From the NCBI GenBank assembly GCA_021325385.1, contig JAJPHH010000122.1:1-64000 (forward strand): DNA of 64,000 nt, read 5' to 3'. Positions within the stretch are counted from its first letter, which is position 1. Each line of letters starts with the position of its first letter. Origin of the DNA: Alphaproteobacteria bacterium. GTDB taxonomy: Bacteria; Pseudomonadota; Alphaproteobacteria; Rhizobiales; Beijerinckiaceae. Below are positions 1 through 64,000 of this stretch, piece by piece. The notes under the pieces were generated by a model. That model was not told the origin of the DNA. It did no database searches and was given only the letters and a program-made list of their open reading frames with translations. Position numbers and translations under genes: made by a program.

Positions 1-107
1 AGGAGAAGGAGAAGGAGAAGGAGAAGGAGAAGGAGAAGGAGAAGGAGAAGGAGAAGGAGAAGGAGAAGGAGAAGGAGAAGGAGAAGGAGAAGGAGAAGGA
101 GAAGGAG
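1..107. repeat. GGAGAA hexanucleotide tandem repeat (microsatellite)
   Basis: About eighteen uninterrupted copies of the hexamer GGAGAA run from the window edge to 107, so the array probably continues upstream. No copy differs from the unit. A six-base unit keeps reading frame when copy number changes. All three forward frames are open across it; only one of them, Glu-Lys, ends before the neighbouring gene. Confidence 0.95.
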
Positions 108-158
108 TCCTCTCGCTCCGCGAAGCGGCGGAAGAGCGGCCGCAAAGCGGCCGAGTGA
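3..158 (+). CDS. Possible 3' end of a Glu-Lys-repeat protein (partial, speculative)
   Basis: In the frame starting at base 3 the hexamer array reads (Glu-Lys)n. It continues as ESSRSAKRRKSGRKAAE and stops at TGA 156-158, 21 bases before the converging RpiR-family gene. The tail is basic, which would suit a nucleic-acid-binding or disordered tail. No start is visible because the frame is open at the window edge. The other two forward frames are also open through the array, so the coding potential is weak evidence and the stretch may simply be a non-coding microsatellite. A 7-bp hairpin (137-143 with 147-153, loop AAA) overlaps the end. Confidence 0.3.
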   Translation, partial: EKEKEKEKEKEKEKEKEKEKEKEKEKEKEKEKEKESSRSAKRRKSGRKAAE

Positions 159-179
159 AACGGATTTCCAACCTCTCTC

Positions 180-1004
180 TTACGTCCCCTCGGCCCGCCG
201 GTTCGCCAGCGCCACCGCGAGCGTGATGGCCAGGCAAAATGTCGCTGACAGGGAACGGAAGGCGCCGAAATCGCTCTCCGCCACTTCGAAGCGCGCCTTG
301 GCGAAGCCGGCGAGCGGCGATAGGGGACTGTCGGTGATGACCACGATCGGCACGCCCCGGTTAGCGGCTTGGCGCGTCAATTCGACCGTGAAGGGCGTAT
401 AGGGCGCAAAGCTGATCGCGATCAGCGCGTCGTCGCCTCCAGCATGGGCCAGTTGCTCGGCGCCAAGACTGCCGACATTGTCGATCAGAGCCGCGCGGAC
501 GCCGAGCTTGGCGAGCGCGTAGGCCAGATAATGAGCGACCGGAAAGGCGCGCCTCTGGCCGAGCAGATAGATCATGCGAGCGCCGGCCAAGGTCTCGATG
601 GCGAGGTCGAGCGTTTCCCGCGTCACGCTCTCGCGCAACCGGGCGAGCGAGGCGGTGGCGGAATCGGCGAAGCCGGCGAGCAGGTGAGTCGGATCGCCCG
701 AATCCATCGCCTTGTCGTGCAGCGCCATCATCCGCTCGGGATAATCCGGCCAGCGCTTGCGCAAGCGCGAACGGAAAATCTCCTGCATGTCCGAAAAGCC
801 GGAAAAGCCGATCGACTGCGCGAAGCGGACCAGGGTCGAGGCCTGGACATGGGCATGGCCGGCGACGCTGGCGGCGGTGCCGAGCGCCATTTCGTCCGGA
901 TGCTCCAAGGCGAAGGCGGCGACTTGCTGCAGCCGCTTGGGCAGTTCAGGCTGAATTTCGATCAGCCGCAACTTGAGTTCGTCGAAATCGACTGGCGGAG
1001 TCAT
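180..1004 (-). CDS. iolR: MurR/RpiR family transcriptional regulator, probable inositol-catabolism repressor
   Basis: Predicted 274-residue DNA-binding repressor. An N-terminal RpiR-type helix-turn-helix covers about residues 1-80, with the recognition region near residues 39-77. A SIS sugar-phosphate-binding domain covers about residues 120-260. The start chosen is the ATG at 1004, which begins with MTPPVDFDELKL as RpiR proteins do; the frame stays open further upstream but there it runs into the divergent gene. It sits beside an inositol catabolic island, and in rhizobia an RpiR-type protein, IolR, represses iol genes, so the same role is inferred. The effector would be an inositol-derived phosphate bound by the SIS domain. 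The divergent region 1005-1188 holds a candidate operator at 1081-1094. The family call is firm; the name iolR rests on context. Confidence 0.85.
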   Translation of the reverse strand: MTPPVDFDELKLRLIEIQPELPKRLQQVAAFALEHPDEMALGTAASVAGHAHVQASTLVRFAQSIGFSGFSDMQEIFRSRLRKRWPDYPERMMALHDKAMDSGDPTHLLAGFADSATASLARLRESVTRETLDLAIETLAGARMIYLLGQRRAFPVAHYLAYALAKLGVRAALIDNVGSLGAEQLAHAGGDDALIAISFAPYTPFTVELTRQAANRGVPIVVITDSPLSPLAGFAKARFEVAESDFGAFRSLSATFCLAITLAVALANRRAEGT

Positions 1005-1080
1005 TCGAAAATGCGCTTCCTTGCCCGACGTCCCTGGCGCGAGGGCCGCGCCTTCAGACTTGACACTGTCGGCGTCAGAC

Positions 1081-1094
1081 AGAATGAAATTTCC
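1081..1094. promoter_or_regulatory. Candidate IolR operator, AGAAT-N5-TTCC
   Basis: The site AGAATGAAATTTCC lies between the divergent regulator and oxidoreductase genes. It matches GGAA-N6-TTCC, the inverted repeat I recall for the rhizobial RpiR-type IolR, at seven of eight defined bases. The reverse complement of 11010-11023, in the iolG/SDR promoter region, has the same AGAAT-N5-TTCC form. It also contains the palindrome GAAATTTC (1086-1093). Confidence 0.45.
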
Positions 1095-1188
1095 AAAAAC
1101 CTTAGCCGGAGAATGTTTATTATAGATGGCGAGCGGGCGCGAGTCTTGCGCGCGCATCGTGCCCATCGAGCGAAGGAGGAGGCGCGCC

Positions 1189-2298
1189 ATGACCACGATC
1201 GGCGTCGGCCTGATCGGCACCGGATATATGGGGAAATGCCATGCTTTGGCTTGGACCGGCGTGAAGGCGGTTTTTGGCGACACGCCCGACATTCGGCTGG
1301 CCTCGCTCTGCGACGCGACGCCCGAACTCGCGGCGAAGAAGGCGGCGGAATTCGGCTTCCTGAAGTCGACCGCGGACTGGCGCGCGCTGATCGCCGACCC
1401 CGAAATCGACGTCGTCTCGGTGACGACGCCCAATCACCTCCATGCCGACATGGCGATCGCCGCGCTGGAGGCGGGCAAGCATGTCTGGTGCGAAAAGCCG
1501 ATGGCGCCGAAATACGCGGACGCCGAGCGCATGACAGCGGCGGCGCGGCGCTCGGGCAAGGCGGCGATCCTCGGCTACAACTATATTCAGAATCCGGCGA
1601 TCCGCTACATCCGAAAATTGCTCGACGAGGGCAAGATCGGCGCGGTCAATCATGTCCGCATCGAGATGGACGAGGACTTTCTCGCCGATCCCGATCAGCC
1701 GCATTCTTGGCGGAGCGAAGCCGCGGCCGGTTACGGCGCGCTCGACGATTTCGCGGTGCATCCGTTGAGCCTGATTTCGACGTTGTTCGGCCGGGTCGAG
1801 AGCGTGTTTGGGGACATGGCGAAGCCCTATCCGGATCGGCCGCATCAGGGCGGCCGGCGCGCCGTCGAGACGTTTGACATCGCGACCGCCTTGCTGCGCT
1901 TGCCGGGAGGGATCAGCGGCGCGATCCATGTCAACCGTTGCGCCTGGGGGCGCAAGGGGCGCATTTTCGTGCAAATTTTCGGCGGGCGCGGCATGATCGC
2001 CTTCGATCAGGAGCGCTTGAACGAGGTGCAGATCTACCTCGCCGAGGGTCGCCCGGAGGATCAGGGCTTCCGCGTCATCTTGATGGGGCCGGCGCATAGG
2101 CCCTATGACCGCTTCATCGTCGCGCCCGGCCATCAACTCGGCTTCAACGACCTCAAAGTCATCGAGTGCCGAGCGCTGATTGGCCGTATTCTCGGCGAGG
2201 AAACCGTGGCCATCGATTTCGACGAGGGCCTGGCGATCGAGCGCGCCGTGCATGCGATCGCCCAAGCATATCGCGAGGGACGATGGGTGACGGTTTGA
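1189..2298 (+). CDS. Gfo/Idh/MocA family oxidoreductase (inositol/sugar dehydrogenase-like)
   Basis: Predicted 369-residue NAD(P)-dependent dehydrogenase acting on a cyclitol or sugar. The Rossmann motif GLIGTGYMG lies at residues 7-15, the family EKP motif (lysine in the active site) at 102-104, and a DDFAVHPL segment in the second domain supplies the Asp/His pair. The ATG at 1189 was chosen because AAGGAGGA at 1173-1180 precedes it by eight bases; an upstream ATG at 1126 has no ribosome site. It is divergent from the RpiR-type regulator and lies at the edge of the iol island. It therefore probably oxidises or interconverts an inositol isomer or related sugar, in addition to IolG at 11053. 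The substrate cannot be read from sequence. Confidence 0.9.
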   Translation: MTTIGVGLIGTGYMGKCHALAWTGVKAVFGDTPDIRLASLCDATPELAAKKAAEFGFLKSTADWRALIADPEIDVVSVTTPNHLHADMAIAALEAGKHVWCEKPMAPKYADAERMTAAARRSGKAAILGYNYIQNPAIRYIRKLLDEGKIGAVNHVRIEMDEDFLADPDQPHSWRSEAAAGYGALDDFAVHPLSLISTLFGRVESVFGDMAKPYPDRPHQGGRRAVETFDIATALLRLPGGISGAIHVNRCAWGRKGRIFVQIFGGRGMIAFDQERLNEVQIYLAEGRPEDQGFRVILMGPAHRPYDRFIVAPGHQLGFNDLKVIECRALIGRILGEETVAIDFDEGLAIERAVHAIAQAYREGRWVTV

Positions 2299-3386
2299 GC
2301 GAGGACGTTGCCGCGCCGCTCGCCTCCCCAGCGCAGCGGGAGAGGCGGACCGCGCCGAGGGCGGGGGAGGAGGCCGCGGCGTCTGTCCACCATCCTGATG
2401 CGCAGCGCCGCGTCAACCGTGTTTCGCACGGTCCTCCCGCGCGGCCTGCGCGGCAGAGGGTCCAAGCGATCGACGTCGCGCGCGGGGCCGCGCTGCTTGG
2501 CATGGCGGCGTACCATCTGAGCTGGGATCTCGCCTATTTCGGCCTCGCGCCGCCGAATTTCCCGCTGGCCCCGCCGATGCGGCTCTTCTCGCATTTGGTC
2601 GCCAGCGTCTTTCTCGCGTTGGTCGGCGTCTCGTTGGTCCTCGCCCATAGCGACGGTTTCAACCGTCGCGCGTTCCAGCGCCGGTTCGCGATGATTTGCG
2701 GCGCGGCGGCGCTGGTGACCGGGGCGAGCCTTGTCATCGCGCCGCAAGCAGCCATCTATTTCGGCATTCTCCATTGCATCGCCGTGGCGAGTTTGCTCGC
2801 CGCGCCGCTCCTGCAAGCGCCGCTTTGGATCGCCTTCGCCGCCGCAGCCTTGGTCTTCGTCGCGCCGTCTCTCTTCGCCAGCGCTGCTTTCGATCAGCCC
2901 GCAATCATTTGGCTTGGGCTCAATACGACTCTGCCCAGCACGTTCGATTGGCGCCCGCTCGCGCCATGGTCGGGCGTGGTCTTCCTTGGCGTCGCCTTGG
3001 GGCGCCTGTTTTCGCGGTCGCTGATCGCATCAAAGTTCGCGCAATGGGATCCGAAAACCTCCGCCTCCCGCGCGTTCGCCTGGGCCGGCAGGCGCAGTCT
3101 ATTGATCTATCTGGTTCACCAACCCGTCTTGTTCGCGCTCCTATGGGCCGCCACCGGCTTCGTCTCGCCGGAAACGAGGCGCGACGAAGCCAATTTTGGG
3201 ACGGCATGCTTGTCGCAATGCGCTCGCGGCGGCGGGGCGGCGGATCATTGCCGGCGCGCTTGCCAATGCGTCGTAGACGGCTTGCGCGGCTCCGGTCTGG
3301 CCATCGCCTTCTCGCGCGCAGGCCTCGACGAAGCCGAGCACGCAAAATTTTTGAACATCGTGCAGGGCTGCGCGCGAGCGCCCTGA
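2283..3386 (+). CDS. DUF1624 membrane protein (heparan-alpha-glucosaminide N-acetyltransferase catalytic domain-like)
   Basis: Predicted 367-residue polytopic membrane protein. After an odd hydrophilic N-terminus the typical DUF1624 opening RVQAIDVARGAALLGM appears near residue 62. Many hydrophobic segments follow, then a SLLIYLVHQPVLF segment typical of acyltransferase-3-like membrane proteins. The C-terminal tail is cysteine-rich (ACLSQC, CRRACQCVV, and a final GC), a feature I associate with proteobacterial DUF1624 members. The start ATG 2283 overlaps the preceding gene by 16 bases, indicating translational coupling. Residues about 12-58 are Arg/Ala-rich, encoded by a GC-rich inverted-repeat-like stretch (about 2320-2390), and look like an insertion. 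The substrate is unknown; transfer of an acyl group to a cell-envelope sugar is the family-level guess. Confidence 0.75.
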   Translation: MGDGLSEDVAAPLASPAQRERRTAPRAGEEAAASVHHPDAQRRVNRVSHGPPARPARQRVQAIDVARGAALLGMAAYHLSWDLAYFGLAPPNFPLAPPMRLFSHLVASVFLALVGVSLVLAHSDGFNRRAFQRRFAMICGAAALVTGASLVIAPQAAIYFGILHCIAVASLLAAPLLQAPLWIAFAAAALVFVAPSLFASAAFDQPAIIWLGLNTTLPSTFDWRPLAPWSGVVFLGVALGRLFSRSLIASKFAQWDPKTSASRAFAWAGRRSLLIYLVHQPVLFALLWAATGFVSPETRRDEANFGTACLSQCARGGGAADHCRRACQCVVDGLRGSGLAIAFSRAGLDEAEHAKFLNIVQGCARAP

Positions 3387-3393
3387 GGTCTCG

Positions 3394-3411
3394 GACCGAG
3401 CCCTCTCGGTC
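3394..3411. terminator. Hairpin between converging genes, possible bidirectional terminator
   Basis: GACCGAG (3394-3400) pairs perfectly with CTCGGTC (3405-3411) across a four-base loop. It lies between the converging DUF1624 gene and iolB, overlapping the iolB stop. There is no real T-tract on either side, so terminator function is tentative. Confidence 0.4.
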
Positions 3412-4210
3412 ATTTCAACATCCAGGCGTGGTCAGGATCGTTGTAAAAGCGCCATGTGCGCTTCGGGCCCGCCATGACGTTCAGATAGTACAACTCGTAG
3501 CCATGTGGCGCGCCGACCGGATGATAGCCGCGCGGCACCAGCACGAGGTCTCGATCGCCGACGGTGATCGTCTCGTCGAGCGTGCGATCGTCGGTATAGA
3601 CGCGCTGGAAGGCGAAGCCCTGTGGCGGCGTTATCCGATGATAGTAAGTCTCTTCGAGGTAGGATTCGTCCGGCAGGGCGTCGCGGTCGTGCTTGTGCGG
3701 GGGATAGCTCGACCAATTGCCGCCAGGCGTGATCACCTCGACGACAAGCAGGCTTTCCGCTTCGACCGTCTCCGACAGAATGTTGCGTACATAACGCGTG
3801 TTCGATCCCGCGCCGCGCGTCATGGTCTCGACCTCGGCAGGGGCGATCACCCGCGCCGGCAATTTGCCGGAAGCCGGCGCAGAGCAGATGGCGATTTCGC
3901 AATCCGTCTCGGCCGCGATCTCGTAGTGGTCTCCGGCCGGCAAGTAGACGGACCAGGGCAGGCCGTCGAAAACATTGGCGCGCTCGCCGATCACGCCGGA
4001 ATCCAATTTCTGCGCCGTCACCCGCGCCTTGCCGGAGAGGAGGACGATGCAGGCTTCTCGCTTGCCCGTCCCGGCCGAATAACCGCCGCCCTGTTTCAGA
4101 TCCCGCGCCTCGAATCCGACATAGGTCCAGCCTGCGCTTTCCGGCGTCACGCAATGGACAAGGCCGTCGACGGATTCTTTCGGTCGCAGAAGAAGTTCCG
4201 AGCGCGCCAT
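3410..4210 (-). CDS. iolB: 5-deoxy-glucuronate isomerase
   Basis: A 266-residue cytosolic isomerase of myo-inositol catabolism. It converts 5-deoxy-D-glucuronate to 2-deoxy-5-keto-D-gluconate, the substrate of IolC. The sequence has the two-cupin IolB architecture with the metal-site segments PPHKHD and SYLEETYYH, followed by GYHPVGAPHGYELYYLNVMAG near the C-terminus. Length is as expected. It is the last gene of the minus-strand operon and begins 21 bases after the iolE stop. Assignment is strong from both sequence and position. Confidence 0.96.
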   Translation of the reverse strand: MARSELLLRPKESVDGLVHCVTPESAGWTYVGFEARDLKQGGGYSAGTGKREACIVLLSGKARVTAQKLDSGVIGERANVFDGLPWSVYLPAGDHYEIAAETDCEIAICSAPASGKLPARVIAPAEVETMTRGAGSNTRYVRNILSETVEAESLLVVEVITPGGNWSSYPPHKHDRDALPDESYLEETYYHRITPPQGFAFQRVYTDDRTLDETITVGDRDLVLVPRGYHPVGAPHGYELYYLNVMAGPKRTWRFYNDPDHAWMLK

Positions 4211-4231
4211 GACGCATGCTCCCTTCGCTCG

Positions 4232-5137
4232 CTAAACCAAGCCGCTTTCTTTCAGCGTCGCCCGCAGATGGGCGACGCCCTTCTTCGCGTAAGCTAAAGT
4301 CGGCGCCTTCGTCGGATCTTGCTCGGCCTCCAGCACCACCCAGCCGGAATAGCCCCGCAGCTCCTTGAACACGGCGGCATAGTCGACGACGCCGTCGCCC
4401 GGCACGGTGTAGACGCCGAGATCCGCGCCCTTGCCGAGGATCGAATCGAGGAAGCTCCAATCGCCCGCCTTCGCCTCCTCCATCTGCCGCCGCCGCACGT
4501 CCTTGCAGTGAACATGCGTGATCCGGGACTTGTACCGACGGGCGAGATCGGCTGGGTCCGCCCCGCCCCAAGTGGCGTGGCCGGTGTCGAGCAGGAGATT
4601 GGCCGGCGGCTTCGTATGCGCCATGAATGCGTCGATGTCCTCCGGCGACTGGACAATCGTCCCCATATGATGGTGGTAGCAGAGCTTCAGGCCTTCGGCG
4701 GCGAGCAACTCTGCGAACTCCGTGATCTTCGCGCCATAGCTCGCCCATTCGCCGCTCTTCATCACCGGCCGCCGCGACAGAGGCTTGCTGCGGTCGCCGT
4801 GGATCGCGTTGGACGTCTCGGCGACGATGAACACGTCCGTACCCATCGCCTTCAAGAGATCGCGATGCGGCTTAGCGAGGTCGAACTCCTCGCGGGCCGT
4901 CCGTTTGAGCAATTCGATCGAATGCCAGCCGCCGATACAGGCCAGGCCATAGGGCGCGAGCGCAGCCTTCAAAACCGCGGCCTGACGCGGGAACTTGTTG
5001 CCGAGCTCCATCCCCTCGAAGCCGGCTTCCTTGGCTTCGGCGAGGCACGTCTCGAGCGGCGTCGCGCCGCCGATTTCCTGCAAGTCGTCGTTGGACCATC
5101 CGATCGGATTCGCCCCGAGCCTGACCGCCATTCTCAA
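4232..5137 (-). CDS. iolE: 2-keto-myo-inositol (inosose) dehydratase
   Basis: A 301-residue TIM-barrel enzyme of the xylose-isomerase-like superfamily. It dehydrates 2-keto-myo-inositol to 3D-trihydroxycyclohexane-1,2-dione, the substrate of IolD. The N-terminus LGANPIGWSNDDL and the motifs CYHHHMGT, LLLDTGHATWGG and HVHCKDV are typical of IolE and supply metal-binding Glu/Asp/His residues. Its start overlaps the iolD stop by four bases (ATGA), a sign of coupled translation. It lies between iolD and iolB in the operon. Confidence 0.96.
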   Translation of the reverse strand: MRMAVRLGANPIGWSNDDLQEIGGATPLETCLAEAKEAGFEGMELGNKFPRQAAVLKAALAPYGLACIGGWHSIELLKRTAREEFDLAKPHRDLLKAMGTDVFIVAETSNAIHGDRSKPLSRRPVMKSGEWASYGAKITEFAELLAAEGLKLCYHHHMGTIVQSPEDIDAFMAHTKPPANLLLDTGHATWGGADPADLARRYKSRITHVHCKDVRRRQMEEAKAGDWSFLDSILGKGADLGVYTVPGDGVVDYAAVFKELRGYSGWVVLEAEQDPTKAPTLAYAKKGVAHLRATLKESGLV

Positions 5138-6981
5138 TCTCCCACGCGCTGGTCGGCCAGCGCCGTTTCATATTTCTTGCGCGCCGCGACCACGGTCTCG
5201 CGTTGCGAGACTTCCGGCACCGCGACGTCCCACCAGAAGCCGCCCGCGTCGGTGACGACCATCGGATCGGTCTCGATGACCAGGACTTGCGTGACGCTGG
5301 CGTCGCGGGCTTTGGCGAAGGCCGCCTCCAGTTCGCCGATCGATTTGACTTTGACCGCTTCGGCGCCGAGGCTACGCGCATGCGCGACGAAGTCGATCTC
5401 CGGCAGGGTCTCGTGCCGAGCGTCGCGCAACAGATTGTTGAACGATTCGCCGCCGGTAGCGCGCTGCAGACGGTTGATGCAGGCGAAGCCGCGATTGTCG
5501 TTGACGACGATGATCAGCTTCAAGCCGAGCATCACCGAGGAGGCGATCTCGGAATTCATCATCAGGTACGAGCCGTCGCCGAGCACGACGACGACCTCGC
5601 GGTCTGGATGGGCCAGCTTGACGCCAAGTCCGCCGGCGATCTCGTAGCCCATGCAAGAATAGCCGTATTCGGAATGGTAGCCGAGCGGCGCGCCGGCTCG
5701 CCACAGCTTGTGCAATTCGCCGGGCAGGCCGCCGGCGGCGCAGACCACGATATCGGACGATTTGCCGCCGCGCATCAGAGCGCCGAGCACCTGCGCGTCG
5801 GAGGGGATTTCGGCGTTGGTCGGCGCGACATAGCGCGCCGAAACCTTGGTCCATTCCTCTTTCGCCTTCGCCGCTCCCGCGCTCCAGGCTTCGGGCGCCT
5901 TCCAATCGTCGAGCGCCGCGCCCAGCGCGCCGATGCCCGCGCGCGCGTCGGCGACCAGCGGCGTCGCGCGGTGCTTGCAGGCGTCGAAGACCTGCACATT
6001 GAGGCCGATGAAGCGGCGCTCTGGATTCTTGAACAAGGCCCATGAGCCGGTGACGAAGTCGGCAAGGCGCGCGCCGACCGCCAAAATGACGTCCGCCTCC
6101 TCGGCGTATTTATTCGCCGCGCTGGTGCCGGTGACGCCGATCGCGCCGAGCGACAGAGGATGATCGACCGGAACGGCGGATTTGCCGGCGTGAGTCTCTG
6201 TCATCGGCACGCCGCGCTTCTCGCAGAAAGCGAGCAGTTCCTTTTCGGCGCCCGAATAGAGGACGCCGCCGCCGGCGATGGCCAGCGGCTTCTTGGCGCC
6301 GCGCAACAGAGCGGCGGCCTCGCGCAGTTCGTGCGGGTCCGGCCCTTGGCGGCGCTGGCGGTGCATGCGTTCTTCGAAGAAGCTTTCGGGGTAATCGTAA
6401 GCTTCCGTCTGCACGTCCTGGCAGAAGGCGAGCGTGACCGGCCCGCATTCGGCGGGATCGGTCAGCACGGAGACGGCCCTGGTCAGCGCCGGCACGATCT
6501 GCTCGGGCCGCGTGATGCGATCGAAATAGCGCGACACAGGCCGGAAGCAATCATTGGCGCTGATCGCGCCATCGCCGAAATCCTCGACCTGCTGCAGGAC
6601 CGGATCCGGCCGGCGGTTGGCGAAAACGTCGCCCGGCAGGAACAGGACCGGAAGGCGATTGACATGGGCCGTCGCCGCGGCGGTCACCATATTGGTCGCG
6701 CCGGGGCCGATCGAGCTGGTGCAGGCCATGATGCGGCGCCGGCGCATTGCCTTGGCGTAGGCGATCGCCGAAAGGCCCATGGCCTGCTCGTTATGCGAGC
6801 GATAAGTCGGCAGCACGTCCTGCGCCTGCTGCAGCGCTTCGCCCAGGCCGGCGACGTTGCCGTGGCCGAAAATGGCGAAGATTCCGGCGAAGAGCCGGAC
6901 CTTTTCGCCGTCTATTTCGGTCATTTGCTGGCTCAAAAAGCGGACTGTCGCCTGCGCGGCGGTGAGACGGATGGTTTTCAC
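5134..6981 (-). CDS. iolD: 3D-(3,5/4)-trihydroxycyclohexane-1,2-dione acylhydrolase
   Basis: A 615-residue thiamin-diphosphate-dependent ring-opening hydrolase producing 5-deoxy-glucuronate. The N-terminal pyrimidine-binding domain has the conserved glutamate in GHGNVAGLGEAL (about residues 38-49). The C-terminal domain carries the ThDP/Mg motif beginning GDGSYLMM at about residue 468 and ending in VVNDN about 25 residues later. Length is normal for IolD. It overlaps iolE by four bases and follows the membrane protein gene by 18 bases, so it is internal to the operon. Confidence 0.96.
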   Translation of the reverse strand: MKTIRLTAAQATVRFLSQQMTEIDGEKVRLFAGIFAIFGHGNVAGLGEALQQAQDVLPTYRSHNEQAMGLSAIAYAKAMRRRRIMACTSSIGPGATNMVTAAATAHVNRLPVLFLPGDVFANRRPDPVLQQVEDFGDGAISANDCFRPVSRYFDRITRPEQIVPALTRAVSVLTDPAECGPVTLAFCQDVQTEAYDYPESFFEERMHRQRRQGPDPHELREAAALLRGAKKPLAIAGGGVLYSGAEKELLAFCEKRGVPMTETHAGKSAVPVDHPLSLGAIGVTGTSAANKYAEEADVILAVGARLADFVTGSWALFKNPERRFIGLNVQVFDACKHRATPLVADARAGIGALGAALDDWKAPEAWSAGAAKAKEEWTKVSARYVAPTNAEIPSDAQVLGALMRGGKSSDIVVCAAGGLPGELHKLWRAGAPLGYHSEYGYSCMGYEIAGGLGVKLAHPDREVVVVLGDGSYLMMNSEIASSVMLGLKLIIVVNDNRGFACINRLQRATGGESFNNLLRDARHETLPEIDFVAHARSLGAEAVKVKSIGELEAAFAKARDASVTQVLVIETDPMVVTDAGGFWWDVAVPEVSQRETVVAARKKYETALADQRVGD

Positions 6982-6999
6982 GAGGCCTGCTCCGTTGCT

Positions 7000-8079
7000 T
7001 TAAGTCGTCACGTCGAGGGTTTTCGGACGCAGCGCGCGCAAAGCGGGCGGCAGAAGCGCGTCGACGGCCGAACTGATCGCCTCGCGCTTTCGCTGGTAAA
7101 ATATGCCGGCAAAGATCACGCCGAGACCGATGAGGGAGACGATGAAGGAGAAGGCGAGAACGTCGTTGAACACGTCAAAGGCGAGATAGCCGAGATACAT
7201 CGCGACGCCGATCACGCCGAGCACGGCGTATATCCGGCGATTGAGGAAGACCGCGAAGCCGATCAGGCCGATATTCAACAGGCAATAGATCGCCTTGCCG
7301 ATTTCGGCCGCGTCGGAAGCTGAGGTGATCGCGCCCCAGAAGGTCAGCGCGCCGAACAGATGCAGCCAAAAGCCGAAGTCGCCGGCGGCTGGTCGCTTCA
7401 GGTCGATCGCCCAGGCGGCGAGGATCATCGCCGCGCCAAAATAAAGCGAAACGCGACGCCGCAACTCCCAATCCGAAAGCCAGTCGCTGACCGTATAGGC
7501 TTTGACCAGCAGAGCCGCGAGGTCCATCGACAGGAACCAGAGCGCGATCGCCGCGACCATCAGGATGAATGGAAAGGCGAAAAAGCGCAGCGCCAACATT
7601 GCGGCGAGGACCGTCCCGACCTCCATATAGACCCAGCTCGCATTGATGAGCGGAAAGAAGCTCTGATAGTTTTTCGGCTTGTCCGCCGCCCAAAGATCGA
7701 GCGCGTCCTGGACGCCATAGATCGCGAGCGGCGTCATCGACACCGCGACTGCGACCGCCAAACCGGCGGGCGTCCTAAGGTCCGGCGTGCGCCAGAGAAA
7801 GGCGCCGAGCGCGGTGAAGCCGGCGGCGTAGACCAGCGCGGTCGCGGTCAGAGCGTAGCCGCCGAGCGCGTTGAACGCGACGTTGGAGAACAGGCCCATC
7901 GCGGACATGACCAACAACGCGCCGGCGTAGTAGAGGACATGGGTGACGTCGAATTTCGGCGCAGGCGACTTCAACGGCGCGCCGGCCCGGCTGTCGAAGA
8001 ACGCGACGAGGCGGTCGCGAGTCTCGGCGTCGATCACGCCGGCCTCGAACGCCGCCTGCAATTCGCGCGCTTGCGTCAT
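7000..8079 (-). CDS. Polytopic membrane protein (DUF2157-like) inside the inositol operon
   Basis: Predicted 359-residue integral membrane protein. A short soluble N-terminus (residues 1-40, with AGVIDAETRDRLVAFF) resembles the start of DUF2157 proteins. About ten hydrophobic helices follow, ending in IFYQRKREAISS. I see no transporter-family signature. The start ATG at 8079 overlaps the iolC stop by four bases (ATGA), so it is probably translationally coupled to iolC; iolD follows 18 bases later. A gene of this kind is not part of the described iol pathway. It could aid inositol uptake, efflux or membrane sensing, but the sequence does not say. An upstream in-frame start at 8139 would lie inside iolC and is not preferred. 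Confidence 0.8.
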   Translation of the reverse strand: MTQARELQAAFEAGVIDAETRDRLVAFFDSRAGAPLKSPAPKFDVTHVLYYAGALLVMSAMGLFSNVAFNALGGYALTATALVYAAGFTALGAFLWRTPDLRTPAGLAVAVAVSMTPLAIYGVQDALDLWAADKPKNYQSFFPLINASWVYMEVGTVLAAMLALRFFAFPFILMVAAIALWFLSMDLAALLVKAYTVSDWLSDWELRRRVSLYFGAAMILAAWAIDLKRPAAGDFGFWLHLFGALTFWGAITSASDAAEIGKAIYCLLNIGLIGFAVFLNRRIYAVLGVIGVAMYLGYLAFDVFNDVLAFSFIVSLIGLGVIFAGIFYQRKREAISSAVDALLPPALRALRPKTLDVTT

Positions 8080-10010
8080 GCGACCTTTCCGGCCGGCGCG
8101 CTCGCCGGCGCTTCGCCTGCGACACGCCAAGCCTCGCATAGTCTAGCGAAACTCTCGGCCATGAGTCGCGTCGCTTCTTCGTCGCCGATCTCGCCGGCGA
8201 ACCACGCCTGGGCCGGCTCGGCGAAGATGGTCCGGCCGACGGCGAAGCCCTTCACTTTGGGGCAACGCCGCGCGATCCGGAACGCGCTCGCCAGGTCCTG
8301 CTCAGGCGCCTCCAGGCCGAGCAGCACGATCCCGCGGCAGAACGGATCATGCGCTTCGATGACCCGGGCGATATTCGCCCAGGCCGTATCGTTCGCCTGG
8401 CTTTCGAGCTTCCACCAGTCGGGCTTGATCCCGATCTGATAGAGCCGCTCCAGCACGCGCGAGACCGTCGCATCGGTGACGGCGCCGTGCTTGCCGGCGA
8501 TGATCTCGACCAGCAACTCGCGGCCGATCAGGCGCGCGGCGTCGTAGAGCCGCAACAATTCGCGCTCCTGGCGCGCCTTTATCTCGTCGGCGTCGTCGGG
8601 ATGATAGAAGCACAGGCATTTGATCGTATGGCCGACGGGCCACTCGATCAGCTTGGCGCCGAGCGAGCCGCCGAATTCGAATTCGAGCGGCCTCGAGCCC
8701 GGCTCTTCAACCGGGCGGCCGATCCAGAAAGGATGATCGGCGGCGCGGAACAAGGCGTCGCGCCCGTATCTGCCATCAAGCAGCATGCCGAAGCCCGCCC
8801 GTCCGGCCGCGACATTGGCCGCCGCATCGACGGCGAGGCGCTTGAACGCGCCGATCCGCGCCCGCGGCGCCTTGGCTTCGTCGGCGATTTTCTCGAGTTG
8901 GGCGCGGTGGTCGATCGCGAAGGCCATCAAGCTGTCCGGCTGCGGCCGGCGCGTCGTCGCCCAATGGATATGGGTCAAGGTCTCGTCATGGCGCAGCGCG
9001 CGGTGCGGCGAGCCATGCTTGAGGAAGTGCTGCATTTCCGGCCAGGTGAGGTACTCGGCCGAACAGAGGAGCCGCGACACCGCAAACGCGCCGCCCGCAT
9101 TGGCGTAGGCGCAACACGTCTCGATCGGTTCGTCGCGCAGCCAACCGCGCAAGAAGCCGGACATGAAGGCGTCGCCTGCGCCCAGCACGTTATAGACCTC
9201 GACCGGAAAGCCGGGGCCCTTCAGGCCTTGTTCGATCGTCGCAGGAATAGCTCCTGGAAAGACGACGCAGCCCATCGGGCCGCGCTTCATGACGATGGTC
9301 GCTGCGGTCAAGGCGCGCACGGCTTTCAGCGCGGCGTAAGGATCGTCGATTCCGCCGGCGATCATCAACTCCTCCTCGGTCCCGACGATGAGATCGCATC
9401 GAGGAAGAATCTTCTGCAGCCTTTCGCTGACCTCGCCCGATTTGATGTAGCGCTCTTCGCCCGCGCCGTGGCCGGCGAGGCCCCAGAGATTGGGCCGATA
9501 ATCGATGTCGAACACGACTTTGCGGCCGTGTTTCTTGGCGTAGCCGATGGCGAGATTTTGCGCGGCGGCCGTATTGGGCTTGGCGAAATGCGTGCCGGTT
9601 ACGACGATCGCCTTGGCGCTTGCGATATAGGCTTCGTCAATGTCGCTTTCGTCGAGCGCGCCGTCGGCGCAATTCTCGCGATAGAAGATGAGCGGGAACG
9701 TCTTGTCGTCGCGGATGCCGAGCAGGACGATCGAACTCAGGCGTTTGGGATCGGTATGGACGCCCGAGACGTCGACGCCTTCGCGCGCGCATTGTTCGCG
9801 GATGGCCCGCCCCATATGCTCGTCGCCCACGCGAGTGATGAGGCCGCTCTTCAGTCCCAGCCGAGCCACGCCAATGGCGATGTTGGTCGGGCAGCCGCCG
9901 ACCGCCTTGGAGAAACTCGCCATGTCTTCGAGACGGCCGCCGACCTGGGCGCCGTAAAGGTCGATCGACGACCGGCCGATACAGATGACGTCGAGGGTCG
10001 GGACGCTCAC
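8076..10010 (-). CDS. iolC: 5-dehydro-2-deoxygluconokinase fused to DUF2090 (putative aldolase) domain
   Basis: A 644-residue two-domain protein. Residues 1 to about 330 form a PfkB sugar kinase with the GGCPTN segment at 38-43 and the catalytic GAGD at 277-280. It phosphorylates 2-deoxy-5-keto-gluconate. Residues from about 340 to the end form DUF2090, a TIM-barrel aldolase-like domain (KLIEWPVGHTIKCLCFYHPDD; KPDWWKLE; VLLGLEAP). In many proteobacteria this fused form is annotated as bifunctional kinase plus 5-dehydro-2-deoxyphosphogluconate aldolase. No separate iolJ exists in the window, which fits. The gene follows the SDR gene by 50 bases and overlaps the membrane protein gene by four. 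Confidence 0.95.
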   Translation of the reverse strand: MSVPTLDVICIGRSSIDLYGAQVGGRLEDMASFSKAVGGCPTNIAIGVARLGLKSGLITRVGDEHMGRAIREQCAREGVDVSGVHTDPKRLSSIVLLGIRDDKTFPLIFYRENCADGALDESDIDEAYIASAKAIVVTGTHFAKPNTAAAQNLAIGYAKKHGRKVVFDIDYRPNLWGLAGHGAGEERYIKSGEVSERLQKILPRCDLIVGTEEELMIAGGIDDPYAALKAVRALTAATIVMKRGPMGCVVFPGAIPATIEQGLKGPGFPVEVYNVLGAGDAFMSGFLRGWLRDEPIETCCAYANAGGAFAVSRLLCSAEYLTWPEMQHFLKHGSPHRALRHDETLTHIHWATTRRPQPDSLMAFAIDHRAQLEKIADEAKAPRARIGAFKRLAVDAAANVAAGRAGFGMLLDGRYGRDALFRAADHPFWIGRPVEEPGSRPLEFEFGGSLGAKLIEWPVGHTIKCLCFYHPDDADEIKARQERELLRLYDAARLIGRELLVEIIAGKHGAVTDATVSRVLERLYQIGIKPDWWKLESQANDTAWANIARVIEAHDPFCRGIVLLGLEAPEQDLASAFRIARRCPKVKGFAVGRTIFAEPAQAWFAGEIGDEEATRLMAESFARLCEAWRVAGEAPASAPAGKVA

Positions 10011-10060
10011 GCTGGAATTACCTCCTGCCCTTCAAGCGAGGCGCGAAGGGCGCCGCCTCG

Positions 10061-10897
10061 TCACGGCTCGAGCGGCTCATCGCCGACGCCGACGATAGTC
10101 TGATCGAAATCGATATTCGAGCCGGTCATCAGGCCCGATTCCTCGGAGGCGAGATAGACGCAAGCGCGCGCCACTTCCCTCGGGTCGATCAGCCGGCCGA
10201 ACGGCCGGCTCCTGGCCGCCTCTTCCAGCCAGCCGTCCTTGCGGTCGTGGTACGTCTTCTGGATGCGGTCTTCGCCGGGCGTCGCCATCCAGCCGATATT
10301 GAGCCCGTTGACGCGGATGCGGAACTTGATCAGCGAATGGGCGACGTTGCGGGTCAGCGTCGCGAGCGCGCCTTTCGAGGCGCAATAGGCGGAAATGAAC
10401 GGCTGGCCGCCATGCGCGGACATCGATTGGATATTGATGATCGAGCCCGGAATTTTCTCGCGGCGCATGATTTTCGCCGCCTCCTGCATCAGGAAAAACG
10501 GGGCGCGGACATTGACGTTGAAAATGTCGTTGAAGCGCTCTTCGGTCGTGTCGAGAATCGTGCCTCGGTCGGTAACGGCGGCGGCGTTGACGAGGATATC
10601 GACGCGCTTGAACCGGCGATCGGCTTCGGCGATCACCTTGCGGCAATCGGCGACATGGCCAAGATCGGCGGTTACGAATGAGGTCGGGCAGCCGGTCGTT
10701 TCAAGCTCGTCGGCGACGCGCCGGCCGTTTTTTTCGTTGCGGCCGCAAATCACCAAACCTGCGGCGCCGCGTTCCGCAAAGAGCCGAGCGATCGCTTCGC
10801 CCAGGCCTTGCGAGCCGCCGGTGACGACCGCGACCTTGCCGGCAAGACTCGCAGTCCCGGAAAAGTGGGCCCCGTGCGGCTGAGAGGCGCTCGCCAT
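10061..10897 (-). CDS. Short-chain dehydrogenase/reductase of the inositol operon
   Basis: A 278-residue classical SDR. The cofactor motif TGGSQGLG lies at residues 26-33, NAAAV near 104-108, a catalytic serine within QSMS (about 157-160), Tyr171 and Lys175 in YCASK. It is the first gene of the minus-strand iol operon, immediately downstream of the shared promoter region with iolG. AGAGG precedes its ATG at 10897. Oxidation of an inositol isomer or an intermediate is likely from context, but the exact substrate is unknown. Confidence 0.92.
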   Translation of the reverse strand: MASASQPHGAHFSGTASLAGKVAVVTGGSQGLGEAIARLFAERGAAGLVICGRNEKNGRRVADELETTGCPTSFVTADLGHVADCRKVIAEADRRFKRVDILVNAAAVTDRGTILDTTEERFNDIFNVNVRAPFFLMQEAAKIMRREKIPGSIINIQSMSAHGGQPFISAYCASKGALATLTRNVAHSLIKFRIRVNGLNIGWMATPGEDRIQKTYHDRKDGWLEEAARSRPFGRLIDPREVARACVYLASEESGLMTGSNIDFDQTIVGVGDEPLEP

Positions 10898-11009
10898 GAC
10901 GTTTCCTCTTTAACTGGTTCAGATTAGTTGGCTCATACCGGGAGCGAAAGCGCTGGCGCGCGCCTCGCTCTTGAGAGATGAAACAAAAATTCTATTCACA
11001 AGTCAAGTT

Positions 11010-11023
11010 GGAACGGTTATTCT
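11010..11023. promoter_or_regulatory. Candidate IolR operator in the iolG/SDR divergent promoter
   Basis: GGAACGGTTATTCT is GGAA-N6-TTCT. Its reverse complement is AGAAT-N5-TTCC, the same form as the site at 1081-1094 next to the RpiR-type regulator. It lies 30 bases upstream of the iolG ATG, a good position for repression of both divergent transcripts. Confidence 0.45.
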
Positions 11024-11052
11024 TTTCTGGCGCACTATTCAGGGAGGATTCC

Positions 11053-12036
11053 ATGCGGTTTGGCGTTATCGGCGCGGGTCGGATCGGCAAAATCCATGCG
11101 GCCAATATCGCCGCGCTCGAGGGTTGCGAAGTGCGCGCCGTCGCCGATGTCGACGAGGCGGCGGCAAAAGCGCTGGCGGAGGCGACAGGCGCCAAAGTCG
11201 CGAGCATTGACGCGATCATGGCCGCCTCCGATATCGACGCCGTGGCGATCTGCGCGCCGACCGACATGCACGCCGATCTGATCGAGAAAGCGGCGCGCGC
11301 AAAAAAGGCGACGTTCTGCGAAAAGCCGGTCGATCTCAGCGCCGAGCGCATTCGCGAATGTTTGAAGGTCGTCCAAGCCGCCGGCGCGCCGCTGATGATC
11401 GGCTTCAATCGCCGCTTCGACCGCAATTTCGCCGCCGTCCAAGCGCGCATCGCCGACGGCGCGATCGGCCAGGTCGAAATTGTCCAGATCACCTCGCGCG
11501 ATCCCGGCCCGCCGCCGCTCTCCTACATCGCCCGCTCGGGCGGCCTTTATCGCGACATGATGATCCACGATTTCGACATGGCCCGATTCCTGCTCGGCGA
11601 GGAGCCAGTTGCGGTCAGCGCCTTCGGCGCGGCGCTCGTCGACAAGGCGATTGGCGAAGCGGGCGACATCGACACCGCGGTCGTCATCCTGCAGACCCAG
11701 TCCGGCAAGGTCGCCGAAATTTCCAATTCGCGCCGCGCTGCTTACGGCTATGACCAACGCATCGAGGCGCATGGCTCGAAGGGCATGCTGCGCGCCGAGA
11801 ACGTCCACGAAAGCACGGTTCAGTTCGCCGGCGCGCATGGCTTTACCGGCGACAAGGTCCTCAACTTCTTCCTCGAACGCTACGCCGGCGCGTATCGCGA
11901 CGAGATCGCCGCTTTCGTCGCCGCGGTCTCCTCCGGCAAGGCGCCTAGCCCGAGCGGCGAAGACGGGTTGCGCGCCCAACTGCTCGCCGACGCCGCCGAT
12001 CAGGCGCGGCGGACTGGCCAAGTCGTGAAACTGTAA
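11053..12036 (+). CDS. iolG: myo-inositol 2-dehydrogenase
   Basis: A 327-residue Gfo/Idh/MocA dehydrogenase oxidising myo-inositol to 2-keto-myo-inositol with NAD, the first pathway step. Rossmann motif GVIGAGRIG is at residues 4-12, FCEKPVDL near residue 90 supplies the EKP lysine, and RDMMIHDFDM provides the catalytic Asp/His pair. The ATG at 11053 has AGGGAGGA at 11041-11048. A longer frame from 10978 would run through the promoter and was rejected. It is divergent from the rest of the iol operon. Confidence 0.93.
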   Translation: MRFGVIGAGRIGKIHAANIAALEGCEVRAVADVDEAAAKALAEATGAKVASIDAIMAASDIDAVAICAPTDMHADLIEKAARAKKATFCEKPVDLSAERIRECLKVVQAAGAPLMIGFNRRFDRNFAAVQARIADGAIGQVEIVQITSRDPGPPPLSYIARSGGLYRDMMIHDFDMARFLLGEEPVAVSAFGAALVDKAIGEAGDIDTAVVILQTQSGKVAEISNSRRAAYGYDQRIEAHGSKGMLRAENVHESTVQFAGAHGFTGDKVLNFFLERYAGAYRDEIAAFVAAVSSGKAPSPSGEDGLRAQLLADAADQARRTGQVVKL

Positions 12037-12216
12037 TCGCTTCTAGGCCTTAGGCTTGGCTCCGCGCGCCCAGCGTCCGCTCTGATTTGCGGGGGCCCGA
12101 TCGCGGCGATTTGCCGAACAGGCGGCGAGCCCGACCAGCGAGCCGCCGCCTCGCGCTTGCTCCCCCTGCCCCGTCCCGCCATATAGCCGCCGGGCGGGGA
12201 TGCGATTTCAGGGCGC

Positions 12217-13266
12217 ATGACGAAAACGCTAGAAAAACGCCCGCCCGCCGCGGCGGACAAGATTGCGGCCAGACGCATCGAGAGGCTGGTCCAAGCGCTG
12301 GAGGGGCGGCGCGCGCTGCTGCATCGGCTCGGCGTCGCCGCCAGCCTCCTCATTGTCGCAGTCTCGCTGTTTTTCTTTGTCCGGGTGCTGGTCGCGATCG
12401 ATTTGCGGCAATTCAAGGCGGCGATCGCCGGCACGGGCGGCGATCAAATCGCGACCGCTTTTTTCCTTTCGGCTTTGAGCTATCTGGCGCTGACCGGTTA
12501 TGACGCGATTGCGCTGCGTCATTTACGAGCCAAGACGCCCTATCGGCTGACTGCGCTCGCCTCGTTCGCCAGCTACGCCATCTCGTTCACCCTCGGATTT
12601 CCGCTGATCACGGCCGGCGCGGTGCGCTATTGGATTTACGGCCCAGCCGGTCTGTCGGCCGGCAAGGTCGCAAGCCTCACGCTCATCGCCGGCGTGACCT
12701 TCTGGCTCGGCATGGGCCTGGTGGTCGGCGTCGGCCTCGTCAGCCAAGCGCCGGCGATCAGCGAGATCAATCATTTCCACTCGGCGGTCAATCAGGTCTT
12801 CGGCCTAGGCGTCCTGGCGCTGCTCGCCGCCTATCTCGCTTTCGTCAGTCAGCGCGGCGTCAAGCCGATCCTGTTTCACGTCAGGTTGCCCGGACCGTTC
12901 GTGACGCTCGGCCAGATGGCGCTGGGCGTCATTGACGTCTGCTCGGCGGCGGGCGCCCTCTATGTCCTTTTGCCGAAAGGGCATGGTCTAGCCTTCATGA
13001 CCTTCGGCGCGCTCTATTCCTTCGCCTGCATGTTGGGAATCGCCAGCCATGCGCCGGGCGGGCTCGGCGTCTTCGAAGCGACGATGTTGAAGACCGTCCC
13101 CGCCGAAAGCGGCTCGGTTCTCGCTTCGCTGTTGCTGTTTCGCGCCATTTATTACTTGACGCCTTTCGTCTTCGCGATGGCGCTGCTCGGCGCGCATGAG
13201 GCGGTCCGGCGGTGGCGCTCGTTGCGCGAAGCGATCGAGGCCTCGAGCGACTTGGGCGAAGAGTGA
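12217..13266 (+). CDS. Lysylphosphatidylglycerol synthase TM region / UPF0104 family membrane protein
   Basis: A 349-residue inner-membrane protein with about eight hydrophobic helices after a basic N-terminus. It has the segments YDAIALRHL, PLITAGAVRYWIY and SHAPGGLGVFEATML, which are typical of the MprF flippase-like (UPF0104/YbhN) family. It lacks the C-terminal lysyltransferase domain of full MprF. Its role may be lipid flipping or export; substrate unknown. The gene stands alone between iolG and phoR. The preceding 180 bases (12037-12216) show nothing distinctive. Confidence 0.85.
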   Translation: MTKTLEKRPPAAADKIAARRIERLVQALEGRRALLHRLGVAASLLIVAVSLFFFVRVLVAIDLRQFKAAIAGTGGDQIATAFFLSALSYLALTGYDAIALRHLRAKTPYRLTALASFASYAISFTLGFPLITAGAVRYWIYGPAGLSAGKVASLTLIAGVTFWLGMGLVVGVGLVSQAPAISEINHFHSAVNQVFGLGVLALLAAYLAFVSQRGVKPILFHVRLPGPFVTLGQMALGVIDVCSAAGALYVLLPKGHGLAFMTFGALYSFACMLGIASHAPGGLGVFEATMLKTVPAESGSVLASLLLFRAIYYLTPFVFAMALLGAHEAVRRWRSLREAIEASSDLGEE

Positions 13267-13270
13267 AGAT

Positions 13271-13290
13271 GCGCGGCCGCCCGGCCGCGC
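13271..13290 (+). terminator. GC-rich hairpin after the UPF0104 gene
   Basis: GCGCGGCC (13271-13278) pairs perfectly with GGCCGCGC (13283-13290) over a four-base loop, five bases past the stop. No U-tract follows, so it may be a weak or Rho-assisted terminator or an RNA-stabilising hairpin. A second inverted repeat, CTTGACTT (13293-13300) with AAGTCAAG (13323-13330), precedes phoR. Confidence 0.4.
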
Positions 13291-13351
13291 CACTTGACTT
13301 CGCTGCGCTCTCGCCTCTTTCAAAGTCAAGGCGCGACGAGGCGCGCCGGCC

Positions 13352-14449
13352 ATGAGCGACATCACCCTCTCCGATCTCGAGGCCGACGTAAGGTCGCAAT
13401 TCTGCGCCGACCTTATCGGCGCCATGCCGGAGCCGGCGGTCGTCGTCGGCGCCGACATGAGGCTCATCGCGGCCAACGCGCCGGCTCAGGCGGTGCTCAC
13501 CGCGGCGAAAGTCGGCGAACCGCTTGTCCTCGCTTTGCGTGCGCCTGACGTGCTCGACGGGCTTCGCCGCGTCCTCGCCCAGGGCGTAATCGAGACCGTC
13601 TCGTGGAGCGAGCGAGTGCCTGTCGAGCGCGTCTTCGACGTCCATATCGCGCCGTTGACGGCGCGGAATGGCGAGATCGGCGCCGCTTTGCTTACGCTGC
13701 GCGACCTGACCGAAGCGCGCAAGGTCGAGCGCATGCGCGTCGATTTCATCGCCAACGCCAGCCACGAGTTGCGCACGCCGCTCGCCTCGCTGCTCGGCTT
13801 CATCGAGACTCTGCAAGGCCCGGCCCGCGACGACGCAAAGGCGCGGCAGAAATTCCTCGGCATCATGCGCGAGCAAGGCCGCCGGATGGCGCGCCTTGTC
13901 GACGATCTGCTGTCGCTCTCGCGCATCGAGCAGAATCAGCACGTCCGGCCGGAGACGCCCGTCGATCTATCGTTGATCGCTCGCCATGTCGCCGACACCT
14001 TGGCGCCGCTCGCGCAAGAAATGTCGGTCGATCTCGACGTACAGGCGACCCGTTCGGTGATCGTCATGGGCGACCGCGACGAGCTTGTCCGAGTCGCGGA
14101 GAACCTGGTCGAAAACGCGATTAAATACGGCTCGCCCGCGCCCGAGGAGAAGCGTCGCGGCAATGTCGAAATCCGCGTCGCGCGCGTAAAGCGCGAAGGC
14201 GCGCTCAGCGTGAAGGATGATGGGCCGGGCATCGCGCCGGAGCATCTGCCGCGGCTGACCGAACGCTTCTATCGCATCGACGCCGGCCAGAGCCGGTCGC
14301 GCGGCGGCACCGGCTTGGGCCTCGCGATCGTCAAGCACATTATCGCCCGTCACCGCGGCCGGTTAACCATCGCCAGCGATATCGGCCGCGGCTCGACCTT
14401 CGCCGCCAACATTCCTCTGCACCCCGATGATTCGGGGTTTAAAGACTAG
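13352..14449 (+). CDS. phoR: Phosphate-regulon sensor histidine kinase PhoR-like, without membrane segments
   Basis: A 365-residue sensor kinase: PAS-like region (about 20-120), dimerisation/phosphoacceptor domain with NASHELRTP (His138), and a C-terminal ATPase domain with [19 protein letters not shown] and [13 protein letters not shown]. It is placed just upstream of pstSCAB-phoU-phoB, so it is almost certainly PhoR, phosphorylating PhoB at low phosphate. Unusually no transmembrane helix is visible; an in-frame stop at 13295-13297 rules out a longer N-terminus. It may be tethered through PstSCAB/PhoU rather than the membrane. Confidence 0.9.
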
Positions 14450-14469
14450 AAACATTTCAACGGTTTATA

Positions 14470-14502
14470 CTGTCATCAAACCGTTTCCTATCTGTCATAG
14501 AT
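14470..14502 (+). promoter_or_regulatory. Pho box upstream of pstS (three 11-bp units)
   Basis: Three consecutive 11-bp units: CTGTCATCAAA (14470-14480), CCGTTTCCTAT (14481-14491) and CTGTCATAGAT (14492-14502). The outer two match the PhoB consensus CTGTCATAAAT-type unit well; the middle is degenerate. The box lies 97 bases before the pstS ATG. It implies PhoB activation of the pst operon at low phosphate. Confidence 0.85.
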
Positions 14503-14598
14503 AAAGGGCGTTGGCTCCGTAGAAAGCGGGCCCGACGGCCGGTCAGCCCCTCAAGGGCGCCGGTCCGCGCATTCCGCAACCGAGCCAGAGAGGCAATC

Positions 14599-15627
14599 AT
14601 GTACCTTCGATCCTTGACCAGCGCGGCGATCCTCGTCGCCGGTCTCGCCAGCGCGAGCGCCGCCGATATTTCCGGCGCGGGCGCAACCTTCCCGTATCCC
14701 ATCTACGCCAAATGGGCCGACGCCTACAAAAAAGAGACCGGCAACGGGTTGAATTACCAGTCGATCGGGTCCGGCGGCGGCATCAAGCAGATCGAAGCCA
14801 AGACGGTTACTTTCGGAGCCTCCGACATGCCGCTGAAGCCGGCCGCTCTAGATAAGGCCGGCCTCGTCCAATGGCCAATGGTGATGGGCGGCATCGTGCC
14901 GGTGGTCAATGTCGCCGGGATCAAGCCGAACGAGTTGACGCTTGACGGCGACACTCTGGCCAAGATCTTCCTCGGCGAGATTAAGACGTGGGACGATCCG
15001 TCGATCAAGAAGCTCAATCCGGACGTCAAGTTGCCGTCCGCGGCGATCGCGGTGGTTCACCGCTCCGACGGTTCCGGAACCACCTTCAATTTCACCGACT
15101 ATTTGTCCAAAGTCTCGGACGAATGGAAATCGAAGGTCGGCGAGAGCACGTCGGTCGAATGGCCGGTCGGAATCGGCGCCAAGGGCAACGAGGGCGTCTC
15201 CAATAACGTGATGCAGACGCAGAACGCGATCGGCTACGTCGAATCGGCCTACGCCAAGCAAAATCATCTGACCGTCACCGACATGATCAACCATGACGGC
15301 AAGAAGGTCGAGCCGCTTCCAGCGAGCTTCCAGGCTGCAGCGGCGAACGCGGATTGGAAGAACGCTGCGGGCTTCTATCTCCTGCTGACCGACCAGCCTG
15401 GCGCGCAATCCTGGCCGATCACCGCCTCGACTTTCATTCTGATGCCCAAGCAGGCGCCGGATGCGGCGGCCGCGAAAGAGGCTTTGCAGTTCTTCTCATG
15501 GGCCTTCGCCAATGGGACGAAGATGGCCGAAGACCTCGACTATATTCCGATGCCGGCCTCGGTCGTCGCGCTGATCAAGGACGAATGGAAAGAGATCAAA
15601 GGGCCCGACGGCAAGCCGTTGATGTAA
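14599..15627 (+). CDS. pstS: Phosphate ABC transporter periplasmic binding protein
   Basis: A 342-residue secreted protein. The signal peptide is about residues 1-22 (cleavage after ASA or ASAA). The mature protein starts [18 protein letters not shown] and carries the phosphate-contacting motifs GSGGG and [15 protein letters not shown]. It delivers phosphate to PstCA in the inner membrane. AGAGAGGCA precedes the ATG, and the Pho box lies upstream. It is the first gene of pstSCAB-phoU-phoB. Confidence 0.97.
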
Positions 15628-15636
15628 GAGGATCGA

Positions 15637-15677
15637 GAGGGCGTGCGCGGGCGGCTCGCGCCGCGCGCGCTCCCTTC
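15637..15677 (+). other. Intercistronic stem-loop between pstS and pstC
   Basis: A long imperfect GC-rich inverted repeat begins ten bases after the pstS stop (GAGGG at 15637-15641 against CCCTTC at 15672-15677, with GCGCG-rich inner arms). Such structures after pstS often protect the pstS segment or reduce read-through, giving more PstS than membrane components. That function is inferred. Confidence 0.45.
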
Positions 15678-15708
15678 TAGCCGATTGATGCGAGTTCGAG
15701 AGAGTTCG

Positions 15709-16704
15709 GTGGCCGACATTTCAATCCCCATCGCGCAAGCGCGACTGTCGAACGAGGTCGTATCGCGAGCGCGCGCTCTGCGTGGGCTGATCTTTCGCGA
15801 TCGGATATTTCGAATCGTCACCCGCGCCGCCGCGGCGCTGGTGCTCGCGCTGCTCGGCGGCGTGATCCTGTCGCTGGCTTGGGGCTCGGCGCCGACGATC
15901 CGGACCTTCGGCCTTAGCTTCCTGATCACCGAAGTCTGGAACCCGGTCACCGACGAATACGGCGCCTTCGCGCCGATCTGCGGCACGTTGATCACGGCTT
16001 TTTTGGCGATGATCATCGCCGTTCCGATCGGAATCGGAATCGCGATCTTTCTGACGGAGCTTTGTCCCCAGCCATTGCGCCGGCCGATCGGCATCGCCAT
16101 CGAATTGCTCGCCGGCATTCCGTCGATCATTTACGGCATTTGGGGATTGTTCGTCTTTGCGCCCTTTCTGCAGGCCTATGTGCAGCCCGCGCTGATCAAC
16201 GCCTCGCAGCCCATTCCCATTCTCTCGACGCTGTTCGCAGGGCCGCCTTACGGCATCGGCATGCTGACGGCGGGAATCATCCTGGCGATTATGGTTCTAC
16301 CCTTCATCACGTCGATCTCGCGCGACGTGTTCGAGACCGTGCCCTCGGTTCTCAAAGAATCGGCTTACGGCATTGGCTGCACGACCTGGGAAGTGGTCCG
16401 CAGCGTCGTCCTGCCCTATACGCGCGTCGGCGTGATCGGCGGGGGCATGCTCGGGCTCGGCCGCGCGCTTGGGGAAACCATGGCGACGACCTTCGTCATC
16501 GGCAACGCTCACAAGATTTCCGCTTCGATCCTGGCGCCGGGCACGACGATTTCGGCGACGATCGCCAATGAATTTACCGAAGCGGTCGGCGACCTTTACA
16601 CGTCCGCGCTGATCACGCTCGGCCTCATTCTTTTCGTCATTACCTTCTTCGTCCTAGTCGCTGCGCGGCTGTTGCTGATGCGCCTCGACAGAAAGGCGGG
16701 TTGA
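15709..16704 (+). CDS. pstC: Phosphate ABC transporter permease PstC
   Basis: Inner-membrane subunit of the Pst phosphate importer, about 331 residues with six predicted helices. The permease EAA-type loop appears around [27 protein letters not shown], where it would contact PstB. The GTG at 15709 was chosen because GAGAGA lies seven bases upstream; an ATG at 15688 in the same frame has no ribosome site. It is followed one base later by pstA. Confidence 0.93.
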
Positions 16705-16705
16705 T

Positions 16706-17545
16706 ATGGCAAAGTACCGAGCTCGCCGACGGGTCGACGCCGCGGCGAAGATCCTGTGTGTCGCCGCCACGATTTTCGGCCTCGGCTGGCTGACTTTGAT
16801 TCTCGCCGCCTTGGTGTGGAACGGATTTGGCGGCCTGTCGCTTGCGGTCTTCACCCAGATGACGCCGCCGCCTGGCTCGAACGGCGGCTTGCTCAACGCC
16901 ATCGTCGGAAGCCTGATCATAACCGCGCTCGGCCTCGCCATCGGCGCGCCGATCGGCATTCTGGCCGGCACTTACATGGCCGAATACGGCCGCTATTCGC
17001 GGCTCACTTTCTTCGTGCGCTTCATCAACGACATTCTGCTCAGCGCGCCGTCGGTCGTCGTCGGTCTGTTCGTTTACCAGATCATGGTGACGCGAATGGG
17101 CCATTTCTCCGCCGTCGCCGGCGGCGTCGCGCTCGCCATTATCGTCATTCCAGTCGTCGTGCGCACCACCGAGGACATGCTGCTTCTGGTGCCTGGCTCG
17201 CTGCGCGAGGCCGCCGCGGCTCTCGGCATGCCGCGCGCCGCTGTGATCCGCCACGTCGCCTATCGCGCGGCGCGCGCCGGCCTGCTCACCGGCATTCTCT
17301 TGGCGATCGCCCGGATCAGCGGCGAGACCGCGCCGTTGCTCTTCACCGCGTTGAACAATCAGTTTTTCAGCGCCAATCTCGACGCGCCGATGTCGAGCCT
17401 GCCCGCGGTGATCTTCCAGTTCGCATTGAGCCCCTACAAGGATTGGCAGCATCTCGCGTGGACCGGCGCGCTGCTCATCACCTTTGCGGTCCTGGCCATG
17501 AGCATCGCCGCGCGCGTGCTCGCTGCGCGAGCGGTCAACAAGTGA
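16706..17545 (+). CDS. pstA: Phosphate ABC transporter permease PstA
   Basis: A 279-residue inner-membrane partner of PstC. Six predicted helices, with the coupling-loop segment [23 protein letters not shown]. The ATG lies two bases past the pstC stop with AGAAAGGCGGG upstream. Together with PstC it forms the phosphate channel energised by PstB. Confidence 0.96.
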
Positions 17546-17553
17546 GCGCGTCA

Positions 17554-18381
17554 ATGTCCTCCCGAGAGTCCGCAAACATGAACGAGATGGCCCAGACCGC
17601 GCGCACGAATGCTGTCCAGAATGCGTCGCGAGAAAAAATCGCAGTGCGCGGATTGAGCTTCTATTATGGCGGCTCGCGCGCGCTCAAAGACATCAATCTT
17701 TCGTTCTCCGAGAACAAGGTCACCGCTCTAATCGGCCCCTCCGGCTGCGGTAAATCGACCTTTTTGCGTGTCCTCAATCGGATGTACGACCTTTATCCGA
17801 ACCAGCGCGCCGAGGGCGAAGTCCTGCTCGACGGCGAGAACATCCTCGACGCCAAGCTCGATTTGAACTTGTTGCGTTCGCGCGTCGGCATGGTGTTTCA
17901 GAAACCGACGCCGTTCCCGATGTCGATCTACGACAATATCGCCTTCGGCATCAAACTGTATGAGAAATTGAGCAAGTCCGAACTGGACGGTCGGGTCGAA
18001 TCGGCCCTGCGCCGCTCCGCCTTGTGGGACGAAGTCAAGGACAAGCTGGCGGCGAGCGGCCTCTCCCTCTCTGGCGGCCAGCAGCAGCGTCTCTGCATCG
18101 CCCGCACCATCGCGATCAAGCCGGAAGTCATTTTGTTCGACGAGCCGTGTTCGGCGCTCGACCCGATTTCGACTTCCAAGATCGAAGAGCTGATCGACGA
18201 GCTGACCGACGATTACACGATCGTCATCGTCACCCACAGCATGCAGCAGGCGGCGCGCGTCTCCGAATACACCGCCTTCATGTATCTCGGAGAGCTGATC
18301 GAATTCGACGACACCAGCAAAGTCTTCACCTCGCCGCGGGAGAAGCGCACCCAGGATTACATCACCGGCCGCTTCGGCTGA
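17554..18381 (+). CDS. pstB: Phosphate ABC transporter ATP-binding protein
   Basis: A 275-residue ATPase. Walker A is GPSGCGKS, the signature is LSGGQQQRL, and Walker B is [13 protein letters not shown] with the PstB-typical Cys. The H-loop histidine is in IVTHSMQQA. Start choice is uncertain: ATG 17554 gives 275 residues, while ATG 17578 with GAGAG at 17563-17567 gives 267 and is also plausible. It lies in the pst operon between pstA and phoU. Confidence 0.95.
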
Positions 18382-18391
18382 GGAGATTTTG

Positions 18392-19114
18392 ATGAGCGAA
18401 CACATCGTCAGGGCCTATGACAAAGAGCTCGATGCGCTCGGCCGGCGCATCGGCGAAATGGGCGGCATCGCCGAAAAGATGGTCGTCGACGCGATGGACG
18501 CGCTCGGTTCGGTCAATAACGAGTTGGCCCAGCAGGTCATCGCCACCGATCCGCGCCTCGACACGCTGCAGCGCGAGATCGAAGAGCAGGCCATCTTGAC
18601 GATCGCGCGTCGCCAGCCGATGGCGGTCGATTTGCGCGAGATCATCGGCGCGATCCGCGTCGCCGGCGACCTCGAGCGCATCGGCGACCTCGCCAAGAAC
18701 ATCGCCCGACGGTCGGTGAAAATCGGCCCGGAATCGCGCGTGCCGCGCGCTTCGGTGGGCTTGAAGCACATGAACGATCTCGCCACCGAGCAATTGAAGG
18801 ACGTGCTCGACGCTTACGCGCTGCGCGACGCCGACCGCGCGCATGCCGTATGGACGCGGGACGCCGAGCTCGACGCGCTCGAAGATTCGGTGTTTCGCGA
18901 CCTTCTCACCCATATGATGGAGGATCCGCGCAACATCTCCTTCTGCGCGCATCTCCTTTTCTGCTCCAAAAACATCGAACGGATCGGCGATCACGCGACC
19001 AACATTGCCGAGACGGTCTACTATCTCGTGACGGGCGGAACGCTTCCGGCCGAACGTCCGAAGGGACATCCCGACCAGGCGACGCCGGCTCCGCTCGGGG
19101 CGGTTGAGCAATGA
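18392..19114 (+). CDS. phoU: Phosphate signalling regulator PhoU
   Basis: A 240-residue all-helical protein made of two PhoU repeats. Both repeats carry the metal-cluster motifs: DLERIGDLAKNIARR in the first and NIERIGDHATNIAE in the second. It links the Pst transporter to PhoR, damping the Pho response when phosphate is high. The ATG at 18392 has AGGAG at 18381-18385; a TTG one codon earlier is less likely. It overlaps phoB by four bases. Confidence 0.96.
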   Translation: MSEHIVRAYDKELDALGRRIGEMGGIAEKMVVDAMDALGSVNNELAQQVIATDPRLDTLQREIEEQAILTIARRQPMAVDLREIIGAIRVAGDLERIGDLAKNIARRSVKIGPESRVPRASVGLKHMNDLATEQLKDVLDAYALRDADRAHAVWTRDAELDALEDSVFRDLLTHMMEDPRNISFCAHLLFCSKNIERIGDHATNIAETVYYLVTGGTLPAERPKGHPDQATPAPLGAVEQ

Positions 19115-19851
19115 AGGAGGAACGCCGGGATCTCAGCCGGGCGGCGACGGTCGCGGCGCCGCGAATTCTCGTGGTCGAGGACGAATCCGATCTCGCCTTG
19201 CTGCTCGCCTATAATTTGGAGGCCGAGGGCTACGCGCCCGAATGCGTCGAGCGCGGCGACGAAGCGGAGCTACGGCTGGCTGAAAACCCGCCCGACCTGT
19301 TGATCCTCGATTGGATGCTGCCCGGCGTTTCGGGCCTCGAAATTTGCCGCCGATTGCGGGCGCGAGAATCGAATCGAACGCTGCCGGTCATCATGCTGAC
19401 CGCGCGCGGCGAAGAGGGCGAGCGCGTGCGCGGGCTTTCGGTCGGCGCGGACGATTACGTGGTCAAGCCTTTTTCCGTGCCCGAACTCATGGCGCGCGTG
19501 CGGGCGTTGCTCCGGCGCAGCCGGCCCGAGCGCATCGCCGAAAGGCTTTCCGCCGGCGATCTCGACCTCGATCGCGAGACAAAGCGGGTCCGACGCGGCG
19601 CGCGCGACATCCATCTCGGTCCGACCGAGTTTCGCTTGCTGGAATATCTGCTGGAGCGGCCGGGCCGCGTCTTTTCGCGCGCGCAGCTGCTCGACGGCGT
19701 CTGGGGGCTTTCGGCCGAAATCGACGAGCGCACGGTCGACGTCCATATCGGGCGCCTGCGCAAGGCGCTGTCGCGCGGCAAGGAGCGCGATCCGATCCGC
19801 ACGGTGCGCGGCGCCGGCTACGCCTTCGACGAGACTTTCGGAAAGTTGTAG
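19111..19851 (+). CDS. phoB: Phosphate regulon response regulator PhoB
   Basis: A 246-residue OmpR-class response regulator. The receiver domain (about 18-135) has acidic residues VVEDES, phosphoacceptor Asp67 in LILDWMLPG, and Lys in VVKPFS. The C-terminal winged helix (about 150-240) includes TEFRLLEYLLERPGRVFSR and RTVDVHIGRLRKAL. It starts within the phoU stop (ATGA overlap). It would bind the Pho box at 14470-14502. Confidence 0.96.
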   Translation: MKEERRDLSRAATVAAPRILVVEDESDLALLLAYNLEAEGYAPECVERGDEAELRLAENPPDLLILDWMLPGVSGLEICRRLRARESNRTLPVIMLTARGEEGERVRGLSVGADDYVVKPFSVPELMARVRALLRRSRPERIAERLSAGDLDLDRETKRVRRGARDIHLGPTEFRLLEYLLERPGRVFSRAQLLDGVWGLSAEIDERTVDVHIGRLRKALSRGKERDPIRTVRGAGYAFDETFGKL

Positions 19852-19987
19852 CGCGCCTCGTCGTTCCGGGCCGTTCCGGCGGCCGCGGCATAAATTGGAT
19901 AACCAGATTTGCCTTAGCCGGCCTTTGTCGGGACGCGCGCAGACGCCCTCTCGCCGCCCCCTTCCGCCGAAGACGGGCGACCGCCGC

Positions 19988-20515
19988 TCACGCAATGCGA
20001 GCGGCGGCGCGTCGCTCGCGCTCTCGCTCGCGCCGTCGGTCCTGCGCCGGCTGATAGGCCATCCGGCCATGGTGGACGCAATAGGGGCCGTCGCCCTGGG
20101 TCTGGATGCCGCAATAGCGGAATTCCGAGGAGGTAGGGTCGCCGAGCGGCCAGCGGCACATCGCCTCTCTCAGCTCGACGATCGTCACTCGGAGCGACAT
20201 CGGGATGACGACGTCCTCGCGGAACTCGGGCTCCGCCTCGATCTCCGCGTCGCGCGCCAGCGCGAGCGCCGTATTGCCGCGAAAGCCGCCGCCGCTGCGC
20301 GGCGAAGGCGGGCGCGTTCCGGCCGGGCGCTGCTGCCTGACCCGCGGCGCAACGGGCGCGCTGGCCTTGACTCGGCCGGAAAGGCCGAGGCGGTGCACCT
20401 TGCCGATCACTGCGTTGCGCGTCACGCCGTCGCCGAGCTCGGCGGCGATCTGGCTGGCGCTCTTGCCGTCGAGCCACAATTGCCGCAGGAGCTCGACCTT
20501 CTCGTCAGTCCACAT
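19988..20515 (-). CDS. gcrA: GcrA cell cycle regulator
   Basis: A 175-residue alphaproteobacterial transcription factor that binds sigma70 holoenzyme and GANTC sites methylated by CcrM. The N-terminal helix-turn-helix begins [17 protein letters not shown] and runs through [19 protein letters not shown] (about 1-48). A basic/proline linker follows, and the C-terminal sigma-binding domain has CRWPLGDP and FRYCG...[12 protein letters not shown] longer open frame upstream to 20962 is not family-like, so ATG 20515 was chosen. It converges on phoB and diverges from argD. Confidence 0.95.
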
Positions 20516-20963
20516 CTTGGCCTCGTTTCCGCCGGCGACCGCAGAGTTCGCCGGCCGTCTGAAAGCGTATGAACCCTGCGCTCCGACCCCTCGAACGGAA
20601 TCCGACGCCCCCGCTCGCTCGGCTGCGCCGACGAACGCTCCGCACTTCACGCTCTCTAGAAAACCGGCTCCACGACATCTCGTAGCCGACGAAAAGGAAT
20701 CTACACTACGCGTTGAATCGCGCGCAAGAGTCCTACTTCCACTCCCGTCGCTGTTTTCAACAGAGGATGCGCGAGGCGCCCAAGACAAACACGGCCGCGG
20801 CCGTACTTCCCGCGCCGCGCCAACGCCTAGAGAATTGACCCCAAAGCGGCCGGCGCCTATGATCCTGCTCCGCAGAGCGGCCGTCCCAGCGGGGCGGCGT
20901 TTTTGTTTGCGCCGCCTGGGGTTGTGGGTAGGCGTCCTATCCGGAACGCTGGAGTTGAACAAC
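20516..20963. other. Intergenic promoter region between gcrA and argD with three GANTC sites
   Basis: This 448-base gap must hold the promoters of the divergent gcrA and argD genes. GAATC (the CcrM methylation motif GANTC) occurs at 20598-20602, 20697-20701 and 20715-20719. Such clustering is consistent with methylation-dependent, GcrA-linked control. I see no small gene with a convincing ribosome site in it. GGAG at 20951-20954 serves argD. Confidence 0.5.
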
Positions 20964-22172
20964 GTGTCTTCCGCGATCGTGCCGGTTTATGCAAGGGCCG
21001 ACATCGCCTTCGATAGGGGCGAAGGCGCTTGGCTGATCTCGACGACCGGCGAGCGCTATCTCGATTTCGGGGCCGGCATCGCCGTCGCCTCGCTCGGCTA
21101 TTCGCATCCGCATCTGGTCGAGGCGCTGACGCGTCAAGGCCAGAAGCTTTGGCACACGTCCAACCTTTTTCAGATCCCGGAAGGCGAGAGGCTGGCGCGC
21201 CGCCTCACGGAGGCGACATTCGCCGATCTCGTCTTTTTCTCCAATTCAGGCGCGGAGGCGAACGAGGCCGCGATCAAGATGGCGCGCAAGTGGCAGTCGG
21301 TCGGCGGCCGGCCCGAGCGCTACCGCTTCATCACGTTCGAGGGCGCTTTCCATGGCCGCACCTTGGCGACGATCGCCGCAGGGGGGCAGGCCAAATATCT
21401 TGAAGGCTTCGGGCCGAAGGTCGAGGGTTTCGACCAGATTCCGGTCACCACGATCGAGGCGGTCGAGAAAGCGATCGGGCCGGAAACTGGCGCCATCTTG
21501 ATCGAGCCGATCATGGGCGAGGGCGGCGTGCGCGTCGTGCCGCCGGCCTTCCTACGCGGCTTGCGCGCCCTCTGCGACGCCTACGGACTTCTGCTCGTCT
21601 TCGACGAGATCCAGACCGGGGTCGGCCGCACGGGCAAACTCTTCGCTTATCAACATTCTGGCATTCACCCCGACATCATGACGATCGCCAAGGGGATTGG
21701 CGGCGGCTTTCCGATGGGCGCGTGCCTCGCCACGGCCGACGCGGCCAAGGGCTTCACGACCGGGACGCACGGCACCACTTTCGGCGGCAATCCGCTGGCT
21801 ATGGCGGTCGGCAATGCGGTGCTCGACGTGGTGCTGGCGCCCGGCTTCATCGAGCGCGTCGCGCGGCTTGGCCTGATGTTGCGGCAGCGCCTCGCCGAAT
21901 TGAAGGACCGCCACGACGCGATCATTGAAGAGGTGCGCGGCGAAGGCCTACTGGTCGGCTTGAAGGTCAAGGTCGCCAACGCCGATTTCGCCGCCGCGGC
22001 GCGCAAGGAGAAGTTGCTGACCATTCCGGCCGGCGACAACGTCGTGCGCTTGGCGCCGCCCTTGATCGTCAGCGACGAGGAGCTGCTCGAGGGCGTGCGC
22101 CGCCTCGATGCGGCCTGCGCCCGGCTCGAAGCGGAAGCGACCGCCGCCGCTCAGAAGGGCGCGGCCGAATGA
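20964..22172 (+). CDS. argD: Acetylornithine aminotransferase (possibly also succinyldiaminopimelate aminotransferase)
   Basis: A 402-residue PLP-dependent class III aminotransferase. It makes N-acetylornithine in arginine biosynthesis and often also acts in lysine biosynthesis. Motifs: [16 protein letters not shown] (phosphate binding), [13 protein letters not shown], and the PLP lysine K243 in [11 protein letters not shown]. The GTG at 20964, ten bases past GGAG, gives the usual family length; an upstream frame would add about 250 non-homologous residues. It overlaps argF by four bases. Confidence 0.95.
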
Positions 22173-23116
22173 CCCGGACGCCGCCCGCAGCGCCCGTCCG
22201 GCACTTTCTCGACCTGTCGAAGGTTGCAGCGAGCGACCTGCGCCACATTCTCGACAGGTCCTCGGCGATGAAGGCGAGCCGCATCCGCGGCGAGCCGCCG
22301 AAGGCGCGTCCGCTCGCCGGCAAAACCCTGGCGATGATCTTCGACCAGCCATCGACCCGAACCCGGGTTTCTTTCGAGAAAGCGATGCGCGAACTCGGCG
22401 GCGACGCCATGATGCTGACCGGCGCCGAGATGCAACTCGGCCGCGGCGAAACCCTCGCCGACACCGCACGGGTCCTGTCCCGCTATGTCGATGCGATCAT
22501 GATTCGCGTGCTCGACCACCAATCGCTGGAGGAATTGGCGCGCTATGCGACCGTGCCGGTGATCAACGGTCTGACCAAGCGGTCTCACCCTTGTCAGGCG
22601 ATGGCCGACATCCTAACTTTCGAGGAGCATCGCGGTCCGATCCGCGGGCGGAAGATCGCTTGGAGCGGCGATTACAACAACGTTCTTTCGTCCTGGATCG
22701 ACGCGTCGGCCCGTTTCGAATTCTCGCTCGACATCGCCTGTCCCCCCGAATTGCAGCCGCCGGCCGCCCGCATTGAGGCGGCGCGGGCCCTCGGCGCGGA
22801 CGTGAAGATCGGCGCGGATCCGTTTGCGGCGGTGGCCGGCGCGGCGGCCGTGATCTCCGACTGCTGGGTGTCGATGGGCGACGAGGACGAAGGGCGACGG
22901 CACAATCTTCTCGCGCCCTATCAAGTCAACCAGCAGCTGATGAACGCGGCGGCCAAGGACGCGATTTTCATGCACTGCCTGCCTGCTCATCGCGGGGAGG
23001 AAGTGACAGACGACGTCATGGACGGACCGCAATCGGTTGTCTTCGACGAGGCGGAGAACCGTCTGCACGCCCAGAAAGGCATTCTCGCCTGGTGCTTAGG
23101 GGCGCTGGACCCATAA
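22169..23116 (+). CDS. argF: Ornithine carbamoyltransferase
   Basis: A 315-residue enzyme forming citrulline from ornithine and carbamoyl phosphate. Carbamoyl-phosphate motif STRTR, ornithine-side motifs HPCQ and [10 protein letters not shown], and the VSMGDE loop are all present. Translationally coupled to argD (ATGA overlap). The order argD-argF-hslO is common in alphaproteobacteria. Confidence 0.97.
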
Positions 23117-23171
23117 TCAGTCCCGCCTTTCGCGACAGGCGGTCTGACAAGCGTTAAGGAGCGTTCGAACG

Positions 23172-24146
23172 GTGAACGACAACGTTCGCAGCCGCGCGGT
23201 TTCCGACGACCGGCGCGAAGACATCGTATTGCCCTTCGCGGTCGAGCCGCTGAGCACGCGCGGCCGCGTGGTGCGGCTCGGCCCGGCGATCGACGCGATC
23301 CTGAAACGCCACGCCTATCCTTCGCCGGTGGCGCGCATCGTCGGCGAAGCCGCGGCCTTGACGGTTCTGCTCGGCTCGGCCCTGAAAATCGAGGGCAGCT
23401 TTCAACTGCAGACCAAGACCAACGGTCCGCTGAACATGCTGATCGTCGATTTCGATGCGCCGTCGAATTTGCGCGCGCTGGCTCGGTTCGACGCCGACAA
23501 AATCGCGGCGGCCAGCGAGCAGGCGCGGTCCGGCGACCTGCTCGGCGACGGCCATCTCGCCTTTACCGTCGATCCCGGCGCCGGCCTGTCGCGTTATCAG
23601 GGCGTCATTCCACTGGACGGCCAGGGCCTCGAAGCCGCGGCGCACCAGTATTTCCAGCGCTCCGAACAGATCCCCACGCTCGTGCGTCTGGCGGTCGGCG
23701 AAGTGGTCACGCCGGACGCGGTTCATTGGCGCGCCGGCGGCTTGATGGCCCAGTATCTCCCCGATTCGCCTGAACGGCGGCGGCAGGCGGACCTCGATCC
23801 CGGCGACGCCCCGGAAGGCGCGCCGCGCGATATCGTGCTCGAGGACGACGCATGGACCGAGGCGCGCGCCCTGGTCGGCACGGTCGAGGATCACGAATTG
23901 ATCGATCCGACCCTCTCGAGCGAGCGTTTGCTTTATCGGCTGTTTCACGAACGCGGCGTGCGCGTCTTCACGCAGGGCGATCTGCGCGACGCCTGCCGCT
24001 GCTCTCGCGAGCGGATCGAGGCGATGCTGCGCCGGTTCTCGTCCGAAGAGCGCCGCGACATGGTCGGCGACGACGGCAAGATCGGCGTGACCTGCGAATT
24101 CTGTTCGACGAAGCGGGTGTTCGATCCGGCGGAGTTCGAAAGCTGA
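23172..24146 (+). CDS. hslO: Redox-regulated molecular chaperone Hsp33
   Basis: A 324-residue cytosolic holdase chaperone activated by oxidation. The C-terminal zinc switch has C275 and C277 (CRC) and C308 and C311 (CEFC). The N-terminal substrate-binding domain includes ALTVLLGSALKIEGSFQLQTK-like sequence. The start is GTG 23172 with AAGGAG at 23156-23161. It lies 55 bases after argF, probably in the same transcript. Confidence 0.95.
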   Translation: MNDNVRSRAVSDDRREDIVLPFAVEPLSTRGRVVRLGPAIDAILKRHAYPSPVARIVGEAAALTVLLGSALKIEGSFQLQTKTNGPLNMLIVDFDAPSNLRALARFDADKIAAASEQARSGDLLGDGHLAFTVDPGAGLSRYQGVIPLDGQGLEAAAHQYFQRSEQIPTLVRLAVGEVVTPDAVHWRAGGLMAQYLPDSPERRRQADLDPGDAPEGAPRDIVLEDDAWTEARALVGTVEDHELIDPTLSSERLLYRLFHERGVRVFTQGDLRDACRCSRERIEAMLRRFSSEERRDMVGDDGKIGVTCEFCSTKRVFDPAEFES

Positions 24147-24204
24147 GTTTTCGCGGGAGGCCGCCCTGCAATCGCGTTGGCGCTTACGGAGCGCATGGGA
24201 GTCT

Positions 24205-24237
24205 GATTGCGCCGGAATCTAATCTTCCGGCGCAATC
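24205..24237. other. Perfect 13-bp inverted repeat downstream of hslO
   Basis: GATTGCGCCGGAA (24205-24217) is followed by a seven-base spacer and its exact reverse complement (24225-24237). It lies 58 bases after the hslO stop. No T-tract follows, so it is not a classic terminator. It may be a REP-like element or an RNA-stabilising hairpin. Confidence 0.8.
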
Positions 24238-24253
24238 GCCGGGGGCGCTCGCG

Positions 24254-24300
24254 AATGTCGAGCGCGCCGCGCGATTTGCCTGATCGCGCGCTCCGACATT
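24254..24300. other. Second long inverted repeat before the prenyl synthase gene
   Basis: AATGTCG-AGCGCGC (from 24254) pairs with GCGCGCT-CCGACATT (ending 24300), with one bulge and a GC-rich inner stem. It follows the 24205-24237 palindrome by 16 bases and precedes the ispA ATG by 42. The two hairpins together fill most of the hslO-ispA gap. Confidence 0.65.
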
Positions 24301-24342
24301 AAGGTGCCGCCCAATTGCGACAGGGGAGCCATAAAATCCTGC

Positions 24343-25275
24343 ATGATGACGAAATCCGGCCCTGACGAGTTCGCCGTGCGTCTCAAAGAAACCGGCTCGG
24401 CGGTCGAGGCGATGCTTGAGCGCCTGCTGGCCGATGCGCCGCTCGCCGGAGAAATTGCGCGCCCGCCGCGGCTCGTCGCCGCGATGCGGCACGGCGCGCT
24501 CGCCGGCGGCAAACGGCTCAGGCCATTTCTGACGATCGAGACGGCGAAGGCGCTGGGCCTGGGCGGCGAAGGGCCTTTGCGCGCCGGCGCGGCGATCGAA
24601 CTGGTCCATTGCTATTCGCTGGTTCACGACGACCTTCCGGCGATGGACGACGACGACCTCAGACGCGGCCGCCCGACCGTCCACAAGGCTTTCGACGAGG
24701 CGACGGCGATCCTCGCCGGCGACGCGTTGTTGACGCTCGCTTTCGACGCAATGGGCGAAGCCGCGACCCATCCGGACGGCGCGATCCGCGCCGCGCTTTG
24801 CGTCGGTCTCGCCCGCGCCGCCGGACTTGGCGGCATGGCGGGCGGACAGATGCTCGATCTCGAGGCGGAATCGGCGGCTGCGCCGCTCGATAGCGACGCG
24901 ATTTTACGGCTGCAGGCGATGAAGACAGGCGCCCTGCTGCATTTCTCGGTCGACGCCGGCGCGATCATCGCCGCCGCGCCCCCGCCGGCGCGCGTCGCGC
25001 TGTCGCGCTACGGCCATGCGCTTGGCGCAGCCTTCCAGATCGCCGACGACATTCTCGACGCGGAGGGTGACGAGGCGACGCTCGGCAAACGCGCCGGCAA
25101 GGACGCCGGCCGCAACAAGGCGACCTTCGTCGCCGCCCTCGGCTTAGACGGCGCCAAGGCGGCGCGCGACCGGCTGGTCGCGGAGGCCGAGGCGGCGTTG
25201 AACGAGACCGGGCTCGGCGACAAGGTTGAAATATTGCGCGCCGCAGCGCGATTCGTCGCGACGCGGGCGAGCTAA
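24343..25275 (+). CDS. ispA: Polyprenyl (geranyl/farnesyl) diphosphate synthase
   Basis: A 310-residue prenyltransferase condensing IPP with allylic diphosphates. The first aspartate-rich motif DDLPAMDD is at residues 96-103 and the second, DDILD, at 235-239; GGKRLRP lies at 55-61. The DDxxxxD spacing before a small residue fits farnesyl-type synthases. ATG 24343 is chosen; GGGGAG at 24323-24328 is a distant ribosome site, so the adjacent ATG 24346 or another start is possible. Its stop overlaps that of the converging deacetylase gene. Confidence 0.92.
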   Translation: MMTKSGPDEFAVRLKETGSAVEAMLERLLADAPLAGEIARPPRLVAAMRHGALAGGKRLRPFLTIETAKALGLGGEGPLRAGAAIELVHCYSLVHDDLPAMDDDDLRRGRPTVHKAFDEATAILAGDALLTLAFDAMGEAATHPDGAIRAALCVGLARAAGLGGMAGGQMLDLEAESAAAPLDSDAILRLQAMKTGALLHFSVDAGAIIAAAPPPARVALSRYGHALGAAFQIADDILDAEGDEATLGKRAGKDAGRNKATFVAALGLDGAKAARDRLVAEAEAALNETGLGDKVEILRAAARFVATRAS

Positions 25276-26069
25276 GCCCGGCTCTGTTCGCTTGAGGACA
25301 AAGACCGGGACTTTCCTAGATACTCGCAAATCGCCTTGCTGACTTCCGCCGGCCGCGTGAAGTCGACGCGCGGATGGCGAAAGGGGACCCACTGAAAGCG
25401 CGCGTACCATAAAGTTCCCGGATGGGGCGGGCGGCTATAGTCGTATGCGCCGAGCGGCCGGAAACATTCGCGCTCGACGCCGACATAGCTCAAATTTTGC
25501 TGCTCGGAGGCGTAGAGCCGCAGCAGCGCGCGTTTTTGCTCGCGCTCCGTCTCGCTGAGGGCGATGATCGTCTCACGGCCGTTCGGATAGGGAAACGCTT
25601 GCGCGCCCGCCTTGCCGCCGAAGTAATTATACTCCGCGAATTCCAGAACGCTGACCTCGTCGACGAACAATTGGCCGAGCGCATTGAGCGCGTCGTGATC
25701 CGGATTGCCGCCTTCATAGGAGGGGAGCCAAATCTGATCGGGCCGATACGCGGCGACCGCCGTGCGAATCTCGGCATGGACTTGCGGAAGCTCGCGCCAC
25801 AGGAACCGCGCCGGCCGCGTCGCCCAGCCGATCGGCGTCAATCCGAGCGCCGCCGCCGCGCGTTCCGCCTCGCTTCTGCGGCGGGCGACGAGTCGAGCAT
25901 GGCCGCCGCGCCGCCACGCCCACATCGTCTCGCGCGAAAGGCAGCCATCGGTGAGGTAGAGGGCGAAGAGAGCGGCGCCTTGCGCTTTCGCCCGGCCGAT
26001 CGAAGCGGCGGCGGCGACGACCTCGTCGTCGGGATGGGGGACAAGCAGAAGAATCCGCGAGCCGAACAT
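25272..26069 (-). CDS. PIG-L / LmbE family deacetylase
   Basis: A 265-residue zinc-dependent N-deacetylase of the family that includes MshB, BshB and GlcNAc-PI deacetylase. The metal/catalytic motif HPDDE is at residues 12-16, and a later NPDHDAL supplies the third ligand. It lies 24 bases downstream of a GT4 glycosyltransferase in the same direction. This suggests that the two act in turn: transfer of an N-acetyl amino sugar, then its deacetylation. The acceptor is unknown. Confidence 0.88.
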   Translation of the reverse strand: MFGSRILLLVPHPDDEVVAAAASIGRAKAQGAALFALYLTDGCLSRETMWAWRRGGHARLVARRRSEAERAAAALGLTPIGWATRPARFLWRELPQVHAEIRTAVAAYRPDQIWLPSYEGGNPDHDALNALGQLFVDEVSVLEFAEYNYFGGKAGAQAFPYPNGRETIIALSETEREQKRALLRLYASEQQNLSYVGVERECFRPLGAYDYSRPPHPGTLWYARFQWVPFRHPRVDFTRPAEVSKAICEYLGKSRSLSSSEQSRA

Positions 26070-26093
26070 GCCGCTTACCGCCGATCTCCGCGT

Positions 26094-27377
26094 TCACCCT
26101 GAGGCTCGCGCCAGCGCCGCGCGCCAGCCCGGCGTCAGATCCTCGCGCAGAACGTCCGCCCAGCTCGCGAGACGTCGCGCTCCGTAATCGAGCGCCGCGC
26201 GCCGCATCTTCTCTCGCAAGGCTTCGCTTCGGGCCATTTCTTCGAGCGCCGTGGCCCAAGCCTCGGCGCCGCCCTCGACAGGGCGGATCGCCTCGTTGTG
26301 CTCGAAAACGCCCGCCGAACTTGCCTTGCGCGCCAGCAGCATCGGCGCGCCGGCGGCGATCGCTTCGGCCACCGCCATGCCGCCGATCTCCACCTCGGAG
26401 GGCAGCGCGACAAAGTCGACGCTGGCGTAAAGCCGGCCGAGTTCGGCCGGCGAGACGAATCCGGGCAAGCTGATATGACCGGCGAGGCGCTCGGCCAGCT
26501 CCGTTCGCATCGGGCCAAGGCCGGCGACGACGAGATGGAGCGGCGCGCCGGCGGCGATCGCGCGCTGAGCCGACTCGACCAAGATCGGCACGTTCTTGCC
26601 GACGTCCAGGCGACCGACAAAAAGGGCGATCGTACGATCCTGCGGAACGGCGTAGTCGCGTCGCAGCGCCTCTTGCTCGCGCCGATGCGGACCAAAGAGC
26701 AATTTGTCGACCCCGATGCGCAGCCGACTGACCCGCTGCGCGCCGAGAATTTGCGCAGCAAGGGCGCGGTCTTCGTCACGGGTAAAAAACACATGCGCCG
26801 CAGCGCGCAAATGGCGCTGCAACAGATGCGCCATCTTGGCGCCTTGCCGTTCGTCGAGGCGCAGCTCATCGATCAGCTTCCGCCGCAGCCAGGGTAGGCG
26901 TCTAAACACGCGCTCGATCGTCTGGCGGGTGAAAATCCTCGCGTAAGCGGGCGTGTCGGTATGGAAGGAGCTGGTCAGCGGCATGCCGCGGTCGCGCGCG
27001 ACGCGCTCGGCGGTTTTGGCGAAGGCGAAATAAGCGTCGGTCGTGTGGATCAGGTCATGGGCGGTCAGATCGCGCGCCAGCCGCCGATGATAGGAGGCGA
27101 GGTCCGAATGGGCGGGCACATAAGGGATGAATTTGAGCCGGGCGGTGCTGAAGACCGGCTTGAGATGCCGCAGCCTGACATGCGGCGCGAGCGCCTCCTC
27201 GCCGCGTTCGCCGGAAAAGTAGACGGTCAGGTCGAAAGGGAAATCGCCGAGGTCGGCCTCGGCCGCCGCCGCGGCGACACGCTCCCAATATTTGACATGG
27301 CCGCCGGCTTCCGCCGATCGCGGCAGATCGACTAGCGCGGCGATGCGGAGGCGGCGGGCGGGAGAGGGCGAAGTCAA
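26094..27377 (-). CDS. GT4-type glycosyltransferase
   Basis: A 427-residue retaining glycosyltransferase with the GT-B fold. The N-terminal half has the SSFHTDTPAYARIF segment seen in many GT4 mannosyl/glucosaminyl transferases. The C-terminal half has FVGRLDVGKNV, VVAGLGPMR and a donor-site EVEIGGMAVAEAIAAG in place of the usual EGFGLVxLEA pattern. The start is TTG 27377; no ATG or GTG lies near. It forms a pair with the PIG-L deacetylase 24 bases downstream. The product could be a glycolipid or a small glycosylated metabolite. Confidence 0.85.
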   Translation of the reverse strand: MTSPSPARRLRIAALVDLPRSAEAGGHVKYWERVAAAAAEADLGDFPFDLTVYFSGERGEEALAPHVRLRHLKPVFSTARLKFIPYVPAHSDLASYHRRLARDLTAHDLIHTTDAYFAFAKTAERVARDRGMPLTSSFHTDTPAYARIFTRQTIERVFRRLPWLRRKLIDELRLDERQGAKMAHLLQRHLRAAAHVFFTRDEDRALAAQILGAQRVSRLRIGVDKLLFGPHRREQEALRRDYAVPQDRTIALFVGRLDVGKNVPILVESAQRAIAAGAPLHLVVAGLGPMRTELAERLAGHISLPGFVSPAELGRLYASVDFVALPSEVEIGGMAVAEAIAAGAPMLLARKASSAGVFEHNEAIRPVEGGAEAWATALEEMARSEALREKMRRAALDYGARRLASWADVLREDLTPGWRAALARASG

Positions 27378-27612
27378 GGCTGCGTCAGGCTGTTGATGGC
27401 GCCGGGTTAGGAGAGGGTGATCACGCCGTCTCTGCGATCAGGCCGATGCAAGTCGAATGGATAGACGTTCGTATTAGCGTAGATTTCACCGCCTGAAGCG
27501 CCCGGTCCTTGGAAGCCGCCGAGCGAATTATGCTACGGACGCGGACGCCAAGCCGACGACAACTAGGGGTGACGAACCCACGCCCCGCAATGTCATGCCG
27601 TAACCGTCACTG

Positions 27613-28551
27613 TCACTGCGATCGCCGAGTCGGAGCCGTCTCGCCAATCCTCTTGATCTCCCACTCCAACATCACGCCGCTCTTTTCATATACCCGCCTT
27701 CGCACTTCTTCGCCCAGCGCCTCGATATCCGCCGCCGTCGCGGCGCCGCGGTTGATGAGGAAATTGCAGTGCATTTCGCTCACCTGGGCGTCGCCGATGA
27801 GGAGGCCGCGGCAGCCGGCTTGGTCGATCAGCGTCCAGGCCTTGGCGCCGGGCGGGTTCTTGAAGGTGGAGCCGCCGGTCTTTTCGCGGATCGGCTGCGA
27901 GGCTTCGCGCGCGGCGGTGATCCGCTCCATCTGGGCGAAAATTTCCGCGGGTTCGCCTCGGCGGCCTCGGAAGATCGCCTGAGTGAAGATCACGTCCTCG
28001 GGCGCGGACGAATGGCGGTACGAAAAGCCCAGCGATTCGAGCGCGAAGGCGCGGACCGCGCCGGAGCGGTCGACGCCGCGCGCAGAAACGAGCACGTCCT
28101 TGGTCTCGCCGCCATGCGCGCCCGCATTCATGCGCAAGGCGCCGCCGATCGCGCCGGGCACGCCGCGGTAGAATTCGAGGCCGGCGATTCCCGCCTGCGC
28201 CGCGGCGCGGGCGACCGCGGCGTCGGGAGCGGCGGACCCGGCGACGATCGTTTGATCCTCGCGTGCGTCGATCGAACCGAACGCCTTGCCGCCGAGCCGG
28301 ATGACGAGACCTTTGACGCCGCCGTCGCGGATGATGAGATTCGAGCCAAGGCCGATGACTGTGACCGGAGCCTCGCGCGGCAGCCGCGACAGGAGATAGG
28401 AAAGGTCGTCCTCGTCAGCCGGCTGAAACAAAACCTCGGCGGGGCCGCCGACGCGGAACCAGGTGAACGGCGCAAGCGGCGCGTCGGTTGTCAGCCGGCC
28501 GCGGAGGTCGCGTGCGAGGAGGCGGATTTCGCGAGCCAGATCTAGCCGCAT
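27613..28551 (-). CDS. murB: UDP-N-acetylmuramate dehydrogenase (UDP-N-acetylenolpyruvoylglucosamine reductase)
   Basis: A 312-residue FAD enzyme reducing the enolpyruvyl ether to form UDP-MurNAc in the cytosol. FAD-binding segment [15 protein letters not shown], catalytic [20 protein letters not shown] (conserved Tyr/Arg), the proton-donor serine in GGSTFKNP, and [12 protein letters not shown] near the C-terminus are present. The start ATG 28551 matches the family; an open extension to 28782 runs through a repeat element and murC. It lies downstream of murC, separated by a palindromic repeat. Confidence 0.95.
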
Positions 28552-28584
28552 GCAGGTTTCGCGCCGTGCTGAGGACTGCGCGCT

Positions 28585-28668
28585 GTCATTCCCGCGAAAG
28601 CGGGAATCCAGCACGGCCGATCCGGCAAGCGCGCGGGCTCCCTGGATTCCCGCTTGTGCGGGAATGAC
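28585..28668. repeat. Palindromic REP/MITE-like element, copy 1
   Basis: Left arm GTCATTCCCGCGAAAGCGGG... (28585-28611) and right arm ending GCGGGAATGAC (28642-28668) are inverted copies. Each arm is itself a hairpin (TTCCCGC, four-base loop, GCGGGAA). A second copy lies at 46347-46429 with an identical 27-base left arm. It sits in the murC-murB gap. This type of bipartite element is widespread in proteobacterial genomes. Confidence 0.9.
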
Positions 28669-28678
28669 ATCGGTCTCC

Positions 28679-30091
28679 TCACGCCGCCTTTTCCCCGGCC
28701 GCCAACTCGCCCGGCAGCGCATAGGCCCATTGCGTGATGTTGCCCGCGCCGAGGAAGACGACGTAATCGCCCGGCTCGGCAAGCTCGCGCACCAGCGGCG
28801 CGACGCGCTCAGGCGAGCCGAGCGTCAGCGCTTGCCGATGGCCATGCGCTTTGATCGCCGCCACCAGAGCCTCGGCCGTGGCGCCGGCGATCGGCGATTC
28901 GCCGGCAGGGTACACGTCGGCGACGACGACCAGGTCGGCGTCGTTGAAGCAGCTCGCGAATTGTTCGAACAGGGACGACAGCCGCGTGTAGCGATGCGGC
29001 TGCATGATGGCGATCACCTTGCCCTTCGTCGAGGCGCGGGCGGCGCGCAAAACCGCGGCGATCTCGACCGGATGGTGGCCGTAATCATCGAAAATCGAAA
29101 CGCCGTTCCACTCGCCCGTGCGGGTGAAGCGCCGCTTGACCCCGCCAAAGCCGGCCAAGGCCTTGCGGATCGTCGCAATCGGCGCCTTCAATTCGTAGGC
29201 GACGGCGATCGCCGCGGTCGCATTGAGCGCGTTGTGGTGGCCGGGCATCGGCAGAACGAGATCGTCGATCAAAGTCTCGCCGCCGCCCTTGCGATCGCGG
29301 ATCAGGACGCTGAACCTCGACTTGCCGCCATTGAGATCGACGCCGACCAGACGCGCGTCCGCTTGCGGATTCTCGCCGTACGTGATCACCCGACGATCCT
29401 CGATCGTTCCGACCAGCTCCTGCACCGTCGGATGGTCGAGGCACATTACTGCGAAGCCGTAAAAGGGAATGTTTTCGACAAAGGCGCGGAACGCCTGCTT
29501 GATCGCGTCGAACGTCTCGAAATGATCGAGATGCTCGGGATCGATGTTGGTGACGATGGCGATGTCGGCGGGCAATTTGAGGAATGTGCCGTCGCTCTCG
29601 TCCGCTTCGACGACCATCCAGTCGCCGGCGCCGAGTCGGGCGTTGGTCCCATAGGCGTTGATAATCCCGCCATTGATCACGGTCGGATCGAGACCGGCCG
29701 CGTCGAGCAATGTCGCGACCAGCGAGGTCGTCGTCGTCTTGCCATGCGTGCCGGCGATGGCGACGCATTGTTTCAGCCGCATCAATTCGGCGAGCATTTC
29801 GGCGCGGCGCACCACCGGCAGCCGCTTCTCGCGCGCCGCGGCGAGTTCGGGATTGTCGCGCTTGATCGCGGTCGAGACGACGACGACCGCGGCGTCGCCG
29901 AGATGAGCGGCGTCGTGGCCGACAAAGATTGTCGCGCCCTTATCGCGCAGACGTTTGACATTGGCGTTGTCGCTCGCATCCGAGCCCTGCACCTTGTAGT
30001 TGAGGTTGAGCAGAACCTCGGCGATGCCCGACATGCCGATGCCGCCGACGCCGATGAAATGAATGGGGCCGAGCTCGCGCGGCAGTTTCAT
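28679..30091 (-). CDS. murC: UDP-N-acetylmuramate--L-alanine ligase
   Basis: A 470-residue ATP-dependent Mur ligase adding L-Ala to UDP-MurNAc. N-terminal UDP-binding GVGGIGMSG (14-22), P-loop GTHGKTTTT (114-122), metal-site [21 protein letters not shown], and C-terminal [10 protein letters not shown] are all present. The ATG at 30091 with AAAAAGG upstream was chosen over an open frame extending to 30214. It precedes murB as part of the usual cell-wall cluster, though the cluster's other genes lie outside the window. Confidence 0.96.
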
Positions 30092-30344
30092 CGAAATGGA
30101 CCTTTTTGGCGGAGGCCCAAGCCGGTCCGCCCCTCTGTGAGGCGTGGCATAAGGCGAATCGGCGATCGAGACAAATGTGGCGCCGCGAACGCGCGGCCCG
30201 CTGGCGGCGAACAAAAACCTGAACGTTTCAGCGCCGCCCGGTCAAACCGGCCGTCGCCGCGCAGCCCAGACCGGCATTGATCTCTTAAAGAAAAAATAGT
30301 CCGGAAAGCCGGCTCGGCCGCCGCAAGCGAGAGGCGCGCGGGAG

Positions 30345-30728
30345 TTACGCCCGATTGGCGATTTCGATGAGGTTTCCATCCGGATCGCGGATATACACGG
30401 AGACGAGCGCCCCCGCCGCGCCCTCGCGCTCCGCCGGTCCGACTTCGATGGCGACGCCGCAGCCCTGCAGGTGAGCGATTATGTCGGCCATCGACGTCTC
30501 CGCGATGAAGCAGAGATCGCCCGAGCCAGGCGTCGGCTTTTCCGCCTTCGGCTCGAATTCCCGACCCGCTGGGTGGAGATTGATTTTCTGATCGCCGAAG
30601 CGCAGCGCCTTGCGGCCTTGCGCGAAAGTCTCGACAATCAAGCCGAGGACGCGGCCGTAGAAGGCGCAGGTACGTTCGACGTCCTGAACGGTCAGGACAA
30701 GATGGTCGAGACGCTCGACGACGATCAT
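30345..30728 (-). CDS. VOC (glyoxalase/bleomycin resistance) family protein
   Basis: A 127-residue single-domain metal-binding protein of the vicinal-oxygen-chelate family. It starts MIVVERLDHLVLTVQDVERTC, with the first ligand His9, and ends VYIRDPDGNLIEIANR with the terminal glutamate ligand. VOC proteins act as lyases, dioxygenases or resistance proteins; the substrate is not evident. The start overlaps the stop of the upstream aminopeptidase gene (ATGA), so the two are co-translated. Confidence 0.88.
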   Translation of the reverse strand: MIVVERLDHLVLTVQDVERTCAFYGRVLGLIVETFAQGRKALRFGDQKINLHPAGREFEPKAEKPTPGSGDLCFIAETSMADIIAHLQGCGVAIEVGPAEREGAAGALVSVYIRDPDGNLIEIANRA

Positions 30729-32158
30729 GTCGCGCGGCCCGCGGCTTTGGCCAAGTCCTGACCGCCCGAGCCGAACCGCTGCTCCAGCAGCGCGAACAGC
30801 GTCCGCGCCGCTTGCACTTCGCCGCCTTCCGGCCCATGCGGCCGCGGCTTCGGATTCCAGGCATAGACGTCGAAATGCGCCCAGGCCGCCGCTTTCTCGA
30901 CGAAACGCCTCAGGAACAAGGCCGCAATGATCGAGCCGGCGAAGGGCCCCGGGGGCGAATTGGTGAGATCGGCGATTTTGCCGTCGAGCATCGATGCGTA
31001 AGGCGCCCAGAGCGGCAACCGCCAGACCGGATCGCACGTCTCCCTCGCGCAGCGGCCGATATCGGCGGCGAGCGATTCGTCGTCGGTGTAGAACGGCGGC
31101 AAATCCGGCCCGAGCGCGACCCGCGCCGCGCCGGTGAGCGTGGCGAAATCGATCATCAGCGCCGGGGCCTCCTCGTCGGCGAGGGCGAGTGCGTCGGCGA
31201 GAATGAGCCGGCCCTCGGCGTCGGTATTGCCGATCTCGACGGTCAGGCCCTTGCGGCTTTTGATGACATCGCCCGGCCGGAACGCCGCCGCCGAGATTGA
31301 ATTTTCCACGATCGGGATCAGCGTGCGCAGGCGCAGGTCAAGCCCGGCCTCGACGACCATCCGGGCGAGGGCCAAGGCCGCGGCCGCGCCGCCCATATCC
31401 TTCTTCATCAACTCCATGCCGCTCGCCGGCTTGATGTCCAGTCCGCCGGTGTCGAAAGTCACGCCCTTGCCGATCAACGTCACTTTCGGCGCGTCGGCGC
31501 GGCCATGGACGAAATCGACGAGGCGCGGCGCTTCGCCCGCGGCGCGGCCGACCGCATGGATCAGCGGCAGGTTGGCGTTCAGGAGGTCATCGCCGCGAAT
31601 GACCTCGACTTTGGCGCCGAGGCGCTCGGCGAGCCCGACGGCCTCCCGCTCGAGCGCCTCGGGACCAAGATCGTTGGCGGGAACATTGACGAGGTCGCGG
31701 CCGAAGGCGATTGCGGCGGCGACGGGCTCGAGTCGGGCGCCGTCGACGCCTTCCGGCGCGACGAGGCTGGGCTGCGGCTTTTCCGACGCCCGGTAGCGGG
31801 TAAAGCGATAGAGGCCGAGCAGGAAGGCCAGCGCGGCGAGGCCGACGTCGTGCGGCTCATTCGCGAAGCGATAGACGCCGGGCGGCAGCGCGCCGGCGAG
31901 CTTGCCGGGCAGCATGAGGTCGCGCGGCCTTTCGCCGCTCTCCAGGCCGAACAAAGCGACCGCGACGACGCCTTTCTCGTCCGGCAAAACGAGCGAACGG
32001 CCGGGCTTCGGCTCGAAGCCCGAGGATTCGGCGAAGGCGGCGGCGGGCGCCGGGAGCTCCGAGCGCACCGCGTCCCAGTTTTCGTCAGTGACGAAATAGA
32101 TGGGCCGGGCGTTCGGCGTCGGCGCGGCGAATTGCAACGGCAAGCGGCTGATCTCCAA
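30725..32158 (-). CDS. Leucyl aminopeptidase (M17 family)
   Basis: About 477 residues; cytosolic two-metal aminopeptidase. Metal and catalytic motifs are in order: KGVTFDTGGLDIKP, MKKDMGGAA, and the M17 signature NTDAEGRL. The N-terminal domain is short and variable, as in the second alphaproteobacterial M17 type. No ATG in frame has a ribosome site; TTG 32158 is used, and TTG 32203 would add 15 residues. It is divergent from a TPR lipoprotein gene and overlaps the VOC gene. Confidence 0.9.
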   Translation of the reverse strand: MEISRLPLQFAAPTPNARPIYFVTDENWDAVRSELPAPAAAFAESSGFEPKPGRSLVLPDEKGVVAVALFGLESGERPRDLMLPGKLAGALPPGVYRFANEPHDVGLAALAFLLGLYRFTRYRASEKPQPSLVAPEGVDGARLEPVAAAIAFGRDLVNVPANDLGPEALEREAVGLAERLGAKVEVIRGDDLLNANLPLIHAVGRAAGEAPRLVDFVHGRADAPKVTLIGKGVTFDTGGLDIKPASGMELMKKDMGGAAAALALARMVVEAGLDLRLRTLIPIVENSISAAAFRPGDVIKSRKGLTVEIGNTDAEGRLILADALALADEEAPALMIDFATLTGAARVALGPDLPPFYTDDESLAADIGRCARETCDPVWRLPLWAPYASMLDGKIADLTNSPPGPFAGSIIAALFLRRFVEKAAAWAHFDVYAWNPKPRPHGPEGGEVQAARTLFALLEQRFGSGGQDLAKAAGRAT

Positions 32159-32296
32159 AGATGCGAGGAGACGCGAGCATAGTCCTTGGCGGCGCGCCGG
32201 CAAATTCGCGCTTCGTGCGCGCCGCCCGCGTTAACTTCTCGTTAGGCTTAACAAATTATTTCTGAGCGAGGTCTGGCGACCAGGGAGCGCGAGCTG

Positions 32297-33193
32297 ATGG
32301 CTTTGGCGGCGGAGATCGGGCTCGGCGCTGGCGGCGCGGCGGCCCGCGGCGCGGCAGTCGCGCTTTTTTTGAGCGTCGCCGCGCTGGGCGGCTGCCGTAG
32401 CGTCGACGACGTCACCGGCTCGGTTGGAGCGACAGCCGAGGCGCCGCTGCCGACCACGGACGAGGCTCTGCCCGCCTATGCCGAGAAATGGGGCAAAGCC
32501 TATGACGCCGATCCCGGCGAGAAGATCGCCTCGATCAATTATGCTCGGGCCTTACGCGCGCTCGGCCGCTATCCCCAGGCCGTCGCGGTGATGGAATCGG
32601 CGGGCGTCAAGGCGCCGAACGATCAGGAGGTCCTCGCCGCCTACGGCAAGGCGCTCGCCGACAACGGCCAATTGCAACAAGCCGCGACCGTGCTCGCCCA
32701 TTCCTACACGCCGGACCGGCCCAATTGGGCGAGCATGTCGGCGCAAGGCTCGGTCGCCGACCAACTCGGCGATCATGCGCAGGCGCAGGAATTTTATCGC
32801 GCCGCGCTGAAAATCGCGCCGAACGAGCCGACGATCCTCTCCAATCTCGGCCTGTCCTACGCTTTGACCAAACAATTGCCGCTGGCCGAGCAAACGCTCC
32901 GGCAGGCGGCGGCGCAGCCCGCGGCCGATCGCCGCGTGCGCGATAATCTTGCTCTCGTCCTGGCTCTCGAAGGCAAGTTCGCGGAAGCCGAAAAGCTCAA
33001 CGAGCAGGACATGTCGGCGGAAGCCGCGGCCGCCAATGTCGCCGCCGTGCGCCAGATGATCGCGCAATCCGGCTCCTGGCGCGAGATTCAGTCGCTCGAC
33101 GCCAAGAAAGCCGAGCGCCCGGCGCGGTCGCGCCCGCCAAAGACCGACGCGGCCAGCCCAAGCGCGCCGATGCAGATCCAGCCGGCGGGATAG
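32297..33193 (+). CDS. TPR lipoprotein, TadD-like
   Basis: A 298-residue predicted outer-membrane or periplasmic lipoprotein. The signal peptide ends in the lipobox ALGGC (lipidated Cys33). Tetratricopeptide-like repeats follow (about 80-260, e.g. [20 protein letters not shown] and [21 protein letters not shown]). The tail is Pro/Arg/Ser-rich. It resembles TadD, the pilotin-like TPR protein of Flp pilus systems, but no other tad gene is nearby. Assignment to that role is therefore tentative. Confidence 0.75.
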
Positions 33194-33329
33194 CGACTGG
33201 TCCTCTTCAGCGAGGCCGAGGCGGACATCGTCGCTTTGCGCCGGCATAAGCGGCCGCGGTCAAACCGGCGACAAAGCCTCGGCGGCGATTGACGGGCGCG
33301 AGCGCCCCTGTCATAAGCGCGCTCCGACA

Positions 33330-33362
33330 GACTGGGCTTCGCGGCCCGGTCGTTTTGTTTTG
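33330..33362 (+). terminator. Rho-independent terminator upstream of rpsT
   Basis: GACTGGGC (33330-33337) pairs with GCCCGGTC (33344-33351), one G-T pair, loop of six, followed by GTTTTGTTTTG. It lies 137 bases past the TPR lipoprotein stop and 54 bases before the rpsT ATG. It either ends the lipoprotein transcript or acts as an attenuator in the rpsT leader. Confidence 0.7.
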
Positions 33363-33368
33363 AGACGA

Positions 33369-33393
33369 GGCTCGCTGGGCGGGTCTGCGAGCC
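33369..33393 (+). other. Hairpin in the rpsT leader
   Basis: GGCTCGC (33369-33375) pairs perfectly with GCGAGCC (33387-33393) just after the terminator at 33330-33362 and 23 bases before the rpsT ATG. It could take part in leader folding or S20 autoregulation; this is inference. Confidence 0.4.
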
Positions 33394-33416
33394 GGAATTC
33401 AAGGATAGTCGCTCAG

Positions 33417-33683
33417 ATGGCCAATACGAGTTCGGCGAAGAAAGCCGTTCGCAAGATCGCCCGGCGTACGGCGGTCAACAAGTCGCGCCGCAGCGAAATG
33501 CGCACTTTCGTGCGCAAGGTTGAAGAAGCGCTCGCCGCCAAGGACGCCGCGGCCGCGGCCGCCGCCCTGAAAGACGCCGAACCGCGCCTCGCCCGCGCCG
33601 CCCAGAAGGGCATCGTTCATCAGAACGCCGCGTCCCGGAAAATTTCGCGACTGAGCAAGCGCGTCAAGGCGCTGGCCGGCTGA
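33417..33683 (+). CDS. rpsT: 30S ribosomal protein S20
   Basis: An 88-residue basic ribosomal protein binding 16S rRNA, starting [17 protein letters not shown] and containing [20 protein letters not shown]. Length is normal for S20. AAGGAT precedes the ATG. In many alphaproteobacteria dnaA lies next to rpsT, but here a purine permease follows instead. Confidence 0.96.
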
Positions 33684-33829
33684 GGTCCTGGCCGTCCGAG
33701 AAATCGCCCAGCGCATCCGCCGGACGCGATGGCGGTCTATCGCGCCGGCCGGCGGCAATTTATGACAATTTAGCGATACGCCCGGCCAAGCGGCGTGTAC
33801 TATGCTCCCAACCAATTAGGGGGGAGCTC

Positions 33830-35257
33830 ATGTCCGACATCGCGGTCAATCCTGTCGACGAAGTTTTGCCCGCGCCGCGTCTCGCCGCGCTCGGTCTGCA
33901 GCATGTCCTGGTGATGTACGCAGGCGCCGTCGCGGTGCCGCTGATCATCGCCGGCGCTTTGGGGCTCGCGCCTGAACAGCGCGCCATTCTCATCAACGCC
34001 GACATCCTCGCCTGCGGCCTCGCCAGCCTCGTTCAGTCGATCGGCTTTCCGGGCGTCGGCATTCGCCTGCCGGTGATGATGGGCGTGACCTTCGCCTCCG
34101 TCGCTCCGATGCTGGCGATGATCAACGCCGCCAAGGAGGCGGGCGGCGCGAATTTTTCATCCGTCGCGGTTCTGACGACGATCTACGGCGCGGTGGCGGC
34201 GGCCGGCGTGTTCGCAATCGTCGTCGCGCCGTTCATGAGCCGGTTGCTGCGGCTGTTTCCGCCGGTCGTGACCGGCTCGATCATTCTCGTCATCGGCCTG
34301 TCGTTGATGCGGATCGGCGTCGGCTGGGTCGAAGGGCCGTTCACCGTGCCGAACGTCGTCGACGGCGTATTCAAAGGCATGATCCCCAATCCCAACCGCG
34401 ACGCGCTCGACGGATTTGCCCTGTCGCTGATCGTGCTGCTCGTCATCCTCGCCGTCACCAAATTCGGCAAGGGGTTCATCGCCAACATCGCCGTGCTGAT
34501 CGGCATCGTTGTCGGCGCGATCATCGCGGCGCTCGCCGGCAAGATGGAGTTCGGCGCGGTCGCCAAAGCCTCCTGGCTCGGCGTGACGGTTCCGCTGCAA
34601 TTCGGCTTTCCCGATTTCCAGATCGCGCCGATCCTGACCATGTGCGTGGTGATGATCGTCGTGATGATCGAATCGACCGGCATGTTCCTGGCGCTGGGTG
34701 AAATGACCGGCAAGAAAATCGGTCCGGACGAGCTCAGCGCCGGCCTGCGCGCCGACGGCGTCGGCACGATCATCGGCGCGCTGTTCAACGCCTTCGCCTA
34801 CACGTCCTTTTCGCAGAATGTCGGGCTGGTCGGGGTGACCGGGGTGCGCTCGCGCTTCGTCACCGCGGCGGGCGGCGCAATTCTCATCGCGCTGAGCCTG
34901 GTCCCGAAATTGGCGGCGATCGTCGGCGCGATCCCGGTCGAGGTGCTGGGCGGCGCCGGCCTCGTCATGTTCGGCATGGTCGCGGCGACCGGCGTCCGGA
35001 TCTTGAGCGCGGTTGATTTCAAAACCAACCGCAACAATCTGTTCATTGTCGCGATCGCCGTCGCCTTCGGCTTGCTCACCCTGATCGCGCCGGGCTTTTT
35101 CAAGAACTTCCCGACCGCGCTCCGGCCGATCCTCGATTCAGGCATCATCCTGACGACGATCGTCGCGGTCGCGCTCAATGCCTATTACAACGGGCTCGGC
35201 GCTCAGGGCGAAGCAGAGGCCCAATTGGCCGAAGCCGCAAAAGCGGCGGAGCATTGA
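33830..35257 (+). CDS. NCS2 family xanthine/uracil permease
   Basis: A 475-residue inner-membrane nucleobase transporter with about 12-14 helices. Family motifs are the substrate-site segment MIESTGMFLALGEMTGK and SFSQNVGLVGVTGVRSR. The sequence resembles xanthine/uric acid permeases more than uracil permease. GGGGAG lies just before the ATG. No purine-degradation genes accompany it, so a salvage or uptake role is inferred. Confidence 0.92.
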   Translation: MSDIAVNPVDEVLPAPRLAALGLQHVLVMYAGAVAVPLIIAGALGLAPEQRAILINADILACGLASLVQSIGFPGVGIRLPVMMGVTFASVAPMLAMINAAKEAGGANFSSVAVLTTIYGAVAAAGVFAIVVAPFMSRLLRLFPPVVTGSIILVIGLSLMRIGVGWVEGPFTVPNVVDGVFKGMIPNPNRDALDGFALSLIVLLVILAVTKFGKGFIANIAVLIGIVVGAIIAALAGKMEFGAVAKASWLGVTVPLQFGFPDFQIAPILTMCVVMIVVMIESTGMFLALGEMTGKKIGPDELSAGLRADGVGTIIGALFNAFAYTSFSQNVGLVGVTGVRSRFVTAAGGAILIALSLVPKLAAIVGAIPVEVLGGAGLVMFGMVAATGVRILSAVDFKTNRNNLFIVAIAVAFGLLTLIAPGFFKNFPTALRPILDSGIILTTIVAVALNAYYNGLGAQGEAEAQLAEAAKAAEH

Positions 35258-35418
35258 ATCAAAGCGACGCCCCTTCTCGCGCAAGCCAGGAGACGGCTTC
35301 TTGGCTCATCTCCGAATCGCTGGCGCTTTGCCGCGAGCCCGCCTATATGTCGATTTCGTGTCGGCGAGGGCGGTTCCCCGCGCGATTTTGACGTCAACCC
35401 GAACTCGAAGCGGCGCTC

Positions 35419-36756
35419 ATGGATTCTGCATTGGTCGACCAAAAAGCCTCCGCCGTTTCGCCTCCGAAAGACTTGGAGAGCGGCCCGAATATCAGCAGTT
35501 TCCGCCTCGACAACGGCCTTGAGGTCGTCGTCATTCCGGACCATCGCGCTCCGGTCGTCACGCATATGGTCTGGTATCGCAACGGCTCCGCCGACGACCC
35601 GCCGGGCAAGTCCGGCATCGCTCATTTTCTCGAACATTTGATGTTCAAGGGCACGGCCGCCCATCCGCAGGGCGAATTCTCGAAAGTGATCGCCGAACTC
35701 GGCGGCCAGGAGAACGCCTTCACCGGCAATGATTACACGGCCTATTTCCAGCGCGTCGCCAAGCAGCACCTGCCGGTGATGATGGCGTTCGAGGCGGACC
35801 GGATGACCGGACTGCAGCTCACCGATGAAGTGGTCGCGCCCGAGCGCGACGTCGTGCTCGAGGAGCGGCGCATGCATTGCGACGCCGACCCGGGCGCTCA
35901 GCTCGGCGAGGCGATGCAGGCGGCCCTGTTCACGCATCACCCTTACGGCACGCCGATCATTGGCTGGGCCCATGAAATCGAGGGGTTAAGCCGCGCCGAC
36001 GCGCTCGCCTATTATCAACGCTTCTACACGCCGCAAAACGCGGTGCTTATCGTCGCGGGCGATGTCGAGCCCGAGGAAGTCCGCCGGCTTGCGGAAGAGA
36101 CCTACGGCAAAATCAAGCCGCTCGGCGAGACGCCGCAGCGTCGGCGGCCGAAGGAGCCGCCGCAACTGGCGCGGCGAACCGTGACGGTGAATGACGAGAA
36201 GGTCGAGCAGCCGGTCTGGCAACGCTGCTACCTGACGCCCTCCTACCGCACCGCCGCGCCGGGCGAAGCCGAGGCGCTGGAAGTCCTCGCCCATATTCTT
36301 GGCGGCGGCCAGACCAGCTTGCTCTATCGAATCCTCGCCGTCGAGGAGAGGATCGCGGCCGCGGCGGGCGCGCAATATATGGGCACGACTTTGGACGATA
36401 CCCGCTTTTTCCTCTACGCCCTGCCCGCGCCAGGCGTGACCTTGGAGCAACTCGAACAAGCCGTCGATCGCGTGCTCGCGCAATTTCTCGTCGACGGGAT
36501 CGACGAGGCGACGCTCGAACGCGCCAAGACGCGGCTCATCGCCGATGCGGTTTATGCGCAGGACAGCCAAGCCATGTTGGCGCGCTGGTACGGCGCGTCG
36601 CTGTCGACCGGCCTCACCATCGACGACGTCAAGCAATGGCCGGCGCGGATCGACGCCGTCGGCGCGGCCGCCGTGCTCGACGCGGCCAAGAAGCATCTCG
36701 ATCGCCGCAAGGCGGTCAGCGGCTTCCTTCTGCCGGAAGAGAAAGCCGCGGCCTGA
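35419..36756 (+). CDS. M16 family zinc metallopeptidase (active subunit)
   Basis: A 445-residue processing-peptidase-like protein. The inverted zinc motif HFLEH is at residues 69-73 and the third ligand Glu149 in VVLEERRM, so it should be catalytically active. No signal peptide is obvious. The following gene encodes an M16 protein lacking the motif. Such pairs form active/inactive heterodimers in bacteria. Confidence 0.93.
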   Translation: MDSALVDQKASAVSPPKDLESGPNISSFRLDNGLEVVVIPDHRAPVVTHMVWYRNGSADDPPGKSGIAHFLEHLMFKGTAAHPQGEFSKVIAELGGQENAFTGNDYTAYFQRVAKQHLPVMMAFEADRMTGLQLTDEVVAPERDVVLEERRMHCDADPGAQLGEAMQAALFTHHPYGTPIIGWAHEIEGLSRADALAYYQRFYTPQNAVLIVAGDVEPEEVRRLAEETYGKIKPLGETPQRRRPKEPPQLARRTVTVNDEKVEQPVWQRCYLTPSYRTAAPGEAEALEVLAHILGGGQTSLLYRILAVEERIAAAAGAQYMGTTLDDTRFFLYALPAPGVTLEQLEQAVDRVLAQFLVDGIDEATLERAKTRLIADAVYAQDSQAMLARWYGASLSTGLTIDDVKQWPARIDAVGAAAVLDAAKKHLDRRKAVSGFLLPEEKAAA

Positions 36757-36833
36757 GCGCCTTCGCGGCGAATCGGGAGAGAAACGAGCCTCAGGTCTCT
36801 AAGGCCGCGAGGCTCAAGCCCTTGGAACCATTC

Positions 36834-38117
36834 ATGACCGCACTCGTCCATCAACAGACCGTCTCGCGCGCCGTGCCGGTCCAGCAGATCGTCTCGCCGC
36901 GCGGGGTCAAGGCTTGGCTGGTCGAAGACTACGCCGTGCCGCTGGTCTCGATCGAATTCGCCTTCAAGGGCGGCGCGGCGCAGGACCCGGCCGGCAAGCC
37001 GGGCGCGGCGACGCTGCTCGGCGGCCTGCTTGATGAAGGCGCCGGGCCGCTCGATTCCCAAGCTTTTCACCGCGCCCTCGACGAGCAGGCGGTCGAGATT
37101 TCGTTCAGTTGCGACCGCGATCATATCAGCGGTCGGATGCGGAGCTTGATCCGCAATCTCGACCGCGCCGCGGAACTGCTGCGCCTGGCCGTCAATGAGC
37201 CGCGCTTCGACGAAGAGCCGTTCTTGCGCGTCCGCGAGCATTTCAACGCGACTTTACGGCGCGAGGCCAAAGACCCCGCTTCGCTTGCCTGGCGGACCTG
37301 GCGCGCCCGCGCCTTTCCGCGCCATCCCTACGGATTGCCCGCGCGCGGCACGTTGGAGAGCCTCGCCGCGATCGAGCGCGCCGACATCGTCGCGCTCGCC
37401 AAGCGGCTGATCACCCGCGGCGCCTTGCACATCGCCATTGTCGGGGCGATCGATTCTCAGCGCGCCGTCAAACTTCTCGACCAGGTCTTCGCCGATCTAG
37501 CGCCGGAAAGCGCGCTGACGCCGATCGCCGACATCGAGGTGAGCGGCCTTGGCGGCGTCGAGGTGGTCGATCTGGACGTGCCGCAATCGACGATCCGCTA
37601 TGGCCGGCCGGGGATCCGGCGGCACGATCCCGACCGCATGACCGCGGTGGTCTTGACGCATATTCTCGGCGGCGGCACCGGGCTCTCGTCGCGCCTGTTC
37701 CGCGAAGTGCGCGAGAAGCGCGGCCTCGCCTATTCGGTCGACGCCTCGCTCGCGTCGCACGATCATACGGCGTTCGTGCATGGCGGCACTTCGACCAAGA
37801 ATGAGCGCGCCAAGGAATCGCTCGACGTGATCAGGCATGAAATTCTCGATCTCGCCGAAAAGGGTCCGAACGAGGACGAGCTCGACAAAGGCAAGAAATA
37901 TCTCGTCGGCTCCTACGCGCTGCGCTTCGACACGTCGGCCAAGATCGCCGGCCAGTTGGTTCACATCCAAATGGACGGCTATGGCCCGGAATGGCTCGTC
38001 GAGCGCAACCGCCAGATCGAGGCGGTGACGCCGGCCGAAGCCAAACGCGTCGCCCGCCGCCTGTTCGGCGACGGAGCGCTGAGCATCGTGGCGGTGGGCC
38101 GGCCTGCGGGGCTCTAG
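36834..38117 (+). CDS. M16 family peptidase homologue, catalytically inactive subunit
   Basis: A 427-residue M16 protein. In place of HxxEH it has TLLGGLLDEGA, so it cannot bind zinc in the usual way. It keeps the glycine-rich loop HILGGGTGLSSRLFREVREKRGLAYSV near the C-terminus. It lies 77 bases after the active gene. By analogy with processing peptidase pairs it would supply substrate binding in a heterodimer. ATG 36834 fits the family; a longer frame from 36636 overlaps the previous gene. Confidence 0.92.
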   Translation: MTALVHQQTVSRAVPVQQIVSPRGVKAWLVEDYAVPLVSIEFAFKGGAAQDPAGKPGAATLLGGLLDEGAGPLDSQAFHRALDEQAVEISFSCDRDHISGRMRSLIRNLDRAAELLRLAVNEPRFDEEPFLRVREHFNATLRREAKDPASLAWRTWRARAFPRHPYGLPARGTLESLAAIERADIVALAKRLITRGALHIAIVGAIDSQRAVKLLDQVFADLAPESALTPIADIEVSGLGGVEVVDLDVPQSTIRYGRPGIRRHDPDRMTAVVLTHILGGGTGLSSRLFREVREKRGLAYSVDASLASHDHTAFVHGGTSTKNERAKESLDVIRHEILDLAEKGPNEDELDKGKKYLVGSYALRFDTSAKIAGQLVHIQMDGYGPEWLVERNRQIEAVTPAEAKRVARRLFGDGALSIVAVGRPAGL

Positions 38118-38147
38118 TCTAGACGGCGCTTGGCGACCTCCGCTATT

Positions 38148-38167
38148 ATGACCAACTAAATGGTCAT
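38148..38167. promoter_or_regulatory. Palindromic operator over the start of the toxin-antitoxin operon
   Basis: ATGACCA (38148-38154), spacer ACTAAA, then TGGTCAT (38161-38167): a perfect 7-bp dyad. A TATTAT -10-like hexamer at 38144-38149 overlaps its left edge, placing the transcription start within the palindrome and next to the antitoxin ATG. This is a typical arrangement for antitoxin autorepression. Confidence 0.7.
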
Positions 38168-38417
38168 GAACAAAATGAATAGCGTCAGCATCGCCGAGGC
38201 GAAGGCCCGGCTGAGCGAGCTTGTCGACCGCGTCGCTTCCGGCCAGACCATCGCAATTACGCGCCGTGGAAAGGCGGTCGCGCGGCTGGCGCCGACGCCC
38301 GCGCCGCGCAAGCCAATCGACGTCGCCGCGCTTCGCGCCCTGACCGAAGCCATGCCGAAGTCGAGTCAGGGCGCCGGCAAGTTCATGCGCGCCTTGCGCG
38401 AGAGCGGGCGTTTTTGA
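38166..38417 (+). CDS. Phd/YefM-type antitoxin (VapB role)
   Basis: An 83-residue antitoxin. NSVSIAEAKARLSELVDRVASGQTIAITRRGKAVARL is the DNA-binding Phd/YefM fold (quoted in parts: SIAEAKARLSEL and ITRRGKAVARL). The C-terminal half is basic and would neutralise the toxin. Start is uncertain: ATG 38160, 38166 or 38175, none with a ribosome site. This and the -10 position suggest a leaderless or near-leaderless mRNA. Its TGA overlaps the toxin TTG start. Confidence 0.85.
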   Translation: MNKMNSVSIAEAKARLSELVDRVASGQTIAITRRGKAVARLAPTPAPRKPIDVAALRALTEAMPKSSQGAGKFMRALRESGRF

Positions 38418-38839
38418 CGCTTTATCTCGACACATCGTTGCTGATCGCGGCGCTCACCAACGAGCCTGAGACCGCCCGGATGCAAGAATGGCTTGGCGTT
38501 CAGCAGTCAGGCGACCTGGCCATCAGCGCATGGGTGACGACGGAATTTTCCGCCGCGCTTTCGATGAAGCTCCGCTCTCACGTCATCAAAGCGGCGCAAC
38601 GCGCCGCTGCGCTCGCGGCTTTCACCCAGTTGACGGCGGAATCCTTCAATATGCTCGCTGTCACCGAGGTCCAGTTTCGAACCGCAGCCCACTACGCCGA
38701 TCGATCCGATCTTGGCCTGCGCGCCGGCGACGCGTTGCATCTCGCCATCGCCGCCGATAACGGCGCCACGATCGTTACCCTCGATCATCGGCTCGCCGAA
38801 GCGGCCGGCGAACTCGCCGTTCCAGCGCAATTGCTCTAG
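38414..38839 (+). CDS. PIN-domain ribonuclease toxin (VapC family)
   Basis: A 141-residue PIN-domain protein. Acidic residues for the magnesium site appear in YLDTSLLIAAL (Asp6), TTEFSAAL (Glu), LRAGDALHLAIA (Asp) and VTLDHRL (Asp). VapC toxins cleave RNA, often tRNA or rRNA loops. The start is TTG 38414, overlapping the antitoxin stop by four bases, so expression depends on antitoxin translation. Confidence 0.88.
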   Translation: MTLYLDTSLLIAALTNEPETARMQEWLGVQQSGDLAISAWVTTEFSAALSMKLRSHVIKAAQRAAALAAFTQLTAESFNMLAVTEVQFRTAAHYADRSDLGLRAGDALHLAIAADNGATIVTLDHRLAEAAGELAVPAQLL

Positions 38840-38918
38840 ATTTGCCGAATCGCGAGTCGGCCTGCGCGCCGCCGTGGCCCCCGATGTGCTCTTGCTGAAT
38901 TCCGCAGAACCCCGCTCC

Positions 38919-40712
38919 ATGGCCATTCGCCGCCTCGACCCCCTGCTGATCGACCGCATTGCGGCCGGCGAGGTGATCGAGCGGCCGGCGGCGGCGGTCA
39001 AAGAACTGGTCGAGAACGCGCTCGACGCCAGGGCCCAGCGCATCGACGTGGCCATCGAGGCGGGCGGCCGCGCGCTGATCCGCGTCATCGACGATGGTTG
39101 CGGCATGGGCGTGGCCGATCTCGCGCTCTGCGTCGAACGCCACGCGACCTCGAAAATACCCGACGGCGATCTGACCGCGATCGCGACGCTCGGCTTCCGC
39201 GGCGAAGCCTTGCCCTCTATCGCGTCCGTCTCGCGGCTCGAAATCCGCAGCCGCGCGCGCGGGGCGGGCGACGCCTTTCTGATCCGGGTCGAGGACGGGA
39301 TCAAAGGCGAGGCCCAACCCTGCAGCCAGCCGGAAGGGACGCGGATCGAAGCGCGCGACCTCTTCGCCGCGACGCCGGCGCGGCTGAAATTCCTGAAAAG
39401 CGAGCGGGCCGAATCGCAGGCCGCAGGCGACGTCGTGCGTCGTCTCGCCCTCGCCAATCCGAATGTGCGCTTCTCCTTCGCCAGCGAGGCAAGCGCCGGC
39501 TTCGACTGGCCGGCCTGCGGCGACGGCGAAGCGGGCCGCGCGGCGCGGGCGCGCCAAGCGCTTGGCGCGGAGTTCGCCGACAACGCGCTCGCCGTTCACG
39601 CCGAGCGCGAGCGCGTCAAGCTTTCCGGCTTCGCCGGCCTGCCGACCTACCATCGCGCCAATGCGCTGGCCCAGTATTTCTTCGTCAATGGCCGCGCCGT
39701 GCGCGACAAACTTCTCGCCGGCGCGCTGCGCGCCGCCTACGCCGACTATCTGCCCCGCGAGCGCCATCCGGTCGTCGTTCTATTCATCGAATGCGACCCG
39801 CGCGAGGTCGACGTCAACGTTCACCCGGCGAAAGCCGAGGTGCGCTTTCGCGATCCCGGCCTGGTCCGCGGCCTGATCGTCAGCGCCCTCAAGGCGGCGC
39901 TCGAAGCGGCGTTGCATCGCGCCGCGACGACCGGCGGCGACGGCGCGATTGCGGCCTTGCGCGCGCCGAACGGCTTTTCCGCGCCGAGGCCGATGCTGAA
40001 CGGCTGGGATTGGCGCGCTTCGCCCGCCGCGCCGCCGCCCGGCTTCGCCGAGCCAGCGCAACAGGCTTTTGTGGAATTCCTTCCCGCCGCAGACGCGCGG
40101 CCAGCCGCCTTCGAGGCGAACGGGGACGTCTCCGCGCCGCTCGGCGCGGCGCGAGCGCAGGTGCATGATTCCTACGTGATCGCCCAGACCGCGGACGGCG
40201 TCGTCATCGTCGATCAGCACGCGGCGCACGAGCGGATCGTCTATGAGCGATTGAAGCGCCAGCGCGCCGAAAGCGGCATCGAGCGGCAAATCTTGTTGAC
40301 GCCGCTCGTCGTCGATCTCGATCCCGACGCCGCCGCGCTCGTCGCCGAGCGCGGCGAATCCCTGCGTGAACTCGGCCTGGTCGTCGAAGGCTTCGGTCCC
40401 GGCGCCATTCTGGTGCGCGAAGCGCCGGCCCTGCTCGACGGCGCCGATCTCGCAGCGTTGATCAGGGACCTCGCCGACGAACTCGCCGCCGAAGACGGCG
40501 CCTTGTCGCTGGAGCGCCGCCTCGATCGTCGTCTCGCAACCCTCGCCTGCCACCATTCGGTGCGCGCCGGCCGTCGCTTGCGGCCCGAGGAGATGAACGC
40601 GCTATTGCGCGAGATGGAGCGCACGCCCGGCGCCGGCCAGTGCAATCACGGCCGGCCGACCTATGTCGAGCTGAAACTTGCCGATATCGAGCGGCTGTTC
40701 GGCCGAAGGTAG
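38919..40712 (+). CDS. mutL: DNA mismatch repair protein MutL
   Basis: A 597-residue mismatch-repair ATPase. The N-terminal GHKL domain has motifs ELVENALDA, DDGCGMG, ATSKI and GFRGEALPSIASVS. The C-terminal dimer domain carries the endonuclease motif DQHA-x2-E-x4-E starting at residue 432, plus ACHHSVRAG and GQCNHGRPT metal-site segments. It therefore should nick DNA, as in organisms without MutH. ATG 38919 is chosen; the open frame upstream overlaps the toxin gene. Confidence 0.96.
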   Translation: MAIRRLDPLLIDRIAAGEVIERPAAAVKELVENALDARAQRIDVAIEAGGRALIRVIDDGCGMGVADLALCVERHATSKIPDGDLTAIATLGFRGEALPSIASVSRLEIRSRARGAGDAFLIRVEDGIKGEAQPCSQPEGTRIEARDLFAATPARLKFLKSERAESQAAGDVVRRLALANPNVRFSFASEASAGFDWPACGDGEAGRAARARQALGAEFADNALAVHAERERVKLSGFAGLPTYHRANALAQYFFVNGRAVRDKLLAGALRAAYADYLPRERHPVVVLFIECDPREVDVNVHPAKAEVRFRDPGLVRGLIVSALKAALEAALHRAATTGGDGAIAALRAPNGFSAPRPMLNGWDWRASPAAPPPGFAEPAQQAFVEFLPAADARPAAFEANGDVSAPLGAARAQVHDSYVIAQTADGVVIVDQHAAHERIVYERLKRQRAESGIERQILLTPLVVDLDPDAAALVAERGESLRELGLVVEGFGPGAILVREAPALLDGADLAALIRDLADELAAEDGALSLERRLDRRLATLACHHSVRAGRRLRPEEMNALLREMERTPGAGQCNHGRPTYVELKLADIERLFGRR

Positions 40713-40752
40713 GACGCGCCAACGGCGCTTCCAGCACGGGGCCCATCAGATT

Positions 40753-40763
40753 GTTATGTATAC
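40753..40763. promoter_or_regulatory. Upstream copy of GTTATGTATAC, candidate VanR operator
   Basis: GTTATGTATAC with the palindromic core GTATAC at 40758-40763. An identical 11-mer occurs 73 bases downstream at 40826-40836. GTATAC-centred sites are typical of FCD-type GntR regulators, and one is encoded within this operon. Confidence 0.6.
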
Positions 40764-40809
40764 TGAAAACGTGCCCAGCGTGGCAATAGGGCCAATTTCG
40801 CGCTTGAAA

Positions 40810-40837
40810 TTGACATCTTTCACCCGTTATGTATACA
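40810..40837 (+). promoter_or_regulatory. Predicted vanA promoter
   Basis: TTGACA (40810-40815), a 16-base spacer, then TATACA (40832-40837). The -10 lies within the second GTTATGTATAC site, so bound repressor would block polymerase. The start would fall about 25 bases before the vanA ATG. Confidence 0.6.
40826..40836. promoter_or_regulatory. Downstream copy of GTTATGTATAC, candidate VanR operator over the -10
   Basis: An exact repeat of the 11-mer at 40753-40763, offset by 73 bases, close to seven helical turns. It overlaps the predicted -10 element. The spacing would place two repressor dimers on the same face of the DNA and permit looping. Confidence 0.65.
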
Positions 40838-40868
40838 GGAGGAATACAGATCATTACGGGAGGCCCTG

Positions 40869-41954
40869 ATGCGCGACGCGCCGACCGACTCCTTTCAAAT
40901 TTCCGCCGAGCGAACTTTCCCGCTCAACGCCTGGTACGCGGCGGCCTGGGACCACGAAGTCAAGCGCGAGCTGCTGCCGCGCACGGTCTGCGAACGGAAT
41001 GTCGTCCTCTACCGCAAGCAGGACGGCGCGCCGGTCGCGCTCGACGACGCCTGCTGGCATCGTCTGACGCCGCTCTCGCTCGGCAAGATCAGGGGCGACG
41101 AGGTCGTCTGCGGGTATCACGGCCTCGTCTTCAACGCGCTGGGCCGCTGCACGCATATGCCGTCGCAACGGACCGTCAATCCTTCCGCCTGCGTGCGCTC
41201 GTACCCCGTCGTCGAGAAGCATCGCTTCGTCTGGCTGTGGCCCGGCGATCCGGCGCTCGCCGATCCTGCCAAGATTCCGGACTTGCATTGGAACGCCGAC
41301 CCGGGCTGGGCCGGCGACGGCAAACTGATGCGGATCAAGTGCGATTACCGCTTCGTGCTCGACAATCTCATGGACCTGACGCACGAGACCTTCGTGCACG
41401 CCTCCTCGATCGGCAACGAAGCCGTGGCGGAGGCGCCTTTCGAGACGACGTACGGCGACGGCTGGGCGCGGGTGACCCGCTGGATGAAGGCGATCGAACC
41501 GCCGCCGTTCTGGCGCGCGCAGCTCGGCAAGCCCGGTCTCGTAGACCGTTGGCAAATCATCAATTTCGAAGCGCCGGCGACGATCGCCATCGATGTCGGC
41601 GTCGCGCCGGCCGGGACAGGCGCGCCCCAAGGCGACCGCAGCCAGGGCGTCAACGGCTTCGTGCTCAACACGGTGACGCCGGAGACGAAGAGCTCCTGCC
41701 ATTATTTTTGGGCCTTCGCCCGCAATTATCGGCTCGACGAGCAGCGCCTGACGCATGAGTTGCGGGAAGGCGTCGCACGCATTTTCAGCGAGGACCATCA
41801 CGTGCTCGAGGCGCAGCAGCGCGCCGTCGAGGCCAATCCGGGCCGGGTCTTCTACAATCTCAATATCGATTCCGGCGCGATGTGGGCGCGGCGGCTGATC
41901 GATCGGCTGATCGCGGCCGAGACGCGCGGCGCGCCCGCGCAAGCGGCCGAGTGA
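40869..41954 (+). CDS. vanA: Vanillate O-demethylase oxygenase subunit
   Basis: A 361-residue Rieske non-haem iron oxygenase that demethylates vanillate to protocatechuate and formaldehyde. The Rieske cluster ligands are Cys62, His64, Cys81 and His84 (CWH...CGYH). The mononuclear iron site lies in LDNLMDLTHETFVH. GGGAGG at 40858-40863 precedes the ATG. Electrons come from VanB, two genes downstream. An aromatic methyl-ether substrate other than vanillate is possible. Confidence 0.92.
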   Translation: MRDAPTDSFQISAERTFPLNAWYAAAWDHEVKRELLPRTVCERNVVLYRKQDGAPVALDDACWHRLTPLSLGKIRGDEVVCGYHGLVFNALGRCTHMPSQRTVNPSACVRSYPVVEKHRFVWLWPGDPALADPAKIPDLHWNADPGWAGDGKLMRIKCDYRFVLDNLMDLTHETFVHASSIGNEAVAEAPFETTYGDGWARVTRWMKAIEPPPFWRAQLGKPGLVDRWQIINFEAPATIAIDVGVAPAGTGAPQGDRSQGVNGFVLNTVTPETKSSCHYFWAFARNYRLDEQRLTHELREGVARIFSEDHHVLEAQQRAVEANPGRVFYNLNIDSGAMWARRLIDRLIAAETRGAPAQAAE

Positions 41955-41960
41955 AGGGAC

Positions 41961-42716
41961 ATGGCTGAAGGCGAATTCGAGCGCTCCGTCTCGCAGACGA
42001 TGAAGGCTCAGCTCGCATTGCGCGAGCTGATCCTGTCCGGCGCATTGCGGCAAGGCGAGCGCTTGTCCGAACTCGCCGTCGTCGAACGGCTCGGCGTATC
42101 GCGCACGCCGGTGCGCATGGCGCTGGTGCGGCTGGAAGAGGAGGGCTTGCTCGAAGCGATCCCGTCCGGCGGCTTCGCGGTCAAAGCCTTTTCCGAAAGC
42201 GACATCGACGACGCGATCGAAATCCGCGGCGCCTTGGAAGGCCTGGCCGCCCGTTTCGCCGCCGAACGCGGCGTTGCGCGCGGACGGCTCGCCGAGTTGA
42301 AGGATTGCCTCGCGGAAATCGACGCGCTCAAGGGCCTGAGCGACGGCAGCGAGGAGAGCTTCTCCGACTATGTGCGACTCAACGCGCGCTTCCACGCGTT
42401 GCTGCACGCGCTCGCCGACAGCCCGGCCTTGATGCGGCAGATCGAGCGCGCCTGCGCCTTGCCGTTCGCCTCGCCGTCGGGCTTCGTCCAGGCGCAGGCG
42501 CGGCTGCCGCAATCGCGCTTTATTCTTGTTCTCGCGCAGGACCAGCATCGTTGCCTGGTCGAGGCGATCGAAAACCGCGAAGGCGAGCGCGCCGACGCCT
42601 TGGCGCGCGAACATGCGCGCCTCGCCCGGCGCAATCTGCGTCTCGCTTTTCGCGATCCGTCGGCGCTCGATCTCGTCGCCGGGGCCGCGCTGATCAAGCG
42701 GCCCGGGCGTCATTAG
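41961..42716 (+). CDS. vanR: GntR family (FCD) regulator, VanR-like
   Basis: A 251-residue repressor. The N-terminal winged helix-turn-helix has LRELILSGALRQGERLSELAVVERLGVSRTPVR-type sequence (about 18-60). The FCD ligand domain follows with the metal-binding pattern around LNARFHALLHALA and HARLARRNL. It lies between vanA and vanB with short gaps, so it is co-transcribed and likely autoregulated through the two GTTATGTATAC sites. Vanillate is the inferred effector. Confidence 0.88.
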   Translation: MAEGEFERSVSQTMKAQLALRELILSGALRQGERLSELAVVERLGVSRTPVRMALVRLEEEGLLEAIPSGGFAVKAFSESDIDDAIEIRGALEGLAARFAAERGVARGRLAELKDCLAEIDALKGLSDGSEESFSDYVRLNARFHALLHALADSPALMRQIERACALPFASPSGFVQAQARLPQSRFILVLAQDQHRCLVEAIENREGERADALAREHARLARRNLRLAFRDPSALDLVAGAALIKRPGRH

Positions 42717-42731
42717 TGAGGAGTTGTCCGA

Positions 42732-43721
42732 ATGCGCTACGCCATTCACTGGACACCGGCCCGGCTGACGCGCATCGCGGATGTCGCCAGGGGCGTCCGC
42801 CTGTTCGAGATCGCGCCCGAGGGCGGCGCAATCTCGGCTGAGCCTGGCGCGCATCTCAACGTCGTCCTGATCGTCGATGGCGCCCCGCAGACGCGCTCAT
42901 ACTCGATCGTCGACGCCGACGCGGCGAACTACCGAATCGCCGTCAAGCTCTGCTCGGACGGCCGCGGCGGCTCGGCGGCGATGTTTCGCCTCGAACCGGG
43001 CGCTCGGCTGACCGTCTCGGAGCCGCATAACAATTTCATGCTCGAATTCGACCGCAGCGACTATCTGCTGCTCGCCGGGGGGATCGGCGTGACGCCGCTC
43101 GTCTCGATGGCGCGGGCGCTTAGGCGAGCCGGCAAGGCCTATCGTTTCATTCACGTCGCGCGCAGCCGGGCCGAGGCGGCCTTGACCGGCGAACTCGCCG
43201 CCGCCCATGCGACGAATTATCAGCCTTTCTACTCTCGCGAAGGCGCGCCGCTCGACCTCCGCGCCGAAATCGTCCGGCTCGCGGCCGACGGCCAGCTCTA
43301 TTTCTGCGGCCCGATGCGCATGCTGGAGGCGGGGCGGCGCGCGTGGCGCGAGACCGGCCGCGCCCTGTCCGATTTCCGATTCGAGACTTTCGCCAGCGGC
43401 GGGGGCTACCCGCCCGAGGCGTTCACGGTGAGAATCCCGCGTCTCGGCAAAGAAGTCAGAGTATCCGAACACGAGACGATGCTGGCGGCGCTCGCCAAGG
43501 CGGGCGTCGACATCATGTCCGATTGCGAGCGCGGCGAATGCGGCCTATGCGCCGTCGACGTGCTGGCCTGCGAGGGAACGCTCGATCATCGCGACGTTTT
43601 CTTCTCCGACGCCGAGCGCGCGCAGGGCGCCCGGCTTTGCGCCTGCGTGTCGCGTGCGGTCGGCGGCGCGGTGAGCATCGATACGGCGTTTCGCGCGAAG
43701 GCGGAGCGGCTGGGGCCGTAA
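42732..43721 (+). CDS. vanB: Vanillate O-demethylase reductase subunit
   Basis: A 329-residue flavin/iron-sulfur reductase passing electrons from NADH to VanA. The order is an FMN/FAD barrel (RSYSIVDA), NAD domain (GGIGVTPLVSMARAL; FCGPMRML), and a C-terminal plant-type [2Fe-2S] ferredoxin with Cys265, Cys270, Cys273 and Cys303. It closes the vanA-vanR-vanB operon, 15 bases after vanR. Confidence 0.93.
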   Translation: MRYAIHWTPARLTRIADVARGVRLFEIAPEGGAISAEPGAHLNVVLIVDGAPQTRSYSIVDADAANYRIAVKLCSDGRGGSAAMFRLEPGARLTVSEPHNNFMLEFDRSDYLLLAGGIGVTPLVSMARALRRAGKAYRFIHVARSRAEAALTGELAAAHATNYQPFYSREGAPLDLRAEIVRLAADGQLYFCGPMRMLEAGRRAWRETGRALSDFRFETFASGGGYPPEAFTVRIPRLGKEVRVSEHETMLAALAKAGVDIMSDCERGECGLCAVDVLACEGTLDHRDVFFSDAERAQGARLCACVSRAVGGAVSIDTAFRAKAERLGP

Positions 43722-43755
43722 CGGGCGTCGACCGGCGCAATCGAGCGACCTCATC

Positions 43756-44367
43756 TCAGAGATACTTCTCCAGCTCCTTGGCCGAGTCTTCCGGCTTGCG
43801 ATCGAGATTGAACGCCTCGACGAACCGCCCCTGCGCATCCATCAGATAGACGATCGCGCTGTGGTCCATCGTGTAATCGCCGCCGGCTTGCGGCGCTTTT
43901 CGGGCATAGACGCGATAAGCTTTTTCGACCTGATCGATCGCCGCGCGATCGCCGGTGAGGCCGATGATTCGGTGATCGAAATTGGAGACATAGTCCTTCA
44001 TCACCGCCGGCGTGTCGCGCTCCGGATCGATGGAGATGAACAGAGCCTTGACCGGCTTGCCCGGCATTTTCGATAGAACGTCGGAAATTTCGGCTAAGGT
44101 CGCCGGGCACACGTCCGGACAATGCGTATAGCCGAAAAAGACCAGGAACGGTTCGCCCTTCAGGTCTTGATCGGTGACGGTCTGGCCGTCGCCGGCCAGG
44201 AGCTTGAACGGGCCGCCGATCAACGACGAGCCGGAAGAGCCGGCGCGCACCGAACTCAGGACATAGGCGAGGCTCGCGGCGAGGACCAGGGCGGCGGCGA
44301 GGATCACGACCCAGACTCGCCGGCGGGCGACGGCGGAGAAGGAAGACGACGGCTCGGACGCGGTCAC
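43756..44367 (-). CDS. SCO1/SenC family copper chaperone
   Basis: A 203-residue membrane-anchored thioredoxin-fold protein, with one N-terminal helix (about 18-40) and a periplasmic domain. Copper ligands Cys83 and Cys87 (THCPDVCP) and His169 (DHS) are conserved. It assembles the CuA site of cytochrome c oxidase. Start is GTG 44367. No oxidase genes are adjacent; it is divergent from a MarR regulator. Confidence 0.93.
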   Translation of the reverse strand: MTASEPSSSFSAVARRRVWVVILAAALVLAASLAYVLSSVRAGSSGSSLIGGPFKLLAGDGQTVTDQDLKGEPFLVFFGYTHCPDVCPATLAEISDVLSKMPGKPVKALFISIDPERDTPAVMKDYVSNFDHRIIGLTGDRAAIDQVEKAYRVYARKAPQAGGDYTMDHSAIVYLMDAQGRFVEAFNLDRKPEDSAKELEKYL

Positions 44368-44523
44368 GCCAAGGGCTCCAAAGAATGGGCTCTATCGCCA
44401 ATATGGCGCGAAATTCGACCCGAAATAAGCCCCGGCGGCTGCGGTGTTTCGTCCAGCGACCTTTGCTCCACATCCGAATTGCGATAGAGCATAACTATAT
44501 TCGCGGCGGACGGAGCGCGAGAA

Positions 44524-45015
44524 TTGAAAGGCGAAGCGATTCTGGAGGAAGAGGCGGCTCCCCGCGCCGCGGACGGCCAGGAAATCGATCTTTCGAAACT
44601 GACCGACCTCGTCGGCTATCAATTGCGTCGCGCCCAGATCGCCGTGTTCGACGATTTTATCCGCTCCTTCGCGCCTTACGACATCCGGCCGACGCAATAT
44701 GGCGTGCTCACCGCCATCGAGAGCAATCCCGGCTCGTCGCAGGCCGCCATCGCGCAATCCCTCGGCATCAAGCGCTCGAATTTCGTGAAGCTGATCGACG
44801 AATTCGAGCGGCGGAAATTGGTCGTGCGCAAGCCGGTGGCCGGCGACCGCCGCGCCAACGCCCTGTTCCTGACCAAGGCCGGCCAGGCCGAACTCGCCGA
44901 GCTGCATCAGGTGCGCGCCGCCCATGAGGCGCGCATCGCCGCGCTGATCGGCGACGAGCGCGACCGGGGCGCGCTGCTGAAGCAGTTGCAGCGGCTGACG
45001 ACGATGAGGGGATAG
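44524..45015 (+). CDS. MarR family transcriptional regulator
   Basis: A 163-residue winged-helix regulator. The core includes YDIRPTQYGVLTAIESNPGSSQAAIAQSLGIKRSNFVKLIDEFERR-type sequence (about 58-102) and the wing DRRANALFLTKAG. Start TTG 44524 has GGAG upstream at suitable distance. The ligand is unknown. It is divergent from SCO1 and followed by a very small membrane ORF, either of which could be its target. Confidence 0.9.
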   Translation: MKGEAILEEEAAPRAADGQEIDLSKLTDLVGYQLRRAQIAVFDDFIRSFAPYDIRPTQYGVLTAIESNPGSSQAAIAQSLGIKRSNFVKLIDEFERRKLVVRKPVAGDRRANALFLTKAGQAELAELHQVRAAHEARIAALIGDERDRGALLKQLQRLTTMRG

Positions 45016-45027
45016 CGACGAACCGCT

Positions 45028-45126
45028 ATGCCGGCTAGCCTCAAAGATATGCTGAAATTCGCCGCATGGGCGGCGGCGTTCCTAGTGGCTCTGTCGGTGT
45101 TTACGCTCTGGGCGACAACGCGCTGA
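45028..45126 (+). CDS. Small predicted membrane protein, 32 residues
   Basis: An open frame reading MPASLKDMLK, then a hydrophobic stretch (AAWAAAFLVALSVFTLWA), then TTR and a stop. It has one confident transmembrane helix flanked by charged ends. It starts 12 bases after the MarR gene stop and may be co-transcribed. A ribosome site is weak; the internal ATG 45049 is an alternative. It converges on uxuA. No family is recognised, and coding status is likely but not certain. Confidence 0.5.
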   Translation: MPASLKDMLKFAAWAAAFLVALSVFTLWATTR

Positions 45127-45135
45127 TTTTTCTTC

Positions 45136-46317
45136 TTACGCCGCGCTCTCCAGCGCCCGGATCGCCCCGCGCAACTCGGCGAGCCCTTTCAAACGCCCGA
45201 TAGCGGAATAACCGGGATTGGTCTTCTTCCTCAAATCATCGAGCATGACGTGGCCATGATCGGGCCGGAAGGGGATCTTCCATTCGCTATCGCGCCGACG
45301 ATCCTCCGCCAGCAGCTCGCGCAAGACCGCGATCATGTCGCAATCGCCGTCGAGATGATCGGCTTCGTAGAACGAGCCGTCAGGCTCGCGCTTCACCGCG
45401 CGCAGATGGGCGAAATAGATGCGCGCTGCGAAGCGCCGGGCGATCGCCGGCAGATCGTTCGCCGCCGACGCGCCCAGCGAGCCGGTGCAGAAGCACATGC
45501 CGTTCGCCGGATTCGGGACGGCGTCGAATAGGGCTTGGTAGTCCTCCGCCTTGGAAGCGACGCGCGGCAGGCCGAGCAGAGGCCGCGGCGGATCGTCCGG
45601 ATGCAGCGTCAGCCGCACGCCAAGCGATTCGGCCGCCGGCGCGATGCGCTCCAGAAACTCGATCAGGTTCCGCCGCAATTGCGCCGCGTCGATCTTGCCG
45701 TATTGCGCCAGCTTCTCGCGCATGCCCGCCGCGTCGACCGGCTCGCTGGTCGTTCCCGGCAGTCCGGCGCCGATATTGGCGACGAGCCGATCGGCTTCGG
45801 TTTGCCCTAGCCCTTCGAAAATCTTTCGCGCGCGCTCGCGCACTTCGGGCGGATAGTCTTGGTCCGCGCCGGGCCGCTTCAGGATATGGATGTCGTACGT
45901 CGCCAGCCGCGCCTCGTCGAAACGGAGCGCCTTGGCGCCGTTCGGCAGCGGCCAGTCGAGATCGGTCCGCGTCCAATCCAGGACCGGCATGAAATTGTAG
46001 CAGATCGTCTTGATCCCATTGGCGGCGACCGCCTCCATGCTGGCGGTCCAGACGTCGATCGCAGCTTTCGCCTGCTTGCCAAAGCGCTTGACCTCGTCGG
46101 CAACCGGAATGCTCTCGACGATGGTCCATTTCAATGGCGTCCGGCCGGCGGGACCTTCCTCGATGATTCGCTTACGCGCCGCGACGGCCTCCCTGGTCCA
46201 TTCGCCGCCCGGCGGAATCGCGTGCAACGCGCTGACGATCTCCGTCGCCCCGGCCTGGCGCACGTCGTCCAGCGAGACATTGTCGTGCGGACCGTACCAT
46301 CGCCAAGCTTGCCGCAT
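45136..46317 (-). CDS. uxuA: Mannonate dehydratase
   Basis: A 393-residue TIM-barrel enzyme dehydrating D-mannonate to 2-keto-3-deoxygluconate in hexuronate catabolism. It begins MRQAWRWYGPHDNVSLDDVRQAGATEIV and contains LTLHPDDPPRPLLG, MCFCTGSLGA and FRPDHGHVMLDD, which carry metal-binding residues. GGGGAGGG precedes the ATG. No uxuB or hexuronate isomerase is in the window, so the gene stands alone. Confidence 0.95.
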   Translation of the reverse strand: MRQAWRWYGPHDNVSLDDVRQAGATEIVSALHAIPPGGEWTREAVAARKRIIEEGPAGRTPLKWTIVESIPVADEVKRFGKQAKAAIDVWTASMEAVAANGIKTICYNFMPVLDWTRTDLDWPLPNGAKALRFDEARLATYDIHILKRPGADQDYPPEVRERARKIFEGLGQTEADRLVANIGAGLPGTTSEPVDAAGMREKLAQYGKIDAAQLRRNLIEFLERIAPAAESLGVRLTLHPDDPPRPLLGLPRVASKAEDYQALFDAVPNPANGMCFCTGSLGASAANDLPAIARRFAARIYFAHLRAVKREPDGSFYEADHLDGDCDMIAVLRELLAEDRRRDSEWKIPFRPDHGHVMLDDLRKKTNPGYSAIGRLKGLAELRGAIRALESAA

Positions 46318-46346
46318 TTCCCTCCCCTTCTTAATGCCGTCGCTAT

Positions 46347-46429
46347 GTCATTCCCGCGAAAGCGGGAATCCAGACGGAGCAAGTTCTGAGGCTGAGGCCG
46401 TCTAGATTCCCTGAGTGCGCGGGAATGAC
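46347..46429. repeat. Palindromic REP/MITE-like element, copy 2
   Basis: Left arm (46347-46373) is identical over 27 bases to that of the element at 28585. The right arm, ending GCGGGAATGAC at 46429, is diverged (CTAGATTCCCTGAGTGCGC...). It lies upstream of uxuA, before the ABC-F gene. Confidence 0.88.
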
Positions 46430-46464
46430 ACTGAGGAGTCGAACAGGCGCGCGCTTGCTCCCGC

Positions 46465-48264
46465 TCACCCTTCGATCTCCTCCCGTAGAATCTCGAGATT
46501 TAGCCACTCGTCTTCCGCGGCCGTCAATTCGTCCGCGACCTCCGCATAACGCGACGAAGCGCGCGCGAAGCCTGCGGCGTCGCGTTCGTGAAGCTCGGGA
46601 TCGGAGAGTCTCGCATTGAGCTTTGCGAGCTCCGCGCGTAAGGCGTCGATTCGCGCTGGCAGCGTCTCCAGAGCGTGCTTCTCTTTGAACGACAGCCGGC
46701 GCTTGGCGGCCGCTTTCGACGGCTGCGGCTCGGATTTCGCCGCCTTGGCCGCAGGCCGCTCTGACGCGGCCGAAGGCCGAGCGCCGCGCTGGGCCAGCAT
46801 GTCCGAATAGCCGCCGGCATATTCGACCCAGCGGCCGCCGCCTTCGTTGACGACGACCGATGTCGCGACCCGATCGAGAAAATCGCGATCGTGGCTGACG
46901 AGCAGGATCGTGCCCGAATAATCGCCGAGCAATTCCTGCAGCAGATCGAGCGTCTCCATATCGAGATCGTTGGTCGGCTCGTCGAGGGCGAGCAGGTTCG
47001 ACGGCTGCGCCAGCGCGCGCGCCAACATCAGGCGGCCGCGCTCGCCGCCGGAGAGGCGGCCGATCGGCGTGCGCGCCTGCTCGGCCGCGAAGAGGAAATC
47101 TTTCATATAGCCGACCACGTGCTTGCGCTCGCCATTGACCGATACGTAATCGCTGCCGCCGCCGGTCAAAGCGTCGGAAAGGGTCATCGCCGGATCGAGG
47201 CTGGCGCGGCGCTGGTCGAGGCTCGCCATGACGAGATTGGCGCCGAATCGCAACGTCCCCGAATCGGGCGCGAGCGCGCCGGTCAGCAGATTGACCAACG
47301 TCGTCTTGCCGGCGCCGTTGGGGCCGACAATGCCGAGGCGGTCGCCGCGTAGGACGCGGATCGAGAAATCATTGACGATCGGCTTGTCGCCATAGGCCTT
47401 GCTCAAGCGATCGGCTTCGATCGCGAGCTTGCCGGAGAGCGGCGCATCGGAGGCGGTCATCTTAACGTCGCCTGCGGCTCGCCGGGCTTCGCGCCGCTCG
47501 GTCCGCAAGGCCCTTAATTCGCCGACGCGGCGCTGATTGCGCTTGCGCCGCGCGGTGACGCCGTAGCGCAGCCAATCCTCCTCGGCGGCGATGCGGCGGT
47601 CGAGCTTGCGCCGCTCGGTTTCCTCTTCTTCGAGCAGCTTGTCGCGCCAGGCTTCGAACCCGGCGAAGCCGCGATCCAGGCGCCGCGTCGCGCCGCGATC
47701 GAGCCACACGGTCGCCGCGGTGAGATCAGCGAGGAGCCGCTTGTCGTGGCTGATCACGACCAGCGCCGCGCGCTGCGATTTCAATTCGCTCTCGAGCCAT
47801 TCGATCGCCTCGATATCGAGATGATTGGTCGGCTCGTCGAGCAGCAAGATGTCGGGCGACGGCGCGAGGACACGCGCCAAGGCGGCGCGGCGCGCCTGGC
47901 CGCCCGACATGGTCGCAGGCTCGGCGTCCGCCGCGACGCCGAGCGCGCCAAGCAAAGCGCGCGCCCGGCGGGGATCATCGCTTTCGCCCAAGCCCGAGAG
48001 GACGTAGTCGAGAGCCGAGGCGAAGCCTTTGAGATCCGGCTCCTGCGGCAGGTAGCGCAAAGCCGCGCTCGGCTGGACGAAGCGTTCGCCGGAATCGGCC
48101 TCGATCGCTCCCGCCGCGATCTTGAGCAGCGTCGACTTGCCGGAGCCGTTGCGGCCGACCAGCGCGATCCGCTCGCCGGGCGCGACGCTGAGCTCGGCGC
48201 CCTGCAAGAGGGGCGTCGCGCCGAAACTCAGGCGAATGTCTCGCAGTTGCAATAGAGGCGGCAT
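46465..48264 (-). CDS. ABC-F family ATP-binding protein, Uup-like
   Basis: A 599-residue soluble protein with two ABC domains and no membrane part. Domain 1: [33 protein letters not shown]. Domain 2: [33 protein letters not shown]. The linker is charged ([13 protein letters not shown]), and a coiled-coil C-terminal extension about residues 530-599 is typical of Uup. ABC-F proteins act at the ribosome or, for Uup, in DNA/branch-related processes. Confidence 0.93.
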
Positions 48265-48408
48265 AGTTGCAAACCCGGATCGGCGGGCGAAGCCTTAGAG
48301 CGGTCCGTCGCAAAGCGGAAGCGGTTTTCGCCCTCTGGGCAGACCGGCTCAAATCCGGCCCTTTTTGCTGCTAGTATTCAGCGTCGTGTCCACGACGGAG
48401 GCCTTCAA

Positions 48409-50046
48409 ATGATCGATCCGGCGCGCAAAGCGGCGCTCGAAGCGCTGAGCCGGCAAGTCCTGGGACGGAGCGTCGCTGACGAATTCGGGGCCGATCCCGA
48501 TCGTTTCGACAGCATGCATGTCGAGCTCGACGACCTGCTCTTCGACTATTCGAAGCAGCGGCTGAACAAGGCCGCCTTGGCCGAGCTCGTCGCGCTCGCC
48601 ACGGCCTGCAATGTTGAGGAAAAGCGCGACGCGATGTTCCGCGGCGACATTGTCAACCCGACCGAGCGCCGCGCCGCGCTGCACACCGCCTTGCGGAACC
48701 TTTCCGGCGACCCTGTCTTCGTCGACGGCCGCGACATCATGCCGGACGTGATCGCCGAGCGCGCCAAAGTCGAGGCCTTCGCCGAAGACGTGCGCGAGGG
48801 CCGCTTGCGCGGCGCGCTCGGTCAGCCGATGACCGACATCGTCAATATCGGCATCGGCGGCTCGGATCTTGGCCCGGCTATGGCGACGAAAGCGCTCGCG
48901 CCCTACGCAGCGCCGAATCTGCGTAGCCATTTCGTCTCCAACGTCGACGGCGCCGATTTGGGCGATACGCTGCGCGGGCTTGATCCGTCGCGCACGCTGT
49001 TCATCGTTTCGTCCAAGACTTTCACCACGCTGGAGACGATGACCAACGCCAAAAGCGCGCGGAGCTGGATCGCCGGCGCGCTTGGCGAAGCGGCGGTCGG
49101 CGACCATTTCGCCGCGGTTTCGACCCGGCTCGACAAAGTGGCGGAATTCGGCATCGAGGCGGACCGCGTCTTCGGCTTCTGGGATTGGGTCGGCGGCCGT
49201 TACTCGGTCTGGTCGAGCATCGGCCTGCCGCTGGTGATCGCGATCGGTCCGCAACATTTCGAGGCGTTCCTCGCCGGCGGCCACGACGTCGATCAGCATT
49301 TCTGCTCTGCGCCGATCGCCGAGAACATTCCGATGCTGATGGGGCTGATCAGCGTCTGGAACCGCAATGTTCTCGGCCACGCCAGCCAGGCGGTGATCCC
49401 CTACGATCAGCGCTTGTCGCGCTTTCCCGCCTATCTGCAGCAGCTCCAGATGGAGAGCAACGGCAAGAGCGTTCGCCTGAACGGCGCGCCCGCCACTGAC
49501 GCAACCGGTCCGGTCGTCTGGGGAGAGCCGGGCACCAATGGCCAGCACGCCTTCTTCCAATTGATCCATCAAGGCGTCGAGATCGTGCCGACGGATTTCC
49601 TGATCGCTGCGCAGCCGACCAACGCCGACGGGCGTCATCACGACCTGCTCATCGCCAATTGCTTCGCCCAGGGCGAGGCGTTGATGCGCGGGCGGTCGAC
49701 GGCGGAGGCCGATGCGATCAATCGCGGCCTCGGCCTTTCAGTCGAGGAGGCGGCGCGGCTCGCTCCGCACAAGACCTTTTCCGGCAGCCGGCCGTCGAGC
49801 ACGTTCCTTTACGATAAGCTGACCCCGCGTACGCTCGGCCGCCTGATTGCGCTTTACGAGCATAAGGTCTTCGTCGAAGCGGCGGTTTGGGACATCAATC
49901 CGTTCGACCAGTGGGGCGTCGAGCTCGGCAAGGAATTAGCGTCGCGTCTCGCGCCGATCGTTTCCGACGCGAAAGCCGACATTTCCAACCTCGACGCGTC
50001 GACGGCCGGCCTGGTGACGCACTTACGCAAGCTGAGAGGCAAGTGA
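48409..50046 (+). CDS. pgi: Glucose-6-phosphate isomerase
   Basis: A 545-residue glycolytic enzyme interconverting glucose-6-phosphate and fructose-6-phosphate. Motifs: [39 protein letters not shown], the catalytic [17 protein letters not shown] (His), and GVELGKELA near the C-terminus. GGAGG lies just before the ATG. The 144 bases upstream carry no clear gene. Confidence 0.97.
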
Positions 50047-50187
50047 GAGAGCGTCAGAGGTAAAGCTCTGCTGGGCCTCCGTCGCTTCTCGCGCCTCCCT
50101 TTGTGAGAAGTGAGCTACAGGTGTTGCCGGCAACCCGACCCGCCGCGTCGAACGCAGCGAGTCGGCCTCGTCGCTCAAGGGCGTCGC

Positions 50188-50763
50188 TCAATAGATGCCG
50201 AAGCTGACCAATGGCGTGCTCACCACAGCGCCGCCGCAGACTGCTGCGTCGGGATAGACATAGGCGAAGCCGTTCCAATAGGGCGCGCAGTAATCGGCGG
50301 CATAGTAGGGGTAGTCCCAACCCCAGCCCCAGCCCCAGGCGGCGCCGAGGAGCGGAGCGCCCCATCCCCATCCCCAGCGATGATGATGGCGCCAACGCCA
50401 GTCCCGATCCCAGCCGCCGTTCCAGGCGCCGCGCCAACCCGCGCCGCGCCAGCCGTGATTCCAGGTCGGTCCCGTCGCAACACGGCCGCCATAAGCGCCC
50501 CCGCCCGCAAGCGCGGCGCCGTGAAAGCCGCCGACACCGCCCCGGAACGCTCCCGGGCCGTGGAAGGCGCCGGCCATGCCGGCGCCATGGAATCCGCCGC
50601 CGGCGAAGCCGCCATGGAATCCGCCGCTCATGCCGCCGCCGTGAAATCCTCCGCCTCCGCCTCCGCCGCCATGGATGAAGGCCGCCGAAGCCGGGACGGC
50701 CGCAGCTCCCAAGGCGAGCGCCGAAACGACTGCGAGAGCCGTGTTCTTGACTGACCTAAGCAT
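50188..50763 (-). CDS. Secreted Gly/His/Trp-rich protein
   Basis: A 191-residue predicted exported protein. The signal peptide ends about VPASAA. The mature part is low complexity: GGGGGGFHGG-type repeats, then Trp/Arg/His-rich (GWRGAGWRGAWNGGW; HHHRWGWGWG), ending CAPYWNGFAYVYPDAAVC. The Cys-bounded C-terminus matches that of the next gene upstream (50938-51429). ATG 50763 has GGAGA six bases before it. Function unknown; composition recalls glycine-rich structural or sulfur-globule-like proteins. Confidence 0.8.
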   Translation of the reverse strand: MLRSVKNTALAVVSALALGAAAVPASAAFIHGGGGGGGGFHGGGMSGGFHGGFAGGGFHGAGMAGAFHGPGAFRGGVGGFHGAALAGGGAYGGRVATGPTWNHGWRGAGWRGAWNGGWDRDWRWRHHHRWGWGWGAPLLGAAWGWGWGWDYPYYAADYCAPYWNGFAYVYPDAAVCGGAVVSTPLVSFGIY

Positions 50764-50937
50764 CGTCATTCTCCGCAAACTGCGCCGCCGCTCGCAGCGA
50801 GCTCCGGCGCGTGCAATAATTAGGAACGGTCGCGTTTTGCGACGAGTTCCGACCCCCGGGAATGAAAAGCCTATTTCGCAATCCGCCGCGCAAAGCTGCG
50901 CGGGCGAGGCGCTGCGCCTGGCCGGAGCGGGGAAGGC

Positions 50938-51429
50938 TTAATAAGTGGAGTCGTAAGGCGCTGGGCAATTGTCAGGGTAGCCCGGCGGGTAGACATAGGC
51001 GTAGCCGTTCCAATAGGGCCGGCAAGAGCTGTACTCGTCGTACTCGTTGTCGAACAAAGCGGGCCCGCCGAAGACGAAATGCCGGTGGTGATGGCGATGG
51101 TGACGCCCATGGCCGTCGCTGTCGCGCCCGCCGAAGCCTCCCTCTCCCAACATCGCGGCCGCGTTCGCCCCGGCGGAGCCGCCGGGATGCCTGTGGGCTG
51201 CGCCGCCATTGACGGGGATCTGACCGCCGCCTAGCCCGCCGCTCTGAACGCCGCTCGCCCCGCCGGGCTGGCCGCCGCTCATCCCGCCAACATTGCCGCC
51301 GCCCGCGCCGCCGCCATGGACGAAGGTCGCCGAAGCCGCCAAGGCCGGGGCGACCCCGTTCGCCGTCGCCGCTAGGCCGAATAAAGCCGCCGCGGCGGCG
51401 CTCCGGATCCATTTCTTTGCGATACGCAT
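50938..51429 (-). CDS. Secreted Gly/His-rich protein, paralogue of the neighbouring gene
   Basis: A 163-residue predicted exported protein: signal peptide (about 1-32, ending ALAA), a glycine-rich repeat region, a His-rich run (GRHHRHHHRHF) and the C-terminus CRPYWNGYAYVYPPGYPDNC. The Cys-PYWNGxAYVYP-Cys end is shared with the protein at 50188, so the two form a pair. The His run could bind metals. Function unknown. Confidence 0.8.
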   Translation of the reverse strand: MRIAKKWIRSAAAAALFGLAATANGVAPALAASATFVHGGGAGGGNVGGMSGGQPGGASGVQSGGLGGGQIPVNGGAAHRHPGGSAGANAAAMLGEGGFGGRDSDGHGRHHRHHHRHFVFGGPALFDNEYDEYSSCRPYWNGYAYVYPPGYPDNCPAPYDSTY

Positions 51430-51591
51430 CGCTCGTCTCCAGGTTTGAGCGAATCCAAAGATCGCTCGTCCTCACGCCCGGAATGGGAGTGTCGGTCGCG
51501 CCGCCGCCGAGAGATAAGTCTGCGGCGGAAGAAAGGCGTCTTGAGGGCGGTGAACGCCAAATTCGGCGCTCCGCCTTCGCCGGCTGGCCTG

Positions 51592-51621
51592 ACGAAAAAA
51601 GGCCCCGCGAAAGGCGGGGCC
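51592..51621 (-). terminator. Rho-independent terminator of the 51686 gene
   Basis: Reading the minus strand: GGCCCCGC, short loop, GCGGGGCC (51621-51601), then a run of T (51600-51595). It is a strong intrinsic terminator 65 bases past the stop. A near-identical one follows the paralogous gene at 52103-52129. Confidence 0.92.
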
Positions 51622-51627
51622 AGGACC

Positions 51628-51677
51628 GGAACGCTGAGGGGCGCAGCGTTCCGACGCGCCGGTCAGGGCGACCGGCG
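51628..51677 (-). ncRNA. Structured 3' UTR with two hairpins (copy A)
   Basis: Between the stop of the 51686 gene and its terminator are two stems. One is CGCCGGTC (51657-51664) with GACCGGCG (51670-51677). The other is a GGAACGCT...AGCGTTCC stem (51628-51652). The paralogous 3' UTR at 52138-52187 has the second stem identical over 25 bases and the first stem changed but still fully paired. The paired changes indicate a selected RNA structure. Confidence 0.6.
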
Positions 51678-51685
51678 AACCGAAA

Positions 51686-51961
51686 TCAGCAGACGTTGAC
51701 GGCCTGCCGGCCGGCGTAATTGCCGTAAGCGTCGTAGACCGGCTGATAGCGAACGCACTCATTCTGCGCGGCGGCCGAGGCGGCCATGGCGCCGACGGCG
51801 AGGCCGAAAAGGCCGAGGCCAACGGCCGGGCCCCAATAGCCGCCGTGATGGCGCCAACCGCCATGCCAGCCGCCGGCGGAAGCCGGGGTCGCGCTGACGG
51901 CCGCAGCTAAGGTGACCGCCGCAAGCGAAGCGGCGATGGTCTTCTTGAAAGTGGCGCGCAT
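51686..51961 (-). CDS. Small secreted Gly/Trp-containing protein (paralogue 1)
   Basis: A 91-residue exported protein. The signal peptide ends TPASA. The mature part begins GGWHGGWRHHGGYWGP, has a hydrophobic Ala/Gly stretch (GLGLFGLAVGAMAASAAA), and ends CVRYQPVYDAYGNYAGRQAVNVC. The last part is nearly the same in the gene at 52202. Two terminal cysteines could form a disulfide. The hydrophobic stretch may insert in a membrane or self-associate. Function unknown. Confidence 0.85.
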   Translation of the reverse strand: MRATFKKTIAASLAAVTLAAAVSATPASAGGWHGGWRHHGGYWGPAVGLGLFGLAVGAMAASAAAQNECVRYQPVYDAYGNYAGRQAVNVC

Positions 51962-52102
51962 AGGTTCAACTCCAGGATCGGGATGGTTCGCGGCGGCGCC
52001 GCGAGCGGATCACGACCTTCGGTTACGGGACGCTTCGCGCTTTACGGACGCTGGGGTCGCCCCGGACGTTCGTCACGACTTCGTGAGCCCGGGCGCCTGC
52101 GC

Positions 52103-52129
52103 AAAAAAAGGCCCCGCCGAAGCGGGGCC
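52103..52129 (-). terminator. Rho-independent terminator of the 52202 gene
   Basis: On the minus strand GGCCCCGC (52129-52122), loop TTCG, GCGGGGCC (52117-52110), then seven T (52109-52103). It is a strong intrinsic terminator matching the one at 51592-51621. Confidence 0.93.
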
Positions 52130-52137
52130 AGGAACGG

Positions 52138-52187
52138 GGAACGCTGAGGGGCGCAGCGTTCCGAGCGCCGGCTTGGGGTAGCCGGCG
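52138..52187 (-). ncRNA. Structured 3' UTR with two hairpins (copy B)
   Basis: It contains CGCCGGCT (52166-52173) paired with AGCCGGCG (52080+100 to 52187), i.e. 52180-52187, and the GGAACGCT...AGCGTTCC stem (52138-52162). Compared with copy A at 51628-51677, the first stem has paired substitutions that keep pairing. Confidence 0.6.
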
Positions 52188-52201
52188 AACTCGTCGTGCT
52201 A

Positions 52202-52522
52202 TCAGCACACATTCACAGCCTGCTGACCGATGTAGTTGCCCCACGCATCATACATCGGCTGGTAAGTCACGCAGGCGCCATAATAGCCGCCGTAGTAGAA
52301 CGGCGCGGCGAGCGCAGCGCCGGCCAGAGCGCCGAACGCGAACGGGGCCCAGCCCCAGCCGCCGTGACGCCATCCGCCATGCCAACCGCCGTGCCAGCCT
52401 CCATGCCATCCGCCGCCGTGCCACATAGCGGCCGAAGCAGGCGAAGACGCCGCAATCGTTCCAAGGCCCAAACTCAGAGCCGTCAGCGAGACCGCGACGG
52501 CCTTCTTCAAAGAAGCGCGCAT
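52202..52522 (-). CDS. Small secreted Gly/His/Trp-rich protein (paralogue 2)
   Basis: A 106-residue exported protein. The signal peptide is about residues 1-32. The mature part has GGWHGGWHGGW-type repeats, a hydrophobic stretch (FAFGALAGAALAAPFYYGG), and the end CVTYQPMYDAWGNYIGQQAVNVC, which is the paralogue of the 51686 protein. The ATG at 52522 gives MRASLKKAV, matching MRATFKKTI of the paralogue. Function unknown. Confidence 0.85.
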   Translation of the reverse strand: MRASLKKAVAVSLTALSLGLGTIAASSPASAAMWHGGGWHGGWHGGWHGGWRHGGWGWAPFAFGALAGAALAAPFYYGGYYGACVTYQPMYDAWGNYIGQQAVNVC

Positions 52523-52732
52523 GTCAAACCTCCGTCTCTCCGCGAAGCCCTTTTCGGGCTGCCCGATACGAACGCCGAAAGCATCCGCTTGTCTCGCCGT
52601 TCGAAACGCCTTCAAGCGGGAAATGTTCAAAATGTCCGGCGCCTGAAGGGAGGATTCTTCTTGGACCTTCAGATATGGCGGGTCGCCGTTCGTTCAAGAC
52701 CCTTCTATCAAAGCCTGTAGCGCCGCGACATT

Positions 52733-52788
52733 AATATTCGTTCAGAAAAGCGGGTCGAAAGCGCCGCAACCCGTGAATATTCGTTCAG
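52733..52788. repeat. Two direct repeats AATATTCGTTCAG in the promoter region of the 52202 gene
   Basis: AATATTCGTTCAG occurs at 52733-52745 and 52776-52788, 43 bases apart. A further CGTTCA lies near 52690. These sit in the 288-base region between the 52202 gene start and the argH stop. They look like binding sites of an unknown regulator. Confidence 0.5.
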
Positions 52789-52810
52789 GTTTGGTTGCGA
52801 GGCCGCCTTT

Positions 52811-54202
52811 TCACCTTCGTGTGACGCCCAGCCGCTTGAGCCACAGCCGCGCTTGGCGGCGAACATTGGCCGGGGCGGCGCCGCCATAGCTCGTGCGGCT
52901 CCGGACCGAGCGGTCCGCGCCGAGCACGGAGAAAACTTCCTGGTCGATGCGCGGCTCCACCGCCTGCATCTCGGCGAGCGGCAGCTTCTCCAACGAGCAG
53001 CCCCGCGCCGCGGCCGCTGCGACGATCCGCCCTGTGATGTGATGGGCCTCGCGGAACGGGACGTTCAGCCGCCGCACCAGCCAATCTGCGAGATCCGTCG
53101 CCGTGGCGTAGCCCGCCCCCGCCGCCGCCTTCATGCGCTTGGCGTCCGGCGCCATGTCGCGCGTCATGCCGGTCATCGCCGCAACAACGAGCGACAAAGT
53201 TTGCAACGCGTCGAAGACGCCTTCTTTGTCCTCCTGCATGTCCTTGGCGTAGGCGAGCGGCAGCCCTTTCATCACGGTCAGCAGGCCGATCAGCGCGCCG
53301 AAAATCCGCCCGGTCTTGCCGCGGGCAAGTTCGGCTGCGTCGGGATTGCGTTTCTGCGGCATGATCGAAGAGCCGGTCGAGAACGCGTCGGACAGTTTGA
53401 CGAAGCCGAATTGCGGCGTCGTCCAAAGTACGATCTCCTCGGCGAAGCGCGACAGATGGGTCGCGCAGATCGCGGCGGCGGCCAAGGCTTCGAGCGCGAA
53501 GTCGCGATCGGCGACGCTGTCGAGCGAATTGGCGGTCGGCCGGTCGAAGCCGAGCGCCTTGGCCGTCATCTCGCGGTCGATCGGGAACGACGTGCCGGCG
53601 AGCGCGGCGGCGCCGAGCGGGCATTCGTTGAGACGTTTGCGCGCGTCGGCGACACGGCCGCGATCGCGCGCCAGCATCTCGACATAAGCCAGCAGATGAT
53701 GGCCGAACGTCACCGGTTGCGCCGATTGCAGATGAGTGAAGCCCGGCATGACCGAGCCGGCGTGTTCGAGCGCCCGTTCGGCCAAAGCCTGCTGCAAACC
53801 GGCGATCTGTTGATCGAGCATGTCGAGCGCGTCGCGCACCCAGAGCTTCAGATCGAGCGCGACCTGATCGTTGCGCGAGCGCGCGGTATGGAGGCGGCCC
53901 GCCGCCGGGCCGACCAGTTCGGCGAGCCGGGCCTCGATGTTCATATGAATGTCCTCGAGCGCGCGCGAAAAGGCGAAGCCGCCGGTCTCGATTTCGGCGC
54001 CGACCTCGTCTAGACCCTTCTCGATGGCGGCGGCGTCGGGCTCGGCGACAATTCCGGTTGCGGCGAGCATGGCGACATGCGCTTTGGAGCCGGCAATGTC
54101 CTGGGCGGCGAGCTTGCGGTCGAAATCGATCGACGCGTTGATCTCCTCCATGATCTTTGCGGGTCCGCCGGCGAAACGGCCGCCCCACATCTTGTTGCTC
54201 AT
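52811..54202 (-). CDS. argH: Argininosuccinate lyase
   Basis: A 463-residue fumarase/aspartase-superfamily enzyme making arginine and fumarate from argininosuccinate. Starts [29 protein letters not shown] and carries the signature [12 protein letters not shown] with the catalytic serine. [11 protein letters not shown] and [12 protein letters not shown]-type segments are present. It is divergent from tlpA with only 20 bases between their starts, a common alphaproteobacterial arrangement. Confidence 0.97.
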
Positions 54203-54222
54203 CGACGCCTCGGGAAAAACGA

Positions 54223-54885
54223 ATGGCAGCTGAACAGGCGGGAATTTGGCGCAAGGCGCCGCTGATCGGGCTCGCCGCTTTCGCCATTGCGGCCGCGGCG
54301 GGGCTCGCCGTCCTATACGGGAAGGGCCCCTCCGGCAAGGACGAGGCGGCGCTTTGCCCGAGCGCCGGCGCCGTCGCCGCGCGGCTCGCGCCGCTCGCCC
54401 ATGGCGAGATCGCAGCGCTCAGCATCGACAGGCGGCCAAAGCCGGCGACGGCCGTCTCGTTCAACGGTCCCGACGGCAAGAAGCTGACCCTCGCCGATTT
54501 CCGCGGCCGCAACGTTGTGTTGAACCTCTGGGCCACGTGGTGCGCGCCGTGCCGGTCGGAAATGCCGGCGCTCGATCGCCTCCAGGCGAAATTCGGCGGG
54601 TCCGACTTCCAGGTCGTCGCGGTCAATATCGATACGGTTCGGCTCGATAAGCCCAAGGCCTTTTTCGCCGAGGCCGGCGTCAAGAATCTCAACCTCTACG
54701 CCGATCCGAGCGCCGACTCGTTCGAGGCGTTGAAAGTCGCCGGCAAGGCGCTCGGCCTGCCGACCAGCGTTCTGATCGACAAGGAGGGCTGCGAGATCGG
54801 CGTGATGGCGGGGCCGGCCGCTTGGGACAGCAAGGACGCCGAGGCCGCTATAGCGGCCTTGCTGGGCCGCGGCGGGCAGGGCTAG
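54223..54885 (+). CDS. tlpA: TlpA-like thiol:disulfide oxidoreductase
   Basis: A 220-residue membrane-anchored periplasmic thioredoxin. One N-terminal helix (about 12-32) is followed by a thioredoxin fold with active-site WCAPC (Cys107, Cys110) and cis-proline segment GLPTSVLID. TlpA proteins reduce cysteines for cytochrome oxidase and other periplasmic maturation. Divergent from argH; the ATG at 54223 was chosen since the open frame upstream overlaps argH. Confidence 0.92.
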
Positions 54886-54918
54886 GGCGGCGAGAAGGCG
54901 GAGGCGGAAGGGGCCGCC

Positions 54919-56199
54919 ATGATCAAGCCGCGCTTCATGGGGGCGCTGATCGCGCTCGTCGCCGCCGCGACGGCGGCGGCTGCTGCGGAAGCGCCGGCCT
55001 GGCAAGGCGTCTATGAGGGCGTCATCGGCAAGGCGCATGTCGTGGCGGCTCTCGGGCCGAGCGGCTCGCGCTATTTCTACGCCGGACAGGCCAACGACCT
55101 CGGGCTGATCGTCATGCAGGCGGGCGCTCGCCTCCGTTTCGTCGAAACGCTCGCCCCGAATATCGGCGACGACGAGGTGAAGGAGCATCCCGATCTCGTC
55201 AGCGGCCGCTGGTCTGCGACATTCGACAATGGCGTTCTGAAAGGCGTCTGGAAGGACGCCAAGGGCGGGCGCAGTCAGGCCGTCGCGCTGACAAGAGTGT
55301 CCACAGCCGACGAAACCGCCGCCAACGACATCTATCCCGATCAGCCAGGCGATTACATCCGGCGTTGGCTCGCCGCCGCGCCAGCCCTTGTCTCGGGCGG
55401 CCAAGAAGCCTCGATCGGACCGCTCGCCTACCGGGTCCTGCGCGATCCGCAGTTCGGCGACGCTCTTCCGCGTCTGGTCGGCGCGCCGCCGGATATTCGG
55501 CTGGATCGCGTCAACGCCGCGCTCGACCGCTTGCAACGCGAATTCGTGCTGAACGATCGCTGGTGTCTTCAGGGTCGCCGCGCCAACGCGGCGCGCGGCG
55601 GCGCCGAGGCGTTGAAAAAAGAGGAGCAGGCGGCGGCTGTGGACGCCGAGCGCGGCGAGCCGACCGCCAGGCCGATCTATGCGACCGACCGGCTGCTGAC
55701 GCTGGAGGAGACGCGCGAAACCTATTGCGGCGGGGCCCATCCCAATCTCGAAGTCGACGATTTCGCGTTCGATCTCGGCGACGGCGCGCAACTCACCGGA
55801 TTTAACGACGCCAAGGGCGATCTCGACCCGAGCCGTCTCGGCCGCGCCTTCGATTTCGCCGATCCGAAGAAACAGGCCGCCTTCGACGCGCTTTGGATGG
55901 GATTGCTGCGCGCCGCGATCAAGGCGCAGGCCGCAGCCAAGCCTGACGATGAAGCCGGATGCGGACAAATCATTTTGGAGCGGCTCGATCAGGACGGCGC
56001 GGCCATCGCCAAGCGCATCTATCCAACTGCGAAGGGCCTTGCATTCCGCATCGTCGATTTTCCCCGCGCGGTCGAAAATGTCTGCCTCGGCGACGACGGC
56101 TCGCCGAACCCGATCGTCGTACCTTACGCGGAATTGAAGCCTTTTCTCAAGGCGAACCAGCGGCTCTTGCCGGCTTCGGGGCCGCCGAGTCCCAAATAG
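54919..56199 (+). CDS. Secreted protein of unknown function, DUF3298-like
   Basis: A 426-residue predicted periplasmic protein. The signal peptide ends about residue 23 (AAAAE). The N-terminal third is a beta-rich region. A segment YCGGAHPN at about 269-276 resembles the TGGAHxN motif of DUF3298/RsiV-type domains. The protein ends Pro/Ser-rich. It lies 33 bases after tlpA, with AGGCGGAAGGGG before the ATG, and is probably co-transcribed. Function unknown. Confidence 0.7.
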   Translation: MIKPRFMGALIALVAAATAAAAAEAPAWQGVYEGVIGKAHVVAALGPSGSRYFYAGQANDLGLIVMQAGARLRFVETLAPNIGDDEVKEHPDLVSGRWSATFDNGVLKGVWKDAKGGRSQAVALTRVSTADETAANDIYPDQPGDYIRRWLAAAPALVSGGQEASIGPLAYRVLRDPQFGDALPRLVGAPPDIRLDRVNAALDRLQREFVLNDRWCLQGRRANAARGGAEALKKEEQAAAVDAERGEPTARPIYATDRLLTLEETRETYCGGAHPNLEVDDFAFDLGDGAQLTGFNDAKGDLDPSRLGRAFDFADPKKQAAFDALWMGLLRAAIKAQAAAKPDDEAGCGQIILERLDQDGAAIAKRIYPTAKGLAFRIVDFPRAVENVCLGDDGSPNPIVVPYAELKPFLKANQRLLPASGPPSPK

Positions 56200-56594
56200 G
56201 GCGTGGCGGAGATTGGCGGCGACCGGTCGTCCCGCGTCACTGGTCGGCGCATAAGTACGTACTTAAGCCGCGAGAGGCGTCCTCGCCGCCGTTCCGACGC
56301 CGTAGCGGCGACAACGTTCGCACGGCGGCTCGCCGCCGACCGCAATCGCACGGCGCCGCGACGGCCTTGCGCCCAGCTCGTCTCATGGCCCGCCGCCGCG
56401 GCGCGGATGACCCTTGCCTAACGCCGCCTGGTGACAGTTTCTGTCAGCAGCGCCGCGGCCGGCGTGAAAGATTCGACGGCTGCGCCTTCGCGCCGGTTGA
56501 AAGGGCGCTGTCGCAAACCTATTTTGGTCGTCTGTAAGCCGCGCCCGAGGCGGCTGCCGCTCGACGCGGAGCGGCCCTCTCATAGGGGGCTTTC
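56200..56594. other. Intergenic region upstream of the first cyclase, with two palindromes
   Basis: This 395-base gap holds no convincing gene. It has a perfect 14-bp palindrome TAAGTACGTACTTA at 56252-56265 and a dyad TGACAG-TTT-CTGTCA at 56432-56446. The latter lies about 150 bases before the cyclase ATG and could be an operator. Confidence 0.55.
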
Positions 56595-58004
56595 ATGGCT
56601 GAAACCGACACCCTTTGGGCTCTGCTGGGACAATCGGCGGACCCCGCCGTCGCCGCTTCGCTGAAGAGCCTGGTCGAGACCGGCGAGGATCGCGCGCTCA
56701 ATCGCATCAATGCGCTCGCCTTCGCCGCGGCGCGCGGCCATGGCGAGGAAGAGACGATCACGACCTTGGTCCACGCCGCCCGGCTCGGCCTGTTCGACCT
56801 CTCCTGGAATGTGCTCTGTCCTGGCTGCGGCGGCGTGCTCGAAGCCGGCGGCGCGCTCAAGACGATCGCGCACCACGATTATTTTTGCTCGCTCTGCGCG
56901 GGCGCTTACGAGCCGACGCTCGACGAACTCGTCGAAGTGACGTTCACGGTCAATCCGCGCACGCGCCATATCGCCGCCCACGACCCGGAGGCGCTGCCGC
57001 TGGCGGAATATATGCGGCAAGTCTTCTGGGGCTCCGGCGTCGACTTGCCGGAGGACATCGGCGCGACGATGAACGAGATTGCGCTCGACACGATGGAGCT
57101 TGCGCCCGGCGAGAAGGCGGCGATGTCGCTGAGCTTGCCGGAATCCTTCATCATCGCCTTCGATCCGGTCACCCACACGACGCTGTTCCTCGAAATCAAG
57201 GGCGAGCCGACCCATGAGCGTCGCAACGTATCGCTGGTCTTCAGCGATTTCCACGCCAATGCCGGCAAGCTGACCCTGCAGCCCGGGCCAGCTCGCTTTT
57301 CGTTCGAAAACAAATCGGCGAAACGCACGCTGCCCGGCCTATGGATCGCCGGCGACGCCCTGCATCGCATTTTAGGCAAAAGGCGGCCGTTCCTCACGGC
57401 GACGCGGCTGTTGAGCAATCAGACCTTCCGCGATCTCTACCGAACCGGCACGCTCGACAAAGATCAGCGGTTCAAGATCACCAGCCTGACGATCCTCTTC
57501 ACCGACTTGCGCGGCTCGACCGCGCTCTATGATCGCGTCGGCGACCTCGCCGCTTTCGACCTGGTCCGCGACCATTTCAGCGCTTTGCTGACGACCGTCG
57601 CCGCCGAAGGCGGCGCGGTGGTCAAGACGATCGGCGACGCGGTGATGGCGACGTTCCCGACGCCCGACCGCGCCATTCGCGCGGCGATGAAAATGCGCGA
57701 AGCGATGCGCAAGATCAACGAAGCGCGCGGCAGCGAGGATTTGGCGCTCAATATCGGATTGCATGAAGGGCCGTGCCTCGCCGTCATGCTCGATGAGCGC
57801 CAGGACTATTTCGGCCAGACGGTCAATGTCGCCGCCCGCGTTCAAGGCCTCGCCGATCCGAGCGCGATTCTCGTCACCAAGCCGATCGTCGAATCGGCCG
57901 AGGTCGCCCGGTTCCTGGCCGAACAGGGCGTGGCCGCGAAGGAGAGGCAGGCCTATGCGCTGCGAGGCGTCAGCGAGCCTGTGCCGGTATATGAGCTGCG
58001 ATAG
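56595..58004 (+). CDS. Class III adenylate cyclase with N-terminal DUF5939 and zinc ribbon (copy 1)
   Basis: A 469-residue soluble cyclase. The DUF5939 region is about residues 1-290 and contains a zinc-ribbon-like CPGC and CSLC pair (about 74-98). The catalytic domain is about 295-430. Metal-binding Asp304 (FTDLRGS) and Asp348 (IGDAVMATF), Lys344 and Thr409 for ATP selection, and Asn411/Arg415 (VNVAARV) are all present, so it should be an active adenylate cyclase. A near-identical gene follows at 58201. The cue sensed by DUF5939 is unknown. Confidence 0.9.
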   Translation: MAETDTLWALLGQSADPAVAASLKSLVETGEDRALNRINALAFAAARGHGEEETITTLVHAARLGLFDLSWNVLCPGCGGVLEAGGALKTIAHHDYFCSLCAGAYEPTLDELVEVTFTVNPRTRHIAAHDPEALPLAEYMRQVFWGSGVDLPEDIGATMNEIALDTMELAPGEKAAMSLSLPESFIIAFDPVTHTTLFLEIKGEPTHERRNVSLVFSDFHANAGKLTLQPGPARFSFENKSAKRTLPGLWIAGDALHRILGKRRPFLTATRLLSNQTFRDLYRTGTLDKDQRFKITSLTILFTDLRGSTALYDRVGDLAAFDLVRDHFSALLTTVAAEGGAVVKTIGDAVMATFPTPDRAIRAAMKMREAMRKINEARGSEDLALNIGLHEGPCLAVMLDERQDYFGQTVNVAARVQGLADPSAILVTKPIVESAEVARFLAEQGVAAKERQAYALRGVSEPVPVYELR

Positions 58005-58200
58005 GTCCAGGACTGAAGGAAGGCGACAGGTACTTCATCGAGAGGGCCTCTTTTCGCAACCAGTCCTGAGTACGTCGACTGAATTGCAAACGCCTTCCTG
58101 CTGTCGAGAGGGGAAGCGCTATTGAATCTTGCATTGCGGCTTCCTATTTTTCCGCCTCGCTTTCCGCTCACGTCAGGCCGCGTCGCTAAGGGAGCGCCCC

Positions 58201-59607
58201 ATGGGTGAAGTCAGCACTCTTTGGACCCTGTTGGGGCAGGCGGCGGACCCGGCCGTCGCCGCTTCGTTGAAAAGCCTGGTCGAGACCGGCGAAGACCGGG
58301 CGCTGAACCGGATCAATCCGCTTGTCCTCGCCGCCGAGCGCGGTCATGGCGAAGAGGCGGTCGTCTCGACGCTCATCCACGCCGCGCGGCTCGGCCTTTT
58401 CGACCTTTCCTGGAACGTCCTCTGTCGCAGTTGCGGCGGCGTGTTGGAGGCCGGCGGCGGCCTCAAGACGATCAATCGAAGCGAATACTTTTGCGCTTTT
58501 TGCGCGATGCGGAACGAGCCGACCCTCGACGAGTTGGTCGAAGTGACGTTCACCGTCAACTCGCGCATTCGCCGCATTGCGGCGCATGATCCCGAATCGC
58601 TGCCCTTCGCCGAATATATGCGCCAAGTCTTCTTCGGCTCCGGCGCCGACTTGCCGGAGAATATCGATGCGGCGCTCGCGGACACGACGCTCGACGTGAT
58701 CGAACTCGGTCCCGGCGAAAAGGCGGCGATGTCGCTGAGCCTGCCGCAAGGCTCGATCATCGTCTTCGACCCGGTGACGCATACGACGCTGTTTCTCGAA
58801 GTTTCGGGCGAAGCGGCGCATGAGCGGCGCAATGTCCAGCTGGTGTTCAGCGATTTCCATGTGCATGCCGGCACGCTGGCGCTGCAGCCCGGCCCGGCGC
58901 GGATCTCCTTGGAGAACCGGTCGGCGCGGCGCGCGATTCCCGGCCTTTGGGTCGCCGGCGAGGCGATGCACAATCTGGGCAAGCGACGGCCGTTCCTCAC
59001 CGCGACGCGGCTGTTGAGCAACCAGACCTTCCGCGACCTCTATCGCACCGGCACGCTCGAAAAGGAGCAGCGCTTCAAGATCACCAATTTGACGTTCCTG
59101 TTCACAGATCTCCGAGGCTCGACGGCGCTTTACGACCGCATCGGCGACCTCGCCGCCTTCGACTTGGTGCGCGATCATTTCAGCGCGCTGCTGACTTCGG
59201 TCGCCGCCGAGGGCGGCGCGGTGGTCAAAACGATCGGCGATGCGGTCATGGCGACCTTTCCAGCGCCGGATCGGGCAGTCCGCGCGGCGATGAAGATGCG
59301 CGGCGCCATGCGCGAGATCAATCAAGCGCGCGGCAGCGACGACCTTGCGCTCAATATCGGCTTGCATGCCGGGCCCTGCCTGGCGGTCGTGCTCGACGAG
59401 CGGCAGGATTATTTCGGCCAGACGGTCAACGTCGCCGCCCGCGTCCAAGGCCTTGCCGATCCGAGCGCGATCCTGGTCACCAAGCCGATCGTCGATTCGG
59501 CGGAAGTGTCGCGCCTCTTGGCCGAGGCCGGCATAGCCGCGAAAGAAAGGCAGTCGAATCCGCTGCGCGGAATCAGCGAACCGGTGCCGTTATACGAACT
59601 GAGGTAG
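58201..59607 (+). CDS. Class III adenylate cyclase with N-terminal DUF5939 and zinc ribbon (copy 2)
   Basis: A 468-residue paralogue of the preceding cyclase and clearly a tandem duplicate; most differences lie in the DUF5939 region. The zinc ribbon is CRSC and CAFC. Catalytic residues are conserved (Asp303, Lys343, Asp347 and VNVAARV). AAGGGAG lies six bases before ATG 58201; an upstream frame from 58129 is not homologous. The 196-base gap to copy 1 has long inverted repeats. The two may respond to different signals. Confidence 0.9.
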   Translation: MGEVSTLWTLLGQAADPAVAASLKSLVETGEDRALNRINPLVLAAERGHGEEAVVSTLIHAARLGLFDLSWNVLCRSCGGVLEAGGGLKTINRSEYFCAFCAMRNEPTLDELVEVTFTVNSRIRRIAAHDPESLPFAEYMRQVFFGSGADLPENIDAALADTTLDVIELGPGEKAAMSLSLPQGSIIVFDPVTHTTLFLEVSGEAAHERRNVQLVFSDFHVHAGTLALQPGPARISLENRSARRAIPGLWVAGEAMHNLGKRRPFLTATRLLSNQTFRDLYRTGTLEKEQRFKITNLTFLFTDLRGSTALYDRIGDLAAFDLVRDHFSALLTSVAAEGGAVVKTIGDAVMATFPAPDRAVRAAMKMRGAMREINQARGSDDLALNIGLHAGPCLAVVLDERQDYFGQTVNVAARVQGLADPSAILVTKPIVDSAEVSRLLAEAGIAAKERQSNPLRGISEPVPLYELR

Positions 59608-59693
59608 AAAGGCGCCGACGACGGCGGGCGCAGCGACGCAGCAATGCTCTGTGGCGCGCCTTCGCCTGCCGTGACAGAACGAGCTGGACTAAT

Positions 59694-61187
59694 TTAGCCG
59701 CGGCGCGTCGCTGTCTCCGCTCGGTACAGCTCGCCGTACCGTCTGAGCCGCGGCGCGTGCAGCGACGCTCGTTCGGCGCGCGGCTCGAATCGCTTCTGCG
59801 CCTCTGGCGCGGCGCAGATTGTCCGTTCGTCGCCGGCCCCGGCGGCGAGCATCGCGAGGCGGGCCGCGCCGAGCGAGGCGCCGGCTTCCGCGCCGGCCGG
59901 CAGATCGATCGTCAGGCTGGTCACGTCGGCGATGGTCTGCGCCCAGAACGCGCTGCGCGCGCCGCCGCCGACGATCAGCGTCGATTTCGGCCGCGCGCCG
60001 GCGGCGTCGATCACGTCGAGTCCGTCGGCGAAGGAGAAGGCGACGCCTTCCATCACCGCGAAGACCAAAGCCTCCGCGCCATGCTCGGCGCGCAACCCGG
60101 CGAACATGCCGCTCGCGGCGGGATCGTTGTGCGGCGTCCGCTCGCCGGAAAGATAGGGCAAGAAGATCGGCGCGTTGGCGACGTTTTCCGGTTTCGCCGC
60201 GAACGCCTCCGCCTCCTGGATCAATGCGGCGATGTCGTCTTGCCGCTTCAGGATCGTGGCGATCCAGCTCAAGGCCGAGGCCGCCGACAACATCACCGCC
60301 ATGGCGTGCCATCGCCCGGGCAGCGCGTGGCAAAAGGCGTGCAAAGTCCGCTCGGGTAGGCTGACGAAGCGATCGGTGACCGCGAAAATCACGCCGGACG
60401 TGCCCAACGAGACGAGACCTTGACCAGCGCCGACCGCGCCGATGCCGATTGCGGCGGCGGCGTTGTCGCCGGCGCCGCCGGCGATCGGCACGCGCCGGCC
60501 AGCGAGTCCCCAGCGGCTCGCCGTCGCCGGCGAAAGATAGGCGGAGCTTTCCGAGCCTTCGACCAGGCGGGGCATCGCTTTCTCGCTCAAGCCGCAAGCG
60601 GCGAGCAGATCGGCGTCCCAACGGCGCTCGGCGACATTCAGCCAGAGCGTGCCCGAGGCGTCGGACATTTCCGAGACCGCTTCGCCGCTCAATACGAACC
60701 GGACGTAATCTTTCGGCAACAGCACGCGCGCCGTCGCGGCGAAGACTTCAGGCTCGTGCTTGGCGACCCAGATCAGCTTCGGCGCGGTGAACCCGGCCAT
60801 GGCGATGTTGCCGGCCCGCCGCCGCGAATCGGGGACGCGGCGCTCCAACTCGGCGCATTCGGCGAAGGAGCGTCCGTCGTTCCACAAAATCGCCGGCCGG
60901 AGCACGCGACCGTCCTTGTCGAGCAGCACTGCGCCATGCATCTGGCCGGAGAGGCCGATTCCGGCGAGTTTTGAAAACTCGGCGCTCGCTTCTCGCCTGA
61001 TCGCGGCGACGGCGTCTTCGACCCCCCGATCCCAATCGTGCGGGTCCTGCTCGCTCCACAATGGATGCGGCCGCGAGACGTTCAAAGGCGGCGCGCTTTC
61101 CGCGACGACGCGCTGGCTCGCGTCGACCAAGACGGCCTTGATCGAGGATGTGCCGATATCCAGACCGAGAAATGTTTCGCCCGCCAC
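59694..61187 (-). CDS. xylB: Xylulokinase
   Basis: A 497-residue FGGY-family sugar kinase phosphorylating D-xylulose. FLGLDIGTSSIKAVLVD is the N-terminal ATP-site strand, and GLSGQMHGAVLLD is the xylulokinase substrate signature; GGAGDNAAAAIGIG and VGGGARSAFWAQTIAD complete the fold. No xylA or transporter lies in the window. The start has GAGGGAG before ATG 61187. It could also serve other pentuloses. Confidence 0.93.
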   Translation of the reverse strand: MAGETFLGLDIGTSSIKAVLVDASQRVVAESAPPLNVSRPHPLWSEQDPHDWDRGVEDAVAAIRREASAEFSKLAGIGLSGQMHGAVLLDKDGRVLRPAILWNDGRSFAECAELERRVPDSRRRAGNIAMAGFTAPKLIWVAKHEPEVFAATARVLLPKDYVRFVLSGEAVSEMSDASGTLWLNVAERRWDADLLAACGLSEKAMPRLVEGSESSAYLSPATASRWGLAGRRVPIAGGAGDNAAAAIGIGAVGAGQGLVSLGTSGVIFAVTDRFVSLPERTLHAFCHALPGRWHAMAVMLSAASALSWIATILKRQDDIAALIQEAEAFAAKPENVANAPIFLPYLSGERTPHNDPAASGMFAGLRAEHGAEALVFAVMEGVAFSFADGLDVIDAAGARPKSTLIVGGGARSAFWAQTIADVTSLTIDLPAGAEAGASLGAARLAMLAAGAGDERTICAAPEAQKRFEPRAERASLHAPRLRRYGELYRAETATRRG

Positions 61188-61235
61188 GATATCGCTCCCT
61201 CAAAGTTCGAGCGCGTTCGGCCGCGCTGCGTAGCA

Positions 61236-61295
61236 AAGGCCCCGGCGTCGCCGCCGAGGCCTTGATTTTAGGCTGGCGCGGCGCCTGGCGCCGCG
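61236..61295 (-). terminator. Tandem hairpins downstream of cspA
   Basis: Two stems follow the cspA stop on the minus strand. The first is CGCGGCG with CGCCGCG (61277-61295). The second is AAGGCCTCGGC with GCCGGGGCCTT (61236-61263, ten of eleven pairs) followed by three T. The second is the likelier terminator. Confidence 0.55.
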
Positions 61296-61313
61296 ATTGT
61301 CTTAAACGACGCC

Positions 61314-61523
61314 TCAGGCGGCGCGCAAATTGCCCGCCGACGACTTGCCGGTCCGCTTGTCGGCGACGACCTCATAGGCGACCTTCTGGCCCTCGGCCAA
61401 GTCGCGCAAACCCGCGCGCTCGACGGCGCTGATATGGACAAAAACGTCCTTGCCGCCGTCATCGGGCTGAATGAATCCATAGCCCTTCGTCGCATTAAAC
61501 CACTTTACAGTTCCCGTAGCCAT
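61314..61523 (-). CDS. Cold shock protein, CspA family
   Basis: A 69-residue OB-fold nucleic-acid-binding protein. [22 protein letters not shown] contains RNP1 (KGYGFI); [10 protein letters not shown] contains RNP2. AAGGAAG precedes the ATG. The 270 bases upstream (61524-61793) hold no other gene and probably contain a long leader, usual in cold-shock genes. It acts as an RNA chaperone. Confidence 0.95.
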
Positions 61524-61793
61524 GGGAAGCCTTCCTTTAGTCCAATAGTACTTAAGCGGGGCAGCCCGCCTGTCGGTCATCGATGTTAGGGAGGTCGTCA
61601 GCGCGCACCTTTCGATGCGAGGCCAAGTCGTCGGCCAAAATCGATGGCCGCCCGGATAGTCGATCGTCGTGTCGGAATCAAGGCGAGCGACGAAAATTGG
61701 GGGCGCTGGGCGCGGCGTTCATGTCATAAAAGCATCAAAAGACGACTGGATTTGGCCTCGAGCAGTACGTACTCTGGTTCGCGGGAGCGGGCC

Positions 61794-62696
61794 TCACGCG
61801 GCCTCGCGGGAAGCCGGAATCGCCTCGCGCAGCTCCTCCAAGATGATCTCCGCCAGCCGCGCCACAGCCGGTCCGGGCGACGCTTCCGCGCGATGCAGCG
61901 CGAGCCCGAGCGTCGGCGTGGGCGGCAGGCCGGCTTCGCCGACGGCGAGCGGCTTCAGACTCGCCGGCAAGCCGATTTCGGTGCGCAGGCTGACGCCGAG
62001 GCCGGCCGCAGTTGCGGCCCAGAGGCCGCCCAGGCTCGGACTCTCGAATGCGATTCGCCAGGGAATGCCGGCCTGGTCGAGCGCCTTCGTCGCCGCCGAG
62101 CGGAAGAGGCACGGCGCTGTCAAAGCCGCGAGCGGCAGCGGCTCGCCCGGTTCCGGCCGCCAGCCGCTTTCGTCGGCCGAGCCGATCCAGCGCATTGGAA
62201 TCTCGGCGACCCGCTCGGTGAAGGGGGACATCGCCGCGCCGTCGCTCCAGGCCAGCGCCAGATCGAGCCGGCCCGACGTCGCCCGCTCGATCAATTCCGC
62301 GTTACGGGCGATGCGAGCCTCGATCCTGACCTTTGGATGGGCGCGGGCGAAGCGGCCGAGAACCGCCGGCAGCAGCGTCTCGCCGAAATCCTCCTGCAGG
62401 CCGAGCCGCGCCCAGCCTTCGATCTCGACGCCGCGCACGGCGGCGGCGGCTTCGTCATTGAGTTCGATCAGGCGGCGCGCATAGGCGAGCATCGTCTCGC
62501 CCGCCAGGGTCAGCGCCAAGCCGCGGCCCGCCTTGCGGAAAATCGGCGTCCCCGCTTGCTCCTCGAGTTTCCTGAGTTGAGCGCTGACCGCCGATGTCGA
62601 GCGGCCGAGCCGGTCGGCGGCTTTGGCGAAGCCGCCAAGCTCGATCCCGGTCGTGAATGTGCGCAGCACGTCGAGATCGAAGGTGACGCGAGCCAT
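61794..62696 (-). CDS. LysR family transcriptional regulator
   Basis: A 300-residue regulator. The winged helix-turn-helix (about 5-65) has LRTFTTGIELGGFAKAADRLGRSTSAVSAQLRKLEEQ-type sequence; the substrate-binding domain covers about 90-295. ATG 62696 fits LysR proteins. It is divergent from a tautomerase/DUF4865 pair, with a large dyad between them at 62704-62749. It is probably their activator. Confidence 0.93.
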   Translation of the reverse strand: MARVTFDLDVLRTFTTGIELGGFAKAADRLGRSTSAVSAQLRKLEEQAGTPIFRKAGRGLALTLAGETMLAYARRLIELNDEAAAAVRGVEIEGWARLGLQEDFGETLLPAVLGRFARAHPKVRIEARIARNAELIERATSGRLDLALAWSDGAAMSPFTERVAEIPMRWIGSADESGWRPEPGEPLPLAALTAPCLFRSAATKALDQAGIPWRIAFESPSLGGLWAATAAGLGVSLRTEIGLPASLKPLAVGEAGLPPTPTLGLALHRAEASPGPAVARLAEIILEELREAIPASREAA

Positions 62697-62703
62697 GGGA
62701 TAA

Positions 62704-62749
62704 TCCTGAATTATCGAACTGTTTGTCAAAAACTATTCGATTTTCAGGA
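62704..62749. promoter_or_regulatory. Dyad operator between the LysR gene and tautomerase gene
   Basis: TCCTGA-ATT-ATCGAA (62704-62718) is an inverted copy of TTCGAT-TT-TCAGGA (62736-62749). The 46-base dyad begins 8 bases from the LysR ATG and suits a LysR tetramer. It is AT-richer than the surroundings. Confidence 0.65.
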
Positions 62750-62813
62750 CGATTGTCGCTCGCTATTTCCTTCCCGTCAAGTTCGTCGCGCTTCCGCTCA
62801 AAAGGAGCTTTTC

Positions 62814-63209
62814 ATGCCTTTCACCCGCATCACCCTCCATAAAGGCAAGTCGCCCGATTATCTGCGCGCGATTTCGGAGAGTCTCGACCGCGCGCTGACC
62901 GAGACGTTCGACGTTCCGGCCAATGACCGGTTCCAGGCGTTCAATCAGCTCGACCACGGCGAGTTCGTCTTCGATCGCCATTACCTCGGCGGACCGCGCT
63001 CGGATGATTTCATCCTGTTCGAGATCGTCGGCGGCAAGCCGCGCTCGACGGCGACGAAGCAGGCCTTTTACCGCCGCTTGGTCGAATTGCTCGCTCAGTC
63101 CCCCGGCGTCAGGCCGGAAGACGTGATGATCATCGTGTCGCTGACGACGCGGGAGGATTGGTCTTTCTCGAACGGCGTCGCCTGGGGGGTCCAGACGAAT
63201 GGAGGCTGA
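62814..63209 (+). CDS. Tautomerase family protein
   Basis: A 131-residue protein of the 4-oxalocrotonate tautomerase superfamily (longer tautomerase_2 type). It begins MPFTRITLHKG, giving the catalytic Pro1 after Met removal, with GHYLGGPRS-like and VMIIVSLTTREDWSFSNGVAW segments. AAAAGGAG precedes the ATG. The substrate is unknown. It is followed three bases later by the DUF4865 gene. Confidence 0.88.
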   Translation: MPFTRITLHKGKSPDYLRAISESLDRALTETFDVPANDRFQAFNQLDHGEFVFDRHYLGGPRSDDFILFEIVGGKPRSTATKQAFYRRLVELLAQSPGVRPEDVMIIVSLTTREDWSFSNGVAWGVQTNGG

Positions 63210-63212
63210 CCC

Positions 63213-63761
63213 ATGATCGCGATGCAATACAGTTTCGTTCTGCCGGCCGATTACGACATGACGATCATCGACCGCCGCATCGCCGAGCGCGGCGCTTCGA
63301 CCGACAACTTTCCGAAGCTCGCGTTCAAGGCCTATCTCTCGGCGCGGCGCGGCGAGGATGGGCCGGAGAATCTCTATGCGCCGTTCTATCTGTGGAGCGA
63401 GCCGGAAGGCCTGAGCAATTTCCTCGCCGGCGCCGGCTTCGAAGCGTTGACGCAGGCCTTCGGCTGGCCGAGCGTAAAGACTTGGATCGTCTGGCGCGCC
63501 GAAATCTCGCCGGCGATCGGCGAAGCCAAATACGCAGTCCGCGAGATTCTGGCGACGCCGGCCTATGCGCCGCTCGACGAGGCGCGGCGGCGCGAAACCG
63601 AGCAGGCCGGGCGGGAGATCGCGAACGGCGCGCTCGCGGCTTTGGCGGGCTTCGAGCCGACGACGTGGACGCAGGTGCGCTTCCGCTTGTGGCGCGAGCC
63701 GCCGGCCGCGGCCGGCGGCCAGCTTTACCAGATCGGGCACATGTCGCTGCCGGGCGGGTGA
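63213..63761 (+). CDS. DUF4865 family protein
   Basis: A 182-residue protein beginning MIAMQYSFVLPADYDMTIIDRRI, typical of DUF4865. It contains FKAYLSA and NLYAPFYLWSEPEGLSNFL. Members often neighbour tautomerases and LysR regulators. ATG 63222 (MQYSF) is an alternative start. The enzymatic role is not known; it probably acts with the tautomerase upstream. Confidence 0.85.
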   Translation: MIAMQYSFVLPADYDMTIIDRRIAERGASTDNFPKLAFKAYLSARRGEDGPENLYAPFYLWSEPEGLSNFLAGAGFEALTQAFGWPSVKTWIVWRAEISPAIGEAKYAVREILATPAYAPLDEARRRETEQAGREIANGALAALAGFEPTTWTQVRFRLWREPPAAAGGQLYQIGHMSLPGG

Positions 63762-63767
63762 TCGCCT

Positions 63768-64000
63768 CTACCGAATCAGCCCCAGCACGTCCTTCGCCTG
63801 ATCCATGATCGGCCGGGCGATCGCCCGCGCGCGCTCGGCCCCGTCCGCCAGCACTCTATCGATCTCGCCGGAATCGGCCCGCAGCCGCAAAATCTCGGCG
63901 CGAATCGGCGCCAGCTTAGCGACGGTCAGGTCGGCCAAGGCGGCCTTAAACGTCGAGAACTGGCCGCCGCCGAATTGGCGCAGCACGCTGTCCTTGGTCT
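63768..64000 (-). CDS. trpS: Tryptophan--tRNA ligase, C-terminal part (5' end outside window)
   Basis: The frame is open to the window edge and ends at TAG (63768-63770). The visible 76 or so residues include TKDSVLRQFGGGQFSTFKAALADL and DRVLADGAERARAIARPIM, which match the C-terminal helical end of bacterial TrpS. The nucleotide-binding and catalytic motifs lie outside the window. It converges on the DUF4865 gene six bases away. Confidence 0.9.
   Translation of the reverse strand, partial: TKDSVLRQFGGGQFSTFKAALADLTVAKLAPIRAEILRLRADSGEIDRVLADGAERARAIARPIMDQAKDVLGLIR

Follow-up and report, generated by a model that had tools for sequence, protein, structure and literature searches.

Analysis of the 64,000-nt window, by which we mean the whole stretch of DNA that was analysed, revealed a small RNA element located between the stop codon and the intrinsic terminator of two tandem genes for small proteins, here called A and B, and a further copy of this element was found behind a phasin gene on another contig of the same genome. 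We regard the element as real and as seen in one lineage, and it is probably regulatory. Its informative part is the 13-nt tip of the second hairpin, which is common to an unrelated gene, and not the pair of hairpins as such. In our judgement there is about an even chance that the 3′ ends of the A and B mRNAs and of the phasin mRNA (or a separate RNA encoded just behind it) are sibling regulatory RNA modules. At the sequence level this reading draws on the fixed tip, the paired changes in the stems, the position in front of a terminator, and the occurrence in three host transcripts that represent two unrelated gene families. Among the functions that the first-pass annotation had considered for such a structure, we tend to favour a released or 3′-UTR regulatory RNA over a stability element or a protein-binding site.

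The protein encoded by gene B contains, according to its translation, GGWHGGW repeats and a C-terminal YDAWGNY...VNVC motif. Searches of A and B against Pfam gave nothing below E 0.1 and searches against NCBIfam gave no match, yet the protein family of gene B is common, with profile matches at E 1e-6 in 266 of 397 genomes of the taxonomic family and at E 1e-3 in 10 of the 11 genomes of the genus, the own genome being counted in both cases. When gene A was used as a query against the genome contigs, 597 stretches were returned and none was confirmed; a search of plasmids gave no match, and synteny with argH found no support, with no homologue present in the 80 best loci. The closest ArgH proteins from named genome records are those of a Hyphomicrobiales MAG (83%) and of Methylocapsa aurea (79%), which would place the genome near the Beijerinckiaceae.

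Two more genes for small Gly/His-rich proteins with apparent signal peptides adjoin the A/B pair on the minus strand (50188-50778 and 50938-51429). Their products have a YWNG(F/Y)AYVYP motif in common and no Pfam match below E 0.5 or NCBIfam match. Elsewhere in the taxonomic family, six genomes of one genus, g52 (G204, G322, G332, G402, G421 and G435), carry 6-10 matches to the secreted-protein family each, some of them with identical scores on separate contigs.

Table 1. Positions in the window of genes A and B and of the RNA structures at their 3′ ends.
Feature	Positions	Strand	Description
Gene B	52202..52522	(-)	106-aa small protein, apparent signal peptide
Hairpin 1, copy B	52166..52187	(-)	8 bp, loop ACCCCA
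Hairpin 2, copy B	52138..52162	(-)	25/25 nt identical to copy A, loop included
Invariant tip, copy B	52144..52156	(-)	CUG-CGCCCCU-CAG; 3 bp and 7-nt loop
Intrinsic terminator, copy B	52103..52129	(-)	GGCCCCGC-UUCG-GCGGGGCC followed by U7
Gene A	51686..51961	(-)	91 aa, apparent signal peptide; paralogue of gene B, 53% identity
Hairpin 1, copy A	51657..51677	(-)	8 bp, loop GCCCU; 2 both-sided pair changes relative to copy B
Hairpin 2, copy A	51628..51652	(-)	25/25 nt identical to copy B, loop included
Invariant tip, copy A	51634..51646	(-)	CUG-CGCCCCU-CAG; 3 bp and 7-nt loop
Intrinsic terminator, copy A	51595..51621	(-)	GGCCCCGC-CUUUC-GCGGGGCC followed by U6

The first-pass annotation had described the same layout of hairpin, hairpin and intrinsic terminator behind both genes, including a stem identical over 25 bases, and the folds, the terminator listing and the sequence of hairpin 2 bear it out. 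Downstream of each stop codon, hairpin 1 comes first, then hairpin 2 and finally a GC-rich terminator ending in 6-7 U (Table 1). The 99- and 104-nt 3′ stretches fold better than 200 of 200 shuffled sequences (z -4.5 and -5.5). When the stretches are shortened so that the terminator is cut, z is -2.5 and -2.7, and 2 of 200 shuffles do equally well in each case. The terminator stem GGCCCCGC/GCGGGGCC together with a T run occurs at two sites genome-wide, namely those of A and B, and among the sites listed for positions 44001-64000 the combination of 8 G-C pairs with a T run of at least six was likewise present at these two terminators alone. The 25-nt hairpin 2, searched in its own genome with up to three mismatches, also gave two sites only. 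One copy of hairpin 1 has the stem CGCCGGUC/GACCGGCG and the other has CGCCGGCU/AGCCGGCG; two of the eight pairs are altered on both sides and no pair is altered on a single side, as expected from the claim that both strands had changed together. These changes form one block adjoining the loop, and the covariation between the two sequences is weak, being equalled by 119 of 500 shuffles.

The coding sequences of A and B have 165 of 273 nucleotides and 42 of 91 third positions (46%) in common, and dS amounts to 1.3 and 1.6 with two estimators; given this divergence, the identical tract of hairpin 2 points either to constraint or to very local gene conversion. A run of 25 consecutive matches would be expected by chance with a probability of 4e-9 at an identity of 0.46 and of 3e-6 at 0.60, uncorrected for having picked the longest run in ~95 nt of UTR. 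An explanation that requires no special function would be a tandem duplication of the gene with its 3′ UTR, where conversion keeps hairpin 2 alike and the third site is a chance or stray copy. This would suit the tandem arrangement of A and B, which lie 510 bp apart, as well as the lack of conservation of the layout in the relatives examined. However, since diverged sequence flanks hairpin 2 on both sides, the conversion tract would have to be ~27 nt, and conversion between A and B leaves the phasin copy unexplained. We therefore consider such an origin very unlikely, and the 3′ structures of A and B, which are real, look constrained.

The phasin copy was obtained by the covariance-model search for more copies in the genome that the first-pass annotation had suggested; the search yielded one further copy, with paired changes. 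Model R1, built from a two-row alignment in which hairpin 1 was misaligned and used to score 150 of 802 first-look candidates, gave the two known copies as its strong matches and missed the third. Model R2 was built from copy A alone and recovered copy B in the window at E 3e-18 and the third copy (locus L288, G000:C160:28228-28323, minus strand) at 40.7 bits and E 6e-8; it scored 150 of 687 candidates, so that a further copy with an altered tip could be missed. Of its 23 matches beyond A and B, 10 were examined and 13 weak ones left out. The third copy starts ~90 nt past the stop codon of the phasin gene (PF09361, E 1e-23) and contains GGGUAG-CUGCGCCCCUCAG-A-CUACCC; a terminator of 12 bp with 7 U comes next. 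The 13-nt tip, four of the seven modelled stem pairs beneath it and the order of the parts are common to all three copies, and the phasin copy differs from A and B in three stem pairs, in the spacers and in part of the terminator. Its hairpin 1 has four modelled pairs, with gaps at the other four of the eight, and the minimum-energy fold draws this stretch otherwise. In all three copies, five loop bases out of the seven that separate CUG from CAG are predicted to be almost fully unpaired, and the remaining two may pair with each other.

In the alignment of the three copies we count seven pairs that are changed on both sides, two in hairpin 1, three of the nine in hairpin 2 and two of the eight in the terminator, and all cells are paired. 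This result was matched by 1 of 500 shuffles (4 of 500 when pair types are counted), and none of the six slides of the alignment gave a both-sided pair; because the structure was used to fit the alignment, the count of pair changes leans towards it. Stem variation is limited, as the three copies agree in six of the nine modelled hairpin-2 pairs and six of the eight terminator pairs, and the whole hairpin could therefore also be shared by common descent. Moreover, A and B are paralogues, and the three copies therefore do not amount to three independent observations.

The exact 13-mer occurs three times in its own genome where 0.18 occurrences are expected under an order-3 Markov model (trained on 860,564 bases from the own genome, with both strands and the window included), and each of the three sites lies inside a hairpin directly before a terminator. 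Allowing one mismatch gives eight sites, compared to five for the reversed control, and the five inexact sites are without the hairpin. Across the other 10 genomes of the genus the exact 13-mer was found once in total, and not in such a hairpin. Among 96 distinct sites of the core GCGCCCCTC, drawn from 367 loci of which many had been selected by their match to the core, the three copies are the only ones that join at least eight outward pairs with a terminator; one other core site, L283, has eight pairs with a bulge and is without a terminator. The phasin copy extends to nine outward pairs with one bulge, and at random positions of the own sequence at least nine outward pairs were seen in 222 of 200,000 cases (~1 in 900). 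The expected number of the 13-mer and the rarity of nine pairs around it speak against a third site that arose by chance.

The hairpins had been presented in the first-pass annotation as a conserved property of paralogous secreted-protein genes. While the structures themselves stand, the pair is not a feature of this protein family: homologues in related genomes mostly carry a plain terminator, and we reject conservation of the hairpin pair along with the family. A terminator follows 53 of 83 homologues and 70 of 789 other genes (Fisher p 2e-29), where the other genes, taken by a longest-ORF rule, include genes inside operons, which lowers their terminator count. With the first terminator rule, 34 of 97 distinct homologue flanks were positive; the rule was then changed to a shorter T run and a longer stem, and the same rule was applied to homologues and other genes. 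Among UTRs of 20-120 nt, an extra hairpin before the terminator was present in 17 of 48 homologues and 11 of 54 others (p 0.07), and at least two such hairpins in 5 of 48 and 1 of 54 (p 0.08; two of the five are the window copies, and p is 0.25 without them).

These figures, with terminators far commoner and an extra hairpin somewhat commoner behind homologues, would fit a stabiliser of mRNA 3′ ends, whose hairpins block 3′-5′ exonucleases and back up the terminator of strongly expressed mRNAs with no role in trans. A stabiliser needs pairing but no fixed tip, however, and here the tip is the same three times, with differences in the spacers, the terminator and part of the stem. Such a function accounts for the hairpins and not for the fixed tip, and we consider it unlikely.

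A general rule of C-rich loops in the secreted-protein family is unsupported, as these precede the terminator in 6 of 48 homologue UTRs, two window copies included, and in 3 of 54 others (p 0.19). CCTCC before the terminator is no commoner in homologues (5/48) than in other genes (6/54). Within the first 80 nt it occurs in 29 of 108 homologues and 67 of 639 other genes, with 16 of 108 and 62 of 639 for the control GGAGG; terminator stems and C content confound the CCTCC excess.

The 25-mer of hairpin 2 is absent, at up to three mismatches, from the 10 other genomes of the genus, and viral contigs contain no exact match to it. In the own genome, a covariance model of all three copies scored 100.6, 95.3 and 75.6 bits; in the 396 other genomes of the taxonomic family, where filters were stricter and 10 candidates were scored per genome in the rows listed, eight matched at E <=0.001 with a top score of 35.3 bits, and all eight matches were carried mainly by terminators. 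Within this limited candidate scoring, the element was thus recognised in none of the 396 genomes, 10 of them congeneric. Overall, the model matches examined in relatives are mainly terminators or chance fits to coding sequence, along with some C-rich hairpins before a terminator. Phasin homologues are present in 48 of 60 genomes (own genome counted), and the 13-mer is absent from the 29 phasin loci taken from relatives, of which 19 flanks were folded and examined. A phasin paralogue of the own genome, with 76% identity, is followed by a terminator-like hairpin without the motif.

An Rfam search of the whole window gave no family at its gathering score, and the sub-threshold matches at A and B lie mostly on the terminator. 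The lowest E-value among the Rfam matches in 50700-52800 belongs to SorX (RF02784; 26.6 bits, E 0.001), where the match is largely terminator, and the two SorX scores of 26.6 and 25.5 bits fall short of the gathering score of 46.6. For the third copy the best match is ncS54 with 27.4 bits (gathering score 43). The sRNA sX13 of Xanthomonadaceae (RF02232) resembles our element in having several stem-loops and a C-rich loop before a terminator, but the score is 27.4 bits compared to a gathering score of 50. The element is unlike REP-like palindromes, which are dispersed between genes in many copies, as the genome holds three exact tips and the 25-nt hairpin twice.

The element lies on the sense strand, after a stop codon and ahead of an intrinsic terminator, the position of a 3′-UTR-derived sRNA. 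ccaF1 encodes a DUF1127 protein; in contrast to the hosts of CcsR-type RNAs, genes A and B have no DUF1127 match in Pfam and the third site has a phasin. According to excerpts of a report on Rhodobacter sphaeroides, CcsR1-4 and SorX are 3′-UTR-derived and RNase E takes part in their maturation (PMC8625941). Like them, our element is located past the stop codon of a protein gene and ahead of its terminator, whereas the host genes named in these excerpts, ompR-1 and ccaF1, are unrelated to the hosts found here (PMC8625941).

In the Rhizobiales, SmelA075/SmelA099 and alpha-r14 (NfeR1) are described, in the portions available of two reports, as carrying C-rich loops on variable stems, which are proposed to pair with ribosome-binding sites (PMC3927594; PMC7143759). 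As in these families, of which the same portions mention several copies per genome, there are multiple copies here, with three exact tips that each sit in a pre-terminator hairpin. In the families as portrayed there, every hairpin has CCUCCUCCC or a similar anti-Shine-Dalgarno motif; in our element CGCCCCU is found in one hairpin only, on a fixed 3-bp tip, and neither this loop nor those of hairpin 1 (GCCCU and ACCCCA) is of the CCUCCUCCC type. As for a fixed loop on hypervariable stems, the tip does not vary among the three copies, but no more than three of the nine modelled hairpin-2 pairs changed, and at these A does not differ from B. A link to phasins exists for MmgR (alpha-r8) of Sinorhizobium meliloti, which, as far as the excerpted text goes, has an anti-Shine-Dalgarno loop motif and is a trans-encoded sRNA affecting phasin levels (PMC7143759), while our own element is positioned after a phasin gene. 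Since the tip is not CCUCCUCCC and no Rfam family reaches its gathering score, we file the element under no known family. Our literature searches found nothing on phasin together with a UTR-derived sRNA and nothing joining small RNAs of Methylocystis or Methylobacterium with CCUCC; for the tip sequence, they led to unrelated aptamer work.

Alternatively, the tip might be recognised by an RNA-binding protein that controls how stable the three transcripts are or how they are processed or localised. The invariant unit consists of three base pairs plus loop, as would fit the recognition of a shaped tip, and because base pairs belong to the invariant part, this alternative keeps some weight. Yet the hairpin matches no known hairpin class, as no Rfam family reached its gathering score, and a bulged A adjoins the tip in one of the copies but in neither of the others; we hold this explanation to be improbable.

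Our best reading of a regulatory RNA is by analogy: the sibling RNAs would share one pairing or binding tip and would work like the C-rich-loop sRNAs of Alphaproteobacteria. In such a model, RNase E or a similar endonuclease would cut near the stop codon and leave an RNA of ~90-100 nt, protected by the hairpins and the terminator, whose U tail may bind Hfq. The C-rich tip could then pair with G-rich mRNA sites, e.g., GAGGGG-type ribosome-binding regions, and all sibling RNAs would have the same targets. We put forward tentatively, with more doubt than confidence, that they are lineage-specific 3′-UTR-derived sRNA siblings, in which one tip was placed behind unrelated genes and couples their expression to shared targets or to one RNA-binding protein. 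If true, this would be a young regulatory RNA family caught early, its one short tip shared by unrelated genes of a single lineage, and the way in which 3′ UTRs gain trans-acting RNAs could be tested directly on it. It would also tie carbon-storage granules, through phasin, to a cluster of small secreted proteins without known function.

Several relatives have C-rich stretches of their own at comparable positions. The 3′ flanks of related secreted-protein genes from two members of the genus, L006 (G002) and L008 (G006), share an identical C-rich CGTCCTCCCCC just before the terminator; the genes are 52% identical at third positions, and CGTCCTCCCCC lies in a predicted hairpin whose stems differ between the two. 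This stretch is a possible analogue of the window element with another tip. The top R2 match outside the own genome, L289, is also located in G002 (contig C166, 4509-4603, minus strand; 28.3 bits). It lies behind an unrelated ORF and consists of a hairpin, with CGTCCCCC as its C-rich loop, and a terminator; a shared C-rich tip may thus exist in G002 too, in a version of its own. The 3′ flank of a phasin gene in G012 (L386) carries the C-rich TTCCTCCC and CTCCTCCCCC, an anti-Shine-Dalgarno-like motif, in predicted hairpin loops. Weak model matches at L046, L048 and L056, in other genomes and behind other ORFs, likewise correspond to hairpins with C-rich loops directly before a terminator.
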